Under the pieces are notes generated by a model, which did no database searches, had not been told where the DNA came from, and worked only from the letters and a program-made list of their open reading frames with translations. Position numbers and translations under genes: made by a program. DNA of 64,000 nucleotides from NCBI GenBank assembly GCA_916610825.1, contig OU744450.1, positions 24,160,430-24,224,429 on the forward strand, given 5' to 3'. Position 1 is the first letter of the stretch. Each line of letters begins with the position of its first letter. This document shows positions 1 through 64,000 of this stretch, one piece after another. The DNA is from Haliclystus octoradiatus. Lineage: Eukaryota; Cnidaria; Staurozoa; Stauromedusae; Haliclystidae.

Positions 1-179
1 GAAAAGGCAATATCTAGACTAGAATCTAGATGTGTGGAAATAGTCTGAAAATTATCATGTCTGAATTATTTGTTCATTTTAGATGCTGGTGTACTACACT
101 CTTTGAGAAAAAAATGTCTATCTGTAAATTCAACTAAAAGATTAATGTAATGATGAAATATTGTTTGCATTTCCGGTAC

Positions 180-388
180 CTGACATTCAGTGTAGCTGAT
201 TTCATCCAGTAGCTAGCCATTCTATTGTATATGCTTTGAAGGCGAATTGTACCATCGTCAAGTAAAAGGATAGCAACTGATTTAACTTGTGTATTAGAGT
301 CAACGGCTGATTGCTGTGAGCTTGAATAATCGTGACAAATGACAGAGATTATTTTGGATTTTGATGAAGAGTTCTTGATTTCTTGACG
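180..388 (-). CDS. UBR4: UBR4 exon 32 (beta-propeller, last exon in window)
   Basis: Encodes residues ~2051-2119, with the string [11 protein letters not shown] followed by [16 protein letters not shown], the counterpart of the human propeller stretch with LLCEDGSLRIY. The acceptor follows a T-rich tract ending TATAG. The donor is the weak GTACCG, so the exact 3' edge is slightly uncertain. The exon ends with two bases of a codon. Positions 1-179 to its left are intron in which I see no exon. Confidence 0.88.
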
Positions 389-3300
389 CTATAATGGATT
401 ATAAAAAAATTAATCAATTATTAATGACAATATGCATAAACAATTCTTTCCGGATTCAAGAACAATTCAAGAACAGTCAAGAACCTGTTCATGAACGGAG
501 TATTGCTTTAAACTTCATCAACACTTCATGAACATCTCATGAATTTTGAAACAAAAACACAATAATTTGTTAGTTTTCCCAAACATTTTCTTGCAGAGAA
601 CACATACATTTCAGTAACCATTAATACTGTAATTGATTTCAATAACTTTCACTTGAGAGTAAATCCCTGGCCAAATGACTTTTTAATTTCGCCAACATTC
701 ATAGGATTTAATTCTACGGATGTTGGCGTATTTTCGCCAACATCCTTGGGGTGGCCAAATGACTTTATATTTTTCAGGATTTTGTTGAATTTATTTTCGT
801 CAACAGCAGTTGATATTTTGAGGGTTGGTGACTATTCAATCAAGCCCACTTTACTGAGTCAAGCTATGACATTGTTGACCAATCAAAACAAGGTTTATAT
901 TTTCAACAAAATCCTATGAATGTTGGCAAACTAAAAAGTCATCTGGTCACTTCGCCAACATTGGTAGGATGTCTTTGAGAGCAATAGAACTCAACAAAAT
1001 CCTACAAATGTTGACAGCGAAATTTTTGAACGTATTTAAAATCCAAAAAAAATGAAATTCAACATCAGCCAACAAAATCCTAAGAGGTGAGGGTGGCTTT
1101 TTGTTTCGCCAACATTTGACAGGGGCTTAATACTTTCATAACAGATTTGAATACTAAGTGAAATTAAATATTTAGATTGTAATATTTATAGCATTGGGAA
1201 ACATATATTGACAGCTCATTGCCGTATTGCCTACTAATTATTTACATACCGTGACATTTTTAGGTTCTATTGTAAACAACAAAGGAGAACCATTATTCTG
1301 CATGCATTGAATTAAACCAGGATGATTATATGTCTCTTGCCAGTTATATAACGAGATGTCTTGTGAAGATGACGGTGTTATACGGAATACTTTCTCTGTT
1401 CCGGAAAGATCTTTCACAAGAGTTGCAGCAAATGCATCACCTTTAAATTAACAACAGAATACATTCAAACCTGTTATAACCTCTATACAACGGCCACCTG
1501 TCTATAGAGGTCACTCTTGATATGTCTAAAATCGTATTTTCTGTTGAATCAACCCTGTATATAAAGGCTATCTGCATACACTGGTCAATGTATATACCTT
1601 TAATAGCTGGCTGTTGTATACAGGTTCCATGATATATGAAAAATACATGTGAAAAATAAATGAAAAACAAGTCACAGGTATCAATCACTCATGGGGGGGG
1701 GGCAAAAATTATGCAAAATCCCAACTGATCAAATGTGTTTGATGATTCAGAGATGACTTTATTTCACAATAGAAAAAAGCAAACAACATCAAGTTACAGT
1801 CCTTATTTCCAACACTGCGAAGCTAAGACGTCACTGAGGGCCAAATAATATATAAGTAAGTATCATATATAGAGATCTAAATTTCAAATATAATATACAA
1901 ATATTCAAATCAAGAGAAGCTATAATAGCTAGATAGACATTTGATTGTGATCATGAAAGGAACAATTTAAGCTAAATAGAGATACCACAATCAAAGTTAT
2001 CCCATAAGCAATTATTCCTTGTATGTTTTGAAGACTTTTTAATTATTTACAATAACCTGCTTTCATGACAATTAATCAATACAATCAATAACATGTTTTC
2101 ATGACACAATAAAAAGTCATTTCTGATGCAAATGGGACACTTCTGTAAATCTGTTTAATGACAGCTTCAAACAAACATTTTCGAAGAATAGAGATCATGC
2201 CCCTGCGAAAAACAGTTGAGGGGTTTGTGAAAAGTTCATGAACGTTAAATGGCCCCAAATTTTCATGAACTGTTCATGAACTGTTCATGAACTCTCTGTG
2301 AGGGTCCCTGAACTGTTCATGGACTCCAAACTGATTTCGCAGGGGTGTAACTGGTAGGATGCCTAATTTTTACAATAATATGCCTAAATTCAAAATTAAT
2401 TCACATCCCTACCTTTGTTGTAACTGAAGAATAGCATTTGAAAAGCATGTGAATAAAACACGGAAACACCAATAACATCACTATTGCCTTCTTCATCTGG
2501 TTGCCTAGTGACTACATCATGATTGACATTTATTACACTAATAAGAAAGAATGGGTCGCTACTAGTAACGGAACTTGATTCATCTAATATTTGCACATGG
2601 AGACGTCCTTGAGATGACATCACAATCAAATATAACGCATCGTCAATCGTTGCAAACGTTCCATCTCGAACACAACCACTTGGTAGAACGAAATTGTGTT
2701 GCGGATTTGTTGTATCTTTGGCAAGATCATATACCTAGTACAATGAGAAAGGAAAAAGAATTATGCAAAATTTGGAATCGTCAGGGTTTTGCGTATCGTT
2801 CAATGTGTTAGCATTATTTTCATAAAAATATGATCAAAAAACTACAAAATGCATCTTTCACAGAAAGAAAAAAAATATTTTCTTCTAACTTTGGAAACAG
2901 TTCAATCTTCCCCTTTTTAAAAAATTTGCTAGCCTTCCAACACCAAGTCTCGGAATCCCCCATTTTATCAAAACAATACAAGTACAAGAAACAAGTACAT
3001 ACATCATTGACAGACAGAGTCATTGACAAACAACTCATACATAATCTTACTTACCCTAATAAAATCAGATGTAAAGAGAGCAAGTTGTGTTTGTGTCCCA
3101 GGCAACCAAACAGCCTTGACAATATAATCACTAGTTTCCGACGGCAACACCAAATGCTTAATAACAGTATCTGAGTTACCAAGAGATAACACATGACAAT
3201 CTTTTAATCCACAAACAGCTAAAATATCTTCGTTACAAGGATTATTAGCCAATGATATAACGGTAAATGGTAAATTAATAGAAGATAATCTATTCATTGT

Positions 3301-4242
3301 AATTTTCTTATTTGTCCCTTCAACTTGACGGATTAGACCATTCAATTGTATAATTGTGACCTGAAAAAAAAATAATGAAAAAAAATTATTACATATATGA
3401 ACATTGTATATATAATAAAGGCAGCAGACAAGCACACAGACCACACATTCTTATACGGTCACTTTAAGCTCTCATCTCACTTTTAAGTACTTTTATAGCA
3501 ATCATCAGACAGAAATAAACTATTAATGAAAAACATACATGTATGAGTACCTCATATTCAGATAAATATAATTGCATTTTTGTATGACAAAGGCTATTCA
3601 TGCTAAATTGTATATTGCGCGCATTTCCCCTATCTACTTTTAAATTTACGCTATTTCCATTTTATGTAAGGCGGGGATTCACGATGCCATTTTTGATGCA
3701 ATTGACTTGAAACACACATCAATGGATTCGTTGTTAACCAGAGGCGTACATGGCCGGCTTCATTTCTTAAATAAATACATCGAAGTTGATAAAAACCAAT
3801 CAAAACTGTTTCCATTTTCAACAACAATGCTTTCTCAGACTGAAGCGCTAACTAAGCAGTTTCGCACTTGAATGACTTTCTATTGTCTCTGAGCAACAGT
3901 GCAGATCGATCTTTTGTTTCCTGTATGGTCATGCGTCAGAATGGAAATTATATAATCAATGTTTTTTGAAAATTATTTATAAACTGTTCGGATAGGAACG
4001 ATATCACATTTGTAAACAAACCAATGCTGGGGAAATTCTTATTTATTCAACATAGTCTCACATGTCTACTGATAATGATAGCCGGCAATTTTACTGCAAT
4101 GAAAAGACATTAATATAGAAAGCAATATACATACAAACTTCCTCTTCATCATCGACAACAAATTATTATTATTTATTATTATATATGAGCGATCGCATAT
4201 ATAGATTTAACGAGGATTCAAATGCGATGAAACTCGATTGAA

Positions 4243-4281
<39 letters not shown>

Positions 4282-7200
4282 CTACTTTTAAATTTACGCT
4301 ATTTCCATTTGTATGTCCGTCTGTAAGGCGGGGATTCACGATGCCATTTTTGATGCAATTGACTTGAAACACATATCAATGGATTCGTTATTAACAAGAG
4401 GCGTACATGGCCGGCTTCATTTCTTAAATAAATACATCGAAGTTGATAAAAACCAATGAAAACTGTTTCCTTTCTCAGACTGAAGCGCTAACTAAGCAGT
4501 TTCGCACTTGAATGAATTTCTATTGTCTCGCAAATACAAAACAGAACAATCCTTTGTTTAGACGTGACAGATAATTTGTGTATTTTCATCGTATTTTAGT
4601 AGTAATTATCAGAATGAAATCCAAACGTAAACAAACTAAAACAACACGTATATTTATATGAAAGTGAAACGAATAAGATGTGTCATCATCTTATCTTCAG
4701 TTGGAAATTATTTAATGACTGATCATAAATTATTATTTAAAAATGACTTGAATATAAGGTTATGAAATTTGTAAACAAACCCGCGTTATGGAAATAATTT
4801 ACGAAGATATAAAATAAAAATATTTCATGATCATTACAGCCAGTGTTAAATTGTACAGTACTGCAATGAAATTAAATTAAAATATAGAAACAATTGCAAT
4901 ACCAACTTCCACTTCATCAGTGACAACAAATAAATTAAAATATAATAAAAGAATGTACATTGACAGTAATTAATAAAATAAGATGTAAAGATGATAAATA
5001 GTTTCTCATTTTATACTTTTTCAGAAGTCACTTGTTAATGTGAATAACCACGTTATGAATAAAAAATAATCAATCAAATTTTTTCGGGATGTGCCAGTGT
5101 TGTTAGGTGGAATATAATAAAATTCAGAAAAAACCCCAATAATTGTTACCTTGCAGCTTTATGACACTCGGGTTAGAAATCAAATGTTTCTTCGATTTTT
5201 TTTTTTTTGGGGGGGGGGGTGTATGGCTACTTAAAATCCACTTTTTACTTCTCAACTTTTTGCTTCTTTGAACAGCAAAAATAAAATAGAATAATTCCTG
5301 AATTAAATTTCGGTTTCAATCATCTTTTCTACATATATTTCTTCATGCATTTATTTGAACCAGTCAAGCCAGATTCACAACTCAATATAAGCATGCATTT
5401 GCATGCAACTCGAAATCTAGTTGAGAAGAAATGTATGTTAGGCCGTAATAGTGCTTAAGTCAACATATTATTGATTTCGTTTGGAAGTAGATGATGTTCA
5501 GGATTCGAAAAACTATTTTTGATTTCCAGTGTTGATTATTAGTTGCAGAAGTGCCAAAAATACAAAAGTTTTAACTTTATGGATATTGCATGAACGATAT
5601 TAGTTGAGCAAGCTATAGTTGAGCAAAAGCTATAAATAGTTGTCGACTTTACGCCGTCGACTTAAGTGAACAATTCAGAATAGGTTTTGGCGTGCAAATA
5701 TATTGAATCTCAACTAAGTTGAGGCTGAATAATTAGACTTAGGAGATGTTTCCATAGCTTAAAATAAAAAGCTTGTGAAAATCCTTCAATGCAGTATTCC
5801 TAATAATACGAATCCATGTATTTAATTACCTTCGTCTTGTCATGCGCAATAGCTAGCTGCTGACGACGAACACGTATAGATGTGAGTAGACACATAGGAT
5901 TTTGATAAATCTTTTGAGATGTTGTAAGTTGTCTAAGAACCTGACCTTGGTCTCCACTGAAATTTAACTTCACAGATTCAAAAGCTGCTTCTTGAGATCC
6001 CATGATGTTACCCTTGAAAATCAAATCAATCAATGTATTTATGCACAAACAGGATTACATAACTTTATTGGTGGAAAAATATCAACAGCAGGGTCCCGAT
6101 AAAATCAAGAATCTTGAATCTAATATAATGTTAATACAGTACATTAGTTCTTTTACGGCACAATTCAAGAGAATCAAGATCAAAGCATGTGAGCAGGTTG
6201 CGACAAAAGTAGGAATCCTACATTCCAGAAGGTTAGAGCAAATTCAGAAGGTTAGAGCAAATTCAGAAGAGAATTGATATTTTCATGATTTATTTGTCAA
6301 ACATCAACAACAAAATTCAGAACGTTGAAATGCCTCTATAATCCCAGAAGGCTGAACTTTTGTCAGACTCTGATCAACAGAGAGCTTGATACTGGTATGT
6401 CGAGCAGTATATAGTTATTGGACGGAGACGGAGACAACATCTTATCTTTGATACTATTCTGCAAACATCACAAATATGTTTGACAATGCTTATCAACCAC
6501 ATTATGCAACTTTCATGCGTGTAGAGATAAAATAAAATAAAGTCGAGACTTACCAACAACAAATGAGTTTGATCAATCTTTTTTAAATCCTCACGTAATG
6601 ATTTCAACGCATCATCTAAAATCACTTTGGAATTAACTTTGCTTTGTAACACCTCTGAGTGCTTGTTGAAATACTTTTGACATACATTTAGGAATTCAAG
6701 TAGATTTTGTTGTGCTTTTGGTTCTTGTAAAAGAGCTAACATCTTTTCTTTAATATCCTATATTAAAAGAACAAATATTGGTTTGTGATAGCAAAAATAC
6801 AACCAACTATGTAATGTGAAGGTGAACCAATTTGTTCATATATATGATTGATTTCGACTTGATTTGGAGGGATAATGTGAATAAAATTAGGGTTCCTATG
6901 CACGGCGTAAGATATCAGGGAATTTCCAAGACACAGAAATACCAGAATGAGGAATTAAGGGAAATTCTCTACAAAATATATTCGCTCTTACAGCCAAAGT
7001 AAATGAAAATTACTCCATTCACTGCTTTGCAAAAGGACATTATTCAAATGGAGAAACATTGATAACAATAAATTCCGAATCTATGAAAGCTTATTGGCAA
7101 AATCTTCTTGGTAATATATGATTTCAAACAAAATACCAAATATAAAATCCAAAATGCTGAAATATGTGCTTGCAATAACTATACTGTTCTCAAATGTTCC

Positions 7201-10200
7201 TACGATTATCAGTACAAGCGGATCCCATTTTATTGAGCCTTGGACAGTTCTATCAACACAAGTAGTGTATGATGAAAATCAAGGAAAGAGTTTTCCAATG
7301 AAACCTGTATATAACAGCCAGCTATGAAAGGTGACCATTGTATGCAGGTGACTTTTATATACAGGGTTGATTCGATAGAAATTACTGTACTAACTTTGAC
7401 AATGCAAGAGTAATCAAGGCGGAAGTTAACGCCGAAACGGTGTCCAATCAAATCAACTCTGTTCAATTAAATTTTATTATTTTCATTACGAATTTGAAAA
7501 TTCCAACTGCAAGAGTGATCATTATAAACAAGTGGTTTTTGTATAGAGTTGACCTTAATACCAGGTTTAGTTATAAAATCATGAGCCGTTGTCAGATAAT
7601 TTGACGTGTTTCTACTCTCATTGCACCTTCAGATAACGACAGCGTGAGTTGAATTACCTGGGTTGCTTGAATTTGGTCTTTAGATGTTGCATCTTTTCCA
7701 TCTGAAGAACATTTCAAAGCCTCTTGTTGGTTTACAGCATTGTCAGACAACCTTTCAGCAGTTGTAGGCCTACCTGATTCTTTTCCAACTGCAGTTGGTT
7801 GAGGCAGTCTCTTAACAAGGGACTATAAAACAAATATAAAATAAAATTGAATTCTATATTCTAATTGTGTCTATAAAACAGTCACCGTTCAACAGAATGA
7901 CCTTCTCGAGTTACAAACTTTCTTCAAACTACAATATCAATGGCGGCGACACCTTTCACGGAAATATTTTTAGATTGACAAATTGACAGCAGACACTTGT
8001 AGATTAATCCTTGTAATCTTTAATGCATCGTATTCAACCCCATAGTTTCAAGGCAATGAGAAAGATTCAAACATTTAAATTAATAAATTCAGATTATTCA
8101 GATCACTACCTCCACAGCCATGTAAGCAAAATTTAGAATATGTTTTCACAAAGATGACGTATTTGTGTTTGAAAAATATCAGTGTTTTCCCCATTAACTT
8201 TACGTATTAATTTAGAGGGGCCTTGGGACCCCATTTGCCAATGTCAAATTACAATAAAATTTGTGCACAACTTATTTTCAAAGCATTCTGAACAAGATAA
8301 TAGATGAGCCCGATAACATTTCAAACTTTCATGTTTTTTGGACCAGTCTAATGTATAGTTTATGAACGATAGACAAGTTTCACAAACATATTTTATAGGG
8401 GTATCTAGCAAAAGATTTGTCAAATAGAGCCATACATTGTTTTCGTGGTATCGATATATGTGACATAATAACAACAATTATAGTGATCATAGCAGCAAAC
8501 ATACCTTACAACTTCCATCTTCTTTAGCCGCACAATCACAGAAGAAAGACCCATATTTAGCATACGTTACATCATGATCTTTATGACATACTTGCGCACA
8601 TATTGTACAACAACCAACGCCATCATTCATTTTACATGTATGACAATGATACCAATGTTGATTCATAAAATCACGTTGCGTAACCGTGAATGTACATAAA
8701 CGGTTACAAAGTGCCTCTTCATCCTTTTCAATAATAACAATGAACAACAGACATGATGAAATATGAAAATATCGTAGAGAAACGTTTTTTAGGAAATATT
8801 CTATGTTGAAATGTTAAAATAGCCACAACAGAAACGTAAGAAAAATATCTTGAAATAAAGTGTAATCTGCATAAATGCAAGTTAAAATTGAAAATTATTT
8901 TCATTGCAGTCATCGTAATTTGCATCAATTAGAACTTGTTTGACAGTGACCTGACTACAATTAACAGTTTATAGAGTCAAAGCCAATGAAACCTGTATAA
9001 AAGATTCATCTAAAAGGTCTTCAAAAACTGGCCAACATAGACAGATGGTCTTCATATAAAATGCTGATTCAATAGAAAAATGAGGCTGCAAACAATACTT
9101 AATTGGCAACTTTAGACAGGTGGTCTTAGGCAAACTCAGACTAATCAAGCTCATGGGAAAAAGCCGCTTTTTTAATCAAATTCATAAGAGGAGTTTGACC
9201 GCGAAACTAGTAAAAGTAATGTAGACGGTGTCGCCTACCAAAGGCACCCGTATCACTCTTCTATTTCTAAATGAGTGGCTTTTTTCGTTGAGAGCAATGA
9301 TTTTAAACACTCTTTGTTGATCTCAGCCGTGACACTGCAGATCAATGTCAACAGATTTCATGGCAGATAGGTCTTGATTGTCAAAGCGCAACGATGCGTC
9401 GCAGCTAATCACAATGCAATTCCCTCTGGACCATTCCATTTGATGTTTCAGATAAAGTCAAGGCTAAGTTGACCTTAGGCTGAGTTGACCTTAGGGCGAT
9501 TTGAACCACAGTCGAAATATGATCCGACCTGAAGTTCGGTTGCTCTGCCATCTGAGCTAATCCTCCTGAGCGAAACTAGTAACTTTGTCAAGCGGTGATT
9601 TACATCTGGGTCTTTTTCACACGTCACTGTCTCCACACGTTCTTACAACAACAAAATGCTGTCACGTGACTCAAGTTTCCAATCTGTCGCATCATGCCGG
9701 TAGAGGCTCTTGCCCAAGGTAGCCTTTTCATAAAGAGTTAATTTAATAGAATAATACAGGAATAATAGAGGATACAAACATCACTCAATTGGCCATTGCA
9801 GACATGTGGTTACAGTCTTTACATTAGGTTAGCCTGTGCTTGCTTACCGGTATTCAGTTTGTGTGGAAATGACAAATAATACAACCACAAAAAAGTTTCA
9901 TACCGATTCTTCTCCGCCAGATTCATCACTGTCTTCGTCCATTTCATCATGCAAATCCAACCAATTAAGATCTTTATCTTTCAAATCTTTATCGTCCAAA
10001 TTCAACATAGATGTATCTTTTGATCCAATAACATTATGATTTAGCAAATGCAATACTTTACCAATATAACTTAATAATGCATTTGAACATGCCATCAAAG
10101 GAATTTGACGTGATTCAGATATTGTCTTGTCTGCATCAAGCAGCAGCCTGAATTGATGATTACTAACAATACAAAATGTAAGTTGAATTTTTGTGCAGTT

Positions 10201-13200
10201 GTATAGTAAAAACATTATACATAGTGAAGCATGTACATAACAGTCACCTGTAAGATCTCCATAGATTGACCATTCTAGACAGACAGTTGGCAAGTATATG
10301 AGAAGAAATGAGTCGGGATCGAAGATTCATGGAAGTTTGTGAGACAAATTGACAAAAAACCTTGTAGATTGTAATTTTTGTAAAACAAATTTAGTCTGAT
10401 TTATAATGTGTTTTCATGTGATGAAATTAGTCCTTTGTTCACTGAGCAGTAATGATCAAAGCCATCTATTCACAAGGGTTAGGACACTTTATCATGTGAT
10501 TATATGGACGGTATTTGTGTTCCATCAAACCCAGGCAAGCAAACTTTGAATAAAGCGCCTGGAAATAATGTCAGGCAGCTCAAAAGCAAAACCTCGTTTT
10601 GAAAGCGTGAAAAAATAATGTCAGGCAGCTCAAACGCTAAACCTTGTTTTGAATGGAGCGAAAATGTCAATCATTGAACCACAAAAGTTGCAACTCTTTC
10701 CAATAGATGGCTCTGGTACTGATGACGGCAATGGCTTGAAACAAGTACTTGGCTGCTGCTATGTATGTCTCATATGGGCATGTACGATTTTGAGCATTAT
10801 TGACCTGGGGTGTGGCTATACAATTTGTTTGTTTGTGAATTTAAATCATATGAAAATTATACATTACCTTTGTGGAATCCAATTTAAAATTGATGTGATC
10901 AACTCCAAATGTCCACTCCCATCCTTAACAGATCCCGCTGCAGTTACAATTTTCATCACAGAATTCAATGCTATCTCTGCATCTTCAAGAACACTACCAT
11001 TAACGCAAGCATCGACAAAATTGGATAAGATTTTTAACAGTACACTCATAGTATCTTGGCTGTTGAGAAAATAAAATTTGAAATCTGAAATTAAAAATGC
11101 GTAACATAATGGATTGTAAAACTCAAGAGATTTTCCAATGCTGGTTCTAGTAATTTGATTGGCTAACTCCCGTGTTTGGATCTCGCAAGCCAAAACAACT
11201 TTGACATCATGACAGATAAAATCAAAACATGCAAAATAAATAATAAATAAAAAATAAATAATTTGGATAACGTTAGCGTCGTCAATGATATATAATCATT
11301 TCAGAATATCATAATTAAAGGCATTCTTCCTTTTGAATCATTTTGTTTGGTCATATGGCTATTCCGAGACAGAAAAGCCCTATAAAAACAGCAAAAGTTT
11401 GCAAAACAGCAGAAATGAGAAACAAGACAGATCAAAATCCTAGCATTCGAAAGAATCGAAAGTGGTTCGAAAGTATGACTCCAGATCCGTGATTCGGAGA
11501 AAGGCAAAATATGACGAAGACGTGAAGATTTATAGGAGAAAATTGATCTAATCAGTCAAATCTTTTTTATGTTAAATTCGTTTGAAAATAGTAAAAATAG
11601 GTTTTGTTTCACAAAAAAGTTACTGCACGGCAGCCTTGTGTTTGGGTTCTCTGATACCAACATTTGGGATGTTGGGAGACACTCGAAAGCTGAAAAACAC
11701 TTGCCCTACGGGCTCTTGTTTTTCTGATGCTTTCTCGTGTCTCTCAACATCCCGCGTGTTGGTATCAGAGAACCCAAACACGACTGCCGTGCAGTAACCC
11801 TTTGATACTGTACAGTGATTCTTCAAGAACATTACCATTGATACAAGCATCAGCAAATTTGACAATCATTAAATTGTGTCTACTTTCAATTAGGCTGAAT
11901 TAAACTCTACCCAGTGACTGAATCATTTTGCCCCTGTGTAAAAGGTTCATGAATCACATTGCGTTCGATAATTTGTTAACTACTGATTGGCTTCCTGTGG
12001 CAGCAATGAGTATGGCAACGCAATAGCGTCAGTAGCAATTAAATACCGGATTCGGTAAATTAAAACCCTGGAGTGCAGATTAATTTGCTATAGTGTAATT
12101 CAAATGTTTAACCAGTACGAAAATCATTACGTTCGAATGGCAGCCTCAAACAACATTCTTACCTATTATTGTTAATAATTGCAACACAAACATTTTGTAA
12201 ATAAATCGCATTTTTATTTGAAGTTGTAAGTAGACATCTTGTTATCCAGCTTTCTAATTCGTTGATTGGCTGTGTAGATAGATGCTTAGAAATCCCTTCG
12301 TCATCAGATGGTTTATCTAAACAGAAATAGCGACAGCAGTTGTGCATAACAGGTTTGCAAATACAGTAGAAACAGTTTTTAATGACACCCCTGGGGAATC
12401 TGAGAACAAGCATTTTATAGGCCATAGTGACATTTTATACCTTCCATTGCATCCAAAATACTTTCTCATTGTTGAAAAATTACTATATTGTTTGTATTTG
12501 ATAATGAAAACCAAAGCATTTTGTAAATGAGAAGTCATAAACAACTTTATTAGTTCACGGGAATAAAATTGAGTGACGTTATGAGAGGTAATCCGTAGTA
12601 AACAGGGACATTAGAACCAAATAATTATTGAGAGAAAAACAACTAAAATATGCTGGGAACAATAGATTTGTACGCTATAAACAATAATCCGTTATAAAAG
12701 GTGACGTTATAAACAGTTTCTACTGTATATAATAATAATCTCTGTTTACCAACCTGACACAGGTTTCGATTATTCAGTTTTCCGTTATTGGTAAATTAAC
12801 TTGCAATACAGTCGAACTCGTCACAGCGACCACTCCTATGAAGCGGACACTTTTTGTAAGCGGACATGCTTCGGGCAGCCATTGAATAAAACAAAAGAAA
12901 AGTGTTGTATTCAACGACCACTCTTCAAAGCGACCAGCGACCCCTCTTTTCGGTACCACGTTTGACATTTTTTAAATACTGTCCAAACATTATTTGTGCC
13001 TTATTCTGAAACAGATAATGTTGTATTTTCGAATCAAACTACGTTTTGGATTATGTTCACAGCAGCGTGGTCTTCTGTTGTCATGGCAGCTGGAGATTAA
13101 TTTTCTATTTTTTCCGTTTATTGATCTATAATTCTATTGTTCTTATTCAGCGACCACTCCTTGTTAGCGACCATAGTCGGAGGGTCCCTTGAGTGGTCGC

Positions 13201-16200
13201 TTACGAGGAATTTGACTGTACTTACATTCAATCAAGCTGCTTAGAATTTTCAAAGCTGTTGTACAATAGAATTGACTAAAACATGGCAATCGACCACCTA
13301 GCGTAATTGTAACAATTTGATCTTGATGATTACTGAAGTAACCATGAAGAGCATTAGTTCCTTCTGCAATTTCAAGTATCGATGAAAGATACTCAATGCA
13401 ATAATCAGCCAAACCACATGAAGAACAGTCACTAAAGTATAAAAATATGGAAATAAATTAATATGAAATTTTGCTTGGTTATGTTGGTCATTGTCGCACT
13501 TCAGTTGAATGTTGCACCACACACTCCATACACAGTCAATTGCTGACTGGTCAAGGTCTGACATTTTAACATTTTCGTGAGAAAATTTGTTTGTTGAAGT
13601 TTGACCTGTATATCATAAAAATATCCATTCAGTGTCCGACAAAAGGTTCAGCATTCCGGGAGCTTAAACAATATTGTACATTTTCTTCTGGTTATTTTGT
13701 TGATGTTTAACCTATAAATCAGAAAAATATCACTTTTCCTCCGAATTTTCTCTAGCCTTCCAAAATTTAGGATTTAAGGATTCCCATTTTTGTACTTTTG
13801 TTTGACAATGCTGGCAGTGTGATTGGTGCTTGATCCTGGTTTGTGACAGATGTGATTTTTGACACAACATTTTACTATCACTGATTTCTGAGTCCCACCA
13901 GGGAGAATACTACCCCTGTGAAAAACAGTTCAAGAGTTCATGGACGTTAAATGGCTCAATCTTCATGGATTATCAATCATGACCTGTTAAATTAACTGTA
14001 AAAATTGGGCCATTTAACATTCATCAACTGTTTTTCAGGGGGGTAAGCTCATATGGTAGAGCAACCAGACTTCAGATTAGATGATAACATTAAGGTTCAA
14101 TCCTTCGAAAGTCAACTCAGTCTTGACTTTAACTCTTTGACTATAAAACATCAAATGAGTAAAATCCTGATTGCGGAATGGAATGGTCCAGAGGGCATTG
14201 TATCAGGAAAAGATGAGTTGTGTTTTACTGCTGTGCATTGGCAATCAAAGCCATGCAATATGTCGTAATGGATTTGCAGTGTTGTGGCTGAGATCAGAAA
14301 ATAGCATTTACCATCATTACAACAATCAGGGTTCAAAAAAATCAAGCCACCTTGCAACTACGTTTTTGGAAGACTGGGTGAAAATTCATTAGAAAATGAT
14401 GTATTTTTCTTGTCAAATTAAATAATGACAATAATAATAATATAATAATTATACCTACCAGTGCAATGAAAGATGGATAAATTTATATGCAGATGACCTT
14501 TATGAAGAGGGTTGATTCAATAGAAAATACTATATTTTAGACAGTGCAAAATTGACCACTATAGACAGGTGGCTGCTGTATAGAGGTAACTGTACAATGT
14601 ATTATTACCTTTGCCTGTTAATGATTTGGTCCACAAGATAATAACTGCACGTTGCAACAGTATGATATAGCTTAGAACCTGTGATTGTCTCATTCTGTGA
14701 GCTGCATAGTATGTTCATCATCTTATTGATTTCTTTACAAACATAATTAAGAACAGCATTCAATGTAATATCAATTAATGTGTTGAACGAATGAGGCGTT
14801 GATGACAAGTCGGTAATTGAAACGTCAGCTCTTTTATTTGCTTTGATGATAGCATGGCAGAAATTAATTTGCATTTTGAAAAAATGTTTCAGGAGGAATG
14901 CATAGATTACATTTTCACCTTGAGCAGAAAAAAGTATTCAAAATTACAACAATAAAAAAATACTAAAAAAAGAGAAAATATCATATATTGAAATATAGCG
15001 AAGCAGTAAAATATAACACAGTGAAACCTGTATATAACGGCCAGTTAGGAGAGGTAGATAAATTGACCACTATAGACAGGTGGCCTATATATACAGGTTT
15101 GATTCAATAGAAAATACTATTTTAGACATTGCAAGAGTGACCACTATAGACAGGTGGTCGCTGTATAGAGGTGACCATTATAACAGGTTTGACTGTATAA
15201 TATTTTTGCCTCTGTTAAATTTTTATCAGAAATTCTTAGTTTTTAGCCTTTGATATACTAATCTAAGCTTAATGGAATGCTCTATGTTTTCAAGTGTAGG
15301 TCTACCCATTTTAAATTACTATTCTTGGTGAAAAATATATAAAAGACTCAATCAACCAGGGTCCGATAAAATATTTTATCTTGCGGGATTCTAAATCTAA
15401 CTTTCCAAAATTTTGGGGTGATTAAATCAATTAAATGTTTCACAGCTTTAATTTTAGGGATTATTGTTCCCTTATTGTCATTAAACCCTTTATCTTTAAT
15501 CCTTAACATCACAATAATTGGCCTAGGTGCTTGGTTGGTGGGAGGTTGGCAGCAAAATACAATCGCTAGTTAAACAATAGCAGACCTGACACCACCAACC
15601 AAGCTCCAGTCACACTGCTAAGTCAGTGGAATTCCTAGTTATACTTACCTTTGTCAACTAACAAAGGGATGGATAGGGAGGAGAAAATAAACAATGAACA
15701 GCGTAAAATATCAGCAGCATATAAATCAACCACATCAACAAATACAATAGCAACAACATTACAATTGTGCTCATATACAAACTTGACATCATTTGTTTAG
15801 ATGAATGGCTTTGAAATAACAGATCATAATTTTCACAGTGATTAAATTAAATCATTCAAATGTTTCACAGCTTTAATTTTAAGGATAATTGTTCGTTTAT
15901 TGTTATAAAGTATAATAGATATGTATCTTTTTATTTTTATCTTCTAAAGAAAAAGAAAGCAAATTATTTGTTTTTGCTTATAGAAATTGAATACAACTAT
16001 TTTGTTTCCTTTCTTCTGAATTTGTGCAAGGCTTCCGGGACTCTTAGTCTCGAAATCCCCCATTTTATCGAATCATACAATTAGCCAATCACAATTAGGA
16101 AGTCTGCTGAACATTTCTGGGAATTTTATAATAAATTAAATTATAAATTATAAATTAAATGTCGAACAAAAAAGATATTACCTTTTGGTAACATCCCTTG

Positions 16201-19200
16201 CGCATTAATGAATGCAACTAATCTCTGATGAACTTTTAAAGGTGGAACAACGCCATCGTCAGATTTAGAAATTGATTTTGATACTGGAAATGGAGCCAGA
16301 GAAATATCCTGCCAAGTTTTCACAACATTCTTGTAAGCAGTAGGAAGTACTGGAAATGAAAGAAAAACAATTTCAATGAAACTATTTATACAGTTTAACC
16401 TGTCAAGTTAAAATTGTCAACAGTTTTCATAGCATCCTCAACATAGACATGATTACAAAATAGTCAATAGAGTTTTGAAGCCAGGTTGCATTTTTTTATT
16501 TATTTTGCATTTATCGTTTAGCCGCCAACCGGGTAAGCTAGTTTCTTTTTCAACCGGGGTGGTCGGTTTATCGGTTAGTGTTTTTTGGCGCGTATGTGAG
16601 CTTAATTGCCAGATGCCCTTCCTGACACCAACCAATGCTCCTACCAGGCATTGAACCCCAAGACCTTGCGGGCTGAGGTCCAACACCTTATCAACTGCAC
16701 TACGGCAGATAAGTAGGGATTTCATCATTTATCTGAATTGGACTCAAATAGGTTCCATTGTAATGACAATAATGACTGCATATAAATAAGGTAGTGTTGT
16801 CAACAGCTTCCCAACTTCACCTTAAAAAGTTTTGGGAAGCTGCAGAAGTGGTCGCTATAGGAAGGTGGTTGTTATAGATAGGTGGTTGCCATAGACAGGT
16901 GATTGCTATAGCAGGCTTGGCAAAATAAAGATAAAATGCTGTTAATAAATAGTATGGTAACATCATCAGGAATATGATTATGATCATTCATCATTCATAT
17001 TTCAATTCATATTATAAAACAGGATGTCAGATACCTGCAATCTGATTAGTTGATTTGTGTGTCTGGATATTCTAGAAACAACTTTATATAGTTCGAATAC
17101 AGTAAATACTTACATTCAAACACGGTATTGTTGAAATTTGATTCTTTATCTTGACCAGTGTTGAGCATTAGCAATTTACAGCATGCTTCAAATTCATCAA
17201 GATCGATTGTTCTTTTATTGGGTGAAATAGTTTCTTGAAGATGTTTTCTACAGTCAAAATAATAAAATGATTCACAAGCTCAGTTCTATACATACTTATA
17301 TGCCAGGTATATTAATATACATTGTTTTGTATGCGTAAGTGTACGTTGTCTTACTGATTGAACATATGGCTCAATACTATACAGCAGAGTTTAAATAATA
17401 TATTGAAAATCAGACAATCATGCTTGCATTTCACGCCAAGGCTATCATCAGGTAATTTATTATTAAAAACATGTCATATTGATGCGTTTTGGCATTTGGT
17501 GCTTGGATGGTGGGAGCGTATAAATAAGATTTGTGTTAGACCAGCTAGCCATTCTGTCACCATAATAAATACAAATGTATATAAAGTGCATATTATTATT
17601 GAATAGATTGCGTGATGATTGCTGTATGGCGTGAATCTCATTAATTAATTTATTATAAATGTTAGCATTGTGTTGATACCTTCAATGGTCACCAGTCCAC
17701 ACCACACATAGTCCATTGAATGGCCTACTTTTTATTGGGCTTTAAGTAGGGACATTATCAATGCTAATTACATCCTTTTGATAACAGACATTTGTTTCAA
17801 CGAAGTAGATATAGTGCGAGTTTCTTGCGCAGGGTCTGAGAAAAGATTTTACCCTTACGGAATCTCAAGTTTCTCCTAAATTTTCTTCTGAATTTTTTAC
17901 CACGATTTCCCAAAAGAAGCAATAAATATCCTTATTAATTAAAAACATTATCTAATTTTAGTGAAATCCAAGAGACATAACTGGGACAGAAATTTTAATT
18001 TTTCCTAAATAAACCATCCTCGAAATAGACATAAATACGAAATTACCATGACATTGGTCATTTTCAATTCCGAAGCCAGTAAAATCCAATTTACATCACA
18101 AACAAAAAGATTGGAATATAAATTGGGAATCCCAAGAGTTTTTTCAAGTCAGAATGTCTATTGGAATCTACTAAACGTGTTTCACAAAAATTAAAAACTT
18201 CTGATTTTTGGTCAATTTAGCTTAGACTTCCGGAATCCTAAATCCCAAGATCCCTACTTTTCTCGTACACTGTTCTTGGGTTTAGAACAACAGACATATT
18301 CAAGACATACTGATACATAACCTATAAAAGGAATGAACATTTATTAGGACATAAGATGTAGATAAAATCTTACAGAATTTCAATTTGGGTAGCAGGAATC
18401 AATTTCCAAGTAGCTTCTAATAACTGTTGACTTTGTGACGACTGTTCTTTTCCAGATAAAAATGATTTTCCTCTGCCAAAAGATTTAAGGCATACCAATA
18501 ACGCATCAGTTAACAGAACAGATTGATAGGTTAAATTTGAATTGGCAATGCATAATTCAAAACTATGCGAACAAAACTGTGCTATGAAATCAGATTGGCT
18601 GATAACTGGTAGCAATGAGTCAATTGTTAATGAAAGATTTTCACCAAAATATGACACAGCAACAGAATAGCCCTGAAATGAAAAACAGAAATATTTGATA
18701 ACAATTACAGAAAATATAATTGACACTAACTCAATATTTAACTGAGATTAAGGTTTAGGATTGTCTGAAAATAGATTTTGGCAAAATCTGATGGTATACG
18801 GGTCAAAAAGTAGGAAACCTGGAATCCTAGAATTTAGAAGGTTGGAGAAAATTCAGAAGAAAATTGATATTTTTAATGATTTATTGGAATGCACTTCCAC
18901 AAGACGTTGTAGTGTTCAGATCATTATCAACTTCTAAATGTGATATGAAAAAATCATGTAAATAGCAAATCCTTTTAAACCGCATAGTAAAAGTGTATAT
19001 ACTAGTCCATTATGTGTGTATGCTCCGATAAAAGATTTATATTTTTATAAATGAAGATACATATATCAGTCAAAATTTTTCAGTTTTAAGAACCAAATTT
19101 CGGCAAATAATTAAAAAGGCAATTATCAAAACTTAGTACTAATATCGTCAAATTATCAGACCAGTTTTTAGCAGTAAAAAACTTGATGATTTGAGGATAT

Positions 19201-22200
19201 GCGAACAGAAGCCACCGATGTTGCCCCTCAATGCGTTGCGTATTGTTTTCAATATGACTTGTGTGATGCTAGTTATGTTGGCTATACATACCAACACCTT
19301 CATCAACGTATTGACGGACACACCGGTTCAGCTGTTGGCGCGCACCTTCGTCCATCTCACGGTTTAACTGTCCGGAACAGTCATCACACTTTCTGTGTTT
19401 TGTATAAATGCAAAAACAAAACTGATTGTCTTATTTATGAAATGCTTGCAATCAGGCGGATCAAGCCAACACTCAACATGCAATCGGATTCTATAAAATC
19501 CTGGTTGTTTGTTTAATTTCCGTGTAATTGTATTTGATAATTTCCTTTGTAAACTCAAACTCTATATATTTGTAATATTTCAATTTGTATTTATATACCT
19601 GATGATGTCATGAAGATATGATTTGGCGAAACGTTGTGAAATCCCCTGGTTTTTATTGCTGTCATTTGTTACAAATATCCCAGATATACACTTTAGCCCC
19701 CCTCTCATCTCAACGGCCTAGCATCACCCTAATGAAAATTCTTACCTTATGACCTAGCAGATCTTTACTTCCGTTGACCAGTAACGGAAGCCAGTTCAAA
19801 AAGACAAGAAACTTTCCAGAATCATTAACAACCTAAAAATGATTGAGTTACAAAATTAATTTCTTACCAACACATCATACTTGTAGGTCATAAATAAATC
19901 ACAACATAACCCTTCAAGATGATTTTTACGTGATGTAAATATGTTGCTGTGAAAAAGTTTATGAGTTCATGAACGTGAAATTGAGCAATAGTTTGTGAAC
20001 TGTTCGTTTAAGGCTTCATGAACTTTTGAGCAGCTTTACGTTCATGAGCAAGTTCATGGACCGGTTTAAGAACTGTTACACTTGATAAAATTTTCAGCAA
20101 TAAAAATACAAGAGTTATTGCAACATTTTATTTAAATCTTTAACTGCCAATCCGATCGGGTTTGTTGATCAATTAAACAAAACGGAACTCCAAACTTGAG
20201 TAGAGATACTTGACTTGATGGCAAGTCTGATTCATCGATTGATCGATAAATTGATGATGTTCCCATCAATTGGATATGTTTCCATGCATTGATTATGAAA
20301 TTGTGAACGATTTGATTTGAATGGTTTGTGAATCGATAAATCATACAAAAAACTTGTTTCTTTAGCGTTTTCTTGTAAAATAAACTAGTTTATTATTATA
20401 TTATTTTTCTATTATTATTATTACACCGTAACTTACATTTTTAGTCTCTTTAAAGCTTTCAAACACATCAGATGTTGGAGGAAGGACATATATAAAATCA
20501 AGAAGGCTACACAGACATGATTTGGCTGCCAAGAATTGAAATATTGTTTTATTCTTCGTCAGCAAAGTTGACATCATTTCAAGAAGATTAGATATGATCG
20601 ATATCATACTCTTGTAATGCGCTTCATATGCATGTGCGTATACCATGCTATACATCTATAATAACAAGTATGTTTCGATTACCATAATATTCAGATTGTT
20701 CATGTTCAAATTACTACCCATATGAAAACATTTACCGGGTTCATGAACTATTCATTAATCGCATTATATTCATGTAATCGTATGCAATGTACATCATGTG
20801 TCTGTAATCATGTGCCACTCTCAGCTGCAATAGGACAATCTCGTTATTATACAATAATAAATCTATATCTACAATAATTAACCTTAGCACATTAATATTC
20901 ATCATCATCATCATCATCGTCATCATTTATTCAGAAACCTATAAGTTATACATAACTTTTTTTCAAAGGACTGATACATGTTGAATACATAGCTAAGTTA
21001 ACAGGAAAACAGACATTAAGTAATCAAGGGTTTAAATAACAGGAACGATCGTCTTGAGAAGCACGTAAGTGCTTCTCAACGAGACGTTTGAAAATAGACA
21101 TGCTTTGGACTTCCTTCATTGCAAACGGTAGATCATTCCATTTATGCGCATCACTATTCCACTAATGTTCATTATTATTAGCTATTTCTTACAATTAATA
21201 TTTTCCTAGCTAGGAATCTAGATGGAAACTTACGTCATTACTCAATTGCAGTACTTCAATTTCTGTAAGTTTGAAGAAACGTGTTCTTGTTGTTGGTATT
21301 GATTCTTTCATAATGTTCTCTGTGTTTGTATCAATAAACATTTTCAGTTCTGATTTTGATGATAATTGCAAAACATTGTGCAAAACCTATCACAAAAGTA
21401 TTGAAATGTTATGAAATAGGAACGAACATTGTGGAAAACTAATCACAAAAATATTTAAATGTTGAGAAATAGGAACTAACATTGTGCAAAACCTATCACA
21501 AAGACAAAAGTATTAAAATGTTATGAAATAGGAACAAACATTGTGAAAAACCTATCACAAAAGTATTGAAATGTTATGACATAGGAACAAATGTAACATC
21601 ATTATGCCTTTTGCATATTTGATTGGTTGGTTTATGTATCTGCAAATTGATGAACACTGCTCAAAAATTCTCGCCTTGAAATTTGAAGATAAACTTGCTA
21701 AAGAAGGATAGGGAACTACAATGTATTATAAAAATAGAAATAAAGTACCAATAAAAGCAATCTCAATTTAAGAAAGGCTAATATTATGAAGTTTTAATTT
21801 AATCTAGTTGAAATTAGAGTGAAATCATTAATGCAAAATTGATTGACCTTCTGCAATATATAGAACTAAAATCTGATTCTGAAATTTGTTTTATTTTGGA
21901 AAATGGTTACCACTTTTGAAAATGTTTTTATTTATATTTACTACACACTGAATACGTATTCTAAAATATAGCAAAGGTTTTCTGCGATCTGATTGGTTGA
22001 AAGAGCGTGAAATCAATGTAAAACCTGGCTCTGAAAACCGGAAAAAAACGCTAGTTTATGACGTTTGTTTTAAATTAGAAAAGGGTTACCACACGGTGGC
22101 AAATGTTTGTATTCATATTTACTAAACTCAAAAAAGTTGGGAGACACTCGGGAAGCTAAAAATTACTTGCTAGGAGCTCGTGATTAAATATGAATAAAAC

Positions 22201-25200
22201 ATGTCAAGTGTGTGGTAACCCTTTAATGATAGATGGTATTAATTAATTACTTCAAACAAACATCAAATATACATAATATTGATGATTAATCAGGTCTTGC
22301 ATAGTCTGTGTACAATGTACAGAACAAATTCATAGTAAAGCTTTGGTTAGGGATGATTAGCTTAGATGACAGAGCAACCGGAATACAGATTTTATCATAT
22401 CTGATTGCCTCTGGTTCAAATCCCCCTAAGGTTTCAGCTTTCCATGTTCTGATGGCGGATGGAAATAGTCCAGAGGGAATTGCACTGTGAGTATCTATGG
22501 TGCATTGACAATCAAGTCCCATCTGCCATGAAATCTGTTGAAATTGATCTGCAAGAGCATTTAATATCATTGGGGAAAAGAGCCGAGTCTCTAGAAATAA
22601 AGGAGTGGTACGGGTGCCTTCGGTAGGGCGTCACCGTCCATATTACATTTAATCACAAACTCATTAACTAACAAATGTGGATTTAATACCAAAGTTCTGT
22701 GAGTAATGAGTATGCTATTGTTTACAACTCAACAATATGTTCATAATTTAACTACAGTCGAATTTGCTTAATATCCCCCCTCTGGTACAGATGAAAAGCG
22801 GGACATTAAGCGAGGTGGGATATTGAGGTAGGATAATGAAAGTTTGTATGGAGAAAGAAAAATAGAAGTCAGTTTTATTTGGGGATATTAAGCAAGGTAG
22901 GACATTAAAAGAGGGGATATTAACCGAATTTGATTGTACATCAAAATTTGAACAGATACGTTTGATGATATGTGCACTCTAAGATGAGAATTATTTACCT
23001 GTTCAAATATCGTAACAGGGTCAAATTGATCAGCCATCATAAGATATTTGCTAATAGTAAGTAATCGATGAAGACCAACTATATTATTAATAGGTTTCAC
23101 ATCTGATAATTGGATAATAGTATCGATACACAATTTGATGATGTTATCTTTTGATTCTTTAGTAAGATTATGGAACAGCAAAAGCATAACTTGAATATGT
23201 TCAACATTGATATCTATCAAGAAGATACAAAAAAAACATAATTTGATAATTCTCAAATAACAGAAAATCTATATTTTGACATTTAATAAGTAAAACCTTG
23301 ATCGTTTTTACCCCTCTGAAAAAAATCAATGAGTTCATGAACAGTTCATAATTTTTTTTTAGGTTCATGAACAGGGTCCGACAAAAGTTTCAGCCTTTAG
23401 GAATCCTAGAGGCATTGAAACATTTTCATCTGGATTTTTGTATTGATGTTTGACCAAAAATCATTAAAAAATCCAATTTCTTCTTAATTTTCTCTAGCCT
23501 TCCGGAATCTAGGATTCCAGGATTCCTACTATTGTCGGACCCTGTTCATGAAACAGTTCATCATGAACATGAAATTGCTTGAAAGTTCATGAACACTTCT
23601 TCAGAGAGGAAGGGCCATAATTGCAAAATTCAATCCCTGCCTCTGGTTGTATTGATGTGATACATAGCCCTAATTCTCCATGGCAATATTACTTGTGGGC
23701 AATAGAATTATAATATATATGATCTGAAGCTTAATTAGAATAAGGCATGGAATTGGCTTTGCAGCTAAGAAGTCGCTCAACTGCAGCTAAATAAGATAGT
23801 TTTTGCAGCAAGTTGTCTCATAGAAGCATCTTTAATAAATAGCAGCTAAAAAGTCAGCTTACCGCAGCTAAATATATGAAATATATCATTTTCATATATC
23901 ATGAGTAAATTGCTTTTTAGATGCGGTAAAGCAAATGCTGAATAGCTTGAACTAAATAGATATGGTAAATAAGCTTTTAGATGCGGAAAAAGACCTGTTT
24001 AGCTGTAACCAATTAGATGCTGCAAAAAGACTTTTTAGCTGCGAAGATCTAAATGAATAGCTATGATGCTGCAGATACAATTATTTCTCACAGAATAATT
24101 CTTGATTGGATCCAAACCTGAGAAATGAAGTACAGATCTAAGGCTCTGATTGTTTCTCAAATAAATCTCAAGTTAAAAGTGCGAGTGTTACAGCGAGGGA
24201 TTAGCTCAGATTGTGGAGCAGCCGAACTTCGAATCGGATCATATCTGATTGACTGTGGTTCAAATCCCCCGAAGGTCAACTCAGCCTTGACTTTATCTAA
24301 AACATCAAATGAATACCATCTGAGGATGGCGGATTGAATGGTCCAGAGGGAAATGCATTGTGGGTAGCTGCGGCACATTGTTGCGCATTGACAATTGAAA
24401 CCTATCTGCCATGAAATCTGTTGAAATTGATCTGCAGTGTTGCGGCTGAGATCAGTGAAGAGCATCTAAAATCATTGCTCTTAGCGAAAAAAAGCCATTC
24501 CCCTAGAAATAGAGGAGGTGGTACGGGTGCCTTCGATAGGGCGACACCGTCTACATTACATTTATTACAAGTGCCGTTTCTCAAACGTAGACTCACCTGT
24601 CTCTGCTATTTTATCATCATCTAAATCAGTTCCAATTGAAGATGACAATGATTCAATGAATTTCTTCCATGATGTCAAAACTCTTTTTGTATCCGTTGAT
24701 TTATTTTCATTTAAACAATTTTCCTGTTCTTGTAATGCTATTTTTGCAAATATTATTAACAAATGCCTTTCCATATAAAGAGGCCATTTTCCGTTTTCTT
24801 CAATAGATATTCCTGCCTTTGTTAAGATAGATTCCTTTAATGTAATAAAAGAAACGGGATTCAATTAAAAGACAAAATAAAAAATCATTAAAAATAGAAC
24901 AGTGTAACCCGCTTAAGTGCCAGCCAAAATTGGCAAACAATTTTCATTGTTCTTATCCGAATTTGCACATATCTGCAATTGTTTAACAAGGACTTGACCG
25001 GAAAATAGTTTATATGGTTTCAAAGCTAGGTTGCAGGTAAGCGGAAATTGCAATTATCCGAATCGTAGTTACACAAGTTATAATATATCTTAAAATAATA
25101 AAAAAAATATGTTAATTAAAAATACACATTAATATGGGTTATATAAACACAAGTGCTGCGTTATGTCAGGCACGAGGATGGCGTAAGAAAATTAAGAGCC

Positions 25201-28200
25201 ACAGTGGCGAGGGATTTTTTGAAGCCTTTTTAGTGCCTCATAACGCAACACTTGTGTTTATATAACCCATATTGCACAAGAAAATGTTTAATAAAATAAA
25301 AGAAAGGGTTTATAAAATAGAAATATTCGATACGTTTTCAACAAATTTTTCACCATACATGTATGATGACGCGTATCATTCAATATTGCTGTAAATTATT
25401 ACATCTATCGTTTAATAAAGGTCGTAAATTATCAAGCGTATTGTTCAATATTTGAGAAAACCTCGAGTCGTCGAAATATGATTCCAAGCAATGTTCTTGT
25501 TTACCATAGATATATATCGTTCATCATAGCCGAATCATGATATTCGAATTCATTTCAAATCACAAATTGAAGAGTGTCTGGGTGGCGTTTTATTGATAGC
25601 GTTTCGATATTAGTGTTTTACCGAAGCTTCACTTGTTCTATTTTTATAACAATCAATACTTATAATACTTATGCAATATTGAATTGTAACAGCCTGTAAA
25701 ACCTGTAAAACCTGTATTGAAGTAAAATATAGTAAGCCAGTTTTCTCTTTATGAGTCTGGTACATAAGTAGTGTGACTGCTGTATAAGCTTATCCAAAAT
25801 GATAAATAGCCAATCACAAATCGTAAAAACAATTCCATATTGTATTATCAAACATGAAAATTCAAAATGAACAAGTAGTATGAAACCGACGATGTCTGAT
25901 CAACAACAACAATCAATACTTACAATATGCTGAATATCAATCATTCCAGCATGATAAAGTGATATAATCAAATGGCTGTGTTGACATAACAGCATTTCTT
26001 TATTCTCAAAATGAACATTCGAAGATGTTGTTTGTAAGACGAAATCAGTGATAGAGTTGAACATATCATCTGTGAGATTGTTTTTTACAACATTAATCCA
26101 ATTGTGAATCTTACATGAAGCATACAATGTAAATGAGAAATCTAGTAGGCTGCCAGCAAGGAGAACGAACTGCAAAATTAAATAGCAATCAAGAAAATAA
26201 TATTTTTGTGTAGACTAAATGTATTATCCTATTTCTTCAAACAAGAACCAGACATGAGCAGGGTCCGACAAAAGATTCAGCCTTCTGGAATCCTAAAGGC
26301 ATTTCAACATTTTCTCCTGAATTGTTTGTTGAGGTGATACCCAATAAGTTGTTAAATATCAATTTTCTTTAGAATTTTCTCTATCCTTCCGGAATCTAAG
26401 ATTACTTTTGTTGGACGCTGGACATGAGAATAAAAATAGCCTGAAATCGATGACATTCAAATTATCTGTAATGGATTTCAATGGAAAAAGGTGATAACTA
26501 GGGTTTACAAGAGGAACTAGGGTTTACATGTCTGAAGAGCCCTTTGAGAATCTCTTCAAGAACACATAGAGAAAACTCTTGAAAAATGCACTCTTGCCAG
26601 ACATTCGAGTCATTTCTAGTTATTTACTTAAAAATAAGTCTACATGCAGGCTACTTACAAAATGTTTGAATAGGTCGAAATATCATCTACTACTAATATC
26701 TGCTACTAACATCGATAGGCTGCTTTTAAGTTTTTTTTATTGTGCTTTTCAAAATATTTACAGGTCTATTTGAATGATAAACTTCTTTATTTCCTGTTGA
26801 GGTTGTAATTAAACAGCAATTTTGTTTGAGCAAGCACAAACTGTCAGACGCTGTGGTCTCAAAATTTGAAGTGATTCTTAATGGAACGCTCTATCTAGTC
26901 TTTTATATAGATCAGTGTTAACCCCCCCCCCCCAGGATCAAAAATGGCATCCAGTTGGCTATTGGGTTTGTCAAGCTATTTTCCAGTTAATATCCCAAAT
27001 ATGAGAAATAAGATCATAAACGGACCTTAAAAATCATTAAATTTTAAATATTTCTCCTTGGAGATCTTCAAGATTTACTGCGGTTGAAGTTCAATATTTT
27101 AATCAAAATTCCAGACATACAAAATGTATTCAACCAAGGCAGATTCCAGCAAGTCATTGATTCTTTCGCAATATCCATAAGTAATTACTATTGAATATCT
27201 ATTGAGTTAGCTCCAAAAAAACACACAAAGTCACAGTCAACTTACAATTTCAAGGGATTGAGAATAACTTTCACAGATTTTTAACTGCTTAGAATCTTGT
27301 GAGTTGTCCTCGTTTTCTAAGGTACCAGCAGGTGATGACATAGTTTGTTTTAACCAGCTACCAAGGAGTAGACCATCCTCTACAATACAATAGTAACTTA
27401 CATATATATATCCAAAATGGCATCCAGTTGGCTATTGGGTTTGTCAAGCTATTTTCCAGCTAATATCCCAAATATGAGAAATGAGATCATAAATGGACCT
27501 TAAAAATCATTAAATTTTAAATATTTCTCCTTTGAGAACTTCAAGATTTACTGATGATGAGGATGATATGATGATCAAGAAAATAATATATATGGCAAGT
27601 GAAACACAACAAAGAAATTCTACATTTGATGTATGCCTAGCATTAGTAGTATGTGGCCTGAGTACCAGCATTGAGGTTTTTTAGGAAACACAAGCTATAT
27701 TTAAAAAAACTAATATATACAGTTTGATTCAATAGAAAATACTACAGTGAAACCTGTATATAACAGCCAGCTACTAGAGGTAGATAAATTGACCACTATA
27801 GACAGGTGGCCTTTATATACAGTTTGATTCAATAGAAAATACTACAGTGAAACCTTTATATAACAGCCAGCTACGAAAGGTAGATAAATTGACCATTATA
27901 GACAGGTGGCCTTTATATACAGGGTTGATTCAATAGAAAATACTACAGTGAAACCTTTATATAACAGTAAGCTATGAGAGGTAGATAAATTGACCACTAT
28001 AGACAGGTGGCCTTTATATACAGGTTTGATTCAATAGAAAATACTATTTTAGACATTGCAAGAGTGACCACTATAGACAGGTGGTCGCTGTATAGAGGTG
28101 ACCTTTATAACAGGTTTGACTGTACTAAACTTCATGTGCATTAAACAAGCACTTTAGCTTATTATAGCTATGTATGCATTGTGGTGGTACTTAATTCAAA

Positions 28201-31200
28201 TATGTGTCTGTTTTCAGGGTTTACCTTCGTTATCATAGTGTAGAACAAATTGTATGGAGTCTCTTGATTGGTTTGAGTATGGGTGCGTTATGGTTTACTA
28301 TTACACAGAAAATACTGACACCAATTTATCCTGATATTGTCTCATGGAAATTATCGGAAAAGCTATTGATACGCGATTCAATTAGAATATACCAAATATT
28401 ATGTGGTTTGAATACACCTCCTCTAGAATGGAAGCAAGGTGAGCGCTGTTGTAGTGGTTTAATATTGCATTTACGTCATTGTATAATTGTCTATTGTTAT
28501 TCATTTCCTGTAAATCTATATGTGCGTAAACTGTACCACGTAACCGTTCTCTTTCGCCTCTTACTATCTTACTGTACGGTCGTGTCTGTTGTATCAAAGA
28601 GCTCTGACTGACGGCCATAGTAACCCTTAGCATCTCTCCTTGTAATGTCAGCAGACACGGCCTACCATTATCATAATAAAGAGTATCAAAATTATATGGA
28701 TTGTGTCATTATTTAATCTCCTACACTGTGTCTCTTACACCTAAACACTACACATTTTGTAATCACTGAAATCTTACTGAAAAGCTACTGAATAAAGTAT
28801 TGAATTGGTACTTGATTATATATTATAGGCTGATAAAATTGATAATACAGTGAAACCTGTAGATAACAGCCAGCTACGAAAGGTAGATTATTTGACCATT
28901 ATAGACAGGTGGCTGCTGTATAGAGGTGATCGTTATAAGAGGTTTAACTGTAGGATAAATATCACTACCTTCACTACTTTCTTCACTGCTATTTCCTTTC
29001 GATTCAATATCTTGCATACTCGCATCAGTGGCATCAACAGTTATGCATTCATTCGTTTCAGCTTTTTCAATAAGGATAGCTAACTGAACACCCTATAATA
29101 TGAAGAGAAATGAAACTAGATAAATAGGATTTCTAGAAGGAGCTGGAAGAAACTACACATCTAGTTCTTCTATAAATCCTCAAAGTCAAGGGTCCGGGGG
29201 GATTGTCCAAAGGCAATTGCATTGTAAAGTGGTGTGTCGTTGCATCAAGACAAACAAGGCAAATTTGCAGTGATATCTGTTGATACTGATCTGTACCAGA
29301 GCATCTCCTGCGAAACCAGTTCATGAACCCTTCATCTTCACAAACTTTTATGAATGGTTCATGAATTGCCATGGAAAGTTCATGAACACGTTCATGAAAA
29401 TCAGGTCATTTAGACTTCATGAACAGTTCATGTTCCTGCTTATATATATATATATGTATGTTGTAATGTATAGCCTAACCAGTCCTTTGAAAAAAAGTTT
29501 ATGTATAACTTAAAGGTTTCTGAATAAATGATGATGATGATGATGATGATGATTCGTGAACAATTCTGAGTAAATAGAGCCATATCTCTGAGATACAATA
29601 ATTCTACATTTTAGATGAATGAAAGCTCCATTGAAGTGGCAGCTATAGTAGATTTGACTGTAACCCAAACATTGAAGATCGTTGGGAAGTAATTGCACCT
29701 ACCTTATTAAACACAATATTGAAAACATCAAAAAGTACTTTTGGAATATGAAGTTTGTTGATAAGAATCTGAAGCTTTAACCAAAGATGTCCTTGTGATT
29801 TTAATGTTAGCTGATCCTGAGATAAATTATCATCTTTGTTTTCATCTAATAGATGACAGCGTCCAACTTCATCGAGCAGATGTGTGAATATTGTAACAAT
29901 TTTTGATACCAATGATACAATAATGATACACATGCCTTCAAACCTAACGGAAACAACACAACAAGATATTAAAAGTAAATACAGTGTAACCCGCTTAAGT
30001 GCAATTCAGATAAATGAAATTCACGCTTAGCTGTAACCTAGCTTCAAAACCCTATTAACTATTTTTTGGTCACGCCCTTGGTAAACAAATTCGGATAACG
30101 CGGGTTACACTGTAGTTGCAACAAAAGCATACGCTGAGGTCTAGATCATATGCCATTCTATACATATGTCTGCTATGAAATATGTTACAGTCAAACCTGC
30201 TATAATGGTCACCTCTATATAGCAGCCACCTATCTATAGTGGTCACTCTTGGCATGTCTAAAATAGTAATGAAATAACCCTGTATATAAAGACCATCTGC
30301 ATATAGTGGTCAATTTATCTACCTCTCATAGATGGCTGTTGTATGCCGGTTTTACTGTAATTGATTTTACAGTGTCTTGGCTTCTGCCAAAAGTTAACAA
30401 TAATTGCTCTTAGCCTATAGATACCTTCAGCAGGGCTACATTTTTTCAATTACTACCATCTCAGTATTCTATTCTCAAAGGTGTTCTATCAAACACTAAA
30501 TCAAAGTATCTTTGCTTTTTGGCTAGAGCATAATAGGATTGGCACATTTATTTATATGCACATTAGGGTGGTCCAAAAAGTAAAATTTCTCTGAATTTTT
30601 TTTCACAAGCTTTTCTGATGTCAAAGGGTCATATATATATAATCAGATCGAAAAAAAATAAAAAATACGATTCCGTCTGAAATATGTTTTAATTTACACA
30701 ACAGTTTTTGATTAAAAAAAAAATAGGAGTGTCTTGCGATTTTGTGAAAATCGTAATTAAAACATTTTACGACCCAAAACTCTTACCGTTTAACAAAGAT
30801 TAGTATGTACCAAATCGAAAATTTTTTTACAAAATCGGCAATCGCTGCGCCACCCCCAAACGCTGTCCTATGAGAATGAAACTTTGCATATAATGTTTTT
30901 AGACTCTTTGACATGAAAAAGTTTACGAAAAAAAATTTCACAGAAACTTTACATTTTTGGACCACCATATTGGCACATGTACAGAATGGTGCGTGAACAT
31001 GTCTTAGAGTTGTGATACATTTAAAATAAGTTTTATCCTTAAGATTTCATACCATTTATTAAGTCCAAGTAAACGTTCAACACAAGCAAGATTATTGTCG
31101 CTATGTGATACAACACAATATTGCAAACCATTCATAAGCAATTCCAATAGAAGTATTTGAAAATTCTGACTAAAAGTTGATGATACTTGTCCACCAATCA

Positions 31201-34200
31201 ATAATTGAGCATTGCTGATAATTGACAGCTAAGAAAAACAAAAACAGAAATGACAGTTAAGAGTGTATTGGGGTAGATAAGTAGGTAAATATATTATCTT
31301 TATTATATTTAGGCCTTCAATAACTGCAAAACAAAAACTAAATAAATACCACAAGATAAACTTGAAACAGCTTGTGTGATAAATTAAAAATAAATTAAAT
31401 GCAAATGTGGAGTATTCGATGATTAATGCAGTGACAGCTCATGTTGGTAGTGGTGTAGGCAACGATGTCAGGATTGCCACAATTAATAAACATCCCAACA
31501 GTTGAAAAGTTGACCAACAGATAGTTCCATGTTATGATGTTAGTGAGTCCAAAGTAAGATATAATCATATTCAATTAGTATGAGTATAGCCATCATAAAT
31601 TATTTATAAATTGTAACTAATATTAATAATAATAATTGTAATATAATATAATATGAGGTGAACACATGTATGTGAGTGCTCAATGTCTTTTAAGACAGAG
31701 TATAATTTAGAATAGACACAAAGATGAACCGTCTGATGAACGCAAAGTAAACACATGAAACTCTGAGTAACGGAAAAGGCTTTTGCTTTATCTTTTAATT
31801 TTCATAAAATCGTCACTATGAACTTCTGAATAAAAAGCAAATTAATCATAAAGACCATAATGCAATACTGAAGCCAAACACATGAAAAATAAGTGAAATT
31901 TCATGGTGTTTTCATAGCATTAATATTATGAATAATATGGATGCTTTTATGGTTTTCAGACTTTTCCATGGCTTTTTACAGGGGTGATTAGCTCAGTTGG
32001 CAGAGCAACCGAACTTCAGATCGACTGTGGTTCAAATCCCCCTCAGGTCAACTCAGCCTTAACTTTATCTGAAACATCAAATGAGTACCATCTAAGGATG
32101 GCGGATGGAATGGTTCAGAAGGAATTGCATTGTGAGTAGCTGCGGCGCATCGTTGCGCATTGACAATCAAGGCCTATCTGCCATGAAATCTGTTGAAATT
32201 GATCTGCAGTGTCGCGGCTGAGATCTAAGGAGCGTTTAACATCATTGCTCTTTGCGAAAAGAGCCACTTCTCTAGAAATAGAGGAGTGGTACGGGTGCCT
32301 TCGGTAGGGCGACACCGTCCACATTACTATGGCTTTAAAAATGTGTGGTTTACATTTTTTTCCATTTTCATGGCATTTTCACAACCCTTTCATTGTCTTT
32401 TCATGGTTTTGGTGTTGGTAGTAATATGATTAAACTTACACTTTTTTCAAAAGCTTTCCATGAAAACTTGCCACATATTTCAACAATATCTCTCATTGCA
32501 CTATCGCCTCCTTCTCCGTTTAATGGCGCCCATGTTTCATTTTCATTAATTTTACCAAACAACGTAGCAGCAACAAACATTGAAGACAATAAACAATGTT
32601 TTGTAACATCAAACAGACGTTGTGCAACATTAACATCTGAACACGGCTGCAATGGTACACCAAACATGCTGGCAATAAAACTCAACTCATCAGCCAAACA
32701 TGCAACACTGAAATTAAAAATAAATGAAATGAGATATTAGCATCAAAATATCTCAATTTTAGGAAATTCATCAGATCCAATCAACATTCACATCATTAGG
32801 TAATTTAAGCAATCAAAATACCTGATGATCGTTAAAGGCGTAAAACTATTAGTAGTAGGCCTAAATATGGATGTCTAATTTGTGTGTTTATTTATCATTA
32901 CTAGTATCCAGTTAAACACCGAATGAGCATACAGTGTAAAGCGCATTACAATGGCTTGCTTGAGAAGTATACTATCAAGTTTGCATTAAATGTATAAAAT
33001 TGACAAAAACATCATTTGAACAGTTTGTAAATGAAATGAGCAAACAAAAATATATATTCTTGTCACCTATGTGACTTACTATCCATAAAGTAGAAATTAA
33101 ATACGAATCTGATTTGGTTCATGCCAATGAAATATTCAATAAATCAGTAATGCGGGTATCAGCGGCTTTTCCGGGGAGGGGATGACTCCTAGGGCACCCC
33201 CGGGATTTGCAAAACAACCTGTGCAAAAGTCATTTAACCCCCTGGGGGTATGGGAGTAATGATTTTCAATAATCCCTCTCCCCCCAGGGACAAATAGTAC
33301 TTACAAAAGATTCAACTAAAATACCCAGAGAATTACGCAATTGTACAAAACTGTTGTTATAACTTTATTAAAATATTAAAATTCCATACGTTGGAGATAG
33401 CCATATTCGAGTATTAAACATTACATGCAAAATCAAAAAGGGCAATAGAAAAGTTTTGAAGTTTTTCTAACAGCTTCGATGAGAAATACGAATGAAGAAA
33501 CGAAACGCATTCAGTTCATAATTGAAGACACTTTGGAAAAAGCCGCTGAACAGCATTACAAATCCAGTTGGTTATCTCCCGGAGTGATCTTCTGCTTTTG
33601 TAACACAGAGAAAATCCCCCTCCCTCAGATGCTCATGTTCTCTAGCAAATCTCAACCAATCCCCCTGGGTCCCTGTGAGTTCCCCTGATGTTACCCCCCG
33701 GGAAAGCCGCTGATACCTGCATAAGGAAGGATTAGGTACATACATTTCAATGATTTAAACTCTGTGACCCGTGCATTTGAGTTTTGAATTTAAAATGAGC
33801 TTTATTATCTCAATTACGAAACTTCTTATTTCGGTTGCATAATGTCTATATAGTGAGCAGTGAGCACACTGAGTTATCTTCTTTTTTGTGTGACACATTC
33901 CACAATAACATATCCAAGTCGAATTTCGGGCAATAATGAGACGAAATTAGTAAAAACCGCGCAATCTTGAAGGTATTACAGTGCTAAAGCTCCCAAAAAA
34001 ATATGCCAAATGCCTATCGTCAGGCAAAATTGACAAATACTGCCCCGGTCAGAAATTATTCGCAATTATTTCGCGATTTAGTAGTCTTCTAGTTAAATAT
34101 GAAAAAATTTCGCGTTCCTGAATTTCTTACTTCTGCTGATCGTTGCCTATCTACGGACAGTCTCCTCTCTTGTGGGTGGTGTTTCTTGTTGTCGCTGCTG

Positions 34201-37200
34201 AGGCCTTTGTTTGCCTCCATATTTTTATTTCTGCTCAATGAACTCTTACGTTTCGAAGGCATGAAAGGCGATATAAAATTGCTAAGATTGTATCTGATTT
34301 TTCTCAACACATTTAAAGTAGATAATAGGATTTTACGATCATAATATCGCATACAGAATAAGGCAGTAAATCGTATCTGTGATTTCAAATTAACAGTACC
34401 GACCTGAGTACCGACACTCCGACAGTGTGCAATCCAATTTCTTTAAACACCATCAACAACCCCTTGTCAACTTTTATGTATTGCACAACTTAAATAATGA
34501 TTTCGTTGTTTGAAAATTAAATCAACACAGAACTCAAAGTGAAAGTTTTCTCAATTTAAGAGCTATAAAGAAACATCCGAGTTACATCTTCTATATAGTT
34601 ATATCGATGAAGTAATTAAATTTATTCTCTTATTGTGATTCAATCAATCCATACCATATTTGAAATCTGATTAGTTTTTTTATGACAAAAGTATTTTTAA
34701 TCTTCTTTGTCTAAAGAAAACTGAAGTGGATTCTGGCGACGTTATTATCAGATCGCATTTCACTGCTATTTCCTCTTTTGAATAACAAAAGTGTTTTAAT
34801 CTACTGTTAGCTAAAGAAAATTGACAGGCAATTACTTAATTAATAGGAGTCTTTTGTCATGCTAAGTGTAAGGAATGTCTGCTGACGAATACAATGCAAC
34901 AAAGTTTGACCGGGAAAATTTATTGGATGCTATATCGGCAGCAGAAGATACATTTTAATAATTGAATATATATTTTAATTTAACATTTGAATAGCCTAAA
35001 ACCATCCACAAAATTTGGCCTTTCTAATGATATATCATGCATCATCTTCCGTGCAGTAACGATTGCGTGATAATGCGTCATTGAACACACAGACAGATTT
35101 AAGGGAAATTTTAAAGTAGATATAAAGCTTTGCATTTATGGCATTAAGCAGCAAAGATAAGATAAGTACTTTGCTATTATATTGGTGAGACTGAGGAGAC
35201 CTGCCCCTGGGGAGACATAGGACAAGAACATTCGTGATTATCCATGTAAACCCTCTGCTAATATGCTGTATATCACTTCAGCCAACAAACAGTGTATTTT
35301 AGATAATGAAATGACCTATTATGCAATCTTAGCAAGGAAAATTAGGGGTAAGGTTTGCAACAAGTAAATCTCTTCTTATAATGGGTAAATTAATCGATTA
35401 TAAAATTGCTCAATTATTAATTTCCCAGGTGTTCCCTGGGGTCACGGAGTCTTGATGCCGATTTACTGGTGCATTACTGCATCGAGTCTTACTTTGATGC
35501 ACTGATTATATCCATTCCTCCTTTCTCTTGCTGATCCATACGATCAAATGATTCTGAAAGAGTTTGATATGTTTCATACTTCATAGCCACCTCAATAAAA
35601 ACATCCAATGCTCCATTTCGATCAAGAACATTTTTGCAAAAGTTACAAAATACTGTTTGCCAATCACCTTTGTCCTTCAGACTAGACAGAAGAAAAAGAA
35701 GAAAAAAAAACATGTTTGACAAATAATACAACCAATTTCCTATCCATGATTGGTTGAGAACTATATATCTTAACATATAAAGGAAAGTTGCTTCAAATGT
35801 GTGCACGCTAATAACTCTCTGAATTCTCCATTGAAATGTTTGAAAGTAAGAATTCCCTTTAAGGTTTTTATTATTTTAATTGATCGATAAACTTCCATTC
35901 TAGCCAAGGTTTTACAAAAGGATTTGCCTTCTGGAATCCTACAATATTTCACAATTTTCGTTTTCGAATTGTTAAAGTTTGGCCTGCAACTCATAAAAAT
36001 ATCAATTTTCTCCAGAATTTGGTCTAGCTCTCCAGAATCTAGCATCTAAGGATTTCCACTTTTGTCAAACCCTGATTCTAGTGCACTATTTAACACAGAA
36101 ATACTGCGTTGCGCAGGTTTCGACAAAATGGGGATTATGGGACTGAGAGTCCCGGAAGGCTAGCACAATTTCAGAATGATGAGGATGAAATAATTGTAAT
36201 CAAACTTCTACATTATGAGAAAAAAACATCTGCTTTGAAAGATAAATAAAAACATTCAGTTTTCCTCATATTTTTATCACAATAACCTCCCTAAATTGAT
36301 AAAACAAAAATGTGGAAGCAAAATTTAGAATGAAGACAAATCTTTTATCAAACCCTGGCGTTGTGTGACTATGACTATTGAAAAGTGTTTACATTTTAAT
36401 GGAATACTTTTCGAATCGGTTTTAATTCCAAACAGTAAAACACAACCCTGCAATTTGATTGGTTGGTTTCTGTGCTTGGTAATACGAGGTAAACATTTTT
36501 TCAAAAATTCCTGTCGAAATGTGTCGATAAAATTTTGTTAGACTCTCAAAGCCGAAGAAGAATAGGAAACTGCAATGTATTACGAAAGAAATAATATCAA
36601 CAATATTATCTCTATTTAAAAAAGAAAGCAGGAGGCTAGTGCTTTCAACACTTCACTCCTGTTTTCCGCCAGTTCCTGTGTAGTAAATATGAATACAAAC
36701 ACGGCAAAGTGTATGAAATATGGATATGTTTTTTTGTTTTTTTTTCTCAATAAAATTATTCATTCAACCATGCTCACACGTTTTATTCATCAACGCTATT
36801 GTGTTGATCTTTATCAATTTATAACAATAGAAGGTGTCAAGTGGCATGACGAATCATTCGAACGTTTTGAATACGTTTTGAATACGTTTTGAATTACAAA
36901 ACGATGTAAACAAAACAGAGCAACGAACGTTCTGAGTTAAAAAACGATGTAAACAAAACAGAGCGACTGCACTGAGCGATATAAACTTTTAATTAAGACA
37001 ACATCAAAACAATAAATTAATGAATTTTTCAAAACAGAAATTTTATATTGAATTTCATAGTCTGAAAACAATCGGTTTAACGATTGACAAAATGGTTGAT
37101 TTGCCGATGCCGATTATTTTCCGATTAGTAACAATTGGCACGCCGATGATTGGCAAAACCGATTGTGTTCAGAACAATCGTCTCATCCCTAGTGGCAACC

Positions 37201-40200
37201 CTTTATTGTTTATAGAGTGTATGATCTAATGATAATTTGTTATAACATACCTAGCTTGAGAACTAACATCAAGAATATCTTTACACAGATAAGGTGTGTG
37301 ATGACTAACAGATGAAAAAAGTTTCTTTGTTGAAAAATTGGGTTGCATTGATGATTCAGCATTAAATGGTTGGAATGTTGGTTTTTCCAATTTGTCAAGA
37401 ATATCTAACGAATCCTTTGTTTGTGTCACACTAAGAAACATTGATCCTTTGCAGAAAGCCTCAAGAAGAGCAATATACATCTCCTAGAAAAATAATAGAT
37501 GAACAATGTGTTAGTTGCTATGGCAAGGGTCTGACAAAAGTAAGAATCCTGCAATCCTAGATTCCGGAAGGTTAATCTAAATTCAGAAGAAAATTGATAT
37601 TTTTATGATTTATTGGTCAAACTTCAACAAAAAAATTCAGAAGAAAATTGATATTTTTATGATTTATTGGTCAAACTTCAACAAAAATTCAGAAGAAAAT
37701 TGATATTTTTATGATTTATTGGTCAAACTTCAACAAAAATTCAGAAGAAAATTGATATTTTTATGATTTATTGGTCAAACTTCAACAAAAATTCAGAAGA
37801 AAATGTTAGAATGCCTCTAGGATTCCAGAACCCAGGGTGTCACAAAAAGTTTTGATTTTCCGGGAACTGTGTTGTTTAATTAATTAATTAATTAATTATA
37901 AACCTTAGCTGGGATTGAATTCATAATGATTGAAAATTTAGAAATTTGACTTAACTTTGAAGCAAGATGCATGGATTTCAGAACATAAAAAAATATGAAA
38001 TCCAAAAATAATAAATTTTGAATAAGAAAATAATCATGATAAGATTGGAAACCTTCTGATTTTGTGCTGGGCTTCCAGGAACCAGGTTATCAGGCTCCCG
38101 AAACTTTTGTCGGATCCTGGTTATGGCTTGGTGATTTTCCCATAGAGAAAGCATGTAATAGGCGATTCTACTAAAAAATGATTCTGTCTGATGTATATTA
38201 AATAAAAAAACTGATTGACAAAAGTTTGAAGATGATCCAAATAGAACTGATCGAGATATTGATGTTTTAAAGCGTCTATTCTGGACTGCTGCAAGTTTAT
38301 TTTTGTGATGTGAAGATTTAAACTTTTCAATATTCAATATCATTTTTAATTACTTCTCGAGATAAATTTGTTCAGAATTAGTTCATTAGTTGAATTAGTG
38401 AGATTATAACATGGAAATTGTTCCATAAACAGGATTGTTCTTTGAGAATCAAAGACTCAGGTAGTGTTCCTTGTATAGAAACGTATATTTGTTCTACAGT
38501 CAAACCTGGGTAGTTTCACCCCTTTTATTGTCCAACATTGCCTAATCTATACTAATTTCTGATGTCTAGTTTTTCCTCTTCATAGAAACTCTCTTATTCT
38601 ACCACTTTTAATGTCCCCCTTTTTATCTACACCTGAGGGGGACATTAAGCAAATTTAGCGGTATTAATTTATGGTATTCTTACCTGCTTTCTACCGACAT
38701 TGCTGTCAGATACCTTCAATTGTTGCAAAATAAATTTCAATATCGATTCTGATGCTGATAATACCAATACCGATGACGATTTGACTAAAATACCAAAGAG
38801 AATATTGATAATAAGTCACTCCTGGATTATTTTTACTATAAATTTTAAGCTACAGTTGAATAAGCATTAGTAGTCACCTCTATGTAAAGGTCACCTGTCT
38901 ATAGTGGCCACTTCAGTAATAATATAACAAAAGCATTATTCTTTTGAATCAACCCTGTAGGCCTATATAAAGATGATCTGTCTATAATAGTGGATGGTTA
39001 AATTATTTACTAATCACAGCTTTGATGCTTTGACCTAATCTGCTTGCTTTAATCTACAGAGGAAGATCCAATTTTTCAAACTTGATATGACTTTTTTATT
39101 GCGGATATTTTATATAGAGAATCCGAACAGGATGAAAAACCCTTTCAATAGCATTTCTCTTTAAAACATTATAATCTAGAGAAGCAGTACAAGGCTATTA
39201 TGCGATACGATTAATTTTCATATTTAAAAAAAAAATTATTATTATTATTCAGAAGAAAAAAAATTGCTGGTAGAAAGACGAAATTGATCGGCCATTTGCC
39301 GATGGCCAGACCACTATGTTGTTCTCTGCTAATCTGAAACATTTATATTGCTCTTCTTTGTTCGAAAATAGAACTGCTTAATTAACCAATCACAATGCTT
39401 GTTCTATTATTGTTGGAAATTTTAAAGGCCTCAAGCACCAATCTAAAAAGGCTTAAAAATTTTTCTCACTTCGCACTATCAACCGATCTCTGAAGAGGCA
39501 GCATATACGAGTTGCCATGGCAACACAATTTCTCTTTTGTGTTGCCATGGAAATGCAATCTTTTTCGGGTATTTTTTTCAAGGCATTGGGCTTGACATCA
39601 ATGTGTACAATAAAGACTGGCCTGTGATCCTTAACCATAAATAATTTACTTCATTTCAATATTGTCTTGATAAAAAGAGTCAGAAACTGGAGTTTTGAGC
39701 AACTATGTTTTGAGGAAAATCCAAGCTCTAAATTCCATTTTGTCACCTGTTCGAATTGCAAAACAGGAAATGATAATGGTGTGAACAATGTTGTATGATT
39801 GACACTAATTGTTTTTGCTTGAATGAAAGGCGTAATTGCTCTCAAAATAGATCAAATGTACAAAAAACAATGTCAACAACACTCATTAATCTCGCGTTTA
39901 AAAAAAGCGATAGCGTCTATGCAAAAAAGTTTCTCTGTTTGGTAAAGATCAATTATAAATGCTTTTAGTTTCCCATAGCTTTGTTGAATCAAACAATAAA
40001 TCAATTGCAAAGTTATTTTTGGTAAATAGAAAAAGGCCTATTTTTGCTTGGGTCTAAAGTTGATGCTTGTCGTGCTTACGCCTGAATCTGGCCCTGTAAA
40101 AAAAACACTTACACAAATTGACATCTTTCAAAATACAGTTAGACGTAATTATGAATAACTTCTCAACAAATTCAACGCAACCATTGCAGTCTTCATTTTT

Positions 40201-43200
40201 CAATTGTTCATCACTGCAAATAGAGAAAATCAATTGCACTTAACATTCAATTGACATGATGTTGTTTTAAACAGATGGAAGGAGAATATAGCAATCTCGC
40301 TTCAGGGTCCGACAACAGTTAGAATCTTGGGATCCTGGATCCCACAGAGGCTACAGCAAATTCAGAAGAGAATTGACACTTTTCTGATATAGCCTATTAG
40401 CAAAACCTCCAAAAAAAAATTGGAAATGCTGAAAATGTTCCAAGATTCCGGAAGGCTAAATCTTTTGTAGGCCACTGTCTCGCTACTCAGTGTAGGCCTA
40501 TTTTTCTATCATAGATCATAGTCTTCTTGGTCAAAGCAACTTTCAAACCTATAGTCTTTAAGTAAACAGGAGAATGTATGTTGAGCACTGTTCAAGGGAG
40601 AGGTACAATAGGCATGTGCCTAAATCTGAAGCATGTGCCCTTTTTCAGCAAGAAAATTTAGAAATCAAGACAACAATCTGTTTATAGTAGGGGTACGACA
40701 AAAGTTTCAGCTTTTTGGAATCCCAGGGGCATCTTAGCATTTTCTTTTGGATTTTTGTGTTGAAGTTTGACCAATAAATGAATTTGCTGGTCAAATTGAT
40801 CCAATTGATTCAAGGATTCCTACTTTTGTCAGACCCTGTTTATAATAGATGAAATCTATAGCTAGGCTGGTAGTAAAAATAAGTTGATCATATTATTGTA
40901 AATTGAATACTTTGAATAAAAGGTGCCTAAAATTGCTTTATATTTTATTTTAATCCAACATTGCTAATTTAAATTTGAAAGGTATTTTCAAGTGCTCGTC
41001 AAACAAAAATCCTTTGTTATATGACTGCCATGTTGTTGCGTTTTGGACCTTAAAGCCAAAAGCCGTAGTTTCACGATCATGCATAGCCTGACACAAACAC
41101 CAACAACCAATCAGTGATCAGTATCACATTTATTGATTTTGCATGAGTTATAATTGTTGAAACTTATTATGTTTTATAAAAAGCTTTTTTGGTGTTGATT
41201 TAATAAGAAAAGTCAACGAAAAAATGTTTAAATTTTTATTCATATTTTAATAAACAACGTTTCGATTGCATCATGCAATCATTTTCAAGTTAAAGGGTAA
41301 AAAATGAAGGTAACTCAATCTCTACCTCTGTTTACCGCAAGGCAACTAACACCGGCCTATTGTTACATTTCCAAAGCCATGTTGATATGAAATACAAGAA
41401 TGGACTTTTAAAGACAATGCTGAATAGAGCAAAACAATTATCATCATCAGAAGCAAATTTTATTGAAGAATGTAAACGTCTTTTAACAATTTGAAATATC
41501 CAACGTCTCATTTTAACCATATTTTAGCTAAGTTTGATTTTAACACTATTACTCAAAATGTACAAACCTTAAGTGACGATTTAATTTATAATATAATTCT
41601 ACCTGTTAAAGACCAGAAACCAGCCGACGTCATCAAACAAGACCTTTCATGGCTAAGTAACTCGATTGGCATTGAAATAAGACCAATTTTTACTAGTCCA
41701 AAGATTTTAGACCAGCTAAGACATAAAGAAGTAAAACCTGACATTTCATCCAAACAAAGCGTTGTTTACTATTTTATAGGGATGCACCGAATATTCGGCC
41801 GGCCGAATAATTAGCCACCATTCGGTCGTTTGGCCGAATATTCTGTTAAGCCGAATATCAACCCATTATTCGGCCGGTATTCGGCCTTTTCAAAGTATTT
41901 TAAAAGGTTCAAATTGATCTCTCAAGTATTTATTTCATAATTACTTAATAACGGTTCATCTTAATAACATAATTAGACATGGGTTGTGCCATTTAAATGC
42001 TCTATGTTTCTTATGTTTCACTCAAATTCTCATAGTTTTGTGTGACTTGCGAATTTTAGTGAAGCGTATTGAATATGAAGTGATTCATATCATTCCAATC
42101 TCGTTCCAAACCCTATGGTAAAATCTAATGTTGAAACAAAATACTCTAACGTCTTCATCAATTGAGTATTCTTCTTAAATGAATTAAGACGTTTTACTTT
42201 CAGAAACTTTTCTTTTGGATAAAATCAACATTTTGTAATATAAAGGAAAACGAATCACAACAAAATAATATTCGAACCCGACAAGCCAGACGACTCAGAA
42301 TGTCTTTTGCGTGTTTGAATGGGCAACACAAATCCTTCTAATTAGCATAACAAAAGGGCTCTCAGGTTATACGCCATTGATCCTATTTTGGGCTTCCGTT
42401 GCTATGACAATTAATTGATCGAACAAACATGATGATTTGCAAATCGTTCGATTGATTTTGAACATCAACGAAGTTAATAAATATCTGATGTCAAACAGAC
42501 AGTTTTAAATGATATTTCACTTGACATTATAACATTCAAACCAATGCAAGAACTGTTCTTGACTTTTGATATTCAAAGAACTTTCTCCCTATTGTTCAAA
42601 ATGGTTTGTTCGCTATTTCAAAGGAAAATCGTGCTGCCATGACAACAGAAGATCGCACTTTCATAAACATTTTCCAAAACGTTAAATGAGGCGAAAATAC
42701 AATGTTATCCAATGAAGAAAAGCACATCTAACTGGCAGATAAGATTCTGATATTTCCAGCATGCATAATAAACCAAACAAATCAATCTTGAATGACCATA
42801 ACAGACCAGGAATTGACTCAAAAATTGGCCGAATATTTGCCGAATATTCGGCCGAATACTAGACTTTTCTGGCCGAATATAACCTATTCGGCCGACGGCC
42901 GAATACCTGATTCAGTGCATCCCTACTATTTTAAGTGTGGTCAGTTCGATGCTGACTATGTTGGCTACACACACCGGCACCAACATCAACGTGTTAATGA
43001 CCATTGTTTTACGGCTGCTGGTAAACATTTAAGGGATGCCCATAACTTGGACACAAAGAACAATGACACTTTACCATTTTTTAAAGTTTTATCTCATGGT
43101 AAAACAAAATTTGACTGCTTAATAAAAGAGATGGTGTTCATTGCAAAAATTAAACCGTCGCTCAATACACAAAAGGATTCTTTAAAGTCACTAGATATTT

Positions 43201-44350
43201 CTTGTCAATTTTATTTATTCTTCATTTTGTATTACTATATTATTATCCTTTGCATATTGTATTATTATCCTATGTATATTGTATTGAATTAGCCCTTATA
43301 AATAGTCCTATAATAAATTTTACCCTTTCACTTGAAAATGATTGCATGATGCAATCGAAACGTTGTTTGTTAATATGAATAAAAATTTAAACATTTTTTT
43401 GTTGACTTTTCTAATTATGTTTTATGAAGACATCTACAGTTTTTATATCAACACCTCCTGTTACTTATATTGTCACTGGACAGTATCACTACTGCTAATG
43501 CCAAGAAGGGTAGGCTATCTGGGATCAATCTAGACAGACTTTAAAGCAGGCTGTGACAAAGTTTGTGATTCAGGGAACCTGGTTCTTGATAGACCAACAC
43601 AACGTCAGAAGGTTTTCAACTTTTTTTTTCATTTCAAAAGTTTTGATTTCAAATTTGCCAAATTCCAAATTTGCCTTTATTTGAAATTCATGTGATATTT
43701 TTGTTACAATTTTTCAAAATCTTCAGCTGTTTTGAAAATAAAATGTTGCCTGGTTGACGAAAGGCTAATATGCTTCTGACACCCTGCTTTAAAGGTCAAT
43801 CAACTAACAAGTCACCCAGTACAACATGAACTGTACTAGTCTACTGCATACGATATGCGAATAAATCAGAAATAGTTAAAAATGCGTATAAATTCAATAA
43901 CAAAACTTGTTGCCTATCATTATTATTATCACCCATAAGCATTTAAGTCTATCAGTAAGGATAGGCCCAGTATATTTTAAAACATCAATATTGATAAATA
44001 ATGCTTCTCAGGAGCAGTTTAATAGGTCGAAAGCAAGGCTAGAAATGGAAGTTTCCTGCAGCCCAACTCTAGAGAAGGAGTATCTACATGTTACAGAAGC
44101 TAGGCTTGGCATAGGAGCCATAGGATTTCCTACGGGCTGTTGTAGGCCTACAATCTAGGCCTAATAATATTAATATATTTTGTAATATGATCCTCAAACT
44201 GTAAGATAGATAGGACACATACCATTTAATGACAACCGAAAGAACCTTATTCAATTCATCATTAACAACATCGTTTGAAACATCTCCAACACAAATCCTT
44301 CTCAGATTTTCGAGGAAAGGAACCCAACCAGTGTCCACTTCAACCTCCAT
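180..44350 (-). CDS. UBR4: UBR4, giant N-recognin E3 ubiquitin ligase (5' 32 coding exons; 3' part off the left edge)
   Basis: The product recognises N-degrons through its UBR box and ubiquitinates substrates, in mammals together with KCMF1 and calmodulin. Joined coding exons are 44350-44223, 40213-40113, 38784-38684, 37483-37251, 35681-35493, 32707-32440, 31228-31053, 29943-29703, 29092-28969, 27379-27246, 26169-25924, 24834-24597, 23213-22999, 21386-21234, 20655-20437, 19832-19746, 18672-18374, 17247-17114, 16349-16182, 14918-14609, 13431-13226, 12316-12163, 11059-10868, 10147-9904, 8723-8505, 7822-7658, 6757-6554, 6012-5830, 3360-3055, 2734-2413, 1440-1250 and 388-180. They total 6,359 nt, about 2,119 residues; the human protein is about 5,180. 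Every junction is GT-AG and the phases agree throughout. The UBR box is at residues ~1521-1593 and beta-propeller strands follow from ~1720. The C-terminal hemiRING region lies left of position 180. Introns are dense with MITEs. Identity is very secure; exact ends of weakly conserved exons 4-8 are less so. Confidence 0.97.
668..949. mobile_element. Inverted-repeat element with CGCCAACATTCATAGGATT arms
   Basis: 668-707 (CCAAATGACTTTTTAATTTC onward) faces 908-949 as reverse complement with few mismatches. Additional CGCCAACAT blocks continue to about 1120. In UBR4 intron 31. Confidence 0.75.
1250..1440 (-). CDS. UBR4: UBR4 exon 31
   Basis: Residues ~1987-2050. It begins GDAFAATLV and contains [10 protein letters not shown], matching conserved GKSFAATI and NHPGL motifs of animal UBR4. 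Donor GTATGT. The acceptor lies only 21 bp from the end of a TIR element at 1462-1631. Confidence 0.93.
1462..1631. mobile_element. CAGTCAAACCTG-family MITE beside the exon 31 acceptor
   Basis: Ends CATTCAAACCTGTTATAACC and in reverse CATGGAACCTGTATACAAC; contains CACCTGTCTATAGAGGTCAC. Left end 21 bp from the acceptor of UBR4 exon 31. Confidence 0.85.
2202..2345. mobile_element. CCCCTGCGAAAAACAG foldback MITE
   Basis: CCCCTGCGAAAAACAGTTGA at left, CTGATTTCGCAGGGG at right, TTCATGAAC palindromes between. UBR4 intron 30. Confidence 0.85.
2413..2734 (-). CDS. UBR4: UBR4 exon 30
   Basis: Residues ~1880-1986. Contains [18 protein letters not shown] and [17 protein letters not shown], among the best conserved UBR4 propeller motifs. 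Donor GTAGGG; acceptor ...CTAG. Starts in phase 0 and leaves one base for exon 31. Confidence 0.95.
3055..3360 (-). CDS. UBR4: UBR4 exon 29
   Basis: Residues ~1778-1879. Contains [15 protein letters not shown] and [18 protein letters not shown], nearly invariant in animal UBR4. Strong donor GTAAGT and a long T-rich acceptor tract; phase 0 at both ends. Confidence 0.96.
3632..4529. repeat. Diverged direct duplication with (ATT)n tract in UBR4 intron 28
   Basis: About 255 bp at 3632-3889 recur at 4281-4529, both starting TCTACTTTTAAATTTACGC and ending near TATTGTCTC. More diverged similarity continues beyond each copy (3960-4160 against 4690-4930), so the duplicated unit is about 650 bp. A pure (ATT)n microsatellite at about 4243-4280 abuts the second copy. 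The rest of the intron (4530-5829) shows no feature except a poly-T/poly-G tract near 5195-5219. Confidence 0.85.
5830..6012 (-). CDS. UBR4: UBR4 exon 28
   Basis: Residues ~1717-1777. Contains [20 protein letters not shown], the conserved lead-in to the propeller (human [20 protein letters not shown]). Donor GTAATT; phase 0 at both ends. Confidence 0.96.
6554..6757 (-). CDS. UBR4: UBR4 exon 27
   Basis: Residues ~1649-1716, helical, beginning [11 protein letters not shown] and ending [10 protein letters not shown], which joins exon 28 in phase 0. Donor GTAAGT; acceptor TATAG. Alignment to other UBR4 proteins is weak here; position, phase and splice signals support it. Confidence 0.87.
7658..7822 (-). 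CDS. UBR4: UBR4 exon 26 (linker after the UBR box)
   Basis: Residues ~1594-1648. Starts [10 protein letters not shown], equivalent to the ALVKRTP segment just after the human UBR box, then a polar low-complexity linker. Donor GTAATT; phase 0 at both ends. Confidence 0.9.
8505..8723 (-). CDS. UBR4: UBR4 exon 25: UBR-box zinc finger
   Basis: Residues ~1521-1593 hold an intact UBR box in one exon. The Cys/His ligands sit in [40 protein letters not shown] and [13 protein letters not shown]. The family's zinc-binding pattern is complete, so N-degron binding is probably retained. Donor GTATGT; phase 0 both ends, so the exon is a symmetric domain module. Confidence 0.98.
9217..9568 (-). repeat. tRNA-derived SINE, minus orientation
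   Basis: Read on the minus strand it begins with an A-box-like TTAGCTCAGATGGCAGAGCA and a B-box-like GGTTCAAAT, then the shared body and the tail GGTGTCGCC read in reverse at 9226. Same family as the copies at 31981, 24195 and 22350. Lies in UBR4 intron 24. A short GACCTTAGGCTGAGTT duplication occurs inside. Confidence 0.85.
9904..10147 (-). CDS. UBR4: UBR4 exon 24 (acidic lead-in to the UBR box)
   Basis: Residues ~1439-1520. Ends with the acidic run [15 protein letters not shown] directly before the UBR-box exon, as in human UBR4. Donor GTATGA; one leading base completes an Arg codon from exon 23. Confidence 0.92.
10868..11059 (-). CDS. UBR4: UBR4 exon 23
   Basis: Residues ~1375-1438, armadillo-like helices ending [15 protein letters not shown], equivalent to human GAGHLQLHNAAVDWLSR. 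Donor GTAATG; acceptor CTCAACAG. Leaves two bases completed by exon 24. Confidence 0.93.
11619..11798. mobile_element. Long-hairpin foldback element in UBR4 intron 22
   Basis: About 70-75 bp arms face each other. The left arm starts GTTACTGCACGGCAG and the right arm ends CTGCCGTGCAGTAAC; both include GGGTTCTCTGATACCAACA. Only about 30 bp separate the arms. No ORF of its own. A related family with GGGTTACCACAC ends lies near 22070-22222. Confidence 0.85.
12163..12316 (-). CDS. UBR4: UBR4 exon 22
   Basis: Residues ~1324-1374, containing [14 protein letters not shown], the counterpart of RLQAWLTRM in human UBR4. Strong donor GTAAGA; phases fit exons 21 and 23. Confidence 0.9.
12809..13218. mobile_element. 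Tc1/mariner-type non-autonomous TIR element abutting the exon 21 donor
   Basis: 410 bp flanked by TA on both sides. The left end is CAGTCGAACTCGTCAC and the right end read in reverse is CAGTCAAATTCCTCG; both continue into AGCGACCACTC-type subterminal repeats. No transposase ORF. The right end lies five bases inside UBR4 intron 21. Confidence 0.85.
13226..13431 (-). CDS. UBR4: UBR4 exon 21
   Basis: Residues ~1255-1323. Contains [20 protein letters not shown] and ends LKILSSLIE, equivalent to human EECLQYLEKQLESSQARKA to VLKFFTKLF. Donor GAAT|GTAAGT. The intron has a TIR element beginning at nucleotide +8. Confidence 0.92.
13913..14045. mobile_element. TTCATGAAC-rich foldback MITE
   Basis: Ends ACCCCTGTGAAAAACAGTT and AACTGTTTTTCAGGGG are inverted; TTAAATGG subterminal blocks also mirror each other. 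Member of the dispersed CCCCTGYGAAAAACAG family (see 62861-63026). In UBR4 intron 20. Confidence 0.8.
14048..14325 (+). repeat. Diverged tRNA-derived SINE copy
   Basis: Starts AAGCTCATATGGTAGAGCAA (A-box region) with GGTTCAATCC (B-box) at about 14095; the body shares CATCAAATGAGTAAAATCC and CAGTGTTGTGGCTGAGATCA with the other family members. The tail is missing. Not a functional tRNA gene. Confidence 0.75.
14459..14592. mobile_element. CAGTCAAACCTG-family MITE next to UBR4 exon 20
   Basis: Degenerate copy with GACCACTATAGACAGGTGG and ends near CAGTGCAATG and GAGGTAACTG|TA. It stops 16 bp from the exon 20 donor. Confidence 0.75.
14609..14918 (-). CDS. UBR4: UBR4 exon 20
   Basis: Residues ~1152-1254, helical, containing [19 protein letters not shown] and ending [10 protein letters not shown]. 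Donor GTAATA; acceptor after a T-rich CTGCTCAAG. Conservation is modest; phases to both neighbours agree. Confidence 0.85.
15019..15195. mobile_element. Near-full CAGTCAAACCTG-family MITE (type copy)
   Basis: 177 bp. The left end is CAGTGAAACCTGTATATAAC, the right end ACAGGTTTGACTG followed by TA. Two internal copies of GACCACTATAGACAGGTGG make it foldback-like. Further copies lie at 1462, 8980, 14459, 27714, 28848, 30188 and 38860. The ends resemble Tc1/mariner TIRs. Confidence 0.85.
16182..16349 (-). CDS. UBR4: UBR4 exon 19
   Basis: Residues ~1096-1151: [15 protein letters not shown] then [17 protein letters not shown], equivalent to human NLPSSVQTVCESWNNI and the IPSESYIS region. Donor GTAATA; acceptor TTTCCAG. 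Phases fit. Confidence 0.9.
16478..16710 (-). repeat. Second tRNA-derived SINE family
   Basis: On the minus strand: CTGCCGTAGTGCAGTTGATA (A-box region), GGGGTTCAATGCC (B-box), then GTGTCAGGAAGGGCATCTGG, a body block seen in several invertebrate SINEs. Differs from the main family at 31981. Too diverged to fold as a tRNA gene. Confidence 0.75.
17114..17247 (-). CDS. UBR4: UBR4 exon 18
   Basis: Residues ~1051-1095: [20 protein letters not shown] and [12 protein letters not shown]. Donor GAAT|GTAAGT; acceptor TGTAG. One leading and one trailing base fit exons 17 and 19. Confidence 0.87.
18374..18672 (-). CDS. UBR4: UBR4 exon 17
   Basis: Residues ~952-1050, beginning [15 protein letters not shown] and ending [13 protein letters not shown], similar to NLLPATLQLID of human UBR4. 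Donor CT|GTAAGA; acceptor TTTCAG. Confidence 0.9.
18885..18965 (+). pseudogene. LINE reverse-transcriptase C-terminal remnant
   Basis: Reads [20 protein letters not shown] to a TAG stop, the typical end of CR1/L2-type ORF2 proteins (WNxLPxxV...). Nothing earlier in the ORF remains, so it is a 5'-truncated dead copy. Confidence 0.7.
19199..19645 (+). pseudogene. Penelope-like element fragment: GIY-YIG endonuclease plus 3' end
   Basis: A 105-residue open stretch holds a zinc-binding-like CFQYDLCD, then DASYVGYT (GIY-YIG motif), HQRIDGH and a distal [17 protein letters not shown]. This is the C-terminal endonuclease of Penelope-like retroelements. No polymerase part is present. After the stop, CTGATGA (19611) and GGCGAAACGTTG (19629) resemble the hammerhead-ribozyme core found at Penelope termini, though stem II is not clean. 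Lies in UBR4 intron 16, opposite strand. Confidence 0.85.
19746..19832 (-). CDS. UBR4: UBR4 exon 16
   Basis: Residues ~923-951: [19 protein letters not shown] then [10 protein letters not shown]. 87 nt, phase 0 both ends; donor GTAAGA. Too short to appear as an obvious ORF; supported by both splice signals and by frame. Confidence 0.88.
20437..20655 (-). CDS. UBR4: UBR4 exon 15
   Basis: Residues ~850-922, [20 protein letters not shown] ... FESFKETKN. 219 nt, phase 0 both ends; donor AAT|GTAAGT, acceptor TATTATAG. Confidence 0.9.
20900..21140 (-). pseudogene. 5'-truncated LINE: ORF2 C-terminus, 3' UTR and (GAT)n tail
   Basis: On the minus strand [20 protein letters not shown] ... ends at a TGA (21024-21026). 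A 3' UTR follows, ending TTTCTGAATAAATGATGATG with a GAT microsatellite tail, as in CR1/L2-type LINEs. The same 3' end recurs at 29461-29552. Confidence 0.8.
21234..21386 (-). CDS. UBR4: UBR4 exon 14
   Basis: Residues ~799-849: [17 protein letters not shown] ... [16 protein letters not shown]. 153 nt, phase 0 both ends; donor GAC|GTAAGT. The acceptor TTGTGATAG and the first exon bases belong to a tandem repeat continuing to about 21597. Confidence 0.92.
21373..21597. repeat. Four-copy tandem repeat that includes the exon 14 acceptor
   Basis: Units start with AACATTGTG at 21373, 21425, 21478 and 21537 (periods 52, 53 and 59 bp). Each carries a version of CAAAACCTATCACAAAAGTA; on the minus strand that is the acceptor TTGTGATAG|GTTTTG of exon 14. 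Confidence 0.88.
22070..22222. mobile_element. GGGTTACCACAC foldback element
   Basis: Inverted ends AAGGGTTACCACAC (left) and GTGTGGTAACCCTT (right), with mirrored ATTCATATTTA blocks inside. It contains GTTGGGAGACACTCG, also found in the element at 11619. A wider flanking repeat (21600-21960) recurs near 36440-36700. Confidence 0.75.
22350..22648 (+). repeat. tRNA-derived SINE, degenerate copy
   Basis: GGATGATTAGCTTAGATGAC (A-box region), GGTTCAAATCC (B-box), body and tail GGTGCCTTCGGTAGGGCGTC. Same family as 31981-32326. In UBR4 intron 13. Confidence 0.85.
22755..22936. mobile_element. 182 bp Tc1/mariner-type MITE with TA duplication
   Basis: The left end CAGTCGAATTTGCTTAATAT and the right end in reverse, CAATCAAATTCGGTTAATAT, are inverted; TA flanks both sides. 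No ORF. Confidence 0.85.
22999..23213 (-). CDS. UBR4: UBR4 exon 13
   Basis: Residues ~727-798: [20 protein letters not shown] ... PVTIFEQ, matching human LNVEHLQMLLLIFHNFTE ... VYLFEQ. Donor CAG|GTAAAT. Very secure. Confidence 0.96.
23372..23544. mobile_element. Non-autonomous hAT-type element with 8-bp target duplication
   Basis: Ends CAGGGTCCGACAAAAG and its inverted partner ...GTCGGACCCTG; flanked on both sides by TTCATGAA. Interior carries GGAATCCTAGAGG and CTAGCCTTCCGGAATC. Member of the most frequent MITE family in the window. Confidence 0.85.
24195..24562 (+). repeat. tRNA-derived SINE, near full length
   Basis: Begins GAGGGATTAGCTCAGATTG with GGTTCAAATCC at about 24259, shared body, and the tail GCCTTCGATAGGGCGACACC. 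It ends about 35 bp from the donor of UBR4 exon 12. Confidence 0.88.
24597..24834 (-). CDS. UBR4: UBR4 exon 12
   Basis: Residues ~648-726: [20 protein letters not shown] ... [11 protein letters not shown] ... IAET, matching human LGVAPFSEGPWPLYI ... WDRFLSTM. Donor G|GTGAGT. Confidence 0.95.
25131..25273. mobile_element. Foldback element with 35 bp inverted arms
   Basis: Left arm AATATGGGTTATATAAACAC onward (25131-25165); right arm 25239-25273 is its reverse complement with one mismatch. Loop of about 73 bp with no ORF. In UBR4 intron 11. Confidence 0.88.
25924..26169 (-). CDS. UBR4: UBR4 exon 11
   Basis: Residues ~566-647: [20 protein letters not shown] ... [14 protein letters not shown], aligning with human FLGLASNILNFITSSML ... 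LVTSDLQS. 246 nt, phase 0 both ends; donor ATT|GTAAGT; acceptor TTTTGCAG. Confidence 0.92.
26259..26420. mobile_element. Non-autonomous hAT-type element, perfect 8-bp target duplication
   Basis: 162 bp, ends CAGGGTCCGACAAAAG and in reverse CAGCGTCCAACAAAAG, flanked by GACATGAG at 26251-26258 and 26421-26428. Best-defined copy of the family. Confidence 0.9.
26942..27553. repeat. Recent 140 bp direct duplication flanking UBR4 exon 10
   Basis: 26942-27080 and 27414-27553 are nearly identical (both contain CATCCAGTTGGCTATTGGGT and end GATTTACTG), differing at only a handful of bases. Exon 10 (27246-27379) lies between them. A poly-C tract (about 26921-26933) precedes the first copy. Confidence 0.88.
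27246..27379 (-). CDS. UBR4: UBR4 exon 10
   Basis: Residues ~521-565: [20 protein letters not shown] then a polar stretch ending YSQSLEI; equivalent to human EPILGQWFEETISPSK. Donor ATT|GTAAGT; acceptor TTGTAG. Phases fit. Confidence 0.9.
27714..28122. repeat. Tandemly amplified CAGTCAAACCTG-family MITE
   Basis: Three near-identical units of about 118 bp, each with CAGTGAAACCT(G/T)TATATAAC, GACAGGTGGCCTTTATATAC and TTGATTCAATAGAAAATACT, then one complete element ending GGTTTGACTG|TA. Directly left of the orphan exon at 28218. Confidence 0.9.
28218..28438 (+). CDS. Orphan DOLPP1-like exon (dolichyldiphosphatase C-terminal part) in UBR4 intron 9
   Basis: One exon-like segment opposite to UBR4 reads [19 protein letters not shown], then [20 protein letters not shown] and [16 protein letters not shown]. 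This closely matches the PAP2-family dolichyldiphosphatase 1 region SRVYLLYHTWSQVLYGG ... FTQEVLTPLFP ... SEFFLIRD, including the phosphatase-motif His. A good acceptor (TCTGTTTTCAG) and donor (AAG|GTGAGC) frame it; phase is 2 in and 1 out. I find no other DOLPP1 exon on this strand nearby: the catalytic SSHSQ-type motif is absent. Without splicing the frame runs on to a stop at 28611, and an AATAAA lies near 28675. It could be a nested-gene remnant, a captured exon, or the end of a gene whose other exons I missed. Family match is strong; function here is unknown. Confidence 0.7.
28848..28950. mobile_element. CAGTCAAACCTG-family MITE, deleted copy
   Basis: TA-flanked, left end CAGTGAAACCTGTAGATAAC, right end AAGAGGTTTAACTG|TA. 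Ends 18 bp from the donor of UBR4 exon 9. Confidence 0.85.
28969..29092 (-). CDS. UBR4: UBR4 exon 9
   Basis: Residues ~480-520: [15 protein letters not shown] ... [12 protein letters not shown], equivalent to the human ACVLQRQRKG ... SSTEEDSSQ Ser/Glu-rich stretch. Donor GTAGTG is weak, but the joined GAG codon and frame fit exon 10. Confidence 0.85.
29461..29552 (+). repeat. LINE 3' end with (GAT)n tail
   Basis: TCCTTTGAAAAAAAGTTTAT ... TTCTGAATAAATGATGATGA is the same 3' UTR and tail as in the minus-strand LINE remnant at 20900-21140. Confidence 0.75.
29703..29943 (-). CDS. UBR4: UBR4 exon 8
   Basis: Residues ~399-479: [20 protein letters not shown] ... [17 protein letters not shown], comparable to human AIKLLTSLFQDL ... 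VPLMNLLLTLLSTSYRK. Donor GTAGGT; acceptor CCGTTAG. Phases fit. Confidence 0.88.
29982..30112. mobile_element. 131 bp Tc1/mariner-type MITE with TA duplication
   Basis: Ends CAGTGTAACCCGCTTAAGTG and in reverse CAGTGTAACCCGCGTTATCC; TA flanks both sides. A decayed relative starts near 24900. Confidence 0.9.
30188..30357. mobile_element. CAGTCAAACCTG-family MITE, full copy
   Basis: 170 bp, TA on both sides, ends CAGTCAAACCTGCTATAATG and in reverse CAGTAAAACCGGCATACAAC; inverted relative to 15019. Confidence 0.88.
30566..30967. mobile_element. 402 bp TIR element (GGGTGGTCCAAAA ends)
   Basis: Left end GGGTGGTCCAAAAAGTAAAA, right end in reverse TGGTGGTCCAAAAATGTAAA; inverted similarity runs about 60 bp, including ATGTCAAAG. 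TA flanks. No transposase ORF. Confidence 0.88.
31053..31228 (-). CDS. UBR4: UBR4 exon 7
   Basis: Residues ~341-398: [17 protein letters not shown] ... [20 protein letters not shown]. Donor G|GTATGA; acceptor TTCTTAG. Weakly conserved armadillo-like region supported by frame and splice sites. Confidence 0.85.
31981..32326 (+). repeat. tRNA-derived SINE, best copy, with target duplication
   Basis: A-box GATTAGCTCAGTTGGCAGAG, B-box GGTTCAAATCC, a shared body and the tail TGCCTTCGGTAGGGCGACAC. ATGGCTTT flanks it at 31968 and 32329. It is inserted inside an older repeat (TTCATGGTTTTGGTGTTGG end at about 32424) that also occurs at 54957-55145. Confidence 0.9.
32440..32707 (-). CDS. UBR4: UBR4 exon 6
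   Basis: Residues ~251-340: [18 protein letters not shown] ... [16 protein letters not shown] ... KAFEKS; aligns with human LSCLYAGVSVATCMAIL and the KCLEIYDMIG region. Donor AGT|GTAAGT; acceptor AATTTCAG. Confidence 0.88.
33150..33722. mobile_element. 573 bp TIR element (GGTATCAGCGGCTTT ends)
   Basis: About 28 bp inverted ends, ATGCGGGTATCAGCGGCTTT at left and its partner AAAGCCGCTGATACCTGCAT at right, followed inward by C/G-rich CCCC runs. Higher GC than its surroundings. No transposase recognised. In UBR4 intron 5. Confidence 0.85.
33723..35492. other. Rest of UBR4 intron 5, no recognised feature
   Basis: AT-rich intronic DNA. Weak ORFs on both strands around 34090-34390 have no family resemblance I can name. 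No repeat identified. Confidence 0.6.
35493..35681 (-). CDS. UBR4: UBR4 exon 5
   Basis: Residues ~188-250: [20 protein letters not shown] ... [15 protein letters not shown]. Donor AA|GTAAGA; acceptor CTGTCTAG. Little similarity to human here; the frame and phases to exons 4 and 6 fit. Confidence 0.82.
37251..37483 (-). CDS. UBR4: UBR4 exon 4
   Basis: Residues ~111-187: [13 protein letters not shown] ... [13 protein letters not shown]. Donor AG|GTATGT; acceptor TTTCTAG. The start continues the helix of exon 3 as in human SQKHLILLIKGLC. Confidence 0.87.
37524..38115. repeat. hAT-type MITE pair with a 52-bp internal tandem array
   Basis: Starts AAGGGTCTGACAAAAGTA. Units beginning ATTCAGAAGAAAATTG recur at 37581, 37635, 37687, 37739 and 37791 (periods 54, 52, 52, 52) and are nearly identical. 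A second element with CAGGGTGTCACAAA ends joins at about 37835 and finishes near ACTTTTGTCGGATCCTG. Confidence 0.85.
38684..38784 (-). CDS. UBR4: UBR4 exon 3
   Basis: Residues ~77-110: [19 protein letters not shown] then [14 protein letters not shown], matching human QSVAAACKVLIEFSLLRL. 101 nt; donor CAG|GTAAGA; acceptor TTTTAG. Confidence 0.9.
39511..39554. promoter_or_regulatory. Pair of RFX X-box-like palindromes in UBR4 intron 2
   Basis: GTTGCCATGGCAAC (39511-39524) is a perfect X-box palindrome; 16 bp later GTTGCCATGGAAAT (39541-39554) is a close second copy. X-boxes bind RFX factors, often at ciliary genes. It is equally possible that the pair is the stem of a repeat hairpin. Function is not shown. 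Confidence 0.4.
40113..40213 (-). CDS. UBR4: UBR4 exon 2
   Basis: Residues ~43-76: [20 protein letters not shown] then [12 protein letters not shown]. 101 nt; donor T|GTAAGT; acceptor TTTGCAG. Single-base overhangs complete codons at both ends. Confidence 0.85.
40689..40838. mobile_element. Non-autonomous hAT-type element, imperfect 8-bp target duplication
   Basis: Ends AGGGGTACGACAAAAG and ...CTTTTGTCAGACCCTG, flanked by TTTATAGT and TTTATAAT. In UBR4 intron 1. A more diverged copy lies at about 40305-40480. Confidence 0.82.
41199..43420 (+). mobile_element. Penelope-like retroelement copy with inverted termini, split by a hAT element
   Basis: About 105 bp at 41199-41303 and 43314-43420 are inverted copies of each other, as in Penelope-like pLTR arrangements. 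Inside, 41311-41490 reads the end of the reverse transcriptase ([13 protein letters not shown]); a frameshift follows, then 41491-41776 (VLPxKDQKxADV-type linker, [16 protein letters not shown]). After the inserted element, the GIY-YIG endonuclease continues ([38 protein letters not shown]). The polymerase core is missing, so the copy is dead. The termini contain a 7-bp hairpin (GATTGCATGATGCAATC) followed by GAAACGTTG, reminiscent of Penelope hammerhead ribozymes. Confidence 0.88.
41777..42925. mobile_element. 1,149 bp non-autonomous hAT-type element inside the Penelope copy
   Basis: TIRs TAGGGATGCACCGAAT and ATTCAGTGCATCCCTA with GGCCGAATA subterminal repeats at both ends. Perfect 8-bp target duplication CTATTTTA (41769-41776 and 42926-42933), typical of hAT transposons. 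No transposase is readable. Removing it restores the Penelope reading frame across the site. Confidence 0.93.
43547..43786. mobile_element. Non-autonomous hAT-type element with 8-bp CTTTAAAG duplication
   Basis: Ends CAGGCTGTGACAAA and ...TCTGACACCCTG; CTTTAAAG flanks at 43539-43546 and 43787-43794. Related to the CAGGGTCCGACAAAAG family. Confidence 0.85.
44223..44350 (-). CDS. UBR4: UBR4 exon 1 (coding part with start codon)
   Basis: Starts [20 protein letters not shown] and ends [11 protein letters not shown], like human PGWEVAVRPLLSAS ... ELPQLVASVIES. An upstream in-frame ATG (44431) would add 27 unconserved residues; 44350 is preferred because the conserved acidic Trp-containing start follows at once. 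Donor G|GTATGT. Confidence 0.88.
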
Positions 44351-44910
44351 CTTAAAAACATAAAAGTAATACCGCTCAAAATAATTTCCTCGTCGAGAAG
44401 AATGGGGATAGCCCAACTCCGTGAGCCCCAAATAACATTTTATTTTTGTGTGTGGTCCTCCTTAATCGACTCAATCGATATTCTTTCCCGGTTTTATTTA
44501 TATAGTGGATTCATTTCATCAATTCCCTGATCTCAAAAGTAATATCATGGTATATGAACCAGATAATCGACATACGATTTCCGAAATATCACCTAAAAGA
44601 AACAGGTTGTGGACCTGTGGTAAGGTTGATTGTGGTGAAAAGTGTATTAGGCCTAAGATATCCCAGAGCCCAGAAGGCTCATTCCGCGGCCCACATCGAA
44701 AGAACGCAGCGGAATGAGGCTGTATACTGACCATTGTATAGTAAAACTCTGCAGTGATTTGATCTATGGTTGGATCTAACCCATACACATAATAGATACA
44801 CTGTTTCTGATTCTGTCTCGACTATCTGTTTAAAGCAGTCATTCAAGCAATGCATTCGACGGTTAAGGCACGCTGCGTCTCCTTGGTTTACGCATTTGGT
44901 AGCTGTTTGA
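44351..44910. promoter_or_regulatory. Head-to-head (bidirectional) promoter of UBR4 and VPS8
   Basis: Only about 560 bp separate the two divergent start codons, so the 5' UTRs and both promoters must fit here. It is locally less AT-rich around 44640-44720, where CTCATTCCGC and GCGGAATGAG form a 10-bp inverted repeat. TTTATATAG occurs at about 44497. Transcription starts cannot be placed from sequence alone. Confidence 0.65.
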
Positions 44911-44989
44911 ATGATTTCAAGTTGTGATCAGCAAGCTGTTCCGATGGACAATTCTAGCAATCTTTTAGCAGGGATTTTGGCGACCTCGG
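44911..44989 (+). CDS. VPS8: VPS8 exon 1 (start exon)
   Basis: Reads MISSCDQQAVPMDNSSNLLA then GILATS and one base of an Asp codon completed by exon 2. Strong donor GTAAGT and phase agreement support it, but the region is not conserved, so extra or alternative 5' exons are possible. Confidence 0.65.
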
Positions 44990-47900
44990 GTAAGTAAAGG
45001 TCTACAAAATATGCAAATTCAACCGATCAAGTCTGAAATACAGAAACCAATAAAAAGACTGGCCTACTGATCATTTTAGTCCATTGTTGTCTGCACACAT
45101 GAAATTGTTCAGTCTTTTGGCCAATGTCAGTCTTTTACTGCCTAGAGACCGTATTGATTTAACTCTGAAATGTGTCTTTTTATTCAGTCTATTTTCAACA
45201 TAATTTACCTTTTTATATCTGTGTTTGGATTCATATAAAAAGTAGACAATTTGGCAGGGTTGGCACTAGAGGGGAAGCACAGTTTCTGGTTTTGGCAGAA
45301 TATTTAAATTTTGAATGTTGGGAAAGGTTGGGGACTTCATGTATGTGTTTCTTAATTCAGCCCCCTCCCAAGTCAGGGAATTTGAGGCTGGCCTATGTAT
45401 ATAAAATGAATTTAGCCTAATAAAAACTTAATATTATGTACCGGTAATTAATATAATTTAGTTATGTTTTATTCTTTCAGCTTTTAGTAGGACGTGGATA
45501 GAGTGCCGGTAACCAGGTTTTTGGTTGAAAAAGCAAGAGTCCCGGTAGTCAAATATGCATGCGCAGAGCTCTTTTCTGTCTTGAAAATATGTAAATAAAA
45601 CTTTCAATTTTCTTAAACTTTAAAGTTACATCATTTTATAAGTTTTAAAAGATATCAAATTCATTTGATAATGACATTGTGGCAAATAGGATATCTTGTG
45701 AAAACGATTCAACATTTGTCGAAGTATAGTATATGCTTGATTTAGCAGAAATGGGAAATTATTTAAAACCAACGACGCGTTTATAACGAACGATGGCCGA
45801 CGGAACATTCAAGACATTCAACATGTTAAAAATCAAATCTCACATTTTTAGACTGAACTTCTTATACTGTAAATTGCCTAAACACCTTGATCAACCATTT
45901 GTAATTGTTTTCTTTCAATAACATCAACAACAACATAGTTTCACAACCATGATAGCGGCGAGACTAGCCCTAGGCCTATACCAAGCAGGCTGGGCTATTG
46001 TTTTTATTCAAATAATAATGTAGAGGACTTCGAAGAAAACAATTAAAGTAGTGGGGCAATCCATGTAAGGTGAAACCAAAGCGTCAAAATTAAACCAATG
46101 ATTTGAGCAAAAATATGACAACTAATATCAAATATAATGCTTTTAGGTTACTAAAATCTATTTTTCATTAAGAAATTATATTATTAATGTTGAGAAAATC
46201 AATGTCTTTTATCATGCGTCGTAATGGCCGCCCTAAAATTCTACAAAAACAAAATAATCAAAATTCAAAATTTTGCGCTCTCCTCGCATTATCCGAATAC
46301 AAAAGTTATATAAATCAGTGTTATAGTCCTTGTTTTACACTATCCAATAATTAGAATTAACAGAATGAGTGTCCTTTATCCCCAAACATCAGAAATGTTT
46401 CATGATCTTCGACCGCTCGTAAGCGGGTCGCGAGAAAGTCATAAGAGTTTTGTTTACACTTCAAATTACGGCTAATTAGCATATTTGGCAGGAATTTCTT
46501 CCTTGTTGGCAAAGTCATTTATTTAATCTGGGTAGCGATTTAATAGAAGACAGCGATCTGCTTATTGATTTCATTGTCAACAATCCATCAAGTTTAGACT
46601 TGAACTCATAAAGAAATTATTTCATAATTTGCTGTGAACGTGAACAAACACTGATTATAGAGTTGTGGATGTGCAAATATAATAAGCTTCAGGAATCCAA
46701 AGGTTAATTTCATCTTAATCTTTATTACAAATCCTCTTTAAAAAAGATTAACTCTTGGCCTTCTTCGGATCTTAGCTTAGCGTTCCGCAATCTAGGATAG
46801 CAACTTTTATCAAGCCCTGGTCCCGCAACCTCCCATTTTATCGAACCCTGTTCTTAAATGACCACGTCACAATTTTTGATTTGAGAATTTTGCATCAATT
46901 AATGATAAATAGACTTTTCCATAACTCTATAAAATTAAATGATGACCATGAATGAATACATTACTGTCTCATAATGTCAATTTTGCTAAATTTGGCAAAT
47001 AAACTTGAATGATTTTTAAATTTCTAATTCCAGATAAAGTTGAATCTGTTGATTCTTTGGATTCAATTGGCATTGATTACACTGCAAAAAAGAATAAAGG
47101 TTCCTTCGTTGCATCCAACTTAGACAATGAATTTGATATACCTGATATTGATCACGACAATTTGCCAAGTTTAGAAAGTATATTAAACGAAAATGATAAT
47201 GAAACATTTCAAGTAGATGATTTAACATTAGAACAATTACCTCAAAGTAGCGGATCATTTGGCAGTACCACAAGCTTAATACCCGAATCAATTACAAATA
47301 AAAAGACACTAATTAATGGAGCAATACTTCGTCATGTGGCATTAAAAAAGATTTCTGGTCAAATGTTAGATGCATGTGCAAGAAGAGATGCTGGACTACC
47401 AACAGCAATCGCAGCAAGTTCATTAGTAGCAATCGGTACATCGCATGGTGTGGTTTTAGTTTTCGAACCTCGTGATCAAACATTAAAATTAATTTTGGGT
47501 ACAATATCTGATGGAGCCAAATATGGTGCTGTAACTGCTCTTGGTATAAATGTAGAATGTACCCGCCTTTTATCTGGTTATGCCAAAGGTGAAATTCAAA
47601 TGTGGGATCTCCATAATGGTAGCTGTTTACGTACAATTACAGATGCACATCCGATTGGCTATGCAGTACTTCATTTACAATTTACTGATGATCCAACTGT
47701 TGCTATGTGTAATGATAGTAGTGGTTCAGTCTACAGTTTAAATTTTAAACGAGTTATTACAAGAACATGTGAATCAACATGTTTCTTTTCTGGTAGCAAA
47801 GGTGAGGTTTGTACTATGGCGCCATTACATCTTCATCCTGGTATGAAAGATCATCCTTTATATGATTGTTCACTTCTTGCGATGGCATCTTTAACAAAAT

Positions 47901-50900
47901 TAATAGTTGTCAATTTAAAACCAACGCCTGTAGCAATATTTGTTAAACGTCTTCCAGGTAAACCTGATGCATTGCCTGTCCTATCATGGCAATTTGCTGT
48001 TGTAAAAGTCGAAGAAGAAGGGAAACAATTTTGTCCTGTCTTGGCGTTTGCTAGAGAAACAAAAATACATTTCATTCAAGTTTTCAAACAAAATAAAGAA
48101 TTTAAATTCAAAGCATTTCAATTTATTGAAGTTGATTATAATTTGATAGCACTTCATTGGCTTAATCCAAAAATCATTGCTGTTATTGATAAATTAGAAA
48201 GAATTCATGTTGTTGATGTCCAATCGAAAATAGAATTAGAATGCTTGGATCTCGGTGTTGTACGACTTGTTTACGGAAGTAGTTATTTCAAATCGTTATC
48301 AACAGGTGGTAATGTAAGTCAAGCTTTAAAAGCCGCTGGTGAATTTGCATGTTACCAATCTGTTCAAGTATTTAACGGACAATTATTGTTATTAGGAACA
48401 AAATCCATTAATTGTTTAACATTGCGAAATTGGTTCGACAGACTTGAATACTTTGTTAAACAAAATCTATTTCTAGAAGCTTTAGAATTAGCCTTATCAT
48501 TTTATAACGATACAGCAATGGCTGTTATTGGTCTTTCTGCAAGTAAACGAAAACGTCGAGAACTTGTTGCCGAACAAATTGTAGACATTTTATTATCTTA
48601 TACAGACGTAATGATGACTGTCAATATCCCAAGGAGTAATGATGAAGATATTCTTATACAATATTACAAAGAATCCGTGCCAGTTTGTGTGAAATATTGT
48701 TTAGCAATCAACAACTTTGATTTGTTGTATACAGACATTTATGATCGTTTTACGGATGATCACATTGCTAAGAAATCATTTTTAGAATGTTTGCAACCAT
48801 TTATTTTAAATGGTGAACTTAATTACCTTAGTGCAGTGGTCATGCAAGATTTTGTTGAACATTACGAGAAATCAAATAAATTGAAAGAAATGGAATCATG
48901 CTTAGTTATGCTAGATGCTTCAGCTGTTGATTTACATCATATGATCAAACTATGTTGGATACATGAGCTATATGATGCTGTTATATATGTATACAACCGC
49001 GGATTAATGGATTATATCACACCATTAGAGCAATTATTACGTATCTTGAATTCACAAATGGAAGAGAAGAATAATACAGCAAAGACGGAATGTACTTCAC
49101 TTGGATTGAAATTATTTGTATATATCAGTTGTTGTTTGGCTGGACGTCAATATCCTATTGGTCAAATTGACGCTTCTTTGGTGAAAGATGTTAAAAATAA
49201 TGTATTTGAATGTTTGGTTAGTCGAATAGGAAAATATTTTGTTGGTGGTGAGCAAACTTTTCCCTATTTAAGGACACTTCTTCTTTTTGATACAAGAGAA
49301 TTTTTAAATGTCTTGTCTTTAGCTTTTGAAGAGCCTGAATTTGGTCTTGATGAACATTCAATTGCTTTGGGTATGCGTTCAAGACGCCAATCAGTTGTTG
49401 ACCTTCTCATTCAGATTATGGTAAATGATTCATCGTTTTCCCCATCACACGTTGGTAGTTTATTCACATTCATCGCTCGTCAAATGGCAAAGTTTGAACA
49501 TTCAATTAAAGTTAACAAACTACTTTTCGAACAAGTATTAGAATATCTATCCAATCCAGACGATGACAGTCGTCATGAAGAACGTCAACAGGCATTACTA
49601 GATTTATTATTTGCAGGTGGATTAGGTCAATTCAACGATGCAAGATTATTAGCTTTAGCAGAAAACGCAAAATTCTACCGTGTTTGTGAATACTTGTATC
49701 AAAAAAAGCAACTTTTCCAGAAGGTTTTATCTTGTTATTATCGTGATCCAGCGCGTAGAATGCAAATCTTTAGTTATGTTGAGGAAATCTTACTGCAAGA
49801 GTCCTTTACTGACTTAGACCGGGAAGAGATATGCAAAGCGGTGCTTGATTCTATTCATGAAATGGTACTTATAGATGCAAGAAAATTATCAAGATTAATT
49901 CTTCAACACTTCCCTCAAACATTTGATGAAGTTGCTGATAAACTTAATTCAAACCCAGAAGTGCAGTTCTTATTTCTAAAGGGTGTCTTCTCACGACGTC
50001 ATCGTAATCGTGGCAAAGAAAGTCATCAAAGTAATCAATTTGAAGCATCCAATCCTGAAATTCATGAACGTTATATTGAGTTAATGTGTGCATTTGATTC
50101 AGAATCTGTATATTCTTATCTGCAAGGATCAGATGGTTATCGTTTAGAACAAACATTATGTATTGTTAGAGAGAAAAACATTATTGATGCAACAGCCTTT
50201 TTATTAGAGAAAACAGGGAATATAACTGATGCTTTTGAGCTACTTGTTGGTCATCTTGCTGGTAAAGTTTGTGCATTAGATGAAGCTTATGTTGGTTTTG
50301 ATCATCTTGATGCAGAAGAATCCATTACGTTACGAGAAGAGTTAACTACATCTCTTGTTCATGTAATTAAATTTTGTCAAAGATGCTCACCCCATATGGA
50401 AAAAGAAGATCGGAATGCAATCTGGTTTCCTCTATTAGAAACAGTTATGTCACCACAGCGTCGAATTAAAGATATGACTTCTGAGCATTTCTTAGCATTT
50501 AAAGAATTCACAAAAACTGTCCTTACAAGTATGATGGGACATATAGCTTTACCTGATGTTTTGCAAACAATAATGAATAATCCTGCCTATAGTTCTGGTA
50601 AATTTGGTGAGATGAAGGAATTACTATTAGGAATGCTTGATACATATACTTATGAATTAACCCTTTTAGAAACAACCAATAATTTATTGGGTGATGATCT
50701 ATTTAATCAATATAAAACTCAATATAAAATACTTTCCAAAGGTGTCGTAACAAGGAATTTTTATTGTCAAGCTTGCAATCAAAACTTAAAATCACTTATA
50801 AAAACCAAGGGAAATGGTATATTGATTTTTAAATGCTCACATATATTTCATAAATCATGCTTAGAAAGTGTTATTGGTTATGGAGAAAAAACAACTTGCA

Positions 50901-51256
50901 TCGTTTGTAATAGTGGTGGTATTACAAATGTATCAGCAGTTGATTCGTCAAAGCATAGTTCATCGAATGCTGTTAGATACAGTAAAGATACAACAAGCAA
51001 AACTACAAGTTCATCCAATGCTCTTTTGACACCTCAACAAGAAGCAGCTTTGGATAATCTGTACATTTCACAAAAAAGCACAACATCAGTTGAGTCATTT
51101 CAAACTGTACGTAGCAATGAGCGAAAAGATGTTAATTTTTCTGGTTTACGTGGCGGCAGTAATTTGATAAATAAAGATTCATTTTCATCTAATGGAATAA
51201 ATTCTCGTTTTAAAAGTGATGGATTCGATCTTCGACTTGCTCCACCGCACCCATGA
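44911..51256 (+). CDS. VPS8: VPS8, CORVET complex subunit (2 coding exons)
   Basis: VPS8 is the Rab5-binding subunit of the CORVET tether that fuses early endosomes. Exons 44911-44989 and 47034-51256 give 1,433 residues (human 1,428). Exon 1 ends G|GTAAGT and exon 2 follows TTCTAATTCCAG; the split GAT codon is in frame. Start choice: ATG 44911 directly follows a TGA, and an in-frame ATG at 44944 is also possible. Family motifs: FDIPDIDHDNLPSLESILNE near the N-terminus; propeller motifs GLPTAIAASSLVAIGTSHG (~147) and SDATGSVY-like blocks; FKSLATGGNVSQAL-type FKSLSTGGNVSQALKA; SPDDDSRHxERQQ-type NPDDDSRHEERQQALLDLLF; IWFPLLETVMSPQ. A C-terminal RING-type finger (~1269-1315) has FYCQACNQNL, FKCSHIFHKSCLES and CIVC. 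Almost intron-free, unlike its neighbour UBR4. An AATAAA lies at 51674. Confidence 0.96.
44990..47033 (+). other. VPS8 intron 1
   Basis: 2,044 bp, GTAAGT...TTCCAG. Mostly unremarkable AT-rich DNA; 46680-46860 carries a decayed hAT-type MITE (GGAATCCAAAGG ... CGCAATCTAGGATAG). No coding exon recognised. Confidence 0.65.
47034..51256 (+). CDS. VPS8: VPS8 exon 2 (4.2 kb, nearly the whole protein)
   Basis: A continuous 1,407-codon frame from KVESVDSLDS to the end LAPPHP and TGA. Open reading continues 25 nt upstream to an ATG at 47009, but that segment overlaps a strong acceptor (T-rich tract, AG at 47032-47033), so I take it as intron. Confidence 0.95.
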
Positions 51257-51399
51257 AGATTAACTTATATACAAATAAGCTTAATTTATATTGTAATTAA
51301 TATCATTTGATAGAGTGTAGATAGTTTATATAAAAAGCTGATTTAGAAAGAATGATTCAAGATTTGTATAGACAATACAAGTTTATCTTTTGGTTGTTG

Positions 51400-52720
51400 A
51401 AGCCCATAGCCAGACACTGGTGATTGTGAAATTTCAATCATTTAACAAAACTGATATCTGGCTCATTGGACATTTTGTAGTCTATATCACTACATGTCAA
51501 TCATTCCTTACTGTACAAAAGAGGTGCCTATCCAACTCTTCAAAATCCGCCCTGAACATCAAAACGCTGTTTTGTTTGGTTTTATAGCCACTCTTTTCTT
51601 ATCTTTGAACGATTCAGTATGATTTCCAACAATTTGAATCCGGATTCATCTGCAATCTGCATGTTTGCCAGTTAATAAACAAAATCACCAGAGCCTGGAA
51701 TACTGTACTATCAGATGTCTGTCTTTATACTATTCGTTGTTTTGTTTGGATGTTTTTGAATGATGATTCATATAATCATGCTCTACTAGTCAACTTGAGA
51801 ACCAACCATCTGAGACTGGAAGCCAGCAGTTTCACATATTTTTCTTTACTCCATCCGCTGTTTTTGTTTGGACTTCTCTCTGAAGCACCCATTATTCTCT
51901 TTGAATAGGTCTTCAGTATGAATTTCATTCCTTGTCTTGAATGATGATTCATACAATCATGCTCCGCGAGTCAAAATGAAAACCAGTCATATAAGACTGG
52001 AATCCAGCAGTTTAATATTGCTATCTTCTTTCATCCACACTTTATATCCAGGAGAACGTCATAATGAGTTTTGTTAGGAATTCTCCTTTTGAGCAGCCTG
52101 TCGCTTATCTCTTTATCGAATGAGTATTCAGTAGGTTTTGCAAATTTACAATATCCCTTTTCGAACCAAGATTTATGCAAAAATGTTTAGCAACTGAAAA
52201 TGAAAGGCAAACACATGAAACTGGTATCTAAATAATCCAGCAATATCATGTTGCTGTCTTCTTCGTTCCATTGTTCTACCCAAAAGAACATCAAAATACT
52301 GTGCTCTTCTACTATACATGGCAGCAACCCATTGTTAACCCTTGAACGGATTTTCAGCACGACTTACAATGTCTTGAAATTCCTATTCTGAATCCTGATT
52401 TATACAATTATACTCTCCAATTCAAACTCAAGACCAGCCATTCTGAGTCTAGGGTCCCGGATTATCATAAGTTGCTTTCTTAATTCCACTGTTTTACCCA
52501 CAAAAGCATGGATGTTTCTCTCTATCTTGGGCAGCTCTCAGTAGAAGAATGCTTCTCAGCTCGAAATGTATCACAGTGGTTGATATTGCTCTTTTACATA
52601 ATACGAGATCTGTTTCGCTGCATTGATTATTGACTTGTATCGTTGTAGTAAGGAATCTATACCATGGCATACCCATTGCAAAAAAAACACAAATAAAATG
52701 AAGGCTTGCTCGAAGCTTTT
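51400..52720. repeat. Degenerate tandem array in the VPS8 3' flank
   Basis: About five to six diverged units spaced roughly 125-235 bp recur, each with a GATTCATA-CAATCATGCTC-like block, an AGACTGGAA-CCAGCAG-like block and a TTCCATCC-CTGTTTT-like block (for example 51764, 51946, 52163, 52397). No frame is conserved. The first part overlaps the probable VPS8 3' UTR. Confidence 0.65.
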
Positions 52721-52816
52721 AATTGATGCTCAACTGTCTAGCGGCGAAATCAAAAAAGGAAAATACGCACATATTTCAACATAAAAAAGAGGGATCCACT
52801 CTTTACTACTTATTAT

Positions 52817-52822
52817 TTTATT
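52817..52822 (-). terminator. Poly(A) signal AATAAA of the Asp-rich gene
   Basis: AATAAA on the minus strand, 32 bp beyond the stop codon. It sits in an (AAT)n-like tract, so chance is possible. Confidence 0.5.
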
Positions 52823-52853
52823 ATTATTATTGTGTTATAAATATGTTAAGCAT

Positions 52854-52941
52854 TTATGCCTTTTTGGGCTTATTAAGTAGGCTTGACAATTTTGATGCTG
52901 GGTTAGGGGATGAATTTTCTGGGGCATCACTTTGTTTATCG

Positions 52942-52975
<34 letters not shown>

Positions 52976-53426
52976 TATCATCATCATCGTCATCAGATTG
53001 TTCTTCGCTGTCGTCATCAGAATCGGATTGTTCTTCGCTGGCATCATCGGAGTCGGCTTGTTCTTCGGATTCACCATTATCGTTGTCATCGTCATCATCA
53101 TCATCGTCATCATCATCATCATCATCATCATCATTTACATCAGATTCTTCCTCGTCATCCTCATCATCATCGTTGACATCAGCTGAATCGTCATCTTCAT
53201 CATCATCATCGTCATCGGATTGTTCCTCAGTTTCTTCCTCTTTGGTTTCTGCTGGTGCGTCAGCTACTTTTGCTGTTTCTGGTGCAGCTGGGGCTGCTAC
53301 TGGGGCGGCTGCTGGGGCTGCTGCAGGAGCATCTTTTTTCTCGTTCTTCTTTTTGTCTTCAGCTACTGAAGCAGCAGCAACACAGCCAATGAAGAATACA
53401 ACCAAGGCAATCTTTCCAAAATGCAT
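52854..53426 (-). CDS. Secreted, extremely Asp-rich acidic protein (intronless)
   Basis: 190 residues. Order: signal peptide MHFGKIALVVFFIGCVAA (hydrophobic 5-20), short Lys-rich segment (~24-33), Ala/Pro repeats (~34-50), a long Asp/Glu/Ser domain (~60-168) with D-runs of up to 16 and SEEQxDSDD-type repeats, then a basic Lys-ending tail. Extreme acidity suggests binding of calcium or cationic partners outside the cell or in the secretory path; I recognise no family. Coding is mostly GAT/GAC triplets, so array length is probably polymorphic. The stop is followed by a poly(A)-like signal. The plus-strand Ser-rich frame here is its antisense shadow. Confidence 0.8.
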
Positions 53427-54956
53427 TTTGATTAATTTAATAATTCAAACTATGGATCAATAACAAAAAGGAAAATAATTAATTTAAATCTTATTCACCT
53501 AACTAATAACCTATACATGTAAATGTAAATGCATGTACACTTGTTTGCAAAACTTGTGATCCCTTATTCGATAAAAATACTCAAAATCAATTGAAAATAG
53601 CCATCATTGATCATTGATGGAATATTTTCATTAAATATTCAGAAATTCTGTTAACAAACCGGTAAGAGTGTCCAGAAATCGACTTGATATTTTTTCTAGA
53701 AATGAATACGGAAGACTGATTTCGAAGACTTGACGATGGATTCCATTTTATGGCCTATTCGAACGTGGAACGCCATTTAGATGCTTCGAAATGAGTTTGT
53801 TTGTGTGACGATTTTGACATTTTATGAGGGAATATTAAGTACAAAGTAATAATATTATACTAATCCATCATTGTGTAATAAGATCCAGGGATACTTTTTG
53901 TTTGCCAGTAGTGTATCAATAAGGCCTATTATATACTGGTGGTTGAAAATAAAGATATTAAGTATGCAAATGTGGTTTCACTTGACAATTCCCGAAAGCG
54001 TTCCCAGCAAACAAAATCCAGTCACAGGGACGTTCCTAGACGGTCAAATGAATGTCACCGGACTGTCAAAAGCATTGGTCACAGGAACAGAAAAATGTGG
54101 ATGGTTTTTGCCGTCGCACAGACTCTTTTATTTCGGTCGCACTGGTGTCAGGAGGCTGTCAATCCCTGAATCTCTGACACAGAAAGAAGTACGGATCCCG
54201 CTTATGTAAAAGATGCCGCCAAAGCGTTACATACTGTATAAAAAACAAGTGATATTTATTAAGATAGGTTGGGTAGATCCCAGATAGCCTTAATTAAATA
54301 GCAAAGCCACAATTAATATAGAACTAGTCAGAGAATAGGCTCAAGCATACCTCGTAACCATGAGTCAAAAATATTACCTTCGATAAAATTTTCTGTATAA
54401 ACTTTTATAATTGATACAATACTAAACAACAAGTCGGCATCGATACAAAATTGAGAAGACTTCAAACTTAAAACCATTATGGTACTGGTACGGAGTTTCT
54501 CATTAAAACTTACGAGCTATAATTGATACGTAATGTTGCTCTTAATCTAGTTTAATGAATATAATCCAAGAAAAATCCCCCAAAAAAGCAAAAGTTCGTA
54601 AATATGTCAAATAATATTTTGTTACTTACCAAATTCAAATGTTGATTATTGACGTGATCAGCTTCGAAGCAATGAAGTTAGTATGAATGATTTCATATTT
54701 TCAATTCTTTATAAACGATTGGTAAAATTCTTATCATATTGATTACAATCAGTAAAATTGGATAAGCAGCTTTATATAATCTGATTAAATGATATATAAA
54801 CAGTTCACTTTACTTATCTAATCTATTGTACATGTGTCTAATTAGTTATATGAATTGTGAAAAAAATTTAAATACTATTCAAGGCTTTCAACTTTTGTTA
54901 TATATCTGTTTTGTTGTTATCTTTTCAACCGTTACAACCAAAGTGTTTATCACTGC
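53427..54956. other. Intergenic, no recognised gene
   Basis: AT-rich. Two overlapping plus-strand open frames near 53871-54209 match no family I know and lack supporting signals. The first few hundred bases should contain the promoter of the Asp-rich gene. Confidence 0.6.
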
Positions 54957-55145
54957 TGACACCAAAACCATGAAAACAATCGTTAAGTTTCATTGTATTT
55001 TCACATTTTGATATCGTGAATATGGATATTTTCATGGTTTTCAAACTTTTTCATGGCTTAAAAAACTTGTGATTTTCATTTTGTTTACATTTTCATGGTT
55101 TTTTTTACAACACTTTAATGACATTTTCATGGTTTTGGTGTTGGT
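54957..55145. mobile_element. TIR element with ACACCAAAACCATGAAAA ends
   Basis: Left end ACACCAAAACCATGAAAA, right end TTTTCATGGTTTTGGTGT, a perfect 18-bp inverted pair. A longer related copy hosts the SINE at 31981. Confidence 0.85.
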
Positions 55146-58100
55146 ATTATGTTGAAATCATAGCAAAGTACAGCAGTAAGGGCCAAAAAGAAATAGTGTG
55201 TTGTTTCTTTAAAAACCTCTTCGTTTGATAAGATTTTATCTCACATTCACTCTAATATTGTTTGTCTTGTAAGAAGCTGATGAAATTCTAACATCATGCA
55301 GAATTTCCTCCCTTTTTACAATTTTAAAATATTTTCCTTTCTTGAAAATGTTAGAAAATAATTAAGAAGACCGATGAATATGAATAATTAAGGTACCAAA
55401 ATTTGCACTAGAAAAAACAAGGGTGAATTTCAGTCATGTTAAAAATGTCTTTTATCAAGTCCAAATTTGCTTGATTCAAGAAATTTATGTCGCAAACAGA
55501 ATATTTGTTTTAGCAAATGTATGCTTAGAAGAAAAAAAATCTTCCAACAAATTTGTTCTAGGGCAGGAAAATCTGCTTACCAATGGGAAGTTATTTTATT
55601 CTTATTCATTCAGAATTGCACTTATTTCAGAAACTACTATTTTAGGCCAATGATCAAATCTTAAGCACAAATTTTTTAGAAAATTTCGGCTTTTCTTATA
55701 TAAATTGAGATAACATTTTATAGGAATGATATTTTCCAGAGATTAATAGCAAATGCTGAACTAGAGAGTGGCAAATCATTCGTATGTGTAACATTGAAAT
55801 ACTAAAATTTCAATGTTATATTTCAACAACAGCGAATCAAAGACTATATAGATACATAAATAAGCGGGTAAATAAGCATATTAACGTAGCCTTGGAAGCT
55901 TGTAAATTGCATGAAAGAATTTTAGAACGCCAATCTTATATAAGTGTAATATCGTATACCTGTAACTAAATTAAGAGATTTATGTCAACTGAGATTAACC
56001 TGTTATGCCTATGAGTATAATAGCATAAAACCATCAATTGAATTAGGGTACATGCTATCATTTAACAAAAGACGTCTTAAGGACGTCGTGATTTGTCCTG
56101 GCGACGTTGTGTGTTTACTAGGTATGCTAAGCATAATTCGCTTCATTATGTGAAATGGCTTAAATAGCGATAAAAAAACACAGTATTTGCAATTAGGATC
56201 TGAAAAAGTATTTCCCCTTTTTGAATTAAAGAAATCCCGTCTATTTAAATTGCCACGTTGCCAGGTTTTCTTGGATCCCGCTTGCAACGCTTCGATAGTT
56301 CTCATATTATACCTATCAGTAAAGTATTAAGAGCTAGAGAGAAGAGAACGGATGGAAGAAAAACCTTGAAGAGGCAAACGGAGGACTTTATTTTTCATGT
56401 TAATTATATCAGACTCTTAAAGAACTTCGAGTGAAGCTGCTTTACCCAATCAAGCTTTTCAATGTAACCAGATATATTTTGACCGAGTTGTTTACAGCTT
56501 TTCAGCTTTTTCAAAACAGAGGGCATTAATGTCCATATTCGTGTTGCAGCTGCCTGCAACAAACGACCATCTCATCAATCCAATGCTGCTTTTACAGGCA
56601 ATAAGACGGTAAACCCCTTCATGTAGTATTTTGTTTTCGCGAAGTCCCTGAGCATCAACATAGAAGGATGTGCGGATGCCTTAGGCAAAGGGTGACACCA
56701 TCTGACCATACTATCTATTCAAACTTCCACAAACAATCTTTCTGAGAAAACTATAGTAAACCCATTACCACAGATCTTTCTGATCTATATTGAATATAAT
56801 ATTTTGGTTTGTTAGTGATTTCCCCTATTTTTTAATGCTTTGGCCTAGATATCATTCAATATCAATAATTGTCACGTTCAATGACTCAAGTACTATTTTA
56901 GACCCAAGCAAATGCAGCTCTTAATTAATATTGTACATCATTAATAGTATCCATTAGCCAAATGGTTAACCTTTGAGGAGGGATTTGTCATTATCAGGTA
57001 ATTCCAAGTACTCAGAACGTTCCAGTACAAGCAATTCGTGGCCTGCGCATGTGATAATTGTGATCAGTACCAAAATTATTACTTGAGGTCCCCTTGAGGT
57101 GCGATGCTTGACCAGCTACTACATCAGAAGTGTCTCGGATGAGTCCAATTGATTTAGTAAAATGTTGCAATGATAATTTGATACCCATGTAGTTTCCAAG
57201 CCTGGAAAAAGAAGACCATAAAATGTGGAGCATTCATGCATTGATCCGGAGGAGGGGTAACTCCCACATTGCAGCTATACGGGGAGATGCCACTTTTTGG
57301 GTCCATATTCAGGATGAGAAAAATAAACTTTGGGAAGGAAATTTCAGTCAATTCTGGATTAATTTAGCTAACTTTTTGGCTTTCTAGAGAAATTTGAAAC
57401 TTTGAAACAAAAATTGAAAAATTGAAAAAAGCATTTTGGGTAGCAATAACAGGATTGCTGGAGGAACTTTGGATATTTCATTTTGTCCAAAGTGGTACCT
57501 CCCCCATCCATGCAGTCCATCCGTCCACGCAGATTCACCCCCGTGGTCTTCGAAGTTGATCCTCTGGTGATGTTAATTCTGTAGCTAAAACCTTTCATCT
57601 ATTTACGGTTTCAGCATGTATATTTTATCTTAAGTGTTGAATCTCAATCTCATATCCATTTATTATCAAATTAGCGTAATCAGTTTTCGGGAAGATATAA
57701 ACGAGCTTTAAGTTCATACCGAGAACCGGAATAAAATAAAATTATAGCCTGTTTAACCCATTAAACAGACACTGTAATTACATTTTATATGTCGCTATGG
57801 AATGAATTTCAAATCAATAACATCGAAGGCTCAGGTTCCCTGCATCCTAGTATCGGGCAAGAATAAGGAAGAATTTGAATCCACTCACGAGAAAGCCTGG
57901 CAAGAAGAAATGAATGGAGTGGTCTACCGAGAATTGAAATAACCGTGGTATCATAATCCGTTTAGGATTGAATTGAAAATAATGGAAAATTAATTCAAAC
58001 TGTTATCCGTTATCAACAAATGTATACGACGCTACTCATCAGTCAAAAAGCTAGAAGGCTCTCGCAACAATGATATGCATGACAATATGCATACAAGTTT

Positions 58101-58440
58101 ATTAAGCCCTGGACCAGCGACTGCAACTTTTGAGCAACAAATTTGTTTTTGTCTGACGTGTGTTTTCGTGTTCTTTAGCAGTCTTTTCAAGAGCGCTAAA
58201 CGGACCTGACTTTCTTAAGACGTTTATTTTAGAAAAAATCAGACGTAGCTTAAAAGGAAGCCATGGATAAGCCATAACATCGAAAGAGTTCGATACATTT
58301 CGAAGGAAACTTTTTTTTTTAATTAACTGATTTTTAAACGTAATTATAACAGGTAACAGATGTGAACAATTTTAAATTTTCATGATATGCATGTTATAGA
58401 TAAACAGATTTATTATAATTTAAAAATAAAACATTGACAT
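55146..58440. other. Intergenic, no recognised gene
   Basis: A 12-bp perfect hairpin (TAACATTGAAAT / ATTTCAATGTTA) lies at 55789-55818 and a decayed SINE tail near 56665-56700. Short ORFs show no family resemblance. Confidence 0.6.
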
Positions 58441-58452
58441 ACATTTGTCAAA

Positions 58453-58740
58453 ATGAAGCATATAAGTTATGTGAGAGAGCCTATGGCTCTACTCAGTTCA
58501 ATGTCATTGATATATGTAGGTGCAACTGCTCTAGAAATGGCTCGTGAACCTCTGAAGCAAAGAATTGCAGATCTTAAAATAACAAATGATAGCCTGATTC
58601 TAATCCAATTTATTATTTTGCTAATATTTGGTTTCTGTTTGTGTGCTAATTTTGTTGACAATTGTAGTAAAAACCTTTCTGTCTCTGATCTACTTCCACC
58701 ATTGATAGAGAAAATTATTCGAGTGAAAGATCCGTGTTAA
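58453..58740 (+). CDS. Possible small single-pass membrane protein, unknown
   Basis: 95-residue frame MKHISYVREPMALLSSMSLI ... with one strongly hydrophobic helix (LILIQFIILLIFGFCLCANF, ~50-69) after a charged stretch and a polar C-terminus. No homologue recognised and no splice or promoter evidence. It could be a chance ORF beside the retroelement. Confidence 0.25.
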   Translation: MKHISYVREPMALLSSMSLIYVGATALEMAREPLKQRIADLKITNDSLILIQFIILLIFGFCLCANFVDNCSKNLSVSDLLPPLIEKIIRVKDPC

Positions 58741-58879
58741 ATTTCAATTACTCTTTGACTATATTTTCTTCTTTTTCCTTTTTATTTGCCTCTAAATACA
58801 GATTGAAGATTTGTTTTTAAATGGCTCGTTGCAAACGGGTTAAAAACCCTAACATCAATAAATGCACGTTGCCCTCTTA

Positions 58880-60290
58880 ACCAAAATCATCTTGAACACA
58901 CATCCAGGCGTGCATCATCTCCAGATATCGCGCTTGATCGTAATAGCTCGTCTGTAACGGTAGTAAATGATGCTCAATTTCGTTTAGTAAGTTGCCAATG
59001 ATATCCCTCATTTCGTTGCCATCTTTTGGACATGAAAGGGCATGATCGACTGAGTATTTCTTTCCACATGGACACATTGATGGCAAATACTTCATAGGCC
59101 ATCTGTAACGTAGGTTGATAGCATCGAAAAATTTTATTTTATTAAGGATGTAATTTTCGAAAGCAAGGGAAACAGTTGTTAACCATGACACGATGCTCCT
59201 TTCATTGAAGCCAAATCATTTGCTCGTTTGCACTCTGCATTCATTTTATCTCTTACGTATTTCAGGATCTCTTTGCTTCTACTCTCTCAGTTACTTTCCA
59301 CTTGTCTGATGGCATCCACAAGTAATATACCATCTGTATCTTTTGAATGAATTGCTGCTTCACATCCAGCTGGTTGGCCAGCACAAAGTTGAAGACTTCC
59401 TGCCCTTTGAACAATGTCTTGTTGGATCACTGATACAATAGCTTTACCAATTATTATTCTTAAAACTTCTCCAATTCTTATTGGTCTAACATCATTTCTT
59501 ATTTCACATTTCCAATTCTTATCTAAATGACATGTTGCTGTAGATTCTCCTAAATTAGATAATGTTTTTCCTTATGAATATTCAGTGAAAGCTTTTCTCG
59601 TTCATAATAATTGTTCAAATCGAGCTATAGATGAACGTAAATCCAAGCCCGTTTGACCAAAATTTTTAGACACAAGCATATGTCACCAATCATCAGCATC
59701 TAATCCTGATTGTCAACACGCACCTTTCGTATGTAGTGCAGCTTTTGATATCACCGTTTCATCAATGTTATTAAACATAGCAGGATCCACATAAGGCAGA
59801 GGGCCATTGATTCATTGGATGAGGAGGCTTCAGGATGTTTCGCTTTGAGATCTTTCATGGCATCAGATGACAAAGGAAGCACCCCAATGGAGGATGAATG
59901 ATCTAATAACCCGGGCTAATAACATCATTTTTCCCTCAAACATTAATTTTGCAAACGTTTTTAATAAATGCGGTAGATCTAACTTTCTGGTTGAAGTTGA
60001 CATTTATTTTTTTGAATTCCTCTTAATTCTCTTGAGAGCCCATCAAAATTTCCCAACTTCCATAATATCATCCTCCTCTTGGCATTTGGTTTGAAATTCG
60101 GCTTTTGCAGTAATAAAGATGGCATTATCATAATTGTTTTCAAAGTAGAATCCATTGAAGAGAATGATTTGTTAGACTATAAATCCAACAGTCTTGTTAT
60201 TTCTCTTATAAATTCCTTCCCTGTTGCTCTTGTTGGAAGCTTAAACAAATTTCTTCTCCAACAAACTATCTCTTCGTAGACACATGTGAC
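58880..60290 (-). pseudogene. Decayed reverse-transcriptase retroelement
   Basis: Minus-strand fragments in order: VWKRN-like CWRRNLFKLPTRATGKEFI (~60250), LLQKPNFKPNAKRR, DLKAKHPEAS, GPLPYVDPAMFNNID, a KAALHTKGA*QSGLDADDW-like block, RPIRIGEVLRIIIGKAIVSV, LQLCAGQPAGCEAAIHS, GILLVDAIRQVES (RT motif A position), then LRYRWPMKYLPSMCPCGKKY with VDHALSC. This series is typical of an RT family common in early-branching animal genomes. Several in-frame stops and shifts, and loss of the segment between motif A and the Cys-rich tail, show it is dead. Confidence 0.8.
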
Positions 60291-60444
60291 ACTTTGTATA
60301 GTATCGAAATGTGATAAAGTATCCCAAATTGCTGGGGTTCTAATGGAGGATGAGGAACGGGATCAGATAAAATAGATTGTAAGTCAATATTTGCTATGTG
60401 AGTGCTGTATTATTATATTTTTTGTCGATTTTGTTTGCGGCATA

Positions 60445-60831
60445 GGGACCGCTCATTATTTATGACCGGGGTTTGGGCTGAAGAGATTGGGGTTGGGTAA
60501 ATAATAAATTATTGTCAAAAAAGGTTGGGTAAACAAAAAAATGATGTAATGATATCACCAATTCCATTGAAATACAAAATGGAAGGAAGTGAAGCATTCT
60601 TACCTCTCATTTTCATCTAAACCAGCAATTTTGGCTGCTAGCTTGAAACAAGATCTTCCATATCCTTGTGCAAGGAGTATCAAAAACAAAGCACCTCGAG
60701 ATTTTACTTATGGTTGGGTAAGACATTTTTTGACATTCTTTATGGTTGGGTAAAAGGAATATATAGTTGCAAAATTGGAGCTCTTCGGCCCCAAGCCACC
60801 CCAACCCCGGTCATAAATAATGAGCGGTCCC
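60445..60831. mobile_element. 387 bp TIR element (GGGACCGCTCATTATTTATG ends)
   Basis: About 30 bp inverted ends, GGGACCGCTCATTATTTATG(ACCGGGGTT) and its partner ATAAATAATGAGCGGTCCC; TA on both sides. Repeated GGTTGGGTAA blocks inside. No ORF. Confidence 0.9.
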
Positions 60832-60904
60832 TAAAAGGGGATATATTTTCACTTGAAGTTTGGCTTGAACTTAATGTGTGATTATCAATCGTTGGTACAT
60901 TTTG

Positions 60905-61115
60905 TGGAGCGATTGCATTGTGAGTAGCTGTGGCGTATCGTTGCGCATTGACAACCGAGACCCGTCTGCCATGAAACATGTTGAAATTGATCTGCAGTGT
61001 CACGGCTGAGATCAGCAAAGAGCGTTTAAATCATTGCTCCCAGTGAGAAAAGCCACTCATCTAGAAATAGAGGAGTGGTTCAGTTGCCTTCGGTAGGGCG
61101 ACACCGTCTACATTA
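60905..61115 (+). repeat. 5'-truncated tRNA-derived SINE
   Basis: Body and tail only: GCGATTGCATTGTGAGTAGC, CAGTGTCACGGCTGAGATCA and TGCCTTCGGTAGGGCGACAC. The tRNA-like head is missing. Confidence 0.88.
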
Positions 61116-61809
61116 ATTAGTTACTTTATACAAACAAATGCATCCATCTAAAGATATGTATATATTAATATGCATCACAAGATATAATAAACATTTCTAA
61201 ATAATTATTTAACCATACTTCTAAAAACTAATTTATAAATTTGTCAAAATTATATATCAATAATAGAAGATAGCAATATAAGATTTATTTCTCATTTTTT
61301 TATTGTCACATGTAGTAGAGAGTATGTAAAATACAATTTATTTTGCAAGATTACACACAATTTTATAAATTTAAAATACTCAATTCAAGTATCATATCCC
61401 TAGTTACATAGCAGTAAATGCAGCAAAATTAATTCCATATATAAATCAGACATAAGAATTTAAATTTCAAAAATAGTCCGAAATCCAAGGATATCTAGAT
61501 AATCATAATGGATTTCAAGGGGAAAACGGCAATATATAAAGTCCAGAAGTGTGGAAATAGTCTGAAAATTTCTCATGTCTGATAAATTTAAAAACTATTA
61601 CAAGGAATCACAGACGTTGATAAAATCCTGAATCTAAATCTTTGACCAAGGAGGACAAACAAGCATGGGTTGTTGATAATTTTATGCTTGTTGAGGCAAT
61701 CAACTAGGAAATCGTCACACAACAAGTTAGATCATACGGGAAAGCCATTACATCAATAATTACGAAAAAATTGAACTAGAATTCAATAATCTACAAAACA
61801 TTATATGAT

Positions 61810-62061
61810 CTATTCCATTAAAGCTATAATTACCATTAAAAATACACCAAATAATAACGCCAATATTTCTTTAATAGATTGCTTGATACTACTATCTTTT
61901 AATAGTTCAGGAATAACAGAAACTGTAGCGATATAAATAAAGCCACCAGCAGTGAAAGGTAAGATCCAAGCTGATGCCGCAGTTCCAATACCATCAGCCA
62001 TCAAACCACAAAGTGTACCTGCGAATGCTCCTGTTGCAGTTGTCAACTGGAGCATCATAGC
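61810..62061 (-). CDS. SLC39A7: SLC39A7 terminal exon
   Basis: 84 codons including TAG: from [11 protein letters not shown] through three hydrophobic segments to IIALME. Acceptor TTATTTTCAG. Confidence 0.95.
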
Positions 62062-63859
62062 CTGAAAATAATGAAAACATAAATTTAAGATACCGTAAAA
62101 TCAATGTTGGATGTACAATAAAATTAGACATTTGGGGTTGAAATCCAAAATGCGAAAAAACTGTTCAGAAGTTCATGAACGTTAAATGACCCAATTTTAA
62201 TGGACTTTCTTGTGAACTGTTCATGATCTCTTTGCAAAGGTTAATGAGCTGTTTATCAACAGTGCATGAACAGTTTATGAACAGTTCATGAAAATTGGGT
62301 CATCTAACATTCCTGAACTGTTCCTAAACGTTCACATGGGAGAATAATCTCCCTCAGAGTTTTACTGAAGCATTGTTTCATATTGCCAAGAGGGAAAACC
62401 GGGGAATGAATCTGCATATGTTTTCAAGCAAAATAGATTTTGTTTATAGATATGAGAAAACTCTGAAGGAACTTATTGATTGTAATAACAATCAATGTGT
62501 ATTGATTGCTGCACTTTGACAACCACACAAGGATCTGCGAAGGATCTGGGATAATTGCTCCACAGATCCTATTTTCTCAATACTTTTCATGTTTTTTGCA
62601 TTCAGGGCTTGATAAATGAGGGGAATCCAGGACTGAAAGTCCAGGAAGGATAGTAAAATTTCAGATAAAAAGGAATGAAGTTGTACTTAAGTTTCAGAAA
62701 TTGAGAGAACTATTGATTGTTTGAAAGATAAATGAAAAGAGGCAATTTTATTAGGTTTGCATTACAATAGCTATCAATCTGAAAATTCAAGAACAAGAAT
62801 CATTTCTCCATTACGTAAATCAGAATTAATTCGAAAGCACAATTTACAGTGTGCCCTTGCCCCTGCGAAAAACAGTTCAGGAGTTCATAAAAACAGTTTG
62901 CAAACAGTTCATGAACGTTAAATGGCCCCAAATTTTTCATGAAGGTTCATGAACTCTTTATGAAAATTGGGGCTATTTAACGTTCATGAACTGTTCATGA
63001 ACTCCTAAACTGTTTTTCACAGGGGCGAGCAACGGCAATGTTTGTTCTAAGAGTAGAGTGATGAGTTGTTTTGAAACACAAAATCTAAAAGCAGTTTGAT
63101 TGTTTGATTGATTGATTGCCCTGTTGTTCAATGTTTATATGTGTGAAAACTTGTGTTAGTGACCCGCAACATGTTGCATCATTGATCAAATGCTAACATA
63201 TTATTCACAGGTCACAAGCATTTGTAAAAAAAATTGGTTTGCTTTAAAATGTTCATTAAAAATTTTTGTTTTAAAATTTCTTTGATAACCTTGTGTGATC
63301 ATGATTTAGAACTTTATTTGTGTAGCAAATGTATTAGGAGTAAGAGGGATAGAGCTAAGGATAGCAGATTTTAATAATGTAACTGTCTACATGTCTACAA
63401 CCCACACTGCCCTGAAATATATTTTATTTGAAATACAAACTGACCTTATTAATACATATAGTAGGCTAATTAGTTTCATCCTTATGCACCTCTTATTCGG
63501 TTTCAATAATACATTTTTCAATTTTAGAAAATTGTGCCTGCAGGAATTCTATTGTTCAATATTTGTGCCTGCGGACTGGAAATATTACTAGTGATAGACT
63601 GGTAGTTCATCTTAACAACTAGATACCTTTTTCTTTGAACATCCTGACTGAACTAAAATCGCAAAATCTCCTATCTCGTGTGGCACTTCATGTAATAAGA
63701 TTGTAATGGTTGTAACAAGACCAACATTTTGACTAACAAGAAACGATGCACCAATAGCAAGTCCATCTGTGAAGTTATGTGTGAAATCAGCAGCAAGATT
63801 TAAATATCCAGCGACTTTAATATCTTCTTCTGGGACAGCAACAGTGTTTTCTTCTTCAG
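61810..63859 (-). CDS. SLC39A7: ZIP7-type zinc transporter, last two coding exons (5' part off the right edge)
   Basis: ZIP7 moves zinc from the ER/Golgi lumen to the cytosol. Exons 63859-63627 and 62061-61810 join in phase 0 (donor AAG|GTATCT, acceptor TTTTCAG) and give the C-terminal ~160 residues. Seen: [20 protein letters not shown] (TM IV metal motif HNxxDG), [20 protein letters not shown] (TM V HExPHE site), then [40 protein letters not shown] and a last hydrophobic helix ending ALME. SGCSKK and [16 protein letters not shown] favour ZIP7 over ZIP13. Candidate AATAAA signals lie 470-530 bp past the stop. The N-terminal His-rich part is outside the window. Confidence 0.95.
62156..62340. 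mobile_element. TTCATGAAC-rich foldback MITE in the SLC39A7 intron
   Basis: Mirrored blocks GTTCATGAACGTTAAATGAC and AATTGGGTCATCTAACATTC; ends are more decayed than at 62861. Same family. Confidence 0.75.
62861..63026. mobile_element. CCCCTGCGAAAAACAG foldback MITE (type copy)
   Basis: Ends CCCCTGCGAAAAACAGTTCA and its inverted partner ACTGTTTTTCACAGGGG; TTCATGAACGTTAAATGGCC and a mirrored TATTTAACGTTCATGAACTG inside. Other copies: 2202-2345, 13913-14045. Confidence 0.88.
63627..63859 (-). CDS. SLC39A7: SLC39A7 penultimate exon in window (metal-site helices)
   Basis: Starts with two bases of a codon, then [19 protein letters not shown]; carries both metal motifs (HNFTD and HEVPHE). Donor GTATCT. 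A truncated hAT-type MITE (CAGGGTCCAACAAAAG) starts near 63892 upstream. Confidence 0.95.
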
Positions 63860-64000
63860 CTGAAAAGTACAAATACAATAACATACAGATCAGGGTCCAA
63901 CAAAAGTGGTGATCCTAGATCCAGGAAAGCTCGAGCAAATTTGAAAGAAAATTGATCATTTTCCAATTTATAGGCCAAACGTCAACAAAAAATTCAGAAG

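What the first reader, a model, noticed from the sequence alone, without database searches (positions are those of the whole stretch)
28218..28438. Orphan DOLPP1-like exon, opposite strand, inside a UBR4 intron
A single exon-like segment with a good acceptor and donor encodes the C-terminal third of dolichyldiphosphatase 1, including the motif His in [12 protein letters not shown] see no companion exon in the surrounding kilobases. It is bracketed by copies of one MITE family (27714-28122 and 28848-28950), so capture or transduplication of an exon by repeats is a plausible origin. Retained intron borders argue against a processed retrocopy.
Basis: partly seen in the sequence, partly recalled or inferred. 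Interest (0 to 1): 0.75.

Follow-up and report, generated by a model that had tools for sequence, protein, structure and literature searches.

The report
Captured, broken copy of one exon
A small piece of a sugar-lipid recycling gene (one exon with bits of its introns) was copied from an intact gene 271,000 bases away into an intron of another gene, most likely during DNA repair that started in a shared repeat, and has since been broken; it is an ordinary kind of genomic debris with an unusually readable origin.

Summary
The exon-like segment at 28218-28438(+) is real and its borders are exact. It is a copy of the sixth of seven recognised exons of an intact DOLPP1-like gene on the same chromosome, 271 kb away on the other strand. 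Five of the other six exons were found only at that gene; the 12-codon last exon was too short to test. Intron sequence came along on both sides (about 430 bp in all), so it was copied as DNA, not from mRNA. A 2-bp insertion shifts the frame about 55 codons in, and a 276-bp repeat landed just behind the donor site. The copy lies antisense in an inferred 1.6-kb UBR4 intron. On the left, homology runs into a MITE at the same place in both loci, but the window's MITE is of another subgroup except for its last ~20 bp; on the right, homology stops at 28816, within a few bases of the end of an old repeat. Best explanation: break repair in which an end inside a UBR4-intron MITE annealed to the MITE in the DOLPP1 intron, copied ~430 bp and was joined without visible homology: a member of the known class of repair-mediated duplications. 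Exon divergence is below intron divergence, but a neutral copy is not clearly excluded.

The parts
28218..28438 (+). copy of DOLPP1 exon 6 (221 nt; parent 219 nt), frame broken by a 2-bp insertion near 28386
   Evidence: 6 substitutions in 219 aligned sites, 3 silent and 3 amino-acid changing, plus the 2-bp insertion; splice borders kept
28104..28217 (+). last ~20 bp of the donor's MITE plus donor intron 5 sequence: left part of the copied segment
   Evidence: identical to the parent at the MITE 3' end, including a T found in 1 of 52 other MITE copies; 28123-28217 differs at 11 of 95 sites
28439..28449 (+). donor intron 6 sequence, first part, with GTGAGC donor site (parent GTAAGC)
28450..28725 (.). 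276-bp repeat inserted into the copied intron piece, flanked by CTGT at 28446-28449 and 28726-28729; the parent has the uninterrupted site
   Evidence: 39 other near-full-length copies, 90-96% identical, among the 40 candidates scored of 3323; 3 of 8 copies read in the right orientation, this one included, show an exact 4-bp duplicated flank
28730..28816 (+). donor intron 6 sequence, second part; homology to the parent ends here. Holds an old ~70-bp repeat (about 28744-28813)
   Evidence: 90% identity to the parent; both intron 6 pieces together differ at 8 of 97 sites; repeat ends compared
27714..28122 (+). MITE array (about 100-bp units), joined in register to the donor MITE's 3' end
   Evidence: last unit 97% to the family majority and 88% to the parental MITE; parental MITE in a 7-row clade, 90/98, without the window's
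28846..28952 (+). short, internally deleted MITE of the same family, outside the copied segment
   Evidence: ends TACAGTGAAACC...GGTTTAACTGTA; partial matches to the parental MITE
28969..29092 (-). inferred UBR4 exon upstream (in UBR4 sense) of the intron
   Evidence: splice signals and phase agree with the next exon; no Pfam match of its own
27246..27379 (-). inferred UBR4 exon downstream (in UBR4 sense) of the intron
   Evidence: splice signals and phase; no UBR4 Pfam match of its own

Best explanation
A repair-mediated duplication. Shown: exon 6 of an intact DOLPP1-like gene (C6:23917567-23917785, minus strand), with ~114 bp to its left and ~98 bp to its right, exists a second time, antisense inside a UBR4 intron, as a single frame-shifted exon also hit by a repeat insertion. 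Inferred: a break arose in or beside a MITE array in the UBR4 intron; the broken end annealed to the related MITE in DOLPP1 intron 5; synthesis ran ~430 bp through the exon into intron 6; the new strand was released and joined to the other side of the break without visible homology there. The copy has no gene of its own and most likely no function.
For: Parent with seven recognised exons joined in phase with GT-AG borders, scoring over Pfam's PAP2 cut-off. In a genome search with the joined protein, 9 matches: 6 in the parent (one per exon 1-6), 2 in the window's copy (its two frames), 1 weak elsewhere (27%, E 0.4). Intron sequence copied on both sides. MITE at the same position in both loci, yet at 10 sites the parental MITE carries a letter found in at least 6 of 52 other copies that the window's lacks; a tree puts the parental MITE in a 7-row clade (90/98) without the window's; the one shared rare letter lies ~18 bp from the MITE's 3' end. 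No homology to the parent beyond 28816. Size, exon content and opposite orientation have a precedent among vertebrate repair-mediated duplications (PMC2671141, abstract and passages).
Against: The AU test that holds the two MITEs together gives p 0.096 although log-likelihood falls by 30.5, and the 90/98 branch misses the tool's 95/80 mark, so later conversion of the window's MITE after a plain duplication is not formally excluded. No empty site was available. The published duplications kept for analysis were closely linked (table heading: less than 5 kb apart); this donor is 271 kb away. Exon divergence (6/219) is below intron divergence (19/192, Fisher p 0.003), which a simple neutral copy explains only in part (P 0.13 to 0.05).
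Confidence: 0.62

Rival explanations
1. Plain small segmental duplication that carried the parental MITE along, after which the window's MITE was overwritten by gene conversion from, or exchange with, other array copies.
For: MITE at the same site and in the same orientation in both loci, and homology continuous from MITE through exon; AU test not below 0.05; related arrays lie on the same chromosome.
Against: Needs a second event; the three window units are 92-99% identical to units of two other arrays but 88-91% to the parental MITE; the switch falls where a MITE-primed junction predicts.
Confidence: 0.22
2. Transduplication: a mobile unit, either a MITE pair or an unrecognised element ending at 28813-28816, captured the exon and carried it into the UBR4 intron.
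For: MITEs of one family on both sides in the same orientation; homology ends within about 3 bp of the end of a ~70-bp repeat that occurs at four other places.
Against: The 29 bp between the end of homology and the right MITE do not match the DOLPP1 intron and the donor shows no MITE there; no third copy of the exon among the candidates scored (40 of 305; 9 of 9) or of the right flank with its MITE side (6 of 6); among 43 loci compared (41 MITE loci, window, parent region) only this pair shares masked-repeat-adjacent sequence.
Confidence: 0.09
3. The exon copy was, or still is, used (spliced into an antisense transcript) and was kept by selection for part of its life.
For: Exon 2.7% against intron 9.9% divergence (Fisher p 0.003); both splice sites kept; the frame from 28219 stays open to 28608.
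Against: A constrained parent exon explains part of the contrast, and intron polymorphism in the donor population (not tested) could add to it; a neutral copy is expected to show 11-14 changes against 6, P 0.13-0.05; three amino-acid differences, one at a Gly also present in the recalled human sequence, and a frameshift. No expression data were available.
Confidence: 0.05
4. Remnant of a complete second DOLPP1 gene that lost its other exons.
For: None beyond the exon itself.
Against: Apart from this segment, matches between the window and 29.3 kb of the parent region are scattered and none exceeds 304 columns; no second copy of exons 1-5.
Confidence: 0.02

Closest known systems
Repair-mediated duplications (Pace et al. 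2009, PMC2671141; abstract and passages seen)
   Same: Short (up to 619 bp there, ~430 bp here), same chromosome, donor left in place; includes a full exon (ACSBG2 exon 7) inserted in an intron in opposite orientation
   Different: Donor 271 kb away instead of closely linked, and in another gene; annealing inferred within a dispersed MITE family; host genome here is unnamed
Filler DNA after DNA-transposon excision (rice, PMC4423477; abstract seen)
   Same: Foreign sequence inserted beside DNA transposons
   Different: No excision footprint was shown here; the genes here (UBR4, DOLPP1) are read as animal-type from memory, not tested
Transduplication as in C. elegans Turmoil-1 (PMC2572040; abstract seen)
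   Same: Gene fragment next to transposon ends
   Different: No mobile unit around the fragment was shown, and no further copies were found

Membership tests
Repair-mediated duplication | insertion of 50 bp or more copied from elsewhere, donor left intact | tested here: met
   ~430 bp copied, donor gene complete in its recognised exons
Repair-mediated duplication | junction signatures (microhomology, filler or deletion) and no poly(A) | tested here: inconclusive
   left junction in shared MITE sequence; right end GAT at 28814-28816 may be microhomology or true homology; no poly(A) after 28816; filler and deletion cannot be seen without an empty site
Repair-mediated duplication | empty orthologous site | not testable with these tools
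   the tool states that this genome has no relatives held
Repair-mediated duplication | donor closely linked (as in the published analysed set) | tested here: not met
   271 kb apart; a trait of that set, not a requirement of the mechanism
Transduplication / Pack-TE | fragment lies inside a unit bounded by terminal repeats and a target-site duplication | tested here: inconclusive
   MITEs on both sides, but copied DNA ends 29 bp before the right one and the left MITE is not the donor's; homology ends near a repeat's end; a target-site duplication around the block was not tested
Processed retrocopy | intron-free, poly(A) | tested here: not met
   intron sequence on both sides
DOLPP1 (PAP2 family) | complete PAP2 domain in one reading frame | tested here: not met
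   one exon, frame broken, PAP2 match under cut-off; the parent scores over it, E 6e-18

The most novel reading that the evidence does not exclude
MITE arrays in this genome act as annealing points that seed copies of neighbouring exons into other genes' introns over hundreds of kilobases, and this exon copy was for a time used and constrained before its frame broke.
Probability: 0.07. Interest if true: 0.5.

Novelty: new member of a known kind. Interest (0 to 1): 0.25.

Why it matters
It is a clean example of how one exon can be copied with its splice sites into another gene's intron, with a readable junction in a shared repeat. If the junction reading holds, it shows dispersed MITEs serving as annealing points for exon shuffling without any transposition of the exon. 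By itself it changes little: a single, broken, probably unused copy.

Tried and rejected
Nested gene: no other DOLPP1 exon in the window. Processed retrocopy: intron sequence present. Broken assembly of the only DOLPP1: the gene is present elsewhere and the copies differ by 3 to 12% by region. Haplotype duplicate of the region: no match longer than 304 columns with the 29.3-kb parent region apart from this segment. Habitual capture by this MITE family: no second case among 43 loci, a small part of the 4361 and 3685 first-look candidates. Known RNA in the inserted repeat: none with ARAGORN; Rfam gave 3 weak snoRNA matches in 26000-31000, all under their gathering scores and none inside the copied segment. 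A Helitron-like end was considered because the parent reads CTAG near the right junction; the window reads CTTG. In one search one of the two relatives, and four of the TE copies, were set in the wrong orientation, so I redid it: two of four relatives end at 28813, one reaches 28822 and one stops at 28804 by BLAST, so the old repeat ends about there; no Helitron test was made beyond that. Structure prediction and fold search were not run: the exon copy is broken. Pfam's bacterial-toxin name for one UBR4 exon (E 0.17) is under its cut-off and taken as chance. A PDB search with the exon found nothing at E 1; with the joined parent protein it found 6 chains of other PAP2-type phosphatases, best E 5e-7. 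The first MITE count used copies picked by likeness to the window's MITE; repeated with 26 copies from loci fetched by the parental MITE and 26 others. One search used parent exon borders off by two bases; one search replaces it. Papers: five searches, listings only; then PMC13317346 passages, PMC2572040 abstract, PMC2671141 abstract and passages, PMC4423477 abstract. The search with DOLPP1, duplication and intron listed 3 papers, whose titles and abstract beginnings do not name such an exon copy; I did not open them.

Full report
What is there. In the window's own genome (262 Mb in 33 contigs) its DNA was found in two places: here and at C6:23917556-23917887 on the minus strand, 271 kb away. 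That search scored 40 of 305 candidates, and its other 39 matches are to the repeat that starts at 28450.

The parent. 29.3 kb around the second place hold a DOLPP1-like gene of seven recognised exons in order and in phase, with GT-AG borders. The joined 230 residues match Pfam PAP2 at E 6e-18. The start codon was not settled; an in-frame ATG lies upstream of the first recognised exon. The name DOLPP1 rests on a recalled human sequence (51% over 78 residues for the exon in question, E 2e-23). Pfam PAP2 gave 9 matches in the genome (13 of 13 candidates scored): one is this parent exon, one the window's copy, and the other seven lie elsewhere and were not examined. A search with the joined protein gave 9 matches: six in the parent (exons 1 to 6), two in the window's copy (the two frames of the one exon) and one weak match elsewhere (27%, E 0.4). 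The 12-codon last exon was not listed and its copy number is untested.

The copy. Homology starts in a MITE, runs through 95 bp of intron, the exon and 11 bp of the next intron, is interrupted by a 276-bp repeat with CTGT on both sides, and goes on to 28816. The parent has the uninterrupted site, so the repeat came after copying, or sat in the copied allele. The exon differs at 6 of 219 sites: three silent, three changing the amino acid (parent Gly, Gly, Thr; window Ser, Ser, Ile), all before a 2-bp insertion in the window. The insertion puts the last part of the exon in another frame.

Its surroundings. UBR4 on the minus strand is supported by Pfam E3_UBR4_N at 22891-23268 (E 2e-11, profile 735-824), by sub-threshold matches at about 24634-24846 (656-725) and 29646-30005 (396-484, E 0.0068, not listed), and by a UBR box at 8490-8813 (E 2e-6). 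The two exons next to the segment, 28969-29092 and 27246-27379, are inferred from splice signals and matching phase; neither has a UBR4 Pfam match of its own. The intron so defined is 1589 bp.

The left junction. Parent and window have a MITE abutting the same intron base. If the MITE had been copied along, the two should be each other's near kin. The window's MITE is 97% identical to the family majority and 95% to its nearest copies; the parental one is 88% identical to the window's. Of 23 letters that differ, 10 are parental letters shared with at least 6 of 52 other copies, 4 are sites where the parent has the majority letter, and 9 are rare in the parent. In a tree of 54 rows on 163 columns, the parental MITE sits in a 7-row clade (90/98, not starred by the tool) without the window's. 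Against this, the AU test for holding the two together gives p 0.096 with a log-likelihood difference of 30.5, and the bootstrap had not settled. From 28104 to the MITE's end the two are alike, including a T present in 1 of 52 others. The simplest reading is a junction within the last ~20 bp of the MITE.

The right junction. Parent and window differ at 28813, share GAT at 28814-28816, and then part. The short MITE at 28846-28952 lies beyond. The copied intron holds an old repeat, about 28744-28813, with relatives at four other places (80-86%); by BLAST two of the four end at 28813, one reaches 28822 and one stops at 28804. So homology to the parent ends within about 3 bp of that repeat's end. 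This may be chance, or the repeat may have guided the second joining, or it may be the end of an element not recognised here. I cannot decide, and lowered confidence for it.

Age and constraint. Introns differ at 19 of 192 sites, the exon at 6 of 219 (Fisher p 0.003). With equal clocks, a neutral copy and a constrained parent, 11 to 14 exon changes are expected; six or fewer have a chance of 0.13 to 0.05. Intron polymorphism in the donor population, untested, would add to the contrast. I do not claim selection on the copy.

How it compares. Vertebrate repair-mediated duplications are short, closely linked, intra-chromosomal copies of up to 619 bp with signs of synthesis-dependent strand annealing; [quoted passage not shown] This case resembles them in anatomy, with a far donor and a MITE as the likely annealing point. 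I file it as a new member of that kind; the empty-site criterion could not be tested and the junction criterion is inconclusive on the right.

Verdict. A real, well-read observation with an ordinary explanation: one captured, frame-shifted exon without sign of function.

Noticed in passing
47009-51253 (+): Long open frame of 1415 codons that looks like VPS8 with a RING-like C-terminus (name recalled, no search run).
   Followed up: no
61813-62100 and 63615-63914 (-): Open frames that resemble parts of a ZIP-type zinc transporter (recalled resemblance, no search run).
   Followed up: no
19190-19513 and 42792-43289 (+): Two open frames with YVGYT...HQR motifs that look like GIY-YIG endonuclease fragments of mobile elements (recalled).
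   Followed up: no
27714-28122; L011 1233-1908; L012 1503-1879: MITEs of this family form tandem arrays of about 100-bp units at several places on the chromosome; one array (L012) lies within 1 kb beyond the window's end.
   Followed up: partly
about 26941-27080 and 27413-27560: A direct repeat of roughly 140 bp lies on both sides of an inferred UBR4 exon; seen by eye in the raw sequence, not measured.
   Followed up: no
28450-28725: 276-bp high-copy repeat with TGTAG...CTACA ends; 3 of 8 copies read show an exact 4-bp duplicated flank; the 39 other near-full-length copies scored are 90-96% identical, which suggests recent activity.
   Followed up: partly
28744-28813: Old ~70-bp repeat in DOLPP1 intron 6 with four other relatives in the genome; its end nearly coincides with the right end of the copied segment.
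   Followed up: partly
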